Position numbers and translations under genes: made by a program
Part shown: positions 1 through 40,537 of the stretch, in pieces
How the letters are laid out: each line of letters opens with the position of its first letter
How positions within the stretch are numbered: position 1 is the stretch's first letter
From: Nitrospirota bacterium
GTDB taxonomy: Bacteria > Nitrospirota > Thermodesulfovibrionia > UBA6902 > DSMQ01
Reading direction: 5' to 3'
DNA length: 40,537 nt
NCBI GenBank assembly: GCA_016212185.1
Contig: JACRGX010000068.1
Span: forward strand, 1-40,537
Notes under the pieces: model-generated
What the model was told of the DNA's origin: nothing
The model's input: only the letters and a program-made list of their open reading frames with translations
The model's database searches: none

Positions 1-497
1 CGTATGCCTGACGCAAGTTCAATGGATGTAGTGGTGTATGTTGCCCAGTCTGCAAGAATACCTGCCATAAAACCTGCAATCCAAAGATTAGCCTTTAACG
101 CCCTCAATCCCCTGAATGTCAGGTATCCTGCAAACGATCCTGCCACGCCCATTGACATTATATCCGCTCCCCATGTGCTTAATCCGCCGTGAGCAAGAAA
201 AAGCGCCTGAATGAGCAGCGCTACTGCAGTAACAAGTATGCTTATTGTAGGTCCAACGAGTATCCCGGATATTCCAGTTCCTGCTGGATGTGAGCAGGTG
301 CCTGCGGTCGGCACAGGAATTGGCATGCAGGATATTACAAACACTATCGCAGCCATGAGTCCGACAAGAGGTTTGAAGGAAATGTCAGCATTTGACAGTT
401 TCTTCAGTCTATACAAACCGAATGCTACAAATGGTATTGCAACGGCAAACCATAAAGCCGCCCAGTTAAACGGCAGAATACCCTCAGAGATGTGCAT
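1..497 (-). CDS. cbiM: CbiM, membrane substrate-binding subunit of a cobalt ECF transporter (3' end outside window)
   Basis: I translated the minus strand from the ATG at 497. The protein opens with MHISEG, the Met-His start typical of CbiM/NikM, in which the N-terminal amine and His2 bind the metal. Further conserved histidines follow in GTCSHPAGTG (His70) and in AHGGLSTWGAD (about His103). Hydrophobic segments alternate throughout, as expected for a multi-spanning membrane protein. About 165 residues are visible and the C-terminus is cut by the window edge. It lies 104 bp downstream of the cbiX-cbiC fusion on the same strand, so it is probably the last visible gene of the riboswitch-controlled cobalamin operon and imports the cobalt that CbiX inserts. 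Specificity for cobalt over nickel is inferred from this context. Confidence 0.93.
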   Translation of the reverse strand, partial: MHISEGILPFNWAALWFAVAIPFVAFGLYRLKKLSNADISFKPLVGLMAAIVFVISCMPIPVPTAGTCSHPAGTGISGILVGPTISILVTAVALLIQALFLAHGGLSTWGADIMSMGVAGSFAGYLTFRGLRALKANLWIAGFMAGILADWATYTTTSIELASGI

Positions 498-506
498 GGC
501 ATAGAC

Positions 507-601
507 ATTGGTGACAAGTGATAAGTGACAAGTGACAAGTAAAAAAACTGTTGAAAAAATTAGTCCATAATTTTTAGATTTTAACTTTAAACTTTGAACT
601 T
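507..601. repeat. Heptad tandem repeats between cbiXC and cbiM
   Basis: Units of GTGACAA/GTGATAA repeat about four times at 507-541. A degenerate run of TTTAACT/TTTGAAC units follows at 572-601, up to the cbiXC stop codon. No gene or promoter is seen in this gap. These units belong to the same kind of 7-bp repeat found throughout the cobalamin operon. Confidence 0.75.
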
Positions 602-1600
602 TCATAACGTCTCCTCCGCTATTTTCAGCAATGCATTGACAATTGCCGCTGCCGCCGGGCTGCCGCCTTTTCTTCCAAGCGATGTGATAAATGGATACTC
701 CATATGCAGCAGCACTTCTTTAGATTCCTGCGCCTTGACAAACCCGACAGGTACGCCGATCACAAGAATTTGAGACTTTGAACTATTTAAAAGTTTCATC
801 ACCCTGTAAAGTGCGGTAGGCGCATTTCCGATTGCAACAATGCCAATGTTTTTGTTTTCCTTTAATGCCTTTTCTATCCCCATTTCTGCTCTTGTTCTTT
901 CTCCTGACTCCTGACCCCTGACTCCTGACTTCTTTATATTGCAAATCACCTTTCCTCCCCATCTTTCAAGCGCTTTTTTATTTATCCCGGCCTCTGCCAT
1001 TCTGACATCCACAAGAATATCCTTCCCATTCTTTATTGCCTTTACACCCGCCTTCACAGCATCAGGATGAAACCGCATAATCCTGGCAAAATCAAAATCT
1101 CCGGTGGCGTGTATAACCCTTTTTACAATAGGCAGTTCCGCCTTCTTGAAATTTACTTTCCCCATTTCTTCTGTGATTATTGCAAAACTTTTATTTTCAA
1201 TTTCACAGGGTTTCAAAATTTTAACTCCCTTAATATCTTTTTGGGCCCTTTCAAGAACAACCTTTGCAATGTTTTCATGTACACCAAGGGGCTCGGTAAG
1301 GATAAATTCAATTTTGCCGTACTTTCTCCGCGCATCCTCCATCATTTCAACAATATCCTCATGGAAGTGCCTTCCCTTGTACAGAAAATAAGGATGTATT
1401 ATTATTTTCTTAGCGCCCTTTTTAACACATGTTGAAACTCCTTCAAAAAAATCAGGCTTTGCAAACTGCAAAAATGCAATTTCCACAAGCGGCACATCAC
1501 CCATTTCCCTGACCATATGCGCAATCTGTTTAAGCGCCGCATTTGCCTCTGTCAGCCTGCTGCCGTGCCCTATAATCAGTATTGCATCTCTATGAGCCAT
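602..1600 (-). CDS. cbiX-cbiC: CbiX-CbiC fusion: sirohydrochlorin cobaltochelatase plus precorrin-8X/cobalt-precorrin-8 methylmutase
   Basis: This 332-residue protein joins two enzymes. Residues 1-120 are CbiX-like: GHGSR with His12, then HPYFLYKGRHFH with His69, His78 and His80, which fit the metal-binding face of small cobaltochelatases. Residues ~130-332 are CbiC-like: RVIHATGDFDF with His164 as the expected catalytic histidine, then VDVRMAEAGI, IAIGNAPTALY-type and GVPVGFV segments. CbiX inserts cobalt into sirohydrochlorin. CbiC moves the C11 methyl to C12 to give (cobalt-)hydrogenobyrinate. Residues 225-236 (SGVRGQESGERT) are encoded by TGACTCC/TGACCCC heptads at 901-931 and stand where CbiC normally has native sequence. 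The gene starts 6 bp downstream of the cbiA stop. Confidence 0.92.
   Translation of the reverse strand: MAHRDAILIIGHGSRLTEANAALKQIAHMVREMGDVPLVEIAFLQFAKPDFFEGVSTCVKKGAKKIIIHPYFLYKGRHFHEDIVEMMEDARRKYGKIEFILTEPLGVHENIAKVVLERAQKDIKGVKILKPCEIENKSFAIITEEMGKVNFKKAELPIVKRVIHATGDFDFARIMRFHPDAVKAGVKAIKNGKDILVDVRMAEAGINKKALERWGGKVICNIKKSGVRGQESGERTRAEMGIEKALKENKNIGIVAIGNAPTALYRVMKLLNSSKSQILVIGVPVGFVKAQESKEVLLHMEYPFITSLGRKGGSPAAAAIVNALLKIAEETL
901..931. repeat. In-gene heptad array (TGACTCC/TGACCCC) in cbiXC
   Basis: Four heptads in a row lie inside the CbiC half and are read in frame as SGVRGQESG. The same unit recurs in cobQ at 6237-6266 and is read there as SGVRGQGSG. Confidence 0.85.
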
Positions 1601-1606
1601 ATACCA

Positions 1607-3169
1607 TTATTTCTCCCTGATAAAATTCATAAATTCTCCGGCACTACCGTAGTTCGAGCCAAAATGCACATGCACATAACTCGCGAGAGTGTTTTTGTAT
1701 TTATAGCCTTCGTCATACAGCGTTTCACCAACATTATTGCGAATAGAGTATATTTGAGTGTCAGAGTGTCCGAGCATCAGAGTATCAGAGTTCTTGACAC
1801 TTTGACACTTTGACACTTTGACGTCTTGATGCTTGATTTCCGAGTAATGAAATTCGTGTCCCTTTAATTTATCTCCCCTTCTGCCCAAGATACAATCTTC
1901 CTTTAATAAAACTTCTCTGTATCCAAGAAGCGCCCTTCCCTTAGTCATTTTTGTTTCAAAAGAAAAGACACCCGCCATTTTATGGAATTCTCCGTCAAAA
2001 TCATAAATTCCCTCTGAAAGATACATAAGCCCCCCGCACTCAGCATACAGAGGTTTCCCGGAATCGGCCCATTGAAAAATGGATTTCAGCATAGATTTAT
2101 TTTCCGAAAGCAATTTTGCATAAAGTTCAGGATATCCTCCTCCGATATAAACGGCGGATATGTTATCAGGAAGTTTTGAGTCAGACAGCGGGCTGAATAG
2201 AACTATTTCCGCACCGCTGTCCCTTAATAAATCAAGATTGTCCTCATAATAAAAACAAAACGCCTTATCATAGGCAACGGCAATCTTTGGTGAATAGGTG
2301 GACAGGTGAACGGGTGAATGGGTGTCATTGCGGCTTGTCCGCAATCCTTCCGTCTTTGTTGTCATTCCGACTTGTTCGGAATCCATTCCAAGAAAGATTC
2401 TGGACAAGCCAGAATGACAGGATTGGGCAAGCGGGAATGACAGAACTGTAGTCTTAGCAGATAACTCAACTATCATATCCACATCAATATGTTTTAAAAC
2501 AGCATCTGCAAGCCTTGAGATATTTTCCTCAGCAACAGGATTTTCTTCAACAATCTGCAGCCCAAGATGCCTGTGGGGAATTTCAAAACTCATGTCCCTC
2601 GGAAGGCAACCGAAAACAGGCACATTACGGACACTATTTTTCAGCCGCTGATAATGTTTCTCCGATGCGACACGATTGAAGATAACACCGGCGATAAATT
2701 GTTCAACATTGTTTAACTGTTTAAAATCGTTCAACATCGGCTCAGCTTGAACTACTTCAAACAATTTAGAACTATATTGAACAAATCCGTTGACAATTGC
2801 CCCTGCGCTTTCAGCCATCCCGTAAGCATCAACCACAAGGACAATCGGCAACCCCAACACACCTGCCAGCCTTGCAGTGCTGAATTCTCCGTCGTACAAG
2901 CCCATAACTCCTTCCACCACAGATACATCAGCATCAGCAGAATTTCTACAAAAACAGTCCTTCACATAGCTCTCTCCGCACATCCACAGGTCAAGGTTTC
3001 TTGAATGTCTGCCGGTAATAAGACGGTGAAGGCCCGCATCAATAAAATCCGGTCCGGCCTTAAATGCCTGTATGCTAAAACCCTTTTTCTTTAATGCGGC
3101 AAGAATCCCAAGCGTTATGGTTGTCTTTCCGCAGCCGCTGTGCGTTCCGGCTATTACTATGCCCTGCAT
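1607..3169 (-). CDS. cbiA: Cobyrinate a,c-diamide synthase CbiA
   Basis: It amidates side chains a and c of (cobalt-)cobyrinate with glutamine and ATP. The N-terminal P-loop GTHSGCGKTT is at residues 8-17. The C-terminal class I glutamine amidotransferase-like domain shows YAECGGLMYLSEG with the nucleophile Cys, and ASYVHVHFGSN near the end. At 520 residues it is longer than the usual ~450-460. The excess lies in three repeat-derived segments that stay in frame: VQYSSKLFEVVQ...NNVEQF (2700-2785), a long linker segment around SGLSRIFLGMDSEQVGMTT (2288-2442), and KHQDVKVSKCQSVKNSDTL (1756-1836). It follows cobD by 20 bp. No strong ribosome binding site is seen before the ATG. The enzyme should be active if the insertions sit in loops. 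Confidence 0.94.
   Translation of the reverse strand: MQGIVIAGTHSGCGKTTITLGILAALKKKGFSIQAFKAGPDFIDAGLHRLITGRHSRNLDLWMCGESYVKDCFCRNSADADVSVVEGVMGLYDGEFSTARLAGVLGLPIVLVVDAYGMAESAGAIVNGFVQYSSKLFEVVQAEPMLNDFKQLNNVEQFIAGVIFNRVASEKHYQRLKNSVRNVPVFGCLPRDMSFEIPHRHLGLQIVEENPVAEENISRLADAVLKHIDVDMIVELSAKTTVLSFPLAQSCHSGLSRIFLGMDSEQVGMTTKTEGLRTSRNDTHSPVHLSTYSPKIAVAYDKAFCFYYEDNLDLLRDSGAEIVLFSPLSDSKLPDNISAVYIGGGYPELYAKLLSENKSMLKSIFQWADSGKPLYAECGGLMYLSEGIYDFDGEFHKMAGVFSFETKMTKGRALLGYREVLLKEDCILGRRGDKLKGHEFHYSEIKHQDVKVSKCQSVKNSDTLMLGHSDTQIYSIRNNVGETLYDEGYKYKNTLASYVHVHFGSNYGSAGEFMNFIREK
1756..1836. repeat. In-gene octad array in cbiA
   Basis: Eight-base units of the type GTGTCAGA/GTATCAGA run from 1756 and pass into TTGACACT units to about 1836. 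Eight bases times three gives eight codons, so the frame is kept. The encoded stretch (DVKVSKCQSVKNSDTLMLGHS) interrupts the region between HEFHYSEI and GYKYKNTLASYVHVHF, which are normally close together. Confidence 0.8.
2288..2442. repeat. Compound repeat in the cbiA inter-domain linker
   Basis: GGTGAA-type units at 2288-2325 are followed by several small inverted repeats. Examples are CGGCTTGTCCG, CCGACTTGTTCGG and TCTGGACAAGCCAGA, each framed by TGTCATT or GAATGACAG. This is the common dispersed palindrome family that encodes GFRIPAFAGMT-like peptides. It sits between the synthetase and amidotransferase domains. Confidence 0.7.
2700..2785. repeat. TTGAAC/GTTTAA-type short repeats inside cbiA
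   Basis: Irregular 7-9 bp units such as GTTCAACATT, GTTTAACTG and TTGAACTAC follow each other and are read in frame within the N-terminal domain, just before IAGVIFNRV. The same units fill the cobT-cobU and cobS-cobT gaps. Confidence 0.7.
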
Positions 3170-3182
3170 AGAGTTCTCATTT

Positions 3183-3268
3183 CATTCTGTCATTCCGTCC
3201 CGATGTTTCGGGAATGCGGAATCCAGTTCTTCTTTTCTGGATTCCCGCTTTCGCGGAAATGACGACCA
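3183..3268. repeat. Dispersed palindromic repeat at the 3' end of cobD
   Basis: The stretch contains CGTCCCGATGTTTCGGGA, CTTCTTTTCTGGATTCC and CCCGCTTTCGCGG within TGTCATT...AATGACG borders. It encodes the last ~25 residues of the cobD product (ESGNPEKKNWIPHSRN), which have no counterpart in the enzyme family. It may therefore have replaced the original stop. Confidence 0.75.
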
Positions 3269-4404
3269 TTGTTAGTGGTATAAAACTTCATAATTTCATT
3301 TAACAATATCTTGTTGTGTTTACGTAATTTGACGGCAATCCTGATATATGAACCGTCAAGCCCCCTAAAGGTTGAGCAGTCTCTCACAAGAATGCCTTTT
3401 TTTCTTAAACATGCAATTGCTTTTCCTGCATTTTCTATTTTTAATAAATAAAAATTGGCATCTGACGGAATAAACCTGACGCCGGATTTTTTAAAATTTT
3501 CTTCAAGAAATTGTTTTTCTTTTTTAATTAATTTAAAAGTTCTATTTGCATAATCATAATCATCAAGCGCCGTCAGAGAGGCTTTTTGCGCCAGCGTGTT
3601 TACGGTCCACGGCTCTTTAAATTTTTTCAGCCTATCAATCAGGTTCAGGGGGAAAACCCCGAATCCTGCTCTCAGCCCCGAAAGTGCATAGAACTTTGTC
3701 ATGGACCTTAATACTATAAAGCAAGGATTGTCTTCAACGCTTCTTACCACAGACTCTTCCGGACAGAAATCAATGAATGCCTCATCAACAATTAAGTAAC
3801 ATTTAAGTTTTTTGGCAGCCTTTGCAATTTTCAGAACGCTGTCTTTCCCTAACAAGCGCCCCGTCGGATTATTGGGATTGCAAAGAAATGCCGTATCGCA
3901 TCCTTTCATTGCTGATATAAACTCGTCAGGATTAATATCAAAATTGTTATTTTCAGTTAATTTGAAATTTGAAATTTGAAATTTGAAATTTGCCATCCTG
4001 CACGCCCTTTCATATTCTGAAAAAGTCGGTGTAGGAATCAACACATTTTTCGGTTTTAACGCCTTTGTAATAAGATATATCAATTCTGTGCTTCCATTGC
4101 CGCAGATGATGGATTTCGGATTTACACCGTGATATTTACCGAGAATTGTACTAAGTCTTTCGGCATCCGAATCAGGATAATTATGCAGACTTCCAATATG
4201 GTTGCAAATCTCCAGTCTGACCCTCTGAGAAATACCGAGAGGGTTGATAGATGCGCTGAAATCAACAATCTTGTTCTCAGACACTCCTAATCCTGCGGCA
4301 AATCTGTAAATGTCCCCCCCATGCTCGTAAGAGCTTAGAGCCTGCCTGCCAACAGGCAAGGTTCGGAGTTTAGGGCTCGGAGTAATGGTTTTTCCTTCAA
4401 TCAT
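3190..4404 (-). CDS. cobD: CobD-type PLP enzyme: threonine-phosphate decarboxylase / HisC-like aminotransferase
   Basis: This fold-type I aminotransferase-like protein has 404 residues. It should decarboxylate L-threonine-phosphate to aminopropanol phosphate for the nucleotide-loop arm. Signatures are DFSASINPLG, GNGSTELIY, FLCNPNNPTGR, VDEAFIDFCPEE, SMTKFYALSGLRAG with the PLP lysine, and GSYIRIAV. The start ATG overlaps the cbiB stop as ATGA, which points to coupled translation. Odd points: residues near the N-terminus (TLPVGRQA) come from a palindrome at 4336-4366. NFKFQISNFK comes from TTTGAAA heptads at 3961-3994. The C-terminal ~25 residues come from a dispersed repeat. A histidinol-phosphate aminotransferase is the main alternative, but the position between cbiB and cbiA favours CobD. 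Confidence 0.9.
   Translation of the reverse strand: MIEGKTITPSPKLRTLPVGRQALSSYEHGGDIYRFAAGLGVSENKIVDFSASINPLGISQRVRLEICNHIGSLHNYPDSDAERLSTILGKYHGVNPKSIICGNGSTELIYLITKALKPKNVLIPTPTFSEYERACRMANFKFQISNFKLTENNNFDINPDEFISAMKGCDTAFLCNPNNPTGRLLGKDSVLKIAKAAKKLKCYLIVDEAFIDFCPEESVVRSVEDNPCFIVLRSMTKFYALSGLRAGFGVFPLNLIDRLKKFKEPWTVNTLAQKASLTALDDYDYANRTFKLIKKEKQFLEENFKKSGVRFIPSDANFYLLKIENAGKAIACLRKKGILVRDCSTFRGLDGSYIRIAVKLRKHNKILLNEIMKFYTTNNGRHFRESGNPEKKNWIPHSRNIGTE
3961..3994. repeat. TTTGAAA heptad array in cobD
   Basis: Almost five copies of TTTGAAA lie head to tail. They are read in frame on the minus strand as NFKFQISNFK, in a surface region between the CRMA and LTEN segments of the aminotransferase. 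Confidence 0.9.
4336..4366. repeat. GCCTGCC/GGCAGGC palindrome in cobD
   Basis: GCCTGCCTGCCAACAGGCAAG encodes LPVGRQA near the start of CobD. A close relative at 5152-5172 inside cbiB encodes LPAGKAG. This palindrome type is dispersed in many uncultivated bacterial genomes. Confidence 0.75.
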
Positions 4405-5417
4405 ATAGCAGCCCTCATGTACAGCAATATCAGTGCAAGTCCAAGACCAAGCAAAGAAGTAAGCTTAACTATTGAGACTGCATTCTCTGAAGCATTGAAA
4501 TAAATATTGTCGTCCATCCGGTCGTTAGCTCCCGGCTTATGCTCCCCTACATACGGTTTTTCCATCAGCACACCGCCGTAATAAGACGGTCCTCCAAGCA
4601 CCACGCCTAAAGCGCCTGCCATTGCGGCCTCAGGAACACCACTGTTCGGGCTTGAGTGCTTCCGGCCGTCGCGCAATAAAGTTCTCAGTGAACAGCGAAC
4701 AGTGAACAGTGAACGGCAGACAAAAACAGAAGAAACGGCTATCAGCAGGCCCGTTATCCTTGCAGGAATATAATTGGCAGTGTCATCCAGTCTTGCCGCT
4801 GCCCATCCAAAATTCTTGTACCTCTCATTTCTGTAACCGACCATTGAATCAAGGGTATTAACCGCCTTGTAGGTCATTGCAAGCGGTAATCCACCAATTG
4901 CAAAATAAAAAAGCGGGGCAATTATGCCGTCAGAGGCATTCTCGGCAAGACTCTCAATTGCCGCCCTTAATATCCCCTCCCTGTCAAGCCTCCCGGTGTC
5001 CCTGCCTACTATATGGCTTAGTTTTTTCCTCGCATCCTCAATGCTTCCCGTATATAAAGTTTTACTCACCAGCTTCACCGAATCAATAAGCCCCCGTGTT
5101 GCAAGTGTTGCAGAAATCAGATAAACCATCAGTAAAACAGTGAATAGTGAACCTGCCTTGCCGGCAGGCAGGTAGTGAATAGTGAACAGTTGATTAATTA
5201 GAAAAAATAAACCGTAAGTGCCGCAGGTAATAATTATCACAAGCAGTATTCCTGCAAATTTTTCCGCTTTTTCGGTTTTTGAAATAATATTTCTCAAAAA
5301 AGTTTCAATCTTTGAAATCGCATATCCTATAACCCTTACCGGGTGCGGCAAGTATTTGGGATCGCCAATTACAAAATCAAGGATATATGCTGATATAAGC
5401 ATTACAGGCTCACTCAT
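4401..5417 (-). CDS. cbiB: CbiB, adenosylcobinamide-phosphate synthase
   Basis: This 338-residue integral membrane enzyme attaches aminopropanol (phosphate) to adenosylcobyrate. The family start DFVIGDPKYLPHPVRVIG is present, as are ENASDGIIAPLFYFAIGG, YRNERYKNFGWAAARLDD and SPNSGVPEAAMAGALGV. Several hydrophobic segments follow. ATG overlaps the cobQ stop and the gene's own stop overlaps the cobD start (both ATGA), so the three genes form one coupled block. Two repeat-derived segments are in frame: TIHYLPAGKAGSLFTV (5131-5192) and CRSLFTVRCSL (4687-4718). Both lie in loops beside membrane spans. Confidence 0.94.
   Translation of the reverse strand: MSEPVMLISAYILDFVIGDPKYLPHPVRVIGYAISKIETFLRNIISKTEKAEKFAGILLVIIITCGTYGLFFLINQLFTIHYLPAGKAGSLFTVLLMVYLISATLATRGLIDSVKLVSKTLYTGSIEDARKKLSHIVGRDTGRLDREGILRAAIESLAENASDGIIAPLFYFAIGGLPLAMTYKAVNTLDSMVGYRNERYKNFGWAAARLDDTANYIPARITGLLIAVSSVFVCRSLFTVRCSLRTLLRDGRKHSSPNSGVPEAAMAGALGVVLGGPSYYGGVLMEKPYVGEHKPGANDRMDDNIYFNASENAVSIVKLTSLLGLGLALILLYMRAAI
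4687..4718. repeat. GTGAACA heptads in cbiB
   Basis: Four units (GTGAACA, GCGAACA, GTGAACA, GTGAACG) lie head to tail and are read as SLFTVRCSL just before the conserved RDGRKHSSPNSG segment. Confidence 0.88.
5131..5192. repeat. Compound repeat in cbiB: heptads around a palindrome
   Basis: GTGAATA/GTGAACA heptads flank the palindrome CCTGCCTTGCCGGCAGGCAGG. The whole is read in frame as LFTIHYLPAGKAGSLFTV between two hydrophobic spans. A palindrome that has entered a heptad array would give this arrangement. Confidence 0.8.
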
Positions 5418-7030
5418 AATTCACCCTGCATTTGATATTCCTTGCAGCATTTTGCATCCAGATTCAGCAGCCGGAGGATAAAACATATATCTACGCTTTT
5501 TCTCAGGACATCCGCCCATTTTTTTATTGCATCTTCCCTGCAGGCAGAATAATTAATTGCCTCACCCTTCGCAGGCAGCCCCTTTTTCATCCTAAGTGAA
5601 TTAAGAAGCGCTGTCCTGAAGTTGTCATTGTCAAAAATTCCGTGCAGATACGTTCCCCATACGTTGCCTTTTTGAGAGCCGTCCATAACAACCGTAAAAT
5701 GTGAATCGTAAGGGGTAAGGCGCGAAAACCTTAATAAGCCGATGTCGCCTGTACTGACACCCATGTGAATCTCATAACCCTTAATATTTTTAAAATCACA
5801 ATTTGAACTATTTTGAACTACATTAAACAAACTTAAACTGCTTACCAATTCTGCCTCCACCTGAGATGTCACTTTTGTCTTTTCAAGCACTGTTTCAATA
5901 TCAAGAAGCCCCAGCCCTTCAACCTCCTTATATCCGCTTTCAATACCAAACGGGTCAATTATCTTCCTGCCTAACATTTGATAACCACCGCAGATTCCTG
6001 CAACCGGTATGCTTTTTTGAGCCGCACGCTTTATGGACTCCTCCACACCGGTTTGTCTTAATAACAACAAATCGTTCACAGTATTTTTTGACCCCGGAAT
6101 TATTATTAGGTCAGCGTTGTTAAAATCTTCCTCCCTTAAAGAATAATTAAGCTCAACATCCGGTTCATACATAAACGGATCAAAATCCGTAAAGTTTGAG
6201 ATATAGTTCAGCCTTGCAACAACAATTCTTATCTTACCTGACCCCTGACCCCTGACCCCTGACCCTTTATATAGCGCCAGTCCATCCTCTTCCGGCAGGT
6301 TTATGTCCCGGACATACGGCAGGACACCTATGACAAGTTTACCTGTCTTGTCTTCAATCATCCTCAGTCCCGGGCGAAGAATATCCATATCTCCCCTGAA
6401 TTTATTTACAATAAACGCCTTGATGTAATCCGCATCGCATAGTTTCCCGATTTTTGAACAATTTGAACTTTTTGAACCATCTTTTAGTAACTCAACTGTC
6501 CCGTAAAATGATGCAAATACTCCGCCTTTATCTATATCGCCAACAAGAACAACTGGGGCGTTTGCATAGCGCGCAACACTCATATTAACCACTTCCTGTT
6601 CCTGCAGGTTGATTTCAGCAGGACTGCCCGCGCCTTCAATCACAATGACATCATATTTCTTGGAAAGTCTGTCATATGCCGAGGTAACGGCATTCCATGC
6701 TTCGGCCTTAAATGAATAATATTCTGACGCTTTCATATTTGAATGAACTTTCCCGTTTAAAATTACCTGACACCCGGAAGGATTAGCTGCTTTAAGCAAT
6801 ATGGGATTCATGTCATTGCACGGCTCAATGCATGCCGCCTGAGCCTGAAATGCCTGCGCACGTCCTATCTCGCCTCCCTCTTTTGTAATAAAAGAATTAA
6901 GCGCCATATTTTGAGCCTTAAACGGCGCAACATTAAGCCCCATGTCCGTGAATATCCTGCACAGGCCTGCGACAACAACACTTTTGCCTGCGCCGGAACA
7001 TGTCCCCTGAATCATTAATGCCTTAGCCAT
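5414..7030 (-). CDS. cobQ: CobQ, cobyric acid synthase
   Basis: This 538-residue glutamine-dependent enzyme amidates side chains b, d, e and g of adenosylcobyrinate diamide. The P-loop GTCSGAGKS is at residues 9-17, followed by PFKAQNMALNSF, the hallmark of CobQ, and EGAGSPAEINL. The amidotransferase half has AGICGGYQMLG with the nucleophile Cys, and GTYLHGIFDN with the catalytic His. The length is about 40 residues over the usual ~490-500. Repeat-derived segments at 6237-6266 (SGVRGQGSG, between the two domains), 6451-6480 (SKSSNCSK) and 5800-5843 (SLFNVVQNSSN) account for much of this. It lies 39 bp downstream of cobC in a repeat-filled gap. No clear ribosome binding site is visible. Confidence 0.95.
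   Translation of the reverse strand: MAKALMIQGTCSGAGKSVVVAGLCRIFTDMGLNVAPFKAQNMALNSFITKEGGEIGRAQAFQAQAACIEPCNDMNPILLKAANPSGCQVILNGKVHSNMKASEYYSFKAEAWNAVTSAYDRLSKKYDVIVIEGAGSPAEINLQEQEVVNMSVARYANAPVVLVGDIDKGGVFASFYGTVELLKDGSKSSNCSKIGKLCDADYIKAFIVNKFRGDMDILRPGLRMIEDKTGKLVIGVLPYVRDINLPEEDGLALYKGSGVRGQGSGKIRIVVARLNYISNFTDFDPFMYEPDVELNYSLREEDFNNADLIIIPGSKNTVNDLLLLRQTGVEESIKRAAQKSIPVAGICGGYQMLGRKIIDPFGIESGYKEVEGLGLLDIETVLEKTKVTSQVEAELVSSLSLFNVVQNSSNCDFKNIKGYEIHMGVSTGDIGLLRFSRLTPYDSHFTVVMDGSQKGNVWGTYLHGIFDNDNFRTALLNSLRMKKGLPAKGEAINYSACREDAIKKWADVLRKSVDICFILRLLNLDAKCCKEYQMQGEL
5800..5843. repeat. TTTGAAC-type repeats in cobQ
   Basis: Units ATTTGAACTA, TTTTGAACTA and ATTAAACAAAC sit within the amidotransferase half and are read in frame as SLFNVVQNSSNCD. 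Confidence 0.7.
6237..6266. repeat. TGACCCC heptads in cobQ
   Basis: Four perfect TGACCCC units are read as SGVRGQGSG at the junction of the two CobQ domains. The sister array is in cbiXC at 901-931. Confidence 0.9.
6451..6480. repeat. TTTGAAC repeats in cobQ
   Basis: TTTTTGAACAATTTGAACTTTTTGAACC: three units in frame within the N-terminal half, read as GSKSSNCSK. Confidence 0.75.
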
Positions 7031-7069
7031 AGCTTTAAAAGTTCAAACCGTTCAAATAGTTTAATTCGT

Positions 7070-7813
7070 TCAACATGTGTAATTTATTAACTTCACAACG
7101 GGATATTTATCCCAGAATTCAATAATATTAAGCGCTGCGAAATCCTGTTCAATCCTGAAAATATTTTCAAGCGGTATTCCAAGCAGATGGCAAAGCATTA
7201 TCCTGTTCACGCCGCCGTGCGCAACCACAACTATATTGTTCAAGGTAGTTAAAGATTGTTCAACATTGTTTAAAATTGTGCCATTTTGAACCATATTGAA
7301 CAACTTTGAACTATTTTGAACCAAGTGATTGCTTAAAATGTTATTCAGCGCCTTTACGACCCTGTCCCTGACCTCTAAAGTGCTTTCTCCCTGCATCGGG
7401 CTGAATTTCATTGGGTTGCCAGTCCACGCCTTAAATTCTTCAGGGTATTTTTCTCTTATTTCGTCAAAAGACATGCCTTCCCATATCCCAAAACTCCGCT
7501 CTCTTAAATCCGGAATCACAGCCGGTTTTATTCCGAATGGTTTTGCAATTATCTCAGCGCTCTTAAGCGCCCTGCTTAATGGCGAGCAGTAAACTGCGCT
7601 TAAAAATCCCCCCGGCCCCCCTTTGTCAAAGGGGGGTGAAGGGGGATTTGAGCTGTTTAAACCATTTGAACAACCTTGAACTATATACGTTGACAGCCTC
7701 TCTATTTGTTCAACTCCCTTTTCAGACAGCGGGACATCAATGCTTCCCTTGTACCGTTTAGCATCGCTCCCTTCTGTTTCACCGTGCCTTATCAGGTAGA
7801 GAGTTGTGACCAT
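7070..7813 (-). CDS. cobC: CobC-like histidine phosphatase (alpha-ribazole phosphatase)
   Basis: Histidine phosphatase superfamily, 247 residues against the usual ~200. LIRHGETEG carries the phospho-accepting His, CSPLSRALKSAEII the second arginine motif, ERSFGIWEGMSFDEI the acid motif, and VVVAHGGVNRIM the second catalytic His. It should remove phosphate from alpha-ribazole-5'-phosphate or from adenosylcobalamin-5'-phosphate. The ATG lies 22 bp inside the end of cobS. Two repeat-derived inserts explain the extra length. NPPSPPFDKGGPGGF (7603-7648) sits after the first motif. HLVQNSSKLFNMVQNGTILN and the residues after it (7240-7324) sit just before the second histidine. Substrate is inferred from context only. 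Confidence 0.88.
   Translation of the reverse strand: MVTTLYLIRHGETEGSDAKRYKGSIDVPLSEKGVEQIERLSTYIVQGCSNGLNSSNPPSPPFDKGGPGGFLSAVYCSPLSRALKSAEIIAKPFGIKPAVIPDLRERSFGIWEGMSFDEIREKYPEEFKAWTGNPMKFSPMQGESTLEVRDRVVKALNNILSNHLVQNSSKLFNMVQNGTILNNVEQSLTTLNNIVVVAHGGVNRIMLCHLLGIPLENIFRIEQDFAALNIIEFWDKYPVVKLINYTC
7240..7324. repeat. TTGAAC-type short repeats in cobC
   Basis: About ten imperfect units (TTGTTCAA, GTTTAAAA, TTTTGAACC, TTTGAACTA) are read in frame as roughly 28 residues rich in Asn, Leu and Val, placed immediately before the conserved VVVAHGG strand. Confidence 0.75.
7603..7687. repeat. Palindrome plus heptads in cobC
   Basis: AAAATCCCCCC...CCCCCTTTGTCAAAGGGGGG...GGGGGATTT forms a nested palindrome read as NPPSPPFDKGGPGGF, a peptide known from dispersed repeats in many genomes. 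TTTGAAC-type units at 7650-7687 adjoin it. Confidence 0.8.
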
Positions 7814-8598
7814 ACAATCACCATTAATAAAAATGTTATTTCCGTAAGCTCGCTCATTGCGCCGAGCATATCCCCGCTCAACCCGCCGAATTTCTTATTG
7901 AAAAAATTGACCAATGCACGCGAAAAAACATACAGCACAATCAATGAAACCGCATAAAAGACATATTGGTTTGCCGGTGAATAATGCCCGAGAAAAAGAT
8001 GAAACACTGCGAGGAGGAAGATGAATGTCAGTGTTGAAATGGCAACCTCCCTGAAGCCTATTTTGCCTATAAACAGCCTCCCAAGCCCATCCTCTCTTGC
8101 GGGTTTGCCGTAAAACATTGCAAGAGTCATCGTCCATTTGGGCATTACCGGCAATAAAATCAGAGAAGAATAGTAGGTAAAAGGCAGAAAATTTGACAGG
8201 TTTTTTAATGAAAGGTACTTTAGCGACAGGACAAAAATTATAGCAATAACGCCTATAGGCCCTGTTGTACTGTCCTTCATCACTGCAAGCCGCTTTTGCC
8301 TGTCAATCTCAGGATTGCCTCCTGATTTCACAGCAATGGCGTCAAAAGTATCGGCAAGTCCGTCAAGGTGAAATCCTCCGTTAGATACAACAAGCACAAA
8401 CAGGGTCAGTCCCATAACAAGGTCTGAGTGAAATACCATGCCTGCAATAACATCAGTAACTATTAACAATAATCCCTGCATGATGCCTACAACAATAAAG
8501 GCTGATGCGCTTCCGATTATATCAGCCTCGTTAATGGCAGTTTTTATCCTGACAGGTATTATTGTGAGAAACTGCAAAGCAATCAGTAGTTTTTTCAT
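7792..8598 (-). CDS. cobS: CobS, adenosylcobinamide-GDP ribazoletransferase
   Basis: This 268-residue polytopic membrane enzyme joins GDP-activated cobinamide to alpha-ribazole or its phosphate. MKKLLIALQFLTIIPV is the typical N-terminus. GGFHLDGLADTFDA and RLAVMKDSTTGPIGV are the conserved acidic and signature motifs, and GGLSGDMLGAMSELTEI closes the protein. It overlaps cobC by 22 bp and follows cobT after a 99-bp repeat-filled gap. Unlike most neighbours it has no repeat-derived insert that I can see. No good ribosome binding site precedes the ATG; the upstream sequence is repeat. Confidence 0.95.
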   Translation of the reverse strand: MKKLLIALQFLTIIPVRIKTAINEADIIGSASAFIVVGIMQGLLLIVTDVIAGMVFHSDLVMGLTLFVLVVSNGGFHLDGLADTFDAIAVKSGGNPEIDRQKRLAVMKDSTTGPIGVIAIIFVLSLKYLSLKNLSNFLPFTYYSSLILLPVMPKWTMTLAMFYGKPAREDGLGRLFIGKIGFREVAISTLTFIFLLAVFHLFLGHYSPANQYVFYAVSLIVLYVFSRALVNFFNKKFGGLSGDMLGAMSELTEITFLLMVIVWSQLST

Positions 8599-8599
8599 T

Positions 8600-8697
8600 G
8601 TTTAATATCAATACGACCGTTCAAAATTGTTCAAGTCGTTTAAACAGTTTTATTAAAACTATATTGAACTATCTTGAACTCTTTGAACTTTTCTTAG
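8600..8697. repeat. Short-repeat filler between cobT and cobS
   Basis: TTGTTTAA, GTTCAAAATTGTTCAAG, TTTAAACAG, TTGAACTATC and TTTGAACTT units occupy the whole gap. I see no promoter or terminator. Confidence 0.75.
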
Positions 8698-9756
8698 CTA
8701 TTCCTTTCCAGACACTCCTGCCTCTCCGAATGTCGCCATTTCTCTGTAAATCTTAAGCCCAGCTTCAATAATCAGGATTGCAAGCGCGGCGCCTGTACCT
8801 TCACCAAGCCTCAGATTGAGGTCAAGTATTGGTTTGAGCCCTATTTTCTCAAGCATCGCTTTATGTCCTTTTTCCACAGAGCTGTGCGCTGCAAACATAT
8901 AATCTTTTGTTTTTGGTTCAATTTCATAGGCTATAAGCGCGCCGGCTGTTGATATGAAGCCGTCTATAACAACAGGAATTTTATGCTCTGCCGCCCCGAG
9001 TATAAGCCCAGCAATGCCTCCTATCTCCGCGCCTCCTAATTTTGCCAGGACATCCACAGGATCCGAGAGGTCGGGTTTGTTAACTGAAACTGCATCTTTA
9101 ATAACCGTCACCTTGTTCTCCCACACCTTCTCACCTATCCCCGTACCCATGCCAGTAACTTCCTCAACAGACATTCCTGTAAACACAGATGCTATTGCGC
9201 TTGAGGGAGTAGTATTTGCAATGCCCATATCGCCGGTGGCAAATATTTTATACCCCTTCCCTGCATATTCACCGGCAAGTTCCCTGCCGACTGCAATGCA
9301 TTTTAAAGCCTCTTCCCTTGTCATTGCAGGGCCTTTACGTATATTCCTTGTACCGCGCACAATCTTTCTCCTTACAAAAAAGGGGTTCTCCTTGCCGTCA
9401 AATTCATAATCAACGCCAATGTCCACCACAACGACCTCTGCGCCTGCATACCTTGCAAGGATATTTATGCCAGCACCGCCGTTAAGAAAATTAAATACCA
9501 TCTGCGGCGTTACCTCCTTGGGGAAGGCAGACACTCCCTCATCTGCCACCCCGTGGTCTCCGGCAAAGGTAAAAACAACCTTTTTATCCAATTCAGGCAT
9601 GGTGTTTTCAGTAATTGCAACAATTCTCCTTGCAAATTCTTCAAGCCTTCCGAGGCTCCCCATCGGCTTTGTGAGATTATCAAGGCGTTTCTGTGCAATC
9701 TCATAAAACTTTTCATCCACTGCTGTAATTTCTTTCAAATCCAATTCAAGTGTCAT
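8698..9756 (-). CDS. cobT: CobT, nicotinate-nucleotide:dimethylbenzimidazole phosphoribosyltransferase
   Basis: This 352-residue enzyme makes alpha-ribazole-5'-phosphate from the lower-ligand base and nicotinate mononucleotide. Conserved segments are [75 protein letters not shown] and [13 protein letters not shown] with the catalytic glutamate. GGAGGGAGT stands directly before the ATG, the clearest ribosome binding site in the operon. Length matches the family. There is no in-gene repeat, which fits a compact catalytic core with little tolerance of inserts. Confidence 0.96.
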
Positions 9757-9774
9757 ACTCCCTCCGTTTATTTA

Positions 9775-9903
9775 AAGATAGTTTAAAATTGTTTTATATT
9801 GTTCAACGTTGTTCAAATACAACTTGTTTGAAATTATTCAAAATGGTTCAATATTGTTTAAGCTGGCTCAAAATTGAACTGCTTGAACAAACTTAAACTA
9901 TTT
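9775..9903. repeat. TTGAAC/GTTTAA repeat block between cobU and cobT
   Basis: At least twelve degenerate units in either orientation (GTTTAAAATT, GTTCAACG, GTTCAAAT, TTTGAAATT, TTGAACAAAC) fill the 141-bp gap and reach into the cobU stop codon. Both GTTCAA and TTGAAC forms occur, so the RNA could form many weak hairpins. Confidence 0.8.
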
Positions 9904-10419
9904 TGAACCTTTTATTTTAACCGGTATCCCTGCCGTCACCAGATAGACGTCATCTGCAATACCGGCAACTTTCTGATTTAAAATACCTGCAAAATCCCTG
10001 AATCTGCGGGCAAGCTCATTATCAGGCACAATGCCCATGCCGACTTCATTAGAGACAGTGAACAGTTGACAGTAAACAGTTGACAGTGAACCGCATAAAG
10101 AATCTATCCCTTTTTCAACGTCATTACCACTGCACATCAGGTTTGAGAGCCAAAGCGTCAGGCAGTCTATAATGATGACCTTGTATTTATCCTTAATGCC
10201 CTGCAGAACATCCGCAACCTTCAGAGGCTCTTCGTAGGTATCCCACTCACTGCCTCTTTGCTGCTTGTGTTTCTCAACCCGCTCCCTCATCTCCTCATCA
10301 AGCGCCTGAGCAGTTGCGATATATGCCTTCTGCCCCTTAAATTTATTCGCCTCGGCGAGAGCAAATGCGCTCTTCCCGCTCCTTGCGCCGCCGATTATGA
10401 AAGTAATTTTGTTTTCCAT
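9898..10419 (-). CDS. cobU: CobU, adenosylcobinamide kinase / guanylyltransferase
   Basis: Bifunctional enzyme of 173 residues that phosphorylates adenosylcobinamide and loads GMP onto it. The P-loop GGARSGKS is at residues 10-17, and YIATAQALDEEMRERVEKHKQQR and DCLTLWLSNLM follow. SNEVGMGIVPDNELARRFRD is the family signature, although one further usual arginine-rich region is short. The residues just before the signature (LCGSLSTVYCQLFTV) are encoded by GTTGACA/GTGAACA heptads at 10054-10092 and appear to supply part of the core strand. It is the first gene after the riboswitch. Its long leader holds two copies of the hairpin element described below. No strong ribosome binding site is present. 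Confidence 0.94.
   Translation of the reverse strand: MENKITFIIGGARSGKSAFALAEANKFKGQKAYIATAQALDEEMRERVEKHKQQRGSEWDTYEEPLKVADVLQGIKDKYKVIIIDCLTLWLSNLMCSGNDVEKGIDSLCGSLSTVYCQLFTVSNEVGMGIVPDNELARRFRDFAGILNQKVAGIADDVYLVTAGIPVKIKGSK
10054..10092. repeat. GTTGACA/GTGAACA heptads in cobU
   Basis: About five units (ACAGTGA, ACAGTTG, ACAGTAA, ACAGTTG, ACAGTGA) lie head to tail and are read as SLSTVYCQLFTV directly before NEVGMGIVP. Confidence 0.85.
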
Positions 10420-10444
10420 TTTATTAAAAACTCTCTTTATTAAA

Positions 10445-10618
10445 GATTAAAGGGCATATATGTACGAAAAAGCTTTAGTGCAACACCGTTAAACATGCCA
10501 TACTGCAATACCTAACCAACCAAATTCCATAAAAAAGAACTTTTAAATGCTTTGCAGTATGGCATCTAAAAATCTTGTTGCTTTCTAAAGATTTTGAGGG
10601 CATGTATGCCCTTTAATC
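10445..10618 (+). repeat. Nested-hairpin intergenic element, copy A
   Basis: A 174-bp element folds as three nested stems. The outer stem is GATTAAAGGGCATA with TATGCCCTTTAATC, perfect over 14 bp. The middle stem is CTTTAGTGCAAC with GTTGCTTTCTAAAG. The inner stem is ATGCCATACTGCAA with TTGCAGTATGGCAT, perfect over 14 bp around a ~45-base loop. It lies in the leader of cobU, 25 bp upstream of the ATG. Strand is arbitrary and set to match copies B and C. No open reading frame of note is inside. Confidence 0.88.
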
Positions 10619-10637
10619 TCCATGTAACTAATTGAAT

Positions 10638-10682
10638 CTAATAATCCTCGTTGCGTTTAAAAGTTTTTGAGGGCCTATGTAC
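10638..10682 (+). repeat. Nested-hairpin element, fragment E (right arm only)
   Basis: CTAATAATCCTCGTTGCG...AAAAGTTTTTGAGGGCC matches the right arm of copies A and B (CTAAAAATC..GTTGCTTTC..TTTTGAGGGC). The left arm is missing. It lies 20 bp beyond copy A, so the pair may be a decayed tandem or the outcome of one copy inserting beside another. Confidence 0.65.
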
Positions 10683-10703
10683 TTACTGTTCACCTGCCAA
10701 AAA

Positions 10704-10736
10704 CAAAAAAACCCGGCCTTCGCATGAAGACCGGGG
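10704..10736 (-). terminator. Intrinsic terminator of the cobalamin riboswitch
   Basis: On the minus strand CCCGGTCTTC-ATGC-GAAGGCCGGG is followed by seven T. It is 60-90 bp downstream of the B12 box and upstream of cobU, so it is the off state of a transcriptional switch. The arm CGAAGG can instead pair with CCTTCG at 10774-10779 (an antiterminator). Confidence 0.85.
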
Positions 10737-10756
10737 ATAAAAGTTTTAGCCTTTAC

Positions 10757-10791
10757 CCTCACGCCCTTTACCACGAAGGCTTATTGTGAGG
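10757..10791 (-). promoter_or_regulatory. Switching hairpin in the riboswitch expression platform
   Basis: On the minus strand CCTCAC (10791-10786) pairs with GTGAGG (10762-10757). Its loop holds CCTTCG (10779-10774), which is complementary to the CGAAGG arm of the terminator. Formation of this hairpin would hide the antiterminator strand and allow termination. The pairing is visible in the sequence; its use as a switch is inferred. Confidence 0.6.
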
Positions 10792-10796
10792 CTCTG

Positions 10797-10985
10797 TGCA
10801 GGCAGGTCTTCTGGCTCTCCCTACTTCCGTTTGCCTTCCCATCCCAAAACACCGGGAAAGTGGCTGAGTTAACAGAAGTTTTATCCCGAACAGCTCGGGA
10901 TCAGGATTACAGCGGCGGGACCGCTTCCGTATTTCACGGAATTCCCCTTTAAGCCCTTCCGGGCGCCTGAACAATTGTTTAAATT
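10797..10985 (-). ncRNA. Cobalamin (AdoCbl) riboswitch aptamer
   Basis: The B12 box AGCCAGAAGACCTGCC is on the minus strand at 10816-10801. Upstream are GGTCCCGCCGCTGTAATCC and the AGCCACTTTCCCGG segment, in the order of class I cobalamin riboswitches. A peripheral stem is formed by ATCCCGAGCTGTTCGGGAT (10887-10905 region), which resembles the dispersed TCCCGA/TCGGGA palindromes seen elsewhere in the window. It stands upstream of cobU on the same strand. High cobalamin should favour the terminator and lower expression of the whole operon. Confidence 0.95.
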
Positions 10986-11027
10986 ATACCTTTTTCGCTT
11001 TATATAAAGTCAAGGACAAAAAAAGTT

Positions 11028-11049
11028 ATAAGTTAAAAGTTGATGGAGC
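11028..11049. repeat. AAGTTAN heptads
   Basis: AAGTTAT, AAGTTAA and AAGTTGA lie head to tail between the riboswitch and the next gene's stop codon. Confidence 0.7.
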
Positions 11050-11067
11050 AAATTTTATTTATTAAAT

Positions 11068-11436
11068 CTACGGCATTGCAATATTTATCTCATAACTGCC
11101 GACTGATGTCCTGTCTGCGATGCCTTTCTGCCAGAGCAGCTCAACGGTCTTTGCCTTTAACGGCTTAGGCACCATAATAATCAATTTTACTCCAAGGGCA
11201 GTCCCGACTATTCGGGACCATTCATCAGCCTTTTCAGGCGTAACACTTTTTTCAGTCTCAATCTCCATCACCGCAAGGACCAGCCCGTGATTGCCAAGTA
11301 TTAAGTCTGGGTAATGACCTTTAAATTCGTTTTTCTTTTCGCCGTTGAGATTAATGTGTATGTCTTTATAATCCCTTGAGAGCTTATGCTTAAGATGCGA
11401 TACCATCCAGTCATGAATAAGTTTTTCATCCTGCAT
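11068..11436 (-). CDS. Small conserved-type protein, possible PD-(D/E)XK nuclease fold
   Basis: The protein has 122 residues and I do not recognise a named family. GHYPDLILGN followed by VLAVMEIETEKSV gives an Asp-x(n)-Glu-x-Glu/Thr-Glu-Lys pattern on predicted strands, similar to the acidic core of PD-(D/E)XK enzymes. A helix (EKADEWSRIVGTAL) and a strand (VKLIIMVPKPL) come after it, as that fold would need. The start has GAGGTGGAAT just before ATG, a good ribosome binding site. A TCCCGACTATTCGGGAC palindrome (11203-11221) is read within the gene. Function is unknown, and a non-catalytic member is possible. Confidence 0.6.
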   Translation of the reverse strand: MQDEKLIHDWMVSHLKHKLSRDYKDIHINLNGEKKNEFKGHYPDLILGNHGLVLAVMEIETEKSVTPEKADEWSRIVGTALGVKLIIMVPKPLKAKTVELLWQKGIADRTSVGSYEINIAMP

Positions 11437-11453
11437 ATTCCACCTCGTTTAAT

Positions 11454-11571
11454 AAATACATGGGATGTTTTTCTTAAGCGGATTTTTTCGCTGAAAGCGA
11501 AAACCTCTCCCGACACATCGGGACGAAAATTCGGGACGAGAATGAGCGCAAGAAGAATATTCCATGTATTT
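11454..11571. repeat. 118-bp imperfect palindrome containing TCCCGA/TCGGGA repeats
   Basis: AAATACATGG at the left end pairs with CCATGTATTT at the right end. TTTTCTTAAGCG pairs roughly with CGCAAGAAGAAT. Inside are TCGCTGAAAGCGA and TCCCGACACATCGGGA. It fills the gap between the barrel-protein gene and the nuclease-like gene. It could act as a transcription stop for the former, but no T-run follows a stem. Confidence 0.65.
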
Positions 11572-11577
11572 GTTTGG

Positions 11578-12585
11578 CTATAATTTTATCTTATACGACA
11601 GGTTTAAAATAAAATCAGGCGCGCCTGCCGTATTTATGTCTTCTGCAAGCAAAAGTTCAACGCTGTTTTTTCCTGAATGGTATCTGCCTCCAAGCGAGAG
11701 CAAATACGCCGCGCGGTCCACAGCCAAAAGGTTAGTTTTAGGGTATATACGCGACTGTCCCTGAAGCTGTGCAATAAGGCTAAACCCCTTGTTTAAATCT
11801 GCCTCTACTGCCATGCCGCCATAAACAAAATCCTTTAAATTAATCTTCTCATACCCCCTGACATCTCCAGGAGAAACAGCGCCAAGATTCCAGTATGTTG
11901 CAATCCCTTGACAAATGTAATAATTCATGAGGACAGAAATGCCGGCATCAATACTGCCGTTTCCATAACCTGCCTTTGCGTCCCCTGTCGGAAGCTCAAG
12001 GTCTCCTTTCACGCTCAAACCAAAATCCCCTGATGACATCAAGGATTTCTTAAGCGTTAGCCTCACATCCCCCAAGCCTGCACCAGTTTCCCCGCGTACG
12101 ACAAGTGCATTATCCCTCCTGACCTCATAGATGAATTCATTATGCGGTCTGTTGCTCCTGCCGTAGTCAGAAAAGCCGAATGTGCTGTGATATGATTCTA
12201 AAAATCCGTCCATAAACCCGCCGCCGAAATAAAGCACCGGGACCTCCAGCCCGATTTCAAAAAGGTCTTTTATGTCCCTTTTGTATCTCAGGTTAAGTTC
12301 TGTAATTTCCATGTCCATATTAAAAGACCAGTTTGCTGAATTCTGGACAGTGTATGTGCTTGAATGTGAAAGGCTTGCGGAAAAAGAACTTTCAGTATCA
12401 GCAGTTTCTAGATAAGGCTGATTTGCATGAAGTGTTATCGGGTACTGGTTTTTTATCTGAAGAGGACCTTTAAATGAGAAAGCAATAGAAGGGAGAAGCA
12501 CAAGAAAAAACACAGAAAGCACAAAGATAAACTTTAAATTTCTTTCTAAAAAATTAGTTGTATAAATACTTCTTCGTGTTCTCAT
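11578..12585 (-). CDS. Outer membrane beta-barrel protein, DUF3187-like
   Basis: A 335-residue protein with a signal peptide (hydrophobic core FIFVLSVFFLVLLPSIAFS). After it come alternating polar/hydrophobic strands, many Gly/Tyr/Phe residues and a C-terminal strand ending in FILNLSYKIKL, typical of outer membrane barrels. GPLQIKNQYPITLHANQPYLE near the mature N-terminus resembles the DUF3187 family, whose function is unknown. The ATG overlaps the stop of the upstream PIN gene (TTATGAGA), so the two could be co-translated. There is no evident functional link to the toxin-antitoxin pair. Confidence 0.72.
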   Translation of the reverse strand: MRTRRSIYTTNFLERNLKFIFVLSVFFLVLLPSIAFSFKGPLQIKNQYPITLHANQPYLETADTESSFSASLSHSSTYTVQNSANWSFNMDMEITELNLRYKRDIKDLFEIGLEVPVLYFGGGFMDGFLESYHSTFGFSDYGRSNRPHNEFIYEVRRDNALVVRGETGAGLGDVRLTLKKSLMSSGDFGLSVKGDLELPTGDAKAGYGNGSIDAGISVLMNYYICQGIATYWNLGAVSPGDVRGYEKINLKDFVYGGMAVEADLNKGFSLIAQLQGQSRIYPKTNLLAVDRAAYLLSLGGRYHSGKNSVELLLAEDINTAGAPDFILNLSYKIKL

Positions 12586-13001
12586 AAAGGATTTTTAATC
12601 TTAACCCCCTTAATTATCTGCCCATCAGTTAAGTCTTCACTTAACAATAAAACAACCCCGCCCCTTACAGCAGATTCTATAATCACTGCGTCCCAGAAAG
12701 AATATTTATGTTTTCTTTGAATTTCTATCGCCTCTAAAATTATCTCTCCGTTAACAATTATGGTATTCCATTTTAATAAATCTTTCACAATTTCTTTAGC
12801 TGTAAGCACATCAAGCGGTTTACTCATTTTTCTCGTTACGTTCACAAAAAATTCCTGCACAACCTGAGAGCTGATAATCCCATTGCCTGAATTCCAGAAA
12901 CTTTCCATTAATTGCACAGCCTTTTTATGCTTTTCTCCGGCAGACGTATCATAAGCATATACAAGAATATTTGTATCTACGAACACTTTATCGCCTTTCA
13001 T
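12582..13001 (-). CDS. PIN-domain toxin (VapC-like ribonuclease)
   Basis: 139 residues from ATG at 13001. The PIN acidic residues are FVDTNILVYAYD (first Asp), VVQEFFVN (Glu), SFWDAVIIESA (Asp) and LLSEDLTDG (Asp). VapC toxins of this type cut RNA, often tRNA. I chose MKGDKVFVDTN as start because it overlaps the antitoxin stop by 14 bp, the usual coupled arrangement. The longer frame upstream adds only residues inside the antitoxin gene. The antitoxin and operator palindromes are immediately upstream. Confidence 0.88.
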   Translation of the reverse strand: MKGDKVFVDTNILVYAYDTSAGEKHKKAVQLMESFWNSGNGIISSQVVQEFFVNVTRKMSKPLDVLTAKEIVKDLLKWNTIIVNGEIILEAIEIQRKHKYSFWDAVIIESAVRGGVVLLLSEDLTDGQIIKGVKIKNPL

Positions 13002-13233
13002 GGAGTTCTTCCCTTGAAATTGTAATCTTCCCTTTTGTCCCAAGGTCAAAGCCTTTCCTCATAAGCCCGATTTGTCTATCCTTTGCCGTTTGATACCCCG
13101 TCTCCCCTCTGATTTTTTCTTCAAGGGTTTCCCTTAAAAGTTCACTCAGAGATTTTTCCTTGCTTGCGGCAATTATTTTTGCCTTTTTTAACAGGGGCTT
13201 AGGTAATGATAAAGTTACATTTTGCTTCTCCAT
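12988..13233 (-). CDS. Ribbon-helix-helix antitoxin of the PIN toxin
   Basis: 81 residues. The start is ATG at 13233 with AAAGGAGG six bases upstream; an in-frame TTG two codons earlier lies inside that spacer. NVTLSLPKPLLKKAKIIAASKEKSLSELLRETLEEKI has the ribbon strand and two helices of the RHH/CopG fold. The C-terminal part (QIGLMRKGFDLGTKGKITI) probably wraps the toxin and blocks its active site. It should bind the two palindromes upstream and repress its own operon. Confidence 0.85.
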   Translation of the reverse strand: MEKQNVTLSLPKPLLKKAKIIAASKEKSLSELLRETLEEKIRGETGYQTAKDRQIGLMRKGFDLGTKGKITISREELHERR

Positions 13234-13253
13234 TGGCAACCTCCTTTAAACTG

Positions 13254-13293
13254 CACATAAATATGTGTAACACATTTTTATGTGTAATGTCAA
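13254..13293 (-). promoter_or_regulatory. Promoter and paired operators of the RHH/PIN operon
   Basis: Two 14-bp palindromes CACATAAATATGTG (13254-13267) and CACATTTTTATGTG (13271-13284) start 17 bp apart. On the minus strand TTGACA (13293-13288) is a consensus -35, and the -10 (TTACAC at 13270-13265) falls in and between the palindromes. Binding of RHH dimers here would shut off transcription. Confidence 0.7.
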
Positions 13294-13357
13294 ATATGCA
13301 GTGGATAAAAGGGCAGCATAAACCTTTCGTCATACAATCTCATATGCCAAAGTCATC

Positions 13358-13400
13358 AAAAAAAAGGTCTGAGACCCTTTTCAACGAGCCGCAGACCCTT
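13358..13400 (-). terminator. Intrinsic terminator downstream of the cohesin gene
   Basis: On the minus strand AAGGGTCTG ... CAGACCTT is followed by T8. A shorter hairpin GGTCTCAGACC lies inside. It is 20 bp beyond the stop of the cohesin-domain gene. Confidence 0.65.
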
Positions 13401-13421
13401 GCTTTAAACGTTCAGCTTTGT

Positions 13422-14582
13422 CTATGGACTTATGGTTATTGCCCTTGCCCTGTTATTATTCTTTTCATTTATCTCAGAAACAGCATTATTTGCATCCGCC
13501 CTGCTAATGATATAGTAAGTTCCGGCAGTTGTGCCTGATGGTATTGTCACGCGGGCACGCCCGAGGCTTGTAGCGCCGGAGGTAAGTGACGGTATACTCC
13601 TGCTTCCAAGGAGGATATCACTTGCTTCGTATGTTGCATTAGTTGAGAGATAATATTTAGTGGTTGATGCGCCTGCTGAAGTCGTGCCCTGATTCTTTGT
13701 TGTATCGGATATTGTAATGCTCTGCCCTGCAGTTGCAGTTGACGGAACTGATAAGGCAGAGATAATGAGGTCAGGCATACAGCCTTCGTCTATCAGTCCG
13801 TCACAGTCGTTATCAATACCATCGCAGACCTCAGTCTGCGGCGTCCCAGGTGTGCAGGTGTCTACCGTTGAACCATTCTGGCAGATTAATTCTCCTGTTA
13901 ATAAGCAGACACCCATGCCGCAGGTTGTCGGTGTTGGGATATAACCATCATCAGCTATTCCATTACAATTTTCGTCAATTCCGTTGCAGTTGTCGTCATT
14001 TCCTGTCGGCTGACCAGGTTGACAGGTATCAATAAGCAGTCCGTTCTGACAGATTAACTCACCAGTTGCCTGACATACACCTACACCGCATGTTGTTGGT
14101 ATAGGTACATAATCGTTATCAATACAAAGGATACTAAAAGTACCTGAAGTGGCACTTGAAGGAATTACAACTCCCATTGTATCAGTGAGCTTAGTAAAAG
14201 TGAAATTAAGTAAGGTACTGTCTCCCGGGTTGCCAACCACATTAAACACAAGACCTGCCAGACTCCCACTACCTCCTGACAGCCCGGTCAGTGAGGTATC
14301 TAAACCTCCAACTATTATTTGTCCAGCAGTATTAATATTAGTAGTTATCATCCATCCGGTAGTTAAATTCCCTCCCACTGCTCCTGTGGCTCGAAGTACT
14401 GACAAATCATAGGTAATAGTAAACTGAAACCCTGCTATTCCTGCGGCATTGTCTACCATCACAGGAATCTCAATCATTACCCCTGCATCCACCTGTGTGT
14501 CCGGTATTGAGACTACTGCTGAAAATGCACTGACAGGTAAAAACATTGCAACACAAAACAATAAAATTTCCCATCTTCTCAT
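13422..14582 (-). CDS. Secreted protein: cohesin domain, two MopE-type Cys/Asp motifs, CARDB domain
   Basis: 386 residues with signal peptide MRRWEILLFCVAMFLPVSAFSA. Residues ~22-150 are a cohesin domain: VMIEIPVMVDNAAGIAGFQF, TYDLSVLRATG and LAGLVFNVVG are its usual strands. Residues ~153-268 hold two Cys-rich modules ending in NDDNCNGIDENCNG and CDGIDNDCDGLIDEGC, the calcium-type putative metal-binding motif of MopE proteins. Residues ~270-386 are a CARDB-like Ig fold (PDLIISALSVPSTATAGQ to NEKNNNRA). GGGGAGG precedes the ATG. The next gene upstream encodes a dockerin, so the two products may bind each other outside the cell. There is no anchor, so partner and location are inferred. Confidence 0.88.
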   Translation of the reverse strand: MRRWEILLFCVAMFLPVSAFSAVVSIPDTQVDAGVMIEIPVMVDNAAGIAGFQFTITYDLSVLRATGAVGGNLTTGWMITTNINTAGQIIVGGLDTSLTGLSGGSGSLAGLVFNVVGNPGDSTLLNFTFTKLTDTMGVVIPSSATSGTFSILCIDNDYVPIPTTCGVGVCQATGELICQNGLLIDTCQPGQPTGNDDNCNGIDENCNGIADDGYIPTPTTCGMGVCLLTGELICQNGSTVDTCTPGTPQTEVCDGIDNDCDGLIDEGCMPDLIISALSVPSTATAGQSITISDTTKNQGTTSAGASTTKYYLSTNATYEASDILLGSRSIPSLTSGATSLGRARVTIPSGTTAGTYYIISRADANNAVSEINEKNNNRARAITISP

Positions 14583-14597
14583 CTTAATTTTCCTCCC

Positions 14598-14693
14598 CTT
14601 TCAGTTGTTAGTTCTAAGTTCTTAGTTCCTATTTTTAAGTTCCCAGTTCCTTAACTCTTAACTTCTAACTTAACTTTTAACTTTTAACTCTTT
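14598..14693. repeat. Heptad array between the cohesin and dockerin genes
   Basis: GTTAGTT, CTAAGTT, CTTAGTT and TTAAGTT units pass into CTTAACT, TCTAACT and TTTAACT units, which are roughly their reverse complement. The array therefore forms a loose inverted repeat. It fills the whole gap and could act as a weak hairpin between the two genes. Confidence 0.75.
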
Positions 14694-16439
14694 TTATATA
14701 CATCCCCTCAGCGGGTCTAACTCCAGCGCTCCCCTTAAAACAAGAATTACATCTACAATATCTATCACGCCGTCTCCGTTCATGTCCCCGCATTCCTGCA
14801 AACACTGCGCCATGGGGTCTAATTCCAATGCACACCTCAATGTAAGTATCACATCAACTATGTCAATCCCTTTGTCTATGTTTACATCACCCATATATCT
14901 GTCAAACGTGTTTGGATTACAATCATCATCAATGCCGTTGTTGTATATCTCAGAAGCTCCGGGATTGACTGAGGGATTAGAGTCGTTACAGTCTACCTGC
15001 CCGCAATTCCCGCCCTGAATAGAATATCCATCTTGGTCGTTGTCTGTGCATGATGGAATATCGCAAACATCGCCTATACCATCATTATCAGAATCTGTCT
15101 GTTCAGGATTGTAGAGCGTTGAACAGTTGTCGCAAGTATTTCCCACACCGTCGCCTGAATAACCTTGTCCATTAATACCCTGTTGATAGTGATTATATGC
15201 CTCTGCAGATGTTATCGCCCTGCCGTATATTGCTACTTCATCAAGAAGTCCGTTGAACATCCCTCCATAGGGGCTGCCACCGATTAATGCCGTTCCGCTC
15301 AGCGTTGTGTTAAATGTCCTTGCATAATTAAGTTCCTCATTGCCGTCAACATAAAGCTTGGCATTGCCTGCTCCGTCATATGTTAATGCCACATGATGCC
15401 ATTGGTTGTTATCAACCAGTGTGCTTCCGCAACGCTCAAACGACCCGCCGCCCCAGTTGCCAATACATAAATATCCGTCTCCCCATACCATCAGATACAC
15501 TGCATTCTCTGGTGCGGGGTTCCCATACCATAATATTACCTGAGTATCATTGACTGCTGTCTTAAACCATGCCTCTATTGTACGTGCGCTGTTTCCGGCA
15601 GGGAAGTTGGTATCAGACACGCTTACATAACTGCTTGAATCAAAGCTTAATGCACTGCCTGCCTTACCGGTTGTCCATGCGGCTCCGGTTATCATTCCAT
15701 TGTTTGAACCGGTAAAGTCATTAGCAATACTTCCGCTTCCTTCGTCAAACTTCCAATATGAAATTGCATCAGACATTTCGCTGTCCGCCTGGTCGGGGTT
15801 GTAAGTTATAGGACAGTTGTCAATAGAATTAGCTACGCCGTCTAAATCTGCATCCATTAAGGCTATTCCGTCACAATCCTCATCTATCTCGTTATTTGGT
15901 ATCTCTGTGTCTGGCTGTCCCGGTGTGCATGTGTCATGAATTGAACCGCCTGTACAAACTAATGCCCCTGTCCTTGCACATGCGCCTATACCGCAATATG
16001 TCGTGGTTGATGCATAATTCTCATCTGCAGTACCGCTGCAGTTCTCATCTACACCATTGCAATTGGAGTCTGATGCATCGGGATGGATATTTGGATTGTT
16101 GTCATCACAGTCATTACCCGCTGTTGTCTGACAGTTTGCAGGCTGACAGCTAATACCGGAACACGTGCCGTCAATTAATGAATTCACATGCCCGTCACTG
16201 TCTTTGTCGCAGTAGTAATTTATAGTTGGAACTGTTGTAATTTTAGATGTGCAGTTGCCCACTTCGTCGTAAACATACACGGTTGTTGATCCATTTTCAT
16301 ATTCTATTCGTATCAGCTGGTTCAGGTCGTCATAAACAAAATTAATCGTTTCAGCATAAGAGGCGATAACAAATTGACAGCAGATAAATATGATGATACC
16401 GACGGATATCAATACATGATACTTCAGTTTTACACTCAT
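14694..16439 (-). CDS. Secreted multidomain protein: YD repeat, TSP3/MopE calcium motifs, LamG domain, C-terminal dockerin
   Basis: About 581 residues from ATG at 16439. GGAGGGG lies 8 bp upstream; an ATG two codons earlier is too close to it. A signal peptide (ISVGIIIFICCQFVIASYAE) comes first, then one YD repeat (FVYDDLNQLIRIEYENGSTT, then YDEVGNCTSKI). MopE- and thrombospondin-3-type Asp-rich loops (DADLDGVANSIDNCP, DSDNDGIGDVCD) flank a LamG-like lectin fold (SYWKFDEGSGSIAND, NNQWHHVALTYDGAG, LDEVAIYGRA). The C-terminus is a dockerin with two calcium loops: GDVNIDKGIDIVDVILTLR and GDMNGDGVIDIVDVILVLR. It sits upstream of the cohesin gene and downstream of the Rhs cassettes. A carbohydrate- or surface-binding role is inferred. 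Confidence 0.88.
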   Translation of the reverse strand: MSVKLKYHVLISVGIIIFICCQFVIASYAETINFVYDDLNQLIRIEYENGSTTVYVYDEVGNCTSKITTVPTINYYCDKDSDGHVNSLIDGTCSGISCQPANCQTTAGNDCDDNNPNIHPDASDSNCNGVDENCSGTADENYASTTTYCGIGACARTGALVCTGGSIHDTCTPGQPDTEIPNNEIDEDCDGIALMDADLDGVANSIDNCPITYNPDQADSEMSDAISYWKFDEGSGSIANDFTGSNNGMITGAAWTTGKAGSALSFDSSSYVSVSDTNFPAGNSARTIEAWFKTAVNDTQVILWYGNPAPENAVYLMVWGDGYLCIGNWGGGSFERCGSTLVDNNQWHHVALTYDGAGNAKLYVDGNEELNYARTFNTTLSGTALIGGSPYGGMFNGLLDEVAIYGRAITSAEAYNHYQQGINGQGYSGDGVGNTCDNCSTLYNPEQTDSDNDGIGDVCDIPSCTDNDQDGYSIQGGNCGQVDCNDSNPSVNPGASEIYNNGIDDDCNPNTFDRYMGDVNIDKGIDIVDVILTLRCALELDPMAQCLQECGDMNGDGVIDIVDVILVLRGALELDPLRGCI

Positions 16440-16574
16440 TTCCATATCCCCTCCATTTTTATGGGTATAGTACTTCAATAAGTCATACAGAATTATAAAC
16501 TGTATTGCCTGTTAAATATGTTATACAAGTTTCTTACCATTACGGCTAAATATTAATTATATGACAACTCTGTT
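16440..16574 (-). promoter_or_regulatory. Gap upstream of the dockerin gene, possible promoter
   Basis: This AT-rich gap has a TATAAT on the minus strand at 16497-16492, about 50 bp before the start. The -35 region is poor. No terminator from the Rhs side is clear. Confidence 0.35.
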
Positions 16575-16813
16575 TCAAACTCGCTGCTTTGACGCTCTCA
16601 TCTTTCTGCTTTCATCAGTAAACATAAGATTCACATCCCCACCGTCAAAGCCGATTGGTCTTCGCTTATGAAGACCCTGTAAGGCTCGTCCAGTCCATAG
16701 GGCGCAAAGTCAGTATCTGTGCGGAGTTGGAAGGTTTCGGTGTAAATTGTCATGTCCCCCCTTTTCAGGACTTTTTTGAAGAATCGTATCCGTAATTTTA
16801 TATTTTCCCCCAT
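16575..16813 (-). pseudogene. Degenerate Rhs C-terminal cassette (frameshifted, tip lost)
   Basis: It begins like the two intact cassettes: KLRIRFFKKVLKRGDMTIY, then DEPYRVFISED. One base is then missing relative to the others, so the frame reads QSALTVGM and stops. In the shifted frame GFDGGDVNLM continues and then runs into unrelated FTDESRKMRASKQRV and a stop at 16575. The usual AYVGNNP...DPLGL and any toxin tip are absent. No immunity gene follows, because the next feature is the dockerin gene. It is best read as the decayed end of the cassette array. Confidence 0.75.
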
Positions 16814-16854
16814 GTCCGTGTCTGACCCCTTATTCTTCTGACCCCTTATTCTTT
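16626..16854 (-). repeat. Rhs cassette boundary block, copy R1
   Basis: This homologous block starts on the minus strand with AAAGAATAAGGGGTCAG and runs through the KVLKRGDMTIY...YRVFISED coding part. It resembles 17499-17752 and 19129-19391. Here the AGAATAAGGGGTCAG start is duplicated in tandem. The stop codon of the preceding gene lies inside the block. Confidence 0.75.
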
Positions 16855-17232
16855 TTCCTGTTTCATCCGCTTATTATGCGCTCTATAGGAAAAAACTGTT
16901 CCTACAACGCTCAAAATGCTAAGGATAATGTTAATCGGATATGGAAACCATAAAGCAAAATTAACAATGGCCACTAAACAAACTATTGAGTACTCGTATA
17001 CTCTAATCTTCAATCCTTTTCGGCCCCGTTGCGAAACAATTCTTATCCCTATCGATAGGGCGATCCAGCTCCCATAATGTGTTAGGGCCTTAATAGATAA
17101 TTTGCCACCAAGCAACGGAGCAACAAGGCAAATAGAGAAAATAATCACAGACAGTATTAAGAAGAGATTAGCAATCGTATATGTCATGCCATAGACTTCT
17201 TTCTTATCCGTCAATTTGTTTCTTATTTGCAT
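16846..17232 (-). CDS. Small four-span membrane protein, candidate immunity protein of cassette 3
   Basis: 128 residues that I do not recognise as a named family. Hydrophobic segments are at about residues 18-38 (TIANLFLILSVIIFSICLVA), 52-64, 80-95 (YSIVCLVAIVNFALWF) and 98-115 (INIILSILSVVGTVF), with a basic tail KRMKQEKE. The start overlaps the stop of the Rhs tip gene by 10 bp (ATGCAAATAA). An alternative start MTYTIANLF is at 17187. In Rhs loci the gene straight after a tip usually encodes its immunity protein. The tip has long hydrophobic stretches, so an inner-membrane guard would fit. The role is inferred from position only. Confidence 0.6.
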   Translation of the reverse strand: MQIRNKLTDKKEVYGMTYTIANLFLILSVIIFSICLVAPLLGGKLSIKALTHYGSWIALSIGIRIVSQRGRKGLKIRVYEYSIVCLVAIVNFALWFPYPINIILSILSVVGTVFSYRAHNKRMKQEKE

Positions 17233-17738
17233 GTCTGGTTATTCCCAAGCCTTTCAATTCCTGTTGATATTCTATCAATTGAGTCTGCTCCCGCTTCAAT
17301 TGCAGCTCCACCAAATATTACTGGTATCCACCAAGCTTCTGGTCCTGCCGCAAGACCTACGGCGGATGCTACTCCCATAGAGACAGAAAAACCACCTTCA
17401 ATTCCACCGGTAACAATATCTGCAATTGGGGCAACATAATTTGAATTTGGAAACGCCTCCGAAAAAGAAGGTATTTGGAGAAGCGGATTATCGAATAATC
17501 CTAATGGATCAATTCTATTCACCGGATTATTTCCCACATACGCCATGAGATTCACATCGCCACCATCAAAGCCAATCGGGTCTTCGCTTATGAAGACCCT
17601 GTAAGGCTCATCTAATCCAATGGGCGCAAAATCAGTATCTATGCGGGTTTGGAAGGTTTCTGTGTAAATCGTCATGTCCCCCCTTTTCAGGACTTTTTTG
17701 AAGTATCGTATCCGTAATTTAGTATCTTTGTCCATCAC
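17223..17738 (-). CDS. Orphan Rhs C-terminal cassette 3 with a hydrophobic tip
   Basis: 171 residues. Residues 1-80 are the shared cassette start: KLRIRYFKKVLKRGDMTIY, then DEPYRVFISEDPIGFDGGDV, MAYVGNNPVNRIDPLGL. The last motif is the Rhs core end, after which toxins are exchanged. Residues ~81-171 are the tip: VAPIADIVTGGIEGGFSVS, MGVASAVGLAAGPEAWWIPV and IFGGAAIEAGADSIDRI. It is Gly/Ala-rich and largely apolar, so membrane insertion is possible. No catalytic motif is seen. There is no YD-repeat body. The gene could be silent until recombined onto the full Rhs gene upstream, or translated alone; I see no strong ribosome binding site before ATG. The membrane-protein gene overlaps its end. 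Confidence 0.72.
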   Translation of the reverse strand: MMDKDTKLRIRYFKKVLKRGDMTIYTETFQTRIDTDFAPIGLDEPYRVFISEDPIGFDGGDVNLMAYVGNNPVNRIDPLGLFDNPLLQIPSFSEAFPNSNYVAPIADIVTGGIEGGFSVSMGVASAVGLAAGPEAWWIPVIFGGAAIEAGADSIDRISTGIERLGNNQTCK

Positions 17739-17752
17739 AGACCTTATTCTTT
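17499..17752 (-). repeat. Rhs cassette boundary block, copy R2
   Basis: A ~254-bp block from AAAGAATAAGGTCTG (17752) to the DPLGL codons (17499). It is homologous to R1 and R3, and its first bases form the end and stop of the TPR gene. Confidence 0.75.
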
Positions 17753-18787
17753 CTTCCCCTTAATTTTGTATTCACGCATCCAGTCTTCCCTCTTGACGTC
17801 CTCACGCCACGGCTTGCCTGCCTTATAAGATTCTAATTGCGGGACTAACTTTAAGTTATCAATCAGATTCTCATTATTATTTTTTTTAAGTAACGTAATG
17901 GCTTTTTCCACTGTCTGGATTGCCTCTTTGAAATTACCCAATTCAGCATAAGCTGCAGCCGGGGTACCTACGAAAACCACTTCATCAGGATTGAGGTCGC
18001 CAGCTTTTAGAGCTAATTTTAACGCCTTAGCTCCATTTCTAAACCTGCTGTCGGGACAGGTGGACAATAGCCAGGAATAGTTGTTGTATACTAGTGCTTT
18101 TTTCGGGTCTAATTCTATGGCTTTTTCGTAATCAATAATTGCGGAAGCATACTCTCTTTTCTCATGCCACGTGTTCGCACGGTTGAATACTGCCTGCGCA
18201 TACTTTGGATTTATCTGTATAGCTTTTGTGTAATCAGAGATGGCATTATCAAAATTACCTTTCTCGTACCATGCCTCTGCCCGGGAATAATACGCTTCAG
18301 CTTTAGTGGGATCGATTTTTATTCCCTCAGAGTAATCATCAATGGCACGACTGTAATCTTCAATCTTAAACCACGCGTATGCCCGCTTAAAATATAGATC
18401 AATCCTTGTTAAATTATCTGGATTAAACTGCAGAGCCTTAGTAAAATCAGAGATTGCAAGGTCATAATTACCCTTTTTGCTTAATATTGTCCCCCGATTA
18501 AAATATGCATCAATACATTCTTTATCTATTTCCAATGCCATTGTGTAATCAGCAATAGCTTTTTCCATTTCGTTCATATAGTCCCAAACAAGTCCGCGAT
18601 TATAGTATGCTTTTGCGCTGCGTGGATTTATTTTCAGAGCCTCGTTATATCTTTTTATAGCAGATTCATAGTTTCCAGCCCTGGCGTCGCGGTTTCCCCA
18701 GTCAATCATGTAACCTTCCTCTGTGCATCCAATTAATAATAGGCAGGTAATTACTAAGCACCAAATAATAACGTTAGAACTTTTCAT
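17744..18787 (-). CDS. TPR-repeat lipoprotein, downstream of Rhs cassette 2
   Basis: 347 residues. A lipoprotein signal (IIWCLVITCLLLIGC) has its lipid cysteine near residue 21. Then come about seven tetratricopeptide repeats of the form AYYNRGLVWDYMNEMEKAIADY and AYYSRAEAWYEKGNFDNAISDY, up to about residue 250. A last helical part and a charged tail (WREDVKREDWMREYKIKGKKE) follow. TPRs bind other proteins. Since it starts 15 bp after the cassette 2 tip, with TAGGAG before ATG, it may be that tip's immunity or carrier protein. An ordinary TPR lipoprotein carried along is the other option. The end lies in boundary block R2. Confidence 0.78.
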   Translation of the reverse strand: MKSSNVIIWCLVITCLLLIGCTEEGYMIDWGNRDARAGNYESAIKRYNEALKINPRSAKAYYNRGLVWDYMNEMEKAIADYTMALEIDKECIDAYFNRGTILSKKGNYDLAISDFTKALQFNPDNLTRIDLYFKRAYAWFKIEDYSRAIDDYSEGIKIDPTKAEAYYSRAEAWYEKGNFDNAISDYTKAIQINPKYAQAVFNRANTWHEKREYASAIIDYEKAIELDPKKALVYNNYSWLLSTCPDSRFRNGAKALKLALKAGDLNPDEVVFVGTPAAAYAELGNFKEAIQTVEKAITLLKKNNNENLIDNLKLVPQLESYKAGKPWREDVKREDWMREYKIKGKKE

Positions 18788-18802
18788 AGTTATAAGCTGC
18801 TC

Positions 18803-19366
18803 CTATTTACACATGGTCATTATTTTATTATAAACAGGTTTCATCATATCAATAGGATGAATTATTGTTTCGTATATATTAGTGTCAAGGGCATTCTTAA
18901 ATGCAATCGGCATTGTTAATATAGTTACAGCCGCAGTTGGCAGATCCTTATATGCATCTTTAATGCCCATATTATCTAACATTGCATCATGCTGTATCGA
19001 TGTTTCATAGAGATTAGGCACATTACGTTCAAAGAACACCATTCCTGAATCACCGGGGCGTAAGCCTTTTCTTGCACTTTCGGACCCCATAACCGGCGGA
19101 TCATCCTTCCCACGCAGCCACTGCGCCAACCCCAATGGATCAATCAGAAGCATTGGATTATTTCCGACATACGCCATCAGATTCACATCCCCCCCCTCAA
19201 AGCCGATCGGGTCTTCGCTTATGAAGACCCTGTAAGGCTCGTCTAATCCATAGGGCGCAAAGCCAATATCTTCGCGGGCTTGTAAGGTTTCAGCGTAAAT
19301 TGTCATGTCCCCCCTTTTCAGGACTTTTTTGAAGTATCGTATGCGTAATTTTGTATTTTGTCCCAT
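18803..19366 (-). CDS. Orphan Rhs C-terminal cassette 2 with an unrecognised tip
   Basis: 187 residues. The shared start (KLRIRYFKKVLKRGDMTIY, DEPYRVFISEDPIGFEGGDV, MAYVGNNPMLLIDPLGL) covers residues 1-80. The tip covers ~81-187: AQWLRGKDDPPVMGSESARK, GLRPGDSGMVFFERNVPNLY, ETSIQHDAMLDNMGIKDAYK and a mostly helical end. The His-Asp pair in QHDAMLD is a possible catalytic or metal site, but I do not recognise the fold. No YD body is present. It lies 16 bp after the lipoprotein gene of the main Rhs unit, with a weak AGGG before ATG. It may be a spare tip for exchange onto the full-length gene. Confidence 0.72.
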   Translation of the reverse strand: MGQNTKLRIRYFKKVLKRGDMTIYAETLQAREDIGFAPYGLDEPYRVFISEDPIGFEGGDVNLMAYVGNNPMLLIDPLGLAQWLRGKDDPPVMGSESARKGLRPGDSGMVFFERNVPNLYETSIQHDAMLDNMGIKDAYKDLPTAAVTILTMPIAFKNALDTNIYETIIHPIDMMKPVYNKIMTMCK

Positions 19367-19391
19367 GTCCGTGCCTGACCCTTTATTCTTT
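19129..19391 (-). repeat. Rhs cassette boundary block, copy R3
   Basis: A ~263-bp block from AAAGAATAAAGGGTCAGGC (19391) to the DPLGL codons (19129). It shares its order and most bases with R1 and R2. It also supplies the last codons and stop of the upstream lipoprotein gene. Confidence 0.75.
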
Positions 19392-19844
19392 TTTCCATTC
19401 TATAACTTTCAGCTTAAGCCATTTCCCACGTAAACTGTATCCTTCCTGAATGACCTGAAACTTGGCATTCTGGGGTGTAAACCAATTATCCTTTCCAAGT
19501 CCAGAAAAATCTCCTTTCCCTCGGGGGTGCATAAAATAATGCGCCACTTTGTTATCCTTCATAAATACCAACAGGGTATCTCCTTCTGATACGCCCATAG
19601 ACAATTCATTGGTTTTTAGAAACCGCTGACCTATTAAATTTTGGATTGTATCACGGCTTTCATAAGGATCAAAAATATACAACCTGTCCCATTTGAAACT
19701 CGTCAATTCAGAAAGATTAATTATTGTACCCTCACCCCTTGAAACTTTTTTAGCAATAGCTGACGAAACAGAGCTCTCATATTCTCGACAGCCAAGAAAC
19801 GCGATTACGCAGATACACAAACAAAGAAGAAAGTTTGTTTTCAT
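19383..19844 (-). CDS. Small lipoprotein, candidate immunity protein of the full-length Rhs protein
   Basis: 153 residues, with a signal and probable lipobox (LCLCICVIAFLGC, Cys19). I do not recognise the family. The mature part is mixed: NLSELTSFKWDRLYIFDPYE, LVFMKDNKVAHYFMHPRGKG and KWLKLKVIEWKKE. The start codon overlaps the Rhs stop as TAATG, so translation is coupled and the two are made together. That is the usual place for an Rhs immunity gene. A periplasm-facing lipoprotein fits a toxin acting in the envelope or entering through it. This role is inferred from position. Confidence 0.72.
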   Translation of the reverse strand: MKTNFLLCLCICVIAFLGCREYESSVSSAIAKKVSRGEGTIINLSELTSFKWDRLYIFDPYESRDTIQNLIGQRFLKTNELSMGVSEGDTLLVFMKDNKVAHYFMHPRGKGDFSGLGKDNWFTPQNAKFQVIQEGYSLRGKWLKLKVIEWKKE

Positions 19845-22800
19845 TAGTAACAGCCTTTCTTGCCTTGAGGGTTAGTTCTTAAATTGTTCGGATTAACTAG
19901 GCGACTTTCGCGAGCAGCATTGCGTCCCTCTGAATTATTGTGTAAGTCCATGAGCCCTTCTCTCCATGGCTGATCATCGTTTATCCAATTGTCTATTTCA
20001 TGACCTAAACCTGCAGACCATGCTGTGAAGCTGTTTGTTTCCTCAGCAGTCCTCCTACTCCATTCTGCATGACGCATTGCATCACCTGTATCATTGTGAT
20101 GTCCAGCAAATCTCTCCATTTCTTGATCATGAATTTCATACGCTCTTCCGTAATTGGCTGGGAGATCCCACCAATCTCCAACAGCCAACCCCAACGGATC
20201 AATCAACAGTACGGGGTTGTTCAACACATAAGCATAGAGGTTAATGCCCCCCTCAAAGCCGATCGGGTCTTCGCTTATAAATCGTCCAACCTCCGGATCG
20301 TAATATCTTGCCCGCATGTAATAGAATCCATTCGGCTCGGTCATAACCCCATGTTGACCAACAAATTTGAAAGGCTGCTGCACTGCTTCAACCTGGTTCA
20401 CAACATTCCCAAATGGATCATACGAATATTTATTTACCATAGCTTGCGTTGAATCCGTCATTGCAATCGTACTACCGACTGCATTAAAGTGATAACAGTA
20501 TGTTTGATTAGTCGGCGTAACCATTGCAAGCAATCCAGCGCCGTATATATAGTATTTTGTGATATTATTATTTCCATCCGCCTCTGCAAGGAGATTCCCT
20601 CCTGTGTCGTAGATGTAACGAGTCTCAATGCCATTCCTTACCGCCTTCAACCTCTTGCCACTTCCGTCATAGTAGAAGGTTGTTGTTCCAGCTATGCTCT
20701 TTAAACGGTGTTCGTAATCAAAGGTGTAAGCACCCCCTGCCTTACTATTCAACTGTCCCTCGTCATCATAACCAAAACTTGTCGTATTAGCTGTTAAGAG
20801 ACGATTCTTTTTTGTGTTGTAAGTGTATGAAACATCGGCCGGGTTCGGTATCTGTGTCAACGGCTCATTCTGCACAACCTGTGTTCGGTTGCCGTTGCCG
20901 TCTAATGTAAAACTATAACTTGCCAATATCGTGGTATCCGACTTTTTATTATCGAAAGCAGTCAAACGATTAGCATTGTCATAACCATACGTAGTCACTG
21001 TTCCGTTGAAATTTGTCAAACTCGTTAATCTTCCTGCATCATCATAATTATACGTTGCAGTCTGACTTAACCAGTTGGTTACTGTCTTTAAGCGATTCAA
21101 TGCGTCATAAGTATAATTCACCGTCTTATTGCCGGGATAAGTAATTGATGTAAGATTGCCTGCTGCGTCATATCCATAGGCAACTGCAAATCCATTCGCA
21201 TCTGTCTGCGATGTCAGCCGTCCGACTGCATCATAGCCATAACTGCTGCTTCCAATCGCTTCCTGCATCCCTGTAAGCTGATCATACTGGTCGTACGTAA
21301 AATGGACTGTAGAAGAATCCGGATATGTTATCGTATCCGGTTTATCTGTCGGCGTGTATGAATAAGTAATGGTCTGATTATTCCGGTCTTTCCTGCTTGC
21401 AAGCCTTCCTGCATCGTCATATGTAAGGATGGTGTCCTTCAAAAGCGGGTCTGTCTTCTTCGTCAGCAAACTGCGTTTGTCATAAACAAAACTCGTGGTT
21501 GAAGTTACTTGATCAGTCAAGTCCGTCATTCTTCCTATCGAATCATACGAATAATCTATTGCCGGATGGCTACCGACTTTTATGGTGTCAGGATTTCCGT
21601 AACTGTCGTAAGTCAATGTAGTCATTGTTGCGCGCCCGTCTGTTACCGTATTCTTCAAGCCGTTAGCATAATAAGTGGAACTGTTCTGATACAGTCCGCT
21701 GTCTATGGGATTGAGACTTGAATCATATCGAATGCCGAACTTTGACAATATCGGATGATGTTCGCTGTCATACTCAAGATGAGTCCCGTGGTATATGTGA
21801 TCAACGGTGTCGGTCAGCCTGAATTGGGCATCGTAATTATAGTCGGTAATAAGACCCAGCGCATTTATGCTTGCGATGAGATTATGATTGCCGTCATAAT
21901 AAAACCATGACGGATTTGCTTTCGCGTCAACCGTCTCTACCACATGGTTTTGCCCGTCGTATTGGGTTGTTTTTGAATTTCCAAGCGCATTCTGTTCACC
22001 GACTGTCCGCTTCTTGTCGTCAATGAAATAAATTGTCTGATTCCCGGATTCTTCGCGAATATTTCTGAAGCCTGAGAAGTAATAATTATGCGTTGTACTC
22101 GTCCCGCCCTGACGGGGCTCCACCTGCTGTTTTACTCTGCCGAGGCTGTCATAGGTATTGGTGACGGTTGTTATGCTCAACGGATTTGTCTGGCCTGTTA
22201 TCCTGTGGTCTGTATTGTATCCGTAACTCCACGCTTTGTTTTCAGGGTCGGTGTAAGTATTCAGATTGTCATTGGGATCATATCCATAAGACGCAGTCCT
22301 GCCGGCAGAATCAGCAACAGCAGTAAGTTTATCTCCTGTATATTGCAGGGTTAGTGTGCGATTAATTGCATCCGTCACTGTAGTCAAATTATTTCCGCTG
22401 TAAGTAAATGTCAAGGAGTTGCCGTCAACATCGGTCCATGAACTGACCCTGTTATTGGCATTAAAATCAATCACTGTGCCGAATCGCTCCTGCAATTGAT
22501 ACAATCCTGTCTGTTTTGTGAGTTTCGTGGTAACACCCGGCGGGGAGTTAAAGCTTCCATCCGGCAGCATGATATAAGTCAAAACCCTGTCCTGCAAATG
22601 GACCGATACGGCGTTTTCAAAAAGCTCATCCATGGACCATTTATTGACCAATACCGCTGTAGCCCATTCTTTGACAGCAGGCATAGATGAACTCATAAGA
22701 TCGAGAGTTACAACGGATGCTACCAGTGAAGCAACTGCATCCACAGGTTGTCGCATTGCAAGACCGGCATCCACGTCGCTGTGAATGTTGAGATAGATGT

Positions 22801-25800
22801 TATAACTATGTGTCCAGCCATAGCCGAGACTACTTTTCTCGTTATGGTTGTCGCTGTTGTAGTAGCGTTTGAAATGCAAACCCAATGGCTCTGCGCCTCC
22901 GAGCGCAAGGTCTTCATGGTCAAGCACATACGCTCCTGTAGTCATATCAATAGGATCGCCGCATTGAGAGGTACGTATCTGAGATGGAAAGAACAACTCT
23001 GAGTCAAATTCATTTTGAACGCAATAAATGCATGTTTGCCACGGATACGCTCCATATCCTCCGTAATAATCACCACCGATTATCATGCCCATCTCGGCTT
23101 TCCCATCAACGTCCTGTTTGAATTTTACGTATCCTTTTCCACTCCATTGCTGTAGAGCTAACTGTCCGTCTGCAGGAAGAATCAATGTAAATCCGTCATT
23201 GACCGCGCTTTGAAAATCCTGTATATCTTCAGCGCTGTAGCCTGTCAGTTGTGATTGTATAGTTGAGAAATTGCCGGAATCGGCAAGAAATATCTTGTCT
23301 CCATTACCATTGGCTATGTTCATTAATTTAATGGTTGACGCAGCAGGTCTGTCTACTCCCTGCAATTGTTCAAGCACGCCGTGCTCCAGCGCGCTGCCAA
23401 GGAAACTGCCTGCCTTGAAACATGCGTTTTCATCAGAGGTATTATTGTTTTTGGAGATATATGAGCCAACCTGCGTCTTGACGTCAACATAATAGCCTTC
23501 CTCCTGAGCCATGATGCCGAAGCGATGATGCCTTATCTGTATGACATTGGAAAGCTGAGCAAGCAGGTTGTCCGAAAGGGTAGTCTGCTGCATCCATGTC
23601 TGTCCCATAACATTGAGCGTCTCTGTCAATACCTCGCGCGAAGAATCGGATAATCCGCTTGTGCGGTAGTCTTCAAGAATTCTCTGGCGTTTCTTCAAAA
23701 GCCGGGCGTCTTTGCTGCCCCCGAAATCGGAAATAACAACATAAGATGAGCCGCGCTTCAGATTATATGTTGATGTTTGGTCACCGTAAGCGCCTGAATC
23801 AGCGCTGTAAGGATGATCAATCGTCAATGTCATTGTTGCCAGCCCTGCTCCTGAAACCGGCGGAGACTCCTGTGTAATTAATTCGTCATCAAGCCATAAT
23901 TGGGCTGCCGGCGCAGAAATGGTTTCTCCCACATTCGGCAGCGTGACGCCGGGGTAATCATAAGTAATCCCGTCATAGGAGAACGCGATTTCAATGTCCG
24001 CATTATGGACTCCAACAGCGCCGGCCAGATAACGGATGTTAATATCCCGAGTCTGACCCGCCCCAAGACTTCCTGACCCGCTGCCGCTCAAGAACTGAAA
24101 TTGACCGCTGCCTGAACCTGTCCATCTCATCCCGTTGATCGTTACAGTATAAGAACCATTATTCTTCAATTTGGCTGTGCCGTCAGCAAAATCGTCCAGA
24201 TAACGCTGACCAAAGTCTATTCCATAAGAACCCGGTGAAAAATTAGGGTCATCTGCCTTAAAACCAGTGCAGTTATAGTAATCGGTAGATGGAGTATATC
24301 CGGAGCCCGATATATTGACATTGAGTGTGGCTGTCTTTGTCCCGCGACTCTGGCCGGAACCTGAAAACGTGACGCTTGTCGTAATTGATTGTCCGGGGCC
24401 AACATTATGGACTCCGCAATTCTGGGTACACGAATAGGCGCCGCTGCCGTTGTTTGAAAGCCATGAATTGAATGTTGCCGTAGGATAGCCGGCTTGGACT
24501 GAATATGTAGTGCTATAAGTAACTGAACTATAACTGTTAATTCTGCCAAAGTCCCATGTGGTTGTTGACCGAGCTGTCAAATTGGTATTACCAACTTTGA
24601 TAACCTGATTAGATATGCTTTTTTCTGACTTTGTGAAATTTAGATTAATTTGAAGTTTTTGATCTGTGTTCGGTAAAGCTTGACTGGATCCAGAAACATT
24701 TAGCGCGCTGGACCCGCTACCGCCAGTATCATACGTAATCGCCAGCCTCTTCCCGGCTATATCATGGATTGAGAATAATTGATCTATCTGTCCGTGCTGG
24801 ATATGAACTTTATGAACATAGGCGTCCGGCACATTGTCCCAATATGCAGTAACCGAATACGGAAATCTTAAACCTGTTGGATATTGTTCAATGATCTCTG
24901 AAATGATATTCCTGCCCCCTATAATCCCGGACATTTCTGAATTTGGATAATTTGCGCGAAGAGAGGTTATCAGGTTTGTTGAATATTCAACAAGCTTGCT
25001 GCGAAGGGCGCTGTCATTTAGATTGCGAATATAATCAGTCCCTGTTTCACCGCCGGCTGCTGTCAGAAGCGCATTACGGTCATAGTTCATTGCGGTTTTC
25101 AGATTAATGCCCGCTGTCTCTTCGTATTTTTTGAATGACGGGTCAAACATATAGTCTGTTCCGTTGATTGCTGCCTTAACCCACACTCGATCCATCGTTG
25201 TATCCAAATAATAAACAGCTGCAGGAATGCCTCCGCTGCTCAGCAGCCTTGAAATGACGCTTGAACTTGCACTTACTCCAAGCCAGTGCTGCAGATCATA
25301 ATCGTCAGCTCCAAAATAATTAGGTATGGTCATTGTCCCGTAAACATATTGAACCGTTCCGATATTTGTGTTGTAATTGCTGCTTTCCCTCAACAAAGCT
25401 ATCATCAATGACGTCTGGTCAAAGTCATTTCCGCTTCCATCTAGATATGTCAAAGTGGCCCCTTTGAGCGAGCCGAAGTAAGGAACGTAATCAATGTAAT
25501 TATGAACATAGTCGTATATCAACTTGGGGTCATATTGAAGCGCCCGCGCAAGTTCCTCAATTCCATCAGTTATAGTCGCTGCAGAAGCAGTGAAAGCGGC
25601 AATTCCCATTGTTCCAAGAGTGTTTTCTCTTGACTGTTTTGAATTGTAGTAAGCCTCTGCATCTTCCGGACTGACAGGCTCAGCAGTCCCCATAAACCAG
25701 CCCGGACCAAGCACTTCTGCCTGAGAAATGGAAGCACTATTAGATAGTGCTCCATCAATACCTTTTGATTGATTCACATCCTCTGCATGTATTTGAGCAA

Positions 25801-25864
25801 TCCCTAAACAACTTAAACCCAAAAACAGAAAAAATATTATTGCCTTCTGTCTGATTTTAAACAT
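19844..25864 (-). CDS. Full-length exported Rhs/YD-repeat protein with transglutaminase-like N-terminus and DUF6973-like toxic tip
   Basis: About 2006 residues from ATG at 25864 with GGAGGT seven bases upstream; the longer frame adds five residues. Order: signal peptide (IIFFLFLGLSCLGIAQIHA), transglutaminase-like domain (~110-300), Ig-like modules with GSGSGSLGAGQTRDI (~460-650), the Rhs start module GDPIDMTTGAYVLDHEDLAL (~965), then YD repeats (YDALNRLKTV, YDDAGRLTSL and many others) to ~1800. The core end is GRFISEDPIGFEGGINLYA...DPLGL (~1888). The tip (~1890-2006) has HHNDTGDAMRHAEWSRRT, GLGHEIDNWI and MDLHNNSEGRNAA, a His/Asp-rich pattern like DUF6973. The transglutaminase part lacks the catalytic Cys (Asp there) and His (Arg there). 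The gene has its own consensus promoter. Confidence 0.9.
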   Translation of the reverse strand: MFKIRQKAIIFFLFLGLSCLGIAQIHAEDVNQSKGIDGALSNSASISQAEVLGPGWFMGTAEPVSPEDAEAYYNSKQSRENTLGTMGIAAFTASAATITDGIEELARALQYDPKLIYDYVHNYIDYVPYFGSLKGATLTYLDGSGNDFDQTSLMIALLRESSNYNTNIGTVQYVYGTMTIPNYFGADDYDLQHWLGVSASSSVISRLLSSGGIPAAVYYLDTTMDRVWVKAAINGTDYMFDPSFKKYEETAGINLKTAMNYDRNALLTAAGGETGTDYIRNLNDSALRSKLVEYSTNLITSLRANYPNSEMSGIIGGRNIISEIIEQYPTGLRFPYSVTAYWDNVPDAYVHKVHIQHGQIDQLFSIHDIAGKRLAITYDTGGSGSSALNVSGSSQALPNTDQKLQINLNFTKSEKSISNQVIKVGNTNLTARSTTTWDFGRINSYSSVTYSTTYSVQAGYPTATFNSWLSNNGSGAYSCTQNCGVHNVGPGQSITTSVTFSGSGQSRGTKTATLNVNISGSGYTPSTDYYNCTGFKADDPNFSPGSYGIDFGQRYLDDFADGTAKLKNNGSYTVTINGMRWTGSGSGQFQFLSGSGSGSLGAGQTRDINIRYLAGAVGVHNADIEIAFSYDGITYDYPGVTLPNVGETISAPAAQLWLDDELITQESPPVSGAGLATMTLTIDHPYSADSGAYGDQTSTYNLKRGSSYVVISDFGGSKDARLLKKRQRILEDYRTSGLSDSSREVLTETLNVMGQTWMQQTTLSDNLLAQLSNVIQIRHHRFGIMAQEEGYYVDVKTQVGSYISKNNNTSDENACFKAGSFLGSALEHGVLEQLQGVDRPAASTIKLMNIANGNGDKIFLADSGNFSTIQSQLTGYSAEDIQDFQSAVNDGFTLILPADGQLALQQWSGKGYVKFKQDVDGKAEMGMIIGGDYYGGYGAYPWQTCIYCVQNEFDSELFFPSQIRTSQCGDPIDMTTGAYVLDHEDLALGGAEPLGLHFKRYYNSDNHNEKSSLGYGWTHSYNIYLNIHSDVDAGLAMRQPVDAVASLVASVVTLDLMSSSMPAVKEWATAVLVNKWSMDELFENAVSVHLQDRVLTYIMLPDGSFNSPPGVTTKLTKQTGLYQLQERFGTVIDFNANNRVSSWTDVDGNSLTFTYSGNNLTTVTDAINRTLTLQYTGDKLTAVADSAGRTASYGYDPNDNLNTYTDPENKAWSYGYNTDHRITGQTNPLSITTVTNTYDSLGRVKQQVEPRQGGTSTTHNYYFSGFRNIREESGNQTIYFIDDKKRTVGEQNALGNSKTTQYDGQNHVVETVDAKANPSWFYYDGNHNLIASINALGLITDYNYDAQFRLTDTVDHIYHGTHLEYDSEHHPILSKFGIRYDSSLNPIDSGLYQNSSTYYANGLKNTVTDGRATMTTLTYDSYGNPDTIKVGSHPAIDYSYDSIGRMTDLTDQVTSTTSFVYDKRSLLTKKTDPLLKDTILTYDDAGRLASRKDRNNQTITYSYTPTDKPDTITYPDSSTVHFTYDQYDQLTGMQEAIGSSSYGYDAVGRLTSQTDANGFAVAYGYDAAGNLTSITYPGNKTVNYTYDALNRLKTVTNWLSQTATYNYDDAGRLTSLTNFNGTVTTYGYDNANRLTAFDNKKSDTTILASYSFTLDGNGNRTQVVQNEPLTQIPNPADVSYTYNTKKNRLLTANTTSFGYDDEGQLNSKAGGAYTFDYEHRLKSIAGTTTFYYDGSGKRLKAVRNGIETRYIYDTGGNLLAEADGNNNITKYYIYGAGLLAMVTPTNQTYCYHFNAVGSTIAMTDSTQAMVNKYSYDPFGNVVNQVEAVQQPFKFVGQHGVMTEPNGFYYMRARYYDPEVGRFISEDPIGFEGGINLYAYVLNNPVLLIDPLGLAVGDWWDLPANYGRAYEIHDQEMERFAGHHNDTGDAMRHAEWSRRTAEETNSFTAWSAGLGHEIDNWINDDQPWREGLMDLHNNSEGRNAARESRLVNPNNLRTNPQGKKGCY

Positions 25865-26043
25865 AATGGTTACCTCCATGTAATGATTTTTAAATTATGA
25901 ATATAAACACAGAGCAAAAACATTGAAAGGAAAGCTACAGAAAAGAATGTTTTCTGCATTGAAAACTTCTCCTTAAGAGATAAAAAAATCCCTCATTAAA
26001 TTCAGTGTTAACTGGTTAAGAAACAGGAAAAGATAAGTAATTG

Positions 26044-26072
26044 TTATTACACTGTATAAAAAGATTTGTCAA
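26044..26072 (-). promoter_or_regulatory. Sigma-70 type promoter of the Rhs gene
   Basis: On the minus strand TTGACA (26072-26067), a 17-bp spacer and TAATAA (26049-26044). It gives a leader of about 170 bases before the Rhs ATG. The surrounding 25865-26211 gap is AT-rich and holds no other gene. Confidence 0.75.
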
Positions 26073-26211
26073 GACATTTTTTATACAAACTTTATAGGTA
26101 CTATAACTATTTTTTATAAAACATTTTTATACGGTTTCCAATCAAACAGAATCAATGCTATTTAACAGCCCTTGATTTTTAAAGAGGAGTAATTGAAATT
26201 ATAAGATTTAC

Positions 26212-26607
26212 TTAATAAAACTTCAGCCCTGCAACCTTTGCTATCTTTTCAAAATCTTCATCATTATGCAAAAGCAAAAGGTTATTTTCTATAGCAGTCT
26301 GGGCAATAAGGCAGTCAATAGTGCCGCCGACCTGAAACCCTTTTTTTCTGCATTTAAAGTAAAGTTCTGCAGCCTCTGTAAAAGAAATCTTTTTATCTTT
26401 TAAATCATAAAACACCTGAGTTTCAAGATATGCCTTTAACTCGTTAAATTCCTTTTCTGTCTTTGTACCCTGAAGCAGTTCCTGATAGATGTATGAGTTA
26501 ATGCCAAAAGGGATGCCGGTATCAAGAATGAATTGCAGTTTCTCTACAGCGTGGTTTTGCGTTCCTTTTAAATAATCTATTAATACAGAGGTATCTACGA
26601 GGACCAC
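26212..26607 (-). CDS. vapC: VapC-type PIN-domain toxin
   Basis: 131 residues. PIN residues: MVLVDTSVLIDYLKG (Asp5), YIYQELLQG (Glu), GGTIDCLIAQTA (Asp) and LLLHNDEDFEKIA (Asp). The probable activity is site-specific RNA cleavage. It starts 3 bp after the VapB stop, so the pair forms one operon. The family length is typical. It lies between the Rhs promoter region and pgk and is the second PIN toxin of the window, unrelated in detail to the one at 12582-13001. Confidence 0.92.
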   Translation of the reverse strand: MVLVDTSVLIDYLKGTQNHAVEKLQFILDTGIPFGINSYIYQELLQGTKTEKEFNELKAYLETQVFYDLKDKKISFTEAAELYFKCRKKGFQVGGTIDCLIAQTAIENNLLLLHNDEDFEKIAKVAGLKFY

Positions 26608-26610
26608 CGG

Positions 26611-26811
26611 TTAGTTGCCTTTTCTTAATGCCTTATAGTCGTAATCTTCCATGAAGCGGACTTTCCCTTTAAGTCTTCTTAAATCCATCCTGCTGTGGTC
26701 TTCCACAAACTTTTTAAGCGCCTCATTTATTAACCCTTTCTTAGTTTTTGCATCAGAATATTGAAACGCCTTTTTTATAAGTTTATCATCAATTGCAATA
26801 TTCGTTCTCAT
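26611..26811 (-). CDS. vapB: VapB-type antitoxin
   Basis: 66 residues. MRTNIAIDDKLIKKAFQYSD, then KTKKGLINEALKKFVEDHSR, is the DNA-binding N-terminus of the VapB (DUF2191-like) family. The C-terminal RRLKGKVRFMEDYDYKALRKG should lie across the toxin. GGAGGTG stands six bases before ATG. The promoter just upstream has near-palindromic ACACATAATAATACAC, a likely operator. Confidence 0.9.
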   Translation of the reverse strand: MRTNIAIDDKLIKKAFQYSDAKTKKGLINEALKKFVEDHSRMDLRRLKGKVRFMEDYDYKALRKGN

Positions 26812-26834
26812 TAATACACCTCCTCATACACATA

Positions 26835-26863
26835 ATAATACACCCAATTCCATCTAAAGTCAA
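26835..26863 (-). promoter_or_regulatory. Promoter of vapBC
   Basis: On the minus strand TTGACT (26863-26858), a 17-bp spacer and TATTAT (26840-26835). TACACATAATAATACACC overlaps the -10 and is a candidate VapBC operator. Confidence 0.72.
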
Positions 26864-26897
26864 CTATTGGATGCAGATTGGATGCAGATGCTGCTTT

Positions 26898-28217
26898 CTA
26901 TCTCACGCCGAACTTTTCCTTATTCTCCATCAGCGCCTGAACAGGCTTCAGCCCGTAAGGACTGCCCTGCTCAATGGCGGTAAGCACAGTGCCTCCGCCG
27001 GTAAAAAAGTAATACTGGCTGTTGTCCAAAACAGAGAGGTAAAGCCCGGGGCAGAGGCTTTTAAATTCCTGGAGGGTGTCACCGCCGCCATACATCTTTA
27101 ATGCAACGGCGTTTTTGTCAATTGTCTTATCCAGCGCCTCAGAGCCTTCGGTAAAATGCGGGGTAAAGCCCATAACTGCATTCACAAAAATCGTTTTTGC
27201 ATTAAGTATGACTTCCGACACCCTTTTGTCCTCAAATGACCTCTGGTCCACATCAAGGATGTAACTATGTTTATCGCCTTTTTTAAAATCCTTAACGGCA
27301 ATAGTCCTGTACTTGCTTTCAATTTTCCCTTCAAGCGTATCTGATTCAACAATGTAAGGAAGTTCTACAATTTTTTGCCTGTCCTTGTCCATGCTCACAA
27401 GGTCTTTTGCCGCCGCTATGTCTTTGTCAGAAACGCCTTGAATGGATATCCCGTATCTGGCGCAGAGGTATGCGTTATAAATAACGCCTCCTAAAATCAG
27501 AAAATCAACTTTCTCATATATCGCATGAAGAGGTCCTATCTTTGTGTCATATTTTGCGCCTGCAACAACTGCGACAAACGGTCTTTCAGGATTTATAACA
27601 CGGCTCAGGTTCTCAATCTCCTGCTGCATAAGAAAACCAGCATAAGACGGCAGGTGCTTTGTAATGTCATAAGTGGTAGCATGCGCCTGCCATGAACCAA
27701 AGGCGTCATTAATATAAATATCCGCAAGCCCTGCAAGCTGAAGCGCGAAGTTTTCCCTGAATGCGCCCTTGTCTTCTTCCCCGCGAAACCACCGGGTATT
27801 GGGCAGGTATATACCGCCGATTTTTCTTTCCCTGAGATTCTTTACAGCCAGATTTATGGATGTGTCAATGCCTGTTATCCCCTGCCCTGAGTCTATGTTG
27901 TTAAATTTAGGTATGTAAAATTTCGTGTGGAGTTTTTGCCTGAGGTATTCAACAATGGGTTCTACTGAATCTCCGGAGTCGCATGTTATCTGACCGGTCT
28001 TTTTATCAAGGGGTCTGCCCACATGGGTCATGAGTATAGGCCTGCCGCCGCGCTCTACAATGTTATAAAGTGTGCCAAAACTCCTGTCAATCCTATATGG
28101 GTCCCTCACAATGCCTTTTTTTACGACATTGTGGTCAAAACGGACAAGGACTATCTTGCCGTTAAGGTCCGCCTCCTGAATTACGGGCAGTTTTCTATCA
28201 AGATTTTCTGAGCTCAT
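26898..28217 (-). CDS. pgk: Divergent phosphoglycerate kinase
   Basis: 439 residues from ATG at 28217; a TTG six codons earlier is also open. It is longer than the usual ~395. It interconverts 1,3-bisphosphoglycerate and 3-phosphoglycerate with ADP/ATP. Conserved features: VRFDHN (Asp28, Asn30), R42, THVGRP (His65, Arg68), LPNTRWF, AGAKYDTKIGPL (nucleotide lysine), GGGDTLQEF and FTGGGTVLTAIEQG. The usual DAFGTAHRAHAS is here DAFGSWQAHAT. One residue is lost, and the His-Arg that contacts the substrate phosphate is replaced. The enzyme may therefore be a divergent clade with altered kinetics or substrate. I see no other glycolytic gene nearby. Confidence 0.85.
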   Translation of the reverse strand: MSSENLDRKLPVIQEADLNGKIVLVRFDHNVVKKGIVRDPYRIDRSFGTLYNIVERGGRPILMTHVGRPLDKKTGQITCDSGDSVEPIVEYLRQKLHTKFYIPKFNNIDSGQGITGIDTSINLAVKNLRERKIGGIYLPNTRWFRGEEDKGAFRENFALQLAGLADIYINDAFGSWQAHATTYDITKHLPSYAGFLMQQEIENLSRVINPERPFVAVVAGAKYDTKIGPLHAIYEKVDFLILGGVIYNAYLCARYGISIQGVSDKDIAAAKDLVSMDKDRQKIVELPYIVESDTLEGKIESKYRTIAVKDFKKGDKHSYILDVDQRSFEDKRVSEVILNAKTIFVNAVMGFTPHFTEGSEALDKTIDKNAVALKMYGGGDTLQEFKSLCPGLYLSVLDNSQYYFFTGGGTVLTAIEQGSPYGLKPVQALMENKEKFGVR

Positions 28218-28257
28218 GACTTGTTTAAGATACAAAATTCAGGATATAAGATGCAAG

Positions 28258-28425
28258 GCAAAGGCATATGTGTCCGAAAAAGCTTTAGTGCAACACCGTG
28301 AATCATGCCATACTGCAATTTTCAACTGACCAAACTCTACAAGAAAAAACTTTTAAACGCTTTGCAGTATGGCATCTAAAAATCCCGTTGCTTTCTAAAG
28401 GTTTTGAGGGCATGTATGCCTTTGC
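28258..28425 (+). repeat. Nested-hairpin intergenic element, copy B
   Basis: 168 bp, closely similar to copy A through most of its length. Outer stem GCAAAGGCATA with TATGCCTTTGC; middle stem CTTTAGTGCAAC with GTTGCTTTCTAAAG; inner stem ATGCCATACTGCAA with TTGCAGTATGGCAT. It begins 40 bp upstream of the pgk start. The outer flank differs from copy A but still pairs. Confidence 0.88.
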
Positions 28426-28446
28426 TCAATATGCAATTTAGAGGTA

Positions 28447-28613
28447 TTTAAGAAAGCACAAATACCTTCAAAACTCTATCAAAGCAACAATATCTATTAG
28501 ATGCCATTACACAATATACAAGTCTATTTTTTATAGTCTATGCTTTTACCGTGTGTAATGGCATGGTTAAGGTGTTGCACATAGAGCTTTTCAGGCATCT
28601 ATGCCTTCTTAAA
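28447..28613 (-). repeat. Nested-hairpin intergenic element, copy D (inverted)
   Basis: In reverse orientation to copy B and next to it. On the minus strand the outer stem is TAAGAAGGCA with TGCTTTCTTA. The middle stem is CTCTATGTGCAAC with GTTGCTTTGATAGAG. The inner stem is ATGCCATTACACA with TGTGTAATGGCAT, perfect over 13 bp. Sequence has diverged from A and B, but all three stems are kept by paired changes. Confidence 0.82.
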
Positions 28614-28636
28614 ACTTTTCAGTTAACCCTTTTTAG

Positions 28637-28642
28637 TATAAT
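28637..28642 (+). promoter_or_regulatory. TATAAT box 5 bp before the APS-kinase-like ATG
   Basis: TATAAT at 28637-28642 is followed by ATTAC and ATG. Start of transcription would fall on or near the A of ATG, giving a leaderless mRNA. No good -35 is seen. Confidence 0.45.
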
Positions 28643-28647
28643 ATTAC

Positions 28648-29043
28648 ATGCCGTGGGTCATCTGGATAACAGGACTGCCGGGAAGCGGAAAGAGCACTCT
28701 TGCCATTGCTTTGAAGAAAAAAATCCCTGATGCCGTCATACTCAGGATGGATGAACTCAGAAAAATCGTTACACCCAAACCTTGTTATTCCGATGCAGAA
28801 AGAGAATACGTATACAGGGCGCTCGTTTTTACCGCAAAAAACCTTTATGCACTCGGACCTAATGTAATCATTGATTCCACGGGAAACAAAAAATCATGGA
28901 GACTGCATGCAAGAAAACTGATTAAAAACTTTTTTGAAGTTTACCTGAAAAATAAGGCGCTGAAAACTCAGCGCCTTATTCATATCCTTCAAGCCAAACT
29001 TATTTCTTCGGCTCTGCCGGTTTTGCTGGCTCAGCCTTCTTAG
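28648..29043 (+). pseudogene. Truncated adenylylsulfate-kinase-like gene
   Basis: WVIWITGLPGSGKSTLAIAL has a perfect Walker A. RMDELRKIV, YVYRALVFTAKNL and NVIIDSTGNKKSWR match APS kinase (CysC) or related kinases. After FFEVYLK (residue ~97), where the family continues with a substrate-binding half of some 70-80 residues, the frame enters an intrinsic terminator hairpin. It then reads antisense to the next gene until a stop at 29043. The product would be ~132 residues with an unrelated tail. It is probably a remnant, since the promoter and 5' half are intact but the 3' half is gone. Confidence 0.72.
28951..28980 (-). terminator. Intrinsic terminator, bidirectional
   Basis: AATAAGGCGCTGA, a 4-base loop, then TCAGCGCCTTATT: a perfect 13-bp stem. 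On the minus strand TTT follows, 20 bp beyond the stop of the Ala/Lys-rich protein gene. Confidence 0.88.
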
Positions 29044-29437
29044 GCTCTGCCTTCTTTTCCTCTGCCTTTGCCGGCGCTGCTGCTGCACTGGCTTTTACGC
29101 TCTTTGCAACATTCTTGCCGTCAACTTCTGTGTACTTTACAGTAACCTTGTCGCCGACCTTTACTGCTGTCTTAGCGTCTACGGCAGCGGTAACATCACC
29201 CTTTTTGCCTTTTACAGTAATAGTGCCTGCCTTTGCGTCAACTGCTGTCACATCACCGGTAAGCTGCTGCACCTTCGCAGGCGCTTTTTTCTCCTCAGCC
29301 TTTTTCTCTGCCGGCTTTGCCGCCTCTTTCTTCTCTGCTGCCGGAGCTGCAGGGGCTGCCTTTTCCGCTGCAAATGCAACTGTTGTCATTGCAAATGCAA
29401 AAAGAAGCACTGCAACTAATGCAATTATTTTCTTCAT
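29000..29437 (-). CDS. Small secreted Ala/Lys/Pro-rich protein
   Basis: 145 residues from ATG at 29437, chosen because GGAGGTGA lies eight bases upstream and because MKKIIALVAVLLFAFAMTTV then makes a proper signal peptide. Cleavage is likely after AFA. The mature chain has three parts. A low-complexity arm (PAAEKKEAAKPAEKKAEEKK) comes first. A compact beta-rich core (QQLTGDVTAVDAKAGTITVK, then VKVGDKVTVKYTEVDGKNVA) resembles a small OB-like or DUF5666-like fold. A second low-complexity tail (KAEEKKAEPKKAEPAKPAE) ends it. A periplasmic role is probable; function is unknown. Confidence 0.82.
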   Translation of the reverse strand: MKKIIALVAVLLFAFAMTTVAFAAEKAAPAAPAAEKKEAAKPAEKKAEEKKAPAKVQQLTGDVTAVDAKAGTITVKGKKGDVTAAVDAKTAVKVGDKVTVKYTEVDGKNVAKSVKASAAAAPAKAEEKKAEPKKAEPAKPAEPKK

Positions 29438-29570
29438 TCTCTGTTCACCTCCTCTCATTGTTTTATTTTTATTCAATTTGCTATATAGCAAGCAAAATCC
29501 ATACCATCTGACATTAACACAGAACCAGCTGAAAAAATTATAAAAAATAAAAGGGAAATGGCTTGTGGAC

Positions 29571-29619
29571 AAAAAAAGAGGGCAATATATCCTTATTTCA
29601 GGACATGTTTCCCTCTTTT
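29571..29619 (-). terminator. Terminator of the two-component operon
   Basis: On the minus strand AAAAGAGGG ... CCCTCTTTTTTT with a loop of about 29 bases. It overlaps the last codons of the response-regulator gene. Confidence 0.65.
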
Positions 29620-30977
29620 GGGGAACTTGCAATGCCGAATTTATCCAGTCTGTAACAAAAAGTTTTATAACTCATGCCAAGCAGCCGTGCCGCCTTTGCC
29701 GCTACATTATTGCTTCTTATCATCGCCTTTTTCAAAAGTTCTTTTTCAAGTTCTTCAAAGTTAATCCCTTCGTCAGGGATATCCATATCAAAAGCGCCCT
29801 GCTGACCTATTGTTCGCAGTTCGCTCTTTATATCCTTTAATTTTATTATGCCTGTTTCGCACATAAGAACCGCCCTTTCAATTACAGACTCAAGCTGCCT
29901 TATATTTCCGGGCCAGTGGTATTCCGTAAGCGCCTTTAACGCAGGGTCATCCAATCCCTTTACCCTCTTGCCGAATTCATTGTTATATCTTTCAAGAAAA
30001 TAAATAACCAATTCAGGTATATCTCCCTTCCTTTCCCGCAGCGGCGGAAGCTCTATAGTCACGACCTTCAGCCTGTAATATAGATCTTCCCTGAATCTGC
30101 CTTCCTTCATCTCCTTTTCTATATCTTTGTTAGTCGCTGCGATTATCCTGACATCAGCCTTTATAGCCTCCCGGCCGCCAAGCCTCCTTATTTCCTTCTC
30201 CTGCAAGGCCCTGAGAATTTTTGCCTGCGTCATTGCAGGCAGGTCGCTGACTTCATCAAGGAAAAGGGTGCCTCCGTTAGTAGCTTCAAAGATGCCCGCT
30301 TTCTTCGCTATCGCACCTGTAAAGGCTCCGGGCTCATAGCCGAACAATTCGCTCTCAAGAAGGTTCTCCGGTATGGCGGCGCAGTTTATGGCAGTAAAAG
30401 GTTTTGTACTGCGGGGGCTGTTATAATGTATGGCCCTGGCGACAAGTTCCTTGCCTGTGCCGCTCTCACCGATAACAAGAACTGTTGCAGGGCTGAATGA
30501 AACCTTTTTGATGATATTAACAACATCTTCCATAAGCTTTGAATGTCCCACTATCCCCTCAATCGTAAGTCTGTCATACAAGGCCTGCTGAAGTTCCTGA
30601 TTCTTCCTTAGAAGGTCTGCCCTCTCCATTGCGCGTCTGACAGTCAGCAAAACATCATTGCTGTCAAGTGGTTTTGCGAGATAATCATATGCCCCTTTTT
30701 TCATTGCCTCCACCACTGAAGCTATCGTGCCGAATGCAGTCATAATAATTATTTCGGAATTTGGGCTTTGGGACTTTATTTTATCCATAAGCTCTATGCC
30801 GTCCATGCCCTTCATCTTGAGGTCGGTCAAAATGACATCGGGGCCGACGGTTTTTATCATTTTCAGCGCTTCGTCCCCTGACAACGCCGTATAAGTCTCA
30901 AACCCATTTTCAGAAAGAATGGTCTTAAGAATATTCCTCTGCAATGGTTCATCATCAACTACAAGGACAATATTCAT
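29598..30977 (-). CDS. NtrC-family sigma-54-dependent response regulator
   Basis: 459 residues. Receiver domain 1-~120 with Asp8, Asp9, phospho-acceptor Asp52 (DVILTDLKMKGMDG) and Lys in YDYLAKPL. AAA+ domain ~145-375: GESGTGKE (Walker A), GAFTGAIAKK (the sigma-54 contact loop), GGTLFLDEV (Walker B) and REDLYYRLKV. The C-terminal Fis-type helix-turn-helix is NNVAAKAARLLGMSYKTFCY. It activates sigma-54 promoters when phosphorylated. AGAGGA precedes ATG. It follows the kinase gene by 28 bp, so the pair is one operon. The signal and targets are not shown by sequence. Confidence 0.96.
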   Translation of the reverse strand: MNIVLVVDDEPLQRNILKTILSENGFETYTALSGDEALKMIKTVGPDVILTDLKMKGMDGIELMDKIKSQSPNSEIIIMTAFGTIASVVEAMKKGAYDYLAKPLDSNDVLLTVRRAMERADLLRKNQELQQALYDRLTIEGIVGHSKLMEDVVNIIKKVSFSPATVLVIGESGTGKELVARAIHYNSPRSTKPFTAINCAAIPENLLESELFGYEPGAFTGAIAKKAGIFEATNGGTLFLDEVSDLPAMTQAKILRALQEKEIRRLGGREAIKADVRIIAATNKDIEKEMKEGRFREDLYYRLKVVTIELPPLRERKGDIPELVIYFLERYNNEFGKRVKGLDDPALKALTEYHWPGNIRQLESVIERAVLMCETGIIKLKDIKSELRTIGQQGAFDMDIPDEGINFEELEKELLKKAMIRSNNVAAKAARLLGMSYKTFCYRLDKFGIASSPKEGNMS

Positions 30978-31005
30978 TGGATTGTTTTCCTCTTCACTAT
31001 AACAG

Positions 31006-32427
31006 TCAGCTCAGTTTAAGGCTTATAGTAACAGTGCTCCCCTTGCCTTCCCCGCTGTCAAAATCTATTTTACCGCCGTGTTCTTCTACAATGCGTTTTG
31101 TTGTGGCAAGGCCCAGTCCAAGTCCGTCACTCTTAGTTGTAAAAAACGGCTCAAAAACCTTGGAAAGATTTTCCTTTGACACTCCGGCGCCTGTGTCGCC
31201 TACAGAGATATTAAACTGTCCGTCATTTTTTTCAGTTTTAATGGTAAGCGTACCCCCGCCGGGCATTGCCTCAATGGAATTTATGAGTAAGTTTAGAATA
31301 CATGTTTTCATAAGTTCCGGATCCACCAAAATGTCAGATACAAAATCATAGGCTTTGATTATCATGACCCTTTCAGCGTCCGCCTTTGCCTTAACTATCT
31401 CCACTGTTTCGTTCAGCATCCTGTTAAAATCTACCTTCTGTAAATTCAGCTTTAGCGGTCTTCCATAGTCAAGAAAATTTGTTACGAGCTTGTCAAGCCT
31501 GTGTATTTCATGTTTAATGCTTGACATAAGTGATTCAAAGTCATCCGCACCTTTATCAAAACCGGGCTTGTACTTTTCCCTTATGTGGTCAATGCTGAGA
31601 CTTATGAAATTCAGGGGGTTTCGTATTTCATGGGCAATGCTCCTTGACAATTCCCCGACGGTTGAAAGATGCTCTGCCTCGCGCAGCCTTTCTTCAAGGC
31701 GCTTGTTTTCCCTGAGCCTCCTGACCATAAAATTAAAGCTTTCGGTGAGGTCGCCAATTTCGTCCTTTCTGTTAACAGGAAGATTCAAGTTCAAATTCCC
31801 TGACGCCACCTTTTTTGCGGCATCCACCACATCCTGTATAGGCCTCGTATATTTTACCGATAGGAATACGGCAATGCCAATCCCTATCCCGAAAACCAGC
31901 AGCGACACCAACAATCGCTTAATTAAATTCTGCTTAAGCAGCTTAGAGACGTCTTCTGCATTAATTTTTAAATGAATATATCCGTAGTGAGCCTCGCCTG
32001 CGATAACCGGTACAATGACATTATAGACCTTTCCTTCCTTTGAAACCGGTTCGCCGAGCTCTGCCTTAATAATCAATTCTTTTTTTTTGGGACTTACGGA
32101 TGAGCCGATCTTCGTGGGATTAGTGCTGGCGATTATCTCATCAGCATTGCTGATAATGGAAATCTCATTTATCCCTTTTGAATTAAGGTGTTTCAAATAA
32201 CCGGCAAGTCTGGTTTCATCTGCCACGCCGCTGCCGGTTACCTCCTCCACACCGATCTGAATCGCCTTTGACAGTTCGGAAGTCTCGTTTGCAAGGTGAT
32301 TGAACAAAGCCTTTTCCGACTGCCAGTAAAGCACCCACAGTGCTGAAAAAAGTATAAAACTCAGGAAGAGCATCATCAGGATGAGCTTCTTGTTCAGGGA
32401 AAGATTTAAAAAATAAGTCGATAACAT
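31006..32427 (-). CDS. Membrane sensor histidine kinase
   Basis: 473 residues. First span ~16-36 (LILMMLFLSFILFSALWVLY); periplasmic sensor ~37-165 with a small Cache-like pattern; second span LLVSLLVFGIGIGIAVFLSV; HAMP (KYTRPIQDVVDAAKKVASGN); HisKA with AHEIRNPLNFISLS holding the phospho-His; HATPase with NLLINSIEAMPGGG, VGDTGAGVS and GLGLATTKRIVEEHGG. This is the ZraS/NtrB-like type that pairs with sigma-54 regulators. Its start faces the ZIP transporter gene across 106 bp, which makes a metal signal plausible, but that is only context. Confidence 0.95.
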   Translation of the reverse strand: MLSTYFLNLSLNKKLILMMLFLSFILFSALWVLYWQSEKALFNHLANETSELSKAIQIGVEEVTGSGVADETRLAGYLKHLNSKGINEISIISNADEIIASTNPTKIGSSVSPKKKELIIKAELGEPVSKEGKVYNVIVPVIAGEAHYGYIHLKINAEDVSKLLKQNLIKRLLVSLLVFGIGIGIAVFLSVKYTRPIQDVVDAAKKVASGNLNLNLPVNRKDEIGDLTESFNFMVRRLRENKRLEERLREAEHLSTVGELSRSIAHEIRNPLNFISLSIDHIREKYKPGFDKGADDFESLMSSIKHEIHRLDKLVTNFLDYGRPLKLNLQKVDFNRMLNETVEIVKAKADAERVMIIKAYDFVSDILVDPELMKTCILNLLINSIEAMPGGGTLTIKTEKNDGQFNISVGDTGAGVSKENLSKVFEPFFTTKSDGLGLGLATTKRIVEEHGGKIDFDSGEGKGSTVTISLKLS

Positions 32428-32438
32428 ACCGGGGTAAT

Positions 32439-32444
32439 ATTATA
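32439..32444 (-). promoter_or_regulatory. -10 box of the sensor kinase gene
   Basis: TATAAT on the minus strand ends 11 bp before the kinase ATG. Transcription would start about 4-5 bases before the codon, leaving almost no leader. The -35 (TTCCTA with a 17-bp spacer) is weak. Confidence 0.5.
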
Positions 32445-32496
32445 GCCTAAAACGGCATTATTAGGAAAATTAAGACGCCCAAAGATTTAGCGCTTA

Positions 32497-32526
32497 TTGA
32501 CAGAAACATTGCTAAAACCCTAAGAT
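32497..32526 (+). promoter_or_regulatory. Promoter of the ZIP transporter gene
   Basis: TTGACA (32497-32502), an 18-bp spacer and TAAGAT (32521-32526). The ATG is seven bases further on, so the mRNA should be leaderless. Confidence 0.6.
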
Positions 32527-32533
32527 TATTCTG

Positions 32534-33274
32534 ATGTCAACGTTTGGGCTTATCATACTCTCAACCATTGGAATAAGTTTCATTTCCCTCATCGGGGTAT
32601 TTTTTATAGGGATGAAAGGCAGCGCCACGGAAAAATTTCTGGAGCGCTTTGTAAGTTTTGCCGTGGGAGGCCTACTTGGAGGCGCATTTTTTCATCTTTT
32701 GCCTGAGTCCATAGAGTTAAAAGACTCCCTGATTTTCACTTATGTCCTTTCCGGGATAATTATTTTTTTTGTGATAGAGAAATTCCTGCACTGGAGGCAC
32801 TGTCACAAAGACAAATGCGATGTGCATACATTCACCTATCTTAACCTTATCGGCGACGGGGTGCATAATTTTCTGGACGGGATAATAATAGCAACATCAT
32901 TCATGACAGATACGCACCTTGGCATGGCAACAACTATTGCAGTTGCAGCCCATGAAATACCGCAGGAGGTCGGCGATTTCGGGATTCTTATATACGGAGG
33001 CTTCAGCAAGGCAAAGGCGCTTTTATATAATTTCTTGTCGGCGCTCACCTCTGTGGCAGGAGCAATAATCGCTTATTTGTTCTTTGGTCAAATTCTATGG
33101 CTGAAGATTTTTTTAATTCCGTGCATAGCCGGCGGATTCATCTATATCGCTCTCGCTGACCTAATACCTGAACTGCATAAAGAAAGGGAAAGCTCAAAGA
33201 TACCGGTACAGCTTGTGACGATGTTTTCAGGGCTGGGACTAATGTGGGGATTAAAGATATTTTTTGAGCGCTGA
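32534..33274 (+). CDS. ZIP-family metal transporter
   Basis: 246 residues with about eight hydrophobic spans. A His-rich loop (HWRHCHKDKCDVHTF) lies between spans 3 and 4. The paired metal-site helices DGVHNFLDGIIIATSF and AAHEIPQEVGDFGILIYGG are the family hallmark. It should bring divalent metal, most often zinc or iron, into the cytoplasm. It is divergent from the sensor kinase gene. No ribosome binding site is visible, and the -10 box lies right before ATG. Confidence 0.94.
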   Translation: MSTFGLIILSTIGISFISLIGVFFIGMKGSATEKFLERFVSFAVGGLLGGAFFHLLPESIELKDSLIFTYVLSGIIIFFVIEKFLHWRHCHKDKCDVHTFTYLNLIGDGVHNFLDGIIIATSFMTDTHLGMATTIAVAAHEIPQEVGDFGILIYGGFSKAKALLYNFLSALTSVAGAIIAYLFFGQILWLKIFLIPCIAGGFIYIALADLIPELHKERESSKIPVQLVTMFSGLGLMWGLKIFFER

Positions 33275-33279
33275 AAATA

Positions 33280-35715
33280 TTACAACAAGACCTTCAAATT
33301 TTTTATTTCATCACTGAAACTCTTAACTTCTTTAAGTCTGCTGTCCTGCCATGTCGTTACCTCAAATCCCTTGTTCTTGAATGTTACAATAACAGAGCCG
33401 TCCTTGTCTGTCCTGAAGATCTGCGCACCGGCCCTGCTGTATTTATCAATCGTCTCAGAGTGAGGGTGGTTAAACGGATTATTTTTGCCCACGCTTACAA
33501 CCATAACTTGCGGGTCTACAGCCTCAATAAATCCCATAAAGCTTGACGTCCTGCTGCCGTGATGGGGCGCTTTAATAATATCACACCTCAGCAGTCTGCC
33601 TAAATGCATTAAATTTTCCTCTGCCTCAGCTTCTATATCACCCGTAAAAAGCGCAGCAACGCCGCCCGATTCAATTTTTAAAACAAGCGAATCACTGTTC
33701 TGATTGGAAAAATCGCCCCTTGACGATGATGCATAAAATTCATCATATGGATGAAGCACATAAACACTGAACTCCCCGCCCTCAAGCACATACCCTCTTT
33801 TAAGGATGCGTGAGGGAATACCCTTCTCAGATAGTTTCCGGAAAAAATTTCCGGCGCCCGGGATTCTCCTGCCGTTCAGCCACGCCTCGCTGACCTTAAA
33901 ATTATCCATCAGGTAAGTAAGCCCTCCGTAATGGTCCGGATGGGGGTGGCTAAGCACCATGTAATCAATTTTCTTTATTCCTTTAGCCCATAGATACGGA
34001 GCAATAACCCTTCTGCCGGCATCATAATCCTCAGCGCCTCCGTCCACAAGCATAACCCTTTCATCGGGAAACTCTATGAAAGACGCATCACCCTGCCCGA
34101 CATCCAGAAATGTAATCCTGAGATTCTTATCTGCAGGAAGGAACGAAGATGTCATATAGAAACAAAAAACCAGAACAAGGGGCAATAACTTCCACTTTGA
34201 CTTTGCTTTAATAAAAAATGCCAGTGACAAAAAATAAATGGCAATAATTATCACGGAAGGTTTGTGCAGATGCAGGCTGGAAAATGGTATATGCGAAATG
34301 GTTTTTGTCAGGTTCAACGGAAAATCCGTAAGGACCTCTATCAGATAGCCTGCAGGCAGGGAATTCATATTAAAAAGCAATGCAAAAAATCCGGCAAAAA
34401 ACCCGGCGGGAAGAACTACAAAGCATACAAACGGGGTAATTAACAGGTTTGTAACAGGAGAGATAACCGGAAATTGATAAAAATAATACAGGGCCACCGG
34501 CGCCGTACCCATGATTGCCGCAATAGTTATCAGCAGGGATATTTTTATTTTTTCTGACAGCTTCCGGACCGCGGTTAATTCCAACTCTCTATGCCCTGGT
34601 TCCCCAGCATTATCCTCCGTATTCCCGCGCCCTGCGATTTCAAGCGTGCAGCCGGTTGACAGTACCGCAATAAAAGAAAGCTGAAACGACAGATCAAAAA
34701 GGGCGTCCGGCTGCCAGATAAGGATAACCGCCGCCGCTATGGCGAGCGAATTCAGCCACTGCCCTTTCCTTCCGAGAAAAAGCGCAAGCATATAAATAGA
34801 AATCATTATCAGCGAACGGACCGTAGGCGTGCTGCCGCCTGAAATCAGGGCGTACAAAATTAAAACCGGCAGGGTCAGGGTAACGGCTGTCTGTGAAGGA
34901 GTTGCATACAAGGTCATTTTCGTCAGGATTCTTATTGGAAAAAATTTAGCGGCTGTTTTGACAAGTGTAAAAAAAATAAAGGCAAGCAATGCAAAATGGG
35001 TTCCTGAAATACTCAGCAAATGTGCAAGGCCGGTGGCATTAAAGGCGTCTCTCATCTCCTTTGTTATGCCTTTTTGAAGCCCTAAGATTATTGCCTTGTG
35101 AAATGATGCATTCTCCGGTGAAAGGCTGTTGTCTATTATCCGTGCAAGCGACTGGCGCATTTTATAAATCCGGGACAAAAGACCTGCATCACTGCCGATT
35201 ACCTGCATTTGCTTTACATAGCCGGCTGCAATAATCCCGTACTTTTCAGGATCATACGAATAAACTTCGGGGTTGCGGAAAACATCCGGCACTCTTAATT
35301 TTGTAAATGCCCTGATTCTGTCGCCAAAGGCGGTGTATCCGTCTTTATAAAGGATTCCAGGCAAAACAGAAAGCCTTATTTTTCCGTTAATATGTTGCCC
35401 GCTGATATACACATTATCAACTGTAAATCTGATTTTATCACCTGAAACTTCAGGAACATCGGCAACCGTGCCTGCAAGATATACTTCTTTATCAGGCAAA
35501 GCTGTTTCGGGAACCTTTTCCTGCCGCAAAAAACTGTAAAGACAGCCGAATAAAAAAATCAGGGTTATGAAAAAAATATTTTTTGTGTCTTTACGGCGCC
35601 AAAAAAATAAAAAAACACATGCAGCAATGCCGGATACGGTTATTAAAAAAGGGAAAAAAGGGAAAAAATTAAAGGCGGCGATACCGCTCATAAAAGACAA
35701 TGCAAAACTTATCAT
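33280..35715 (-). CDS. comEC: ComEC/Rec2 DNA-uptake channel protein
   Basis: 811 residues. The N-terminal membrane part and a soluble OB-like DUF4131 region (KVPETALPDKEVYLAGTVAD) come first. The Competence domain is next, with GLAHLLSISGTHFALLAFIF and SGGSTPTVRSLIMISIYMLA. A C-terminal metallo-beta-lactamase domain follows: LDVGQGDASFIEFPDE, VLSHPHPDHYGGL and KAPHHGSRTSS. It should move single-stranded DNA across the inner membrane during natural transformation. The stop lies 5 bp from the ZIP stop (convergent genes). A full set of motifs is kept, so the protein is probably functional. Other competence genes are not in the window. Confidence 0.95.
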   Translation of the reverse strand: MISFALSFMSGIAAFNFFPFFPFLITVSGIAACVFLFFWRRKDTKNIFFITLIFLFGCLYSFLRQEKVPETALPDKEVYLAGTVADVPEVSGDKIRFTVDNVYISGQHINGKIRLSVLPGILYKDGYTAFGDRIRAFTKLRVPDVFRNPEVYSYDPEKYGIIAAGYVKQMQVIGSDAGLLSRIYKMRQSLARIIDNSLSPENASFHKAIILGLQKGITKEMRDAFNATGLAHLLSISGTHFALLAFIFFTLVKTAAKFFPIRILTKMTLYATPSQTAVTLTLPVLILYALISGGSTPTVRSLIMISIYMLALFLGRKGQWLNSLAIAAAVILIWQPDALFDLSFQLSFIAVLSTGCTLEIAGRGNTEDNAGEPGHRELELTAVRKLSEKIKISLLITIAAIMGTAPVALYYFYQFPVISPVTNLLITPFVCFVVLPAGFFAGFFALLFNMNSLPAGYLIEVLTDFPLNLTKTISHIPFSSLHLHKPSVIIIAIYFLSLAFFIKAKSKWKLLPLVLVFCFYMTSSFLPADKNLRITFLDVGQGDASFIEFPDERVMLVDGGAEDYDAGRRVIAPYLWAKGIKKIDYMVLSHPHPDHYGGLTYLMDNFKVSEAWLNGRRIPGAGNFFRKLSEKGIPSRILKRGYVLEGGEFSVYVLHPYDEFYASSSRGDFSNQNSDSLVLKIESGGVAALFTGDIEAEAEENLMHLGRLLRCDIIKAPHHGSRTSSFMGFIEAVDPQVMVVSVGKNNPFNHPHSETIDKYSRAGAQIFRTDKDGSVIVTFKNKGFEVTTWQDSRLKEVKSFSDEIKNLKVLL

Positions 35716-35794
35716 CCTATTTTGCTCTTTGCCGTGTTAAAAATCTCCAATTTACTTGCTAAAACCTAATATCACTTTCAAAATAGCCTCTAAC

Positions 35795-35905
35795 GTCGTT
35801 CCCCGATTAAATCGGGGAATCCAGACGCCGTCCCCCGACTAAGTCGGGAGAACCAGACATAAAGGTACTGGATACTCCGGTCAAGCCGGAGTATGACAGA
35901 CATCT
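35795..35905. repeat. Three small palindromes between comEC and mtgA
   Basis: TTCCCCGATTAAATCGGGGAA, CCCCCGACTAAGTCGGGAG and ATACTCCGGTCAAGCCGGAGTAT occur in a row, spaced by CCAGAC or CAGAC. They belong to the dispersed CCCGA/TCGGG palindrome family also seen at 3196, 10887, 11203 and 11508. Confidence 0.75.
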
Positions 35906-35943
35906 AATATTTTCTGCTATGATACATTATTTTCTTCAAAATG

Positions 35944-35973
35944 TTGATTTAACACAACCGCATGCCTTAAAAT
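35944..35973 (+). promoter_or_regulatory. Promoter of mtgA
   Basis: TTGATT (35944-35949), an 18-bp spacer and TAAAAT (35968-35973). The ATG at 35982 is eight bases on. This supports that start and a leaderless mRNA. Confidence 0.5.
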
Positions 35974-35981
35974 TCTCATTA

Positions 35982-36719
35982 ATGAAAAACTTAAAATTTA
36001 TTGCAATAACTTTCATTGCCTTACTGCTTCTAAGTATAATTTACTATCTCTTCTTCCCCGATGTTTCAAAACTTAAAAAAGACAATCCCACAAAAACATC
36101 TTTCATGAAATATCGTGAAAGAGAATGGCAGGAAAAAGGAAAGAAGAGAAAAATAAATCAGGTCTGGGTCTCGTTTTCACGCATATCATCATATCTTGTA
36201 AAGGCCGTCTTAATTGCAGAAGACGATAAATTCTGGAGGCACGAGGGCTTTGACTTTGAGGCCATTGAAAAAGCAATTAAAAAAGACATAAAGCAAAAAA
36301 AATTCAAATTCGGCGGAAGCACCATAAGCCAGCAGCTTGCAAAAAATCTCTATCTCTCTCCGTCTAAAAATCCAGCAAGAAAAATTAAAGAAGCTGTTCT
36401 TACATGGAGAATTGAAAAAACACTTTCCAAAAGAAGAATCCTTGAACTTTACCTTAATGTTGCTGAATGGGGTGACGGGGTCTTCGGCATAGAAGCCGCA
36501 TCACTTCATTATTACGGAAAATCCGCATCGGACCTGAATCCCGAAGAAGCGGCACTTCTTGCATCAGTGCTTCCGAATCCAAGAAAATACAGCCCCGTCA
36601 AAGAGTCGCAATATGTGGCAAACCGCTCAAAAATTATTTACAACATAATGGTAAAGAGGGGAATTGTTGAGCCGGAGTATGAGGAAGAATTAGAGCCTTC
36701 GTACGAAGAGTTATACTAA
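35982..36719 (+). CDS. mtgA: Monofunctional peptidoglycan glycosyltransferase MtgA
   Basis: 245 residues (GT51 family). It polymerises lipid II into glycan strands on the outer face of the inner membrane. One N-terminal span (FIAITFIALLLLSIIYYLFF) leads into AEDDKFWRHEGFDFEAIEKA with the catalytic Glu. GGSTISQQLAKNLYL, RKIKEAVLTWRIEKTLSKRR, ELYLNVAEWGDGVFGIEAAS and LPNPRKYSP complete the family motifs. There is no transpeptidase domain. I chose MKNLKFIAI because it matches family length and has a -10 box before it. An ATG at 35919 would add 21 residues and has no ribosome binding site. Confidence 0.93.
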   Translation: MKNLKFIAITFIALLLLSIIYYLFFPDVSKLKKDNPTKTSFMKYREREWQEKGKKRKINQVWVSFSRISSYLVKAVLIAEDDKFWRHEGFDFEAIEKAIKKDIKQKKFKFGGSTISQQLAKNLYLSPSKNPARKIKEAVLTWRIEKTLSKRRILELYLNVAEWGDGVFGIEAASLHYYGKSASDLNPEEAALLASVLPNPRKYSPVKESQYVANRSKIIYNIMVKRGIVEPEYEEELEPSYEELY

Positions 36720-36724
36720 TAACA

Positions 36725-36883
36725 GCAACGGCATATGTGCTTGAAAAACTTTAAGGGCAACACATTGGAAGTCATGCTGCCTTTTGCAAGATAGTTCAAA
36801 AGCAGATACTTAAAATTTTTTGCAGCATGACAGATAATAATCTTGTTGCTTTCTTAAAGTTTTGAGGGCATATATGCCGTTGC
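36725..36883 (+). repeat. Nested-hairpin intergenic element, copy C
   Basis: 159 bp between the convergent stops of mtgA and glmM. Outer stem GCAACGGCATA with TATGCCGTTGC; middle stem CTTTAAGGGCAAC with GTTGCTTTCTTAAAG; inner stem GTCATGCTGC with GCAGCATGAC. Each stem differs from copies A and B by changes that occur on both arms. Confidence 0.86.
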
Positions 36884-36887
36884 ATCT

Positions 36888-38264
36888 TCACGCCATATTT
36901 GTCTTTATGACCTCAGCCAGCGCCTCAACCACCGCTGTAATTTCCTTCATATCATCTCCCTCAGCCATTATCCGTATCTTAGGCTCGGTACCCGAGGGCC
37001 TCACCAGAATCCTTCCGCCGGCAAGCTGTTTCTCGGCTTTTTTTATTGCAGTTACGACCTTTGGGAAATCTTCAATCTTTCTGGGTTTTATCACCGGTAC
37101 ATTTATAAGTATCTGCGGATAAATCGGAATGGCGGATGCAAGCTTGGAAAAAGTTTTTCTGCTCTTGCACATAATTGCAAGCAACTGAAGCGCTGTTATT
37201 GCACCGTCTCCTGTAGTATTGTAATCCATGAAAATAATATGTCCGGACTGCTCACCGCCGAGGTTGTAACCCCCCTTGAGCATTGCCTCAACAACATACC
37301 TGTCTCCAACAGTAGTTCTGATAAGGCCTATGCCTTTTTTATTTAAAAACTTTTCAAACCCTAAGTTGCTCATAACTGTTGCCACTACCGTATTCCCTCC
37401 GAGCCTACCTTCTCTATGCATGTCAACGGCGCATATGCCCATTATCTTATCGCCGTCAACTAATTCGCCCTTTTCATCGCAGAAAATCACCCTGTCGCCG
37501 TCTCCGTCATGAGCAATGCCGATATCCGCATTATTTTCCAATACCGCTTTCTGCATGGCCCCGGGATGTGTTGAACCGCACCCTGCATTAATATTCAATC
37601 CGTCAGGTTTGTCATTAATTGCAATAACCTGCGCGCCTAATTCCCTGAGCACCGGGGGAGTAATTTTGTACGTTGAACCGTTGGCGCAATCAACCACAAT
37701 CTTTATTCCTTCAAGCGTCTTGCCCTTAGGGAAAGAGGCTTTGACATATTCAATGTATCTGCCCGCCGCATCGTCCACCCTGTGCGCCTTGCCAATGCCT
37801 GCGCCTGTGGGCCTGATATCTTCAAGCGTATTTGAAAACACTGCTTCCTCTATCTCCTTCTCAACGCTGTCAGGAAGCTTAAAGCCGTCAGAAGAAAAAA
37901 ACTTTATCCCATTATCGTCATATGAGTTATGGGATGCAGAGATTACAATTCCCGCATCCACCCTCAGACTCCGCGTCACAAAGGCAATGCCCGGAGTCGG
38001 CATGGGGCCTACGAGGACTACATTTACACCCATTGAACATATACCCGAAGTAAGCGCGCTCTCAAGCATATAACCTGAAAGCCTTGTATCCTTGCCGATA
38101 AGAATCATATCCCTGCCGTGTTTCTGCTTAAGGACATAAGCCGCAGCCCTGCCGACCTTAAATGCAATCTCGCCTGTCATCGGAGGATAATTAGCCTTGC
38201 CTCTTATGCCGTCTGTCCCGAATAGTTTTTTGCCCCTGATTTTTTCATCCTTCCGGCACTTCAT
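36888..38264 (-). CDS. glmM: Phosphoglucosamine mutase GlmM
   Basis: 458 residues. It converts glucosamine-6-phosphate to glucosamine-1-phosphate for UDP-GlcNAc and hence for wall and LPS synthesis. KLFGTDGIRGKANYPPMTGE is the N-terminal signature. VISASHNSYDDNGIKFFS carries the phospho-Ser, AHDGDGDRVIF the magnesium site, GGEQSGHIIF the sugar site and RPSGTEPKIRIMAEG the phosphate site. GGAGG followed by AAGG lies upstream of ATG. It starts 2 bp from the YbbR-gene stop and is third in the cdaA-ybbR-glmM unit. GlmM is known to bind and restrain CdaA in Firmicutes; the same could apply here. Confidence 0.97.
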   Translation of the reverse strand: MKCRKDEKIRGKKLFGTDGIRGKANYPPMTGEIAFKVGRAAAYVLKQKHGRDMILIGKDTRLSGYMLESALTSGICSMGVNVVLVGPMPTPGIAFVTRSLRVDAGIVISASHNSYDDNGIKFFSSDGFKLPDSVEKEIEEAVFSNTLEDIRPTGAGIGKAHRVDDAAGRYIEYVKASFPKGKTLEGIKIVVDCANGSTYKITPPVLRELGAQVIAINDKPDGLNINAGCGSTHPGAMQKAVLENNADIGIAHDGDGDRVIFCDEKGELVDGDKIMGICAVDMHREGRLGGNTVVATVMSNLGFEKFLNKKGIGLIRTTVGDRYVVEAMLKGGYNLGGEQSGHIIFMDYNTTGDGAITALQLLAIMCKSRKTFSKLASAIPIYPQILINVPVIKPRKIEDFPKVVTAIKKAEKQLAGGRILVRPSGTEPKIRIMAEGDDMKEITAVVEALAEVIKTNMA

Positions 38265-38266
38265 CT

Positions 38267-38917
38267 TTACCTTATCCTCCTTACATATATATTCACTTTA
38301 ACCTCTGAAACATCAGACCTGACGTTTTTTCGGGTTATGTTTAAATAGACAGTATAATGAAAATCCTCGGTAACATCCGAAATATCCACGGGCTCTGTCT
38401 TAACGGAATAGACTTTTGCAACGCTGTTGACCGGCCCTTCTATCTCAATAGTCCTGGGTTCCACTTCTATTTTCTTAACCGCAAACCCCTCTGCCGGCAG
38501 GCCTGTAATTACGGGTTTTACCGGAACACTCTTCTTCAGTTTCTCCTCAATCGTTAATTTTACTTTCTGCGGAGAAATTTTTGTGACAACAAGGCTTTTG
38601 GGCAGGCGGATATCATCTCCCGCAATCAAAAAATTCGTCTCTCCCTTTTTAGCGTTTTTGAGGTCTATGGCAACGCTTATGTTATCCTGTTTCAAATTCT
38701 TTAAAAGTCTCTCCTGCCCTTCTATCGTAAGGCTTACTGTCTTGGCAGTCTCTACGAATTCCAGTCCGGGAGGTAAATTTTTGAAACCTAAGGGAACATC
38801 CATAATAATCCCGGAACGCCCTTTTGAGACAACAAAAAACCAGAGCGCAACCGCCAATGCAAATGAAATCAGCTTCAAAAGGGGATTTGCCGTTATAAAA
38901 CTAATTTTATTTTTCAT
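38267..38917 (-). CDS. YbbR-domain protein (CdaR-like regulator of CdaA)
   Basis: 216 residues from ATG at 38917. GAAGGA is nine bases upstream, and the start overlaps the cdaA stop by 11 bp. One N-terminal span (LLKLISFALAVALWFFVVSK) leads to two YbbR-type beta domains (~30-115 and ~120-210): VPLGFKNLPPGLEFVETAKT, VSLTIEGQERLLKNL, VKPVITGLPAEGFAVKKIEV and RTIEIEGPVNSVAKV. In Firmicutes such proteins control the diadenylate cyclase through the membrane. Only two domains are present, fewer than in Bacillus CdaR. Confidence 0.92.
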   Translation of the reverse strand: MKNKISFITANPLLKLISFALAVALWFFVVSKGRSGIIMDVPLGFKNLPPGLEFVETAKTVSLTIEGQERLLKNLKQDNISVAIDLKNAKKGETNFLIAGDDIRLPKSLVVTKISPQKVKLTIEEKLKKSVPVKPVITGLPAEGFAVKKIEVEPRTIEIEGPVNSVAKVYSVKTEPVDISDVTEDFHYTVYLNITRKNVRSDVSEVKVNIYVRRIR

Positions 38918-39680
38918 TTTTTTTGTCCTTCGGCGACACAAAAATTTCAGTAAGAAATTCCCTGAGCGACCCCATATCCACGTTCTTCCTTATATTTCCT
39001 CCAATTGATATGGCAATAGTGCCGGTTTCCTCGGAAACTATTATGGCAACGGCGTCCGTCTCCTCTGTTAAGCCTATACCTGCCCTATGCCTTGTGCCCA
39101 GAGATTTGGAAAGCTCTGCACTGAGCGTCAGCGGCAAAAAACAACCTGCCGCAACAATGCGGTTGCCGCTGATAACCACAGCTCCGTCATGAACAGGAGA
39201 CGTGGGGTGAAAAATACTTAAAAGCAATTCCTTGGCAATCTTTGCATCTAACTGCACGCCTATCTCAATAAAATCTTTTAAACTTGTTTCCCTTTCTATC
39301 ACCATCAGGGCGCCTATTTTCCTGTTTGCAAGCGCAACCGACGCCCTTACGATTTCCTCAAGAGACCTAAGCTCCTCGGCAGGTGTTAGCGAAGACAGAA
39401 AACGCGCCTTGCCCATCTGCGCCAAAGCCCTTCTGATCTCCGGCTGGAACAGGATTACTATCGCCAGAACCATCTGTGCCCAAAGGCTCTGAATAAGCCA
39501 GTCCACTGTATACAGCCCTGTGTAGCCGGAAAATAAAAAAGCCAGAAGCAGCACGCCGAGGCCTATAAGCATCTGGGCGGCTTTTGTGCCCTTGATTATC
39601 AAAAGCACGCGGTAAACTATAATTGTTACAAGAAAAATATCAAGGATATCCTGCCATCTGAGCTGACTTAAAATTCCCAT
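38907..39680 (-). CDS. cdaA: CdaA-type membrane diadenylate cyclase
   Basis: 257 residues from ATG at 39680 (MGILSQLRWQDILDIFLVTI). It makes c-di-AMP from two ATP. Three N-terminal spans are followed by the DisA_N catalytic domain with HPTSPVHDGAVVISGNRI (DGA motif) and SLGTRHRAGIGLTEETDA (RHR motif), both intact. An in-frame start 20 codons earlier would run into the divergent cysteine synthase gene and lacks support. TATAAT lies seven bases before the chosen ATG. It heads the cdaA-ybbR-glmM unit. Confidence 0.95.
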   Translation of the reverse strand: MGILSQLRWQDILDIFLVTIIVYRVLLIIKGTKAAQMLIGLGVLLLAFLFSGYTGLYTVDWLIQSLWAQMVLAIVILFQPEIRRALAQMGKARFLSSLTPAEELRSLEEIVRASVALANRKIGALMVIERETSLKDFIEIGVQLDAKIAKELLLSIFHPTSPVHDGAVVISGNRIVAAGCFLPLTLSAELSKSLGTRHRAGIGLTEETDAVAIIVSEETGTIAISIGGNIRKNVDMGSLREFLTEIFVSPKDKKNEK

Positions 39681-39687
39681 ATGTTTT

Positions 39688-39722
39688 ATTATAACAGTTT
39701 TTTTCAATTCCTGTGGTATAAT
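39688..39722. promoter_or_regulatory. Divergent -10 boxes of cdaA and the cysteine synthase gene
   Basis: Minus strand: TATAAT at 39693-39688, seven bases before the cdaA ATG. Plus strand: extended -10 TGGTATAAT with TATAAT at 39717-39722, six bases before the cysteine synthase ATG. Both imply leaderless starts. The 48 bp between the two ATGs hold the complete control region. Confidence 0.62.
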
Positions 39723-39728
39723 CCCCCT

Positions 39729-40537
39729 ATGAAACCTCATGGAAATATTTTAAATCTCATAGGGAATACCCCTGTTGTCAGGCTTAACCGCATACCTGAA
39801 TCCGGAGGCGCAGAGATATGGGCCAAACTGGAAGGCTTTAACCCCGGCGGCTCTGTCAAGGACAGGATTGCCCTTTCTATGATAGAGACGGCTGAAAAAA
39901 ACGGGCAGTTAAAACCCGGCGGAACAATCATTGAACCTACAAGCGGCAATACGGGAATCGGGCTGGCAATGGTGGCTGCCGTAAAAAAATATAGATGCAT
40001 ACTTACTATGCCTGAGACCATGTCCATGGAAAGAAGGCAGATATTTAAGGCCTTCGGGGCAGAGATGATCCTGACGGCCCGGGACAAAGGGATGATGGGC
40101 GCTGTGGAAGAGGCAGAGATAATACTGAAAAATAATCCGGAATATTTTATGCCGATGCAGTTTGAAAACCCGGCAAATCCTGAAATTCACAGGCAGACAA
40201 CCGCTATTGAAATCCTTGACGCCCTCAGCGATGAAATAGGCGGGTTTGTCGCCGGAGTCGGCACCGGCGGCACTATTACAGGCGTCGGCGAAGTGCTGAA
40301 AAGCAAAAATTCCGGCATATGGATTGCGGCAGTTGAACCTGCCGGCTCGCCGGTGCTCTCAGGAGGAAGTCCGGGCCCGCATGAGATTGCGGGCATAGGC
40401 GCGGGTTTTTATCCTGGGGTTTTAAATACAAAAATTTATGATGAAATAATTACCGTTGCCAATGCAGATGCGGCTGATATGACAAGACAGCTTGCCGTGA
40501 AAGAAGGCATTCTTGCAGGCATTTCCTCAGGCGCGGC
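39729..40537 (+). CDS. cysK: Cysteine synthase (O-acetylserine sulfhydrylase), 3' end outside window
   Basis: About 269 residues are visible of the usual ~300-310. It joins sulfide to O-acetyl-L-serine with PLP. LIGNTPVVRL and LEGFNPGGSVKDRIALSMIE carry the PLP lysine. PTSGNTGIGLAMVAA is the substrate loop, MPMQFENPANPEIH the active-site loop, GVGTGGTITGVGEVL the phosphate-binding loop, and EGILAGISSGA the serine that holds the pyridine nitrogen. CysM or a cystathionine beta-synthase-like form is not excluded. It is divergent from cdaA. No ribosome binding site; an extended -10 is directly upstream. Confidence 0.94.
   Translation, partial: MKPHGNILNLIGNTPVVRLNRIPESGGAEIWAKLEGFNPGGSVKDRIALSMIETAEKNGQLKPGGTIIEPTSGNTGIGLAMVAAVKKYRCILTMPETMSMERRQIFKAFGAEMILTARDKGMMGAVEEAEIILKNNPEYFMPMQFENPANPEIHRQTTAIEILDALSDEIGGFVAGVGTGGTITGVGEVLKSKNSGIWIAAVEPAGSPVLSGGSPGPHEIAGIGAGFYPGVLNTKIYDEIITVANADAADMTRQLAVKEGILAGISSGA

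What the first reader, a model, noticed from the sequence alone, without database searches (positions are those of the whole stretch)
13422..16439. Adjacent cohesin and dockerin proteins beside an Rhs locus
One gene encodes a cohesin domain with a CARDB domain, the next a dockerin with LamG, calcium motifs and a single YD repeat. No cellulase or glycosidase is present, so this is not a cellulosome. A plausible picture is a secreted calcium-dependent pair that assembles on or near the cell surface, perhaps with a part in presenting Rhs-type proteins, since both the dockerin protein and the Rhs protein carry YD repeats.
Basis: partly seen in the sequence, partly recalled or inferred. Interest (0 to 1): 0.6.

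Follow-up and report, generated by a model that had tools for sequence, protein, structure and literature searches.

The report
Cohesin-dockerin gene pair in Rhs island
Two neighbouring genes encode secreted proteins carrying the two halves of a calcium-dependent protein clasp, best known from cellulose-digesting bacteria; here they sit in an inserted island beside a toxin-type Rhs gene, and the same pairing recurs in several related bacteria, so it may be a general way to hold surface proteins together.

Summary
On the minus strand, 14694-16478 encodes a secreted protein: signal peptide, one YD pair, MopE-like motifs, LamG and a C-terminal type-I dockerin with two intact calcium loops. Next, 13422-14582 encodes a secreted cohesin-MopE-CARDB protein. 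No glycosidase was found in the ORFs scanned. The pair is not chance. In the same class, 8 of 9 cohesin genomes also carry a dockerin, and across the phylum sample I found about 20 further same-strand pairs, usually dockerin first with a short gap or overlap. It is a non-cellulosomal cohesin-dockerin pair, a known kind.

The Rhs link has real but minority support. The pair lies in a 14.4-kb insertion, absent from a same-genus genome, made mostly of the Rhs array. Three of 20 other pairs also adjoin an Rhs gene or are fused to one (about 0.2 expected). The dockerin protein belongs to a type of signal-peptide-plus-single-YD protein that clusters near Rhs genes, though not exclusively. Binding, calcium dependence and any role in presenting Rhs are inferred. 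Structure prediction failed because no alignment could be supplied.

The parts
13422..14582 (-). cohesin protein, 386 aa: signal peptide (..LPVSAFSA), cohesin aa 22-151, MopE-type motif, CARDB; no lipobox, no C-terminal anchor
   Evidence: Pfam PF00963 E 1.4e-7, PF07705 E 1.7e-18; profile A2 8e-51 but trained with it; anchor check
14694..16478 (-). dockerin protein, up to 594 aa: signal peptide, one YD pair aa 49-82, two MopE motifs, LamG aa 280-426, TSP3-like stretch, C-terminal dockerin aa 530-586; likely start ATG near 16445
   Evidence: Pfam, genome-level PF00404 24.1 bits over cut-off, NCBIfam YD_repeat_2x over cut-off, RBS seen in sequence
14583..14693 (-). 111-bp intergenic gap with a Shine-Dalgarno (AAAGGGGAGGAAAATTAAGATG) before the cohesin gene; probably one transcript with the dockerin gene
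   Evidence: sequence; same-strand short gaps in relatives
16233..16352 (-). single-YD module (ETINFVYDDLNQLIRIEYENGSTTVYVYDEVGNCTSKITT)
   Evidence: profile A3 E 9.3e-20 (trained with it)
16575..16813 (-). decayed third copy of the displaced Rhs tip module, directly upstream of the dockerin gene
   Evidence: 239-nt repeat family D1, 64%
17223..17738 (-). displaced Rhs tip ORF, 171 aa
   Evidence: TIGR03696 38.4 bits over cut-off; repeat D1
18803..19366 (-). displaced Rhs tip ORF, 187 aa
   Evidence: TIGR03696 34.8 bits over cut-off; repeat D1 86%
19844..25879 (-). Rhs protein, 2011 aa, with N-terminal signal peptide, DUF6531, Rhs core and a DUF6973 C-terminal tip
   Evidence: Pfam, NCBIfam
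12527..26894 (.). inserted island (about 14.4 kb) carrying VapBC-like genes, cohesin, dockerin and the Rhs array; only about 21 bp at this place in a same-genus genome
   Evidence: BLASTN of L115 (genome G006) to window: 1-283 = 12244-12526 and 305-1883 = 26895-28473 at 91%

Best explanation
It is a non-cellulosomal cohesin-dockerin gene pair carried in an Rhs island. The dockerin protein is exported, folds around calcium, and is caught by the cohesin of its neighbour's product. The cohesin-CARDB protein, which has no membrane anchor of its own, acts as a secreted adaptor that joins the YD-LamG-dockerin protein to something else in the cell envelope or extracellular matrix. Shown: the genes, domains, intact calcium loops, signal peptides, conserved pairing and gene order, and the island. 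Inferred: the binding, its calcium dependence, export across the outer membrane, and the adhesive or tethering role. A weaker added claim (about 0.25) is that the partner being tethered or displayed is the Rhs protein.
For: Domains over curated cut-offs. Two perfect calcium loops (sequence, alignment). Solved cellulosomal dockerins and cohesins match the profiles, including a stand-alone 'COHESIN' chain 2xdh. Co-occurrence in the class: 8 of 9 cohesin genomes have a dockerin against a background of 20 in 230, p about 6e-9. About 20 other same-strand pairs; dockerin gene 5' of cohesin gene except in two loci where the dockerin sits at the N-terminus of its protein. In relatives the cohesin is often a lipoprotein or carries a PEP-CTERM-like anchor. 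Clean 14.4-kb insertion relative to a same-genus genome. Secretins are present in the genome, so an outer-membrane route may exist.
Against: No binding measured or modelled: AlphaFold2 without an alignment gave pLDDT 32-36, meaningless. The window cohesin lacks the lipobox or PEP-CTERM anchor seen in many relatives, so where the complex sits is unknown. Only one dockerin for two cohesins in this genome. The dockerin is just under Pfam's cut-off in one of two searches.
Confidence: 0.72

Rival explanations
1. Rhs tether. The single-YD, dockerin-bearing protein is an adapter: its YD hairpin associates with the Rhs shell, and dockerin-cohesin binding holds the Rhs protein at the cell surface or in the matrix.
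For: Same order Rhs, single-YD protein, dockerin, cohesin on one strand in G222 of another family, where one in-frame stop now interrupts the YD-dockerin gene. G037: dockerin gene overlapping an SpvB/Rhs gene, cohesin gene 1.4 kb past it. G268: cohesin gene next to an Rhs protein with its own N-terminal dockerin. G039: dockerin inserted in an Rhs protein. The closest dockerins to the window's among those aligned are from G037 (45%) and G222 (37%). Rhs beside 3 of 20 other pairs, p about 0.0015. Single-YD secreted proteins in 11 of 25 Rhs loci and 0 of 56 loci without Rhs.
Against: 17 of 20 other pairs have no Rhs near. Held-out single-YD genes include several with no Rhs in reach (G177 C22 and C51, G005 C37). 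The Rhs counts rest on few loci and were partly gathered by following leads. In G039 no cohesin was found. A single YD pair binding an Rhs shell is unproven.
Confidence: 0.25
2. Passenger cassette: dockerin end plus cohesin gene is a mobile module that happens to sit in an insertion hotspot with Rhs and toxin-antitoxin genes; the pair binds, but has no functional link to Rhs.
For: Dockerin lies at whichever protein end faces the cohesin gene; carriers vary (subtilase-like, beta-propeller, oxidase, FN3-like, PKD). The island contains VapBC-like genes and displaced tips. Most pairs lack Rhs.
Against: Repeat occurrence with Rhs in separate lineages, twice fused to it, above expectation.
Confidence: 0.5
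3. The domains are degenerate relics or generic Ig-like/EF-hand modules that do not bind each other.
For: Modest Pfam scores; cohesin folds are also used in secretins, PEP-CTERM proteins and other contexts without a known dockerin.
Against: Both calcium loops intact, both genes intact, pairing strongly conserved.
Confidence: 0.12

Closest known systems
Non-cellulosomal cohesin/dockerin proteins of archaea and bacteria (Archaeoglobus fulgidus and others; reviewed by Peer et al. 2009, cited in PMC9012536)
   Same: Few cohesins and dockerins, no scaffoldin with many cohesins, no cellulase context; archaeal versions bind specifically (PMC9012536). From memory, the A. fulgidus genes are also close together.
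   Different: Here a CARDB-cohesin plus a YD-LamG-dockerin protein in an Rhs island; no such Rhs context found in the papers held.
Clostridial cellulosome (type I cohesin-dockerin)
   Same: Same module families; solved cellulosomal modules match the profiles.
   Different: No scaffoldin, no glycosidase in the window ORFs scanned, one dockerin and two single-cohesin proteins in the genome.
Rhs / polymorphic toxin loci
   Same: Large Rhs gene with displaced tip modules downstream.
   Different: Known loci use secretion-system or anchor domains for delivery; neither cohesin nor dockerin is mentioned in the held text of the 2012 survey of polymorphic toxins (PMC3482391).
MafB-MafA type surface anchoring of polymorphic toxins
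   Same: A separate surface-anchored protein is proposed to hold the toxin at the surface (PMC3482391).
   Different: Different domains; there the link is direct, here it would need a YD-dockerin adapter.

Membership tests
Cohesin-dockerin pair (non-cellulosomal) | Cohesin module over family cut-off | tested here: met
   32.2 and 35.6 bits against 24.1
Cohesin-dockerin pair (non-cellulosomal) | Dockerin with duplicated calcium loops | tested here: met
   24.1 bits against 22.9 (21.0); two intact loops in sequence
Cohesin-dockerin pair (non-cellulosomal) | Secreted | tested here: met
   Signal peptides read by eye; no dedicated predictor available
Cohesin-dockerin pair (non-cellulosomal) | Linked in other genomes | tested here: met
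   8 of 9 cohesin genomes in class; same-strand pairs
Cohesin-dockerin pair (non-cellulosomal) | Calcium-dependent binding | not testable with these tools
   Models failed, pLDDT 32 and 36
Cellulosome | Scaffoldin with several cohesins | tested here: not met
   Two single-cohesin proteins in genome
Cellulosome | Dockerin-bearing glycosidases | tested here: not met
   Only one dockerin protein in genome, without glycosidase domain
Rhs locus component | Recurrent linkage to Rhs genes | tested here: inconclusive
   3 of 20 other pairs, p about 0.0015, small numbers

The most novel reading that the evidence does not exclude
A portable cohesin-dockerin clasp that holds Rhs-type proteins at the surface through a single-YD adapter: the YD hairpin engages the Rhs shell, the dockerin engages the cohesin. 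The arrangement recurs in several lineages of the phylum; a dockerin is fused directly to an Rhs protein in two genomes, one of them next to a cohesin gene.
Probability: 0.22. Interest if true: 0.72.

Novelty: new variant of a known kind. Interest (0 to 1): 0.5.

Why it matters
Cohesin-dockerin modules outside cellulosomes have been noted for over two decades, mostly without a known job. Here there is a consistent gene-pair rule (dockerin end faces the cohesin gene, cohesin often a lipoprotein or carrying a PEP-CTERM-like anchor) that predicts which partners bind and suggests a general clasp for keeping secreted proteins on Gram-negative surfaces. If the Rhs link holds, it would be a new way for bacteria to display Rhs proteins that carry signal peptides. 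Both claims are directly testable with small recombinant modules.

Tried and rejected
AlphaFold2 of the cohesin protein and of an artificial dockerin-linker-cohesin chain (same frame, stops read as glycine) had no alignment and gave pLDDT 36 and 32, so nothing was concluded and no fold search was run. Genome-collection search with the whole dockerin protein found only distant LamG/MopE-type relatives. MopE motifs as a link between the two proteins were rejected: they occur in 39 of 47 genomes of the order. Most phylum cohesin hits of about 800 aa look like secretins with a C-terminal cohesin (most of those read are) and were set aside. The idea that single-YD proteins occur only at Rhs loci was rejected by held-out hits. 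An early synteny argument using G005 was dropped because its neighbouring PGK is only 33% identical; G006 and G007 remain. A search of another phylum for the pair could not be set up.

Full report
What is there. Two genes on the minus strand lie 111 bp apart. The first, 14694-16478, encodes a protein with a signal peptide, one YD pair, two MopE-type motifs, a LamG domain, a TSP3-like stretch and a C-terminal dockerin. The second, 13422-14582, encodes a signal peptide, a cohesin, a MopE-type motif and a CARDB domain. Cohesin, CARDB, LamG and RHS_repeat pass Pfam's curated cut-offs; the dockerin scores 21.0 bits in one search and 24.1 in another against a cut-off of 22.9. Its two loops, DVNIDKGIDIVD and DMNGDGVIDIVD, have every calcium-ligand position in place. 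Profiles built from related modules find solved cellulosomal cohesins and dockerins in the PDB. The genome has this one dockerin and two cohesins, the second a stand-alone secreted 158-aa cohesin 49% identical to the window's.

Is the pairing chance? No. In 230 genomes of the class, a cohesin profile matches 9 and a dockerin profile 20; 8 of the 9 have both (p about 6e-9; about 6e-8 without the own genome). Caveat: some profile rows come from these same genomes, and the G222 cohesin was recognised because it lay next to a dockerin. A Pfam-only count over a phylum sample of 326 gives 11 genomes with both against 4.6 expected (p 0.002), although most cohesin hits there look like secretins. A cohesin model trained only on cohesins chosen as not lying beside a recognised dockerin gene still finds neighbours beside dockerin genes (two of its rows, L036 and L048, later proved to have one). 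In the table of pairs all are on one strand. The dockerin gene comes first, with a short gap or overlap in nearly all (G037 is the exception: a large Rhs gene lies between). The cohesin gene comes first only in G268 and G021, where the dockerin is at the N-terminus of its protein. So the dockerin-coding end faces the cohesin gene, as expected if the two travel as a cassette. The carriers differ: subtilase-like, beta-propeller, multicopper-oxidase-like, FN3-like, PKD (names partly from sequence inspection). In many relatives the cohesin has a lipobox (G277, G165, G307) or a PEP-CTERM-like tail (G185, G268, G021); the window's has neither.

Where it sits. In genome G006 of the same genus, DNA matching window 12244-12526 and 26895-28473 (91% identical) is separated by about 21 bp; in the window the separation is 14.4 kb. 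G007 of the same family also has the two flanking genes, DUF3187 and PGK, adjacent. So VapBC-like genes, cohesin, dockerin and the Rhs array lie in one block that was inserted here, or lost from the relatives. Whether the parts arrived together is not shown. The Rhs gene is followed by displaced tip modules, three copies of a 239-nt repeat; the last, decayed copy lies just upstream of the dockerin gene.

The Rhs link. G222 (another family) has Rhs, single-YD-PKD-dockerin and cohesin in the same order and strand; one in-frame stop now splits the YD-dockerin gene. G037 (same order) has a dockerin gene overlapping a large SpvB/Rhs gene and a cohesin gene just beyond. G268 has a cohesin gene next to an Rhs protein with an N-terminal dockerin. 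G039 has a dockerin inside an Rhs protein but no cohesin found. Among 20 other pairs, 3 have Rhs within 3 kb or fused, against 0.22 expected (p 0.0015; 0.41 and p 0.009 at 10 kb). This expectation uses rough Rhs locus counts and an assumed mean of 2.2 for two genomes.

The single-YD protein. Proteins with a signal peptide and exactly one YD pair near the N-terminus were found on the same strand as a large Rhs gene in 11 of 25 Rhs loci and in 0 of 56 loci without Rhs (p about 4e-7). Two more (L191, L210) are visible by eye. Their C-terminal parts vary: TIG, TSP3, PKD, GDSL, RCC1. A genome-wide search of 21 genomes with the module profile also found a few with no Rhs in the fetched neighbourhood (G177 C22 and C51, G005 C37), so the association is strong but not exclusive. 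The profile was trained on Rhs-adjacent examples. The window's dockerin protein is one of this type.

How it most likely works. Both proteins are exported. The dockerin, with calcium, binds the neighbour's cohesin; CARDB, LamG and perhaps YD make further contacts. Binding and location are inference. That the complex presents the Rhs protein is possible (about 0.25) but unproven.

Compared with the known. It works like, and by every feature testable here belongs with, non-cellulosomal cohesin-dockerin proteins (PMC9012536). It is not a cellulosome: no scaffoldin, one dockerin, no dockerin-bearing glycosidase. Searches of held papers found none that mentions YD repeats with dockerins; the few holding Rhs, cohesin and dockerin together are cellulosome or biomass papers (these were not read, and 'rhs' there may be unrelated). 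Absence from this library does not prove novelty.

Noticed in passing
window 16575-16813, 17497-17735, 19128-19366: Three copies of a 239-nt displaced Rhs tip module downstream of the Rhs gene, the last decayed; a 35-nt part also matches the Rhs gene at 20247-20281.
   Followed up: partly
window 12527-26894: Clean insertion of about 14.4 kb between DUF3187 and PGK relative to a same-genus genome. The PIN gene at 12582-13049 has a small antitoxin-like frame upstream, and an antitoxin-like frame also lies near 26.7-26.8 kb.
   Followed up: partly
L191, L192, L193, L194, L195, L196, L197, L198, L202, L210, L118, L120: Secreted proteins with exactly one N-terminal YD pair and varied C-terminal domains cluster on the same strand as Rhs genes.
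   Followed up: partly
L243, L244, L248: The same kind of single-YD protein also occurs without Rhs in reach.
   Followed up: partly
L174:5881-10770: Rhs protein with a TSP3-dockerin segment inserted before its C-terminal tip, in a genome without a detected cohesin.
   Followed up: no
L034, L035, L043, L049, L058 and similar: Secretins with a C-terminal cohesin domain are common in the phylum.
   Followed up: no
window 19383-19844: Small lipoprotein-like ORF right after the Rhs gene with its DUF6973 tip; plausible immunity gene.
   Followed up: no
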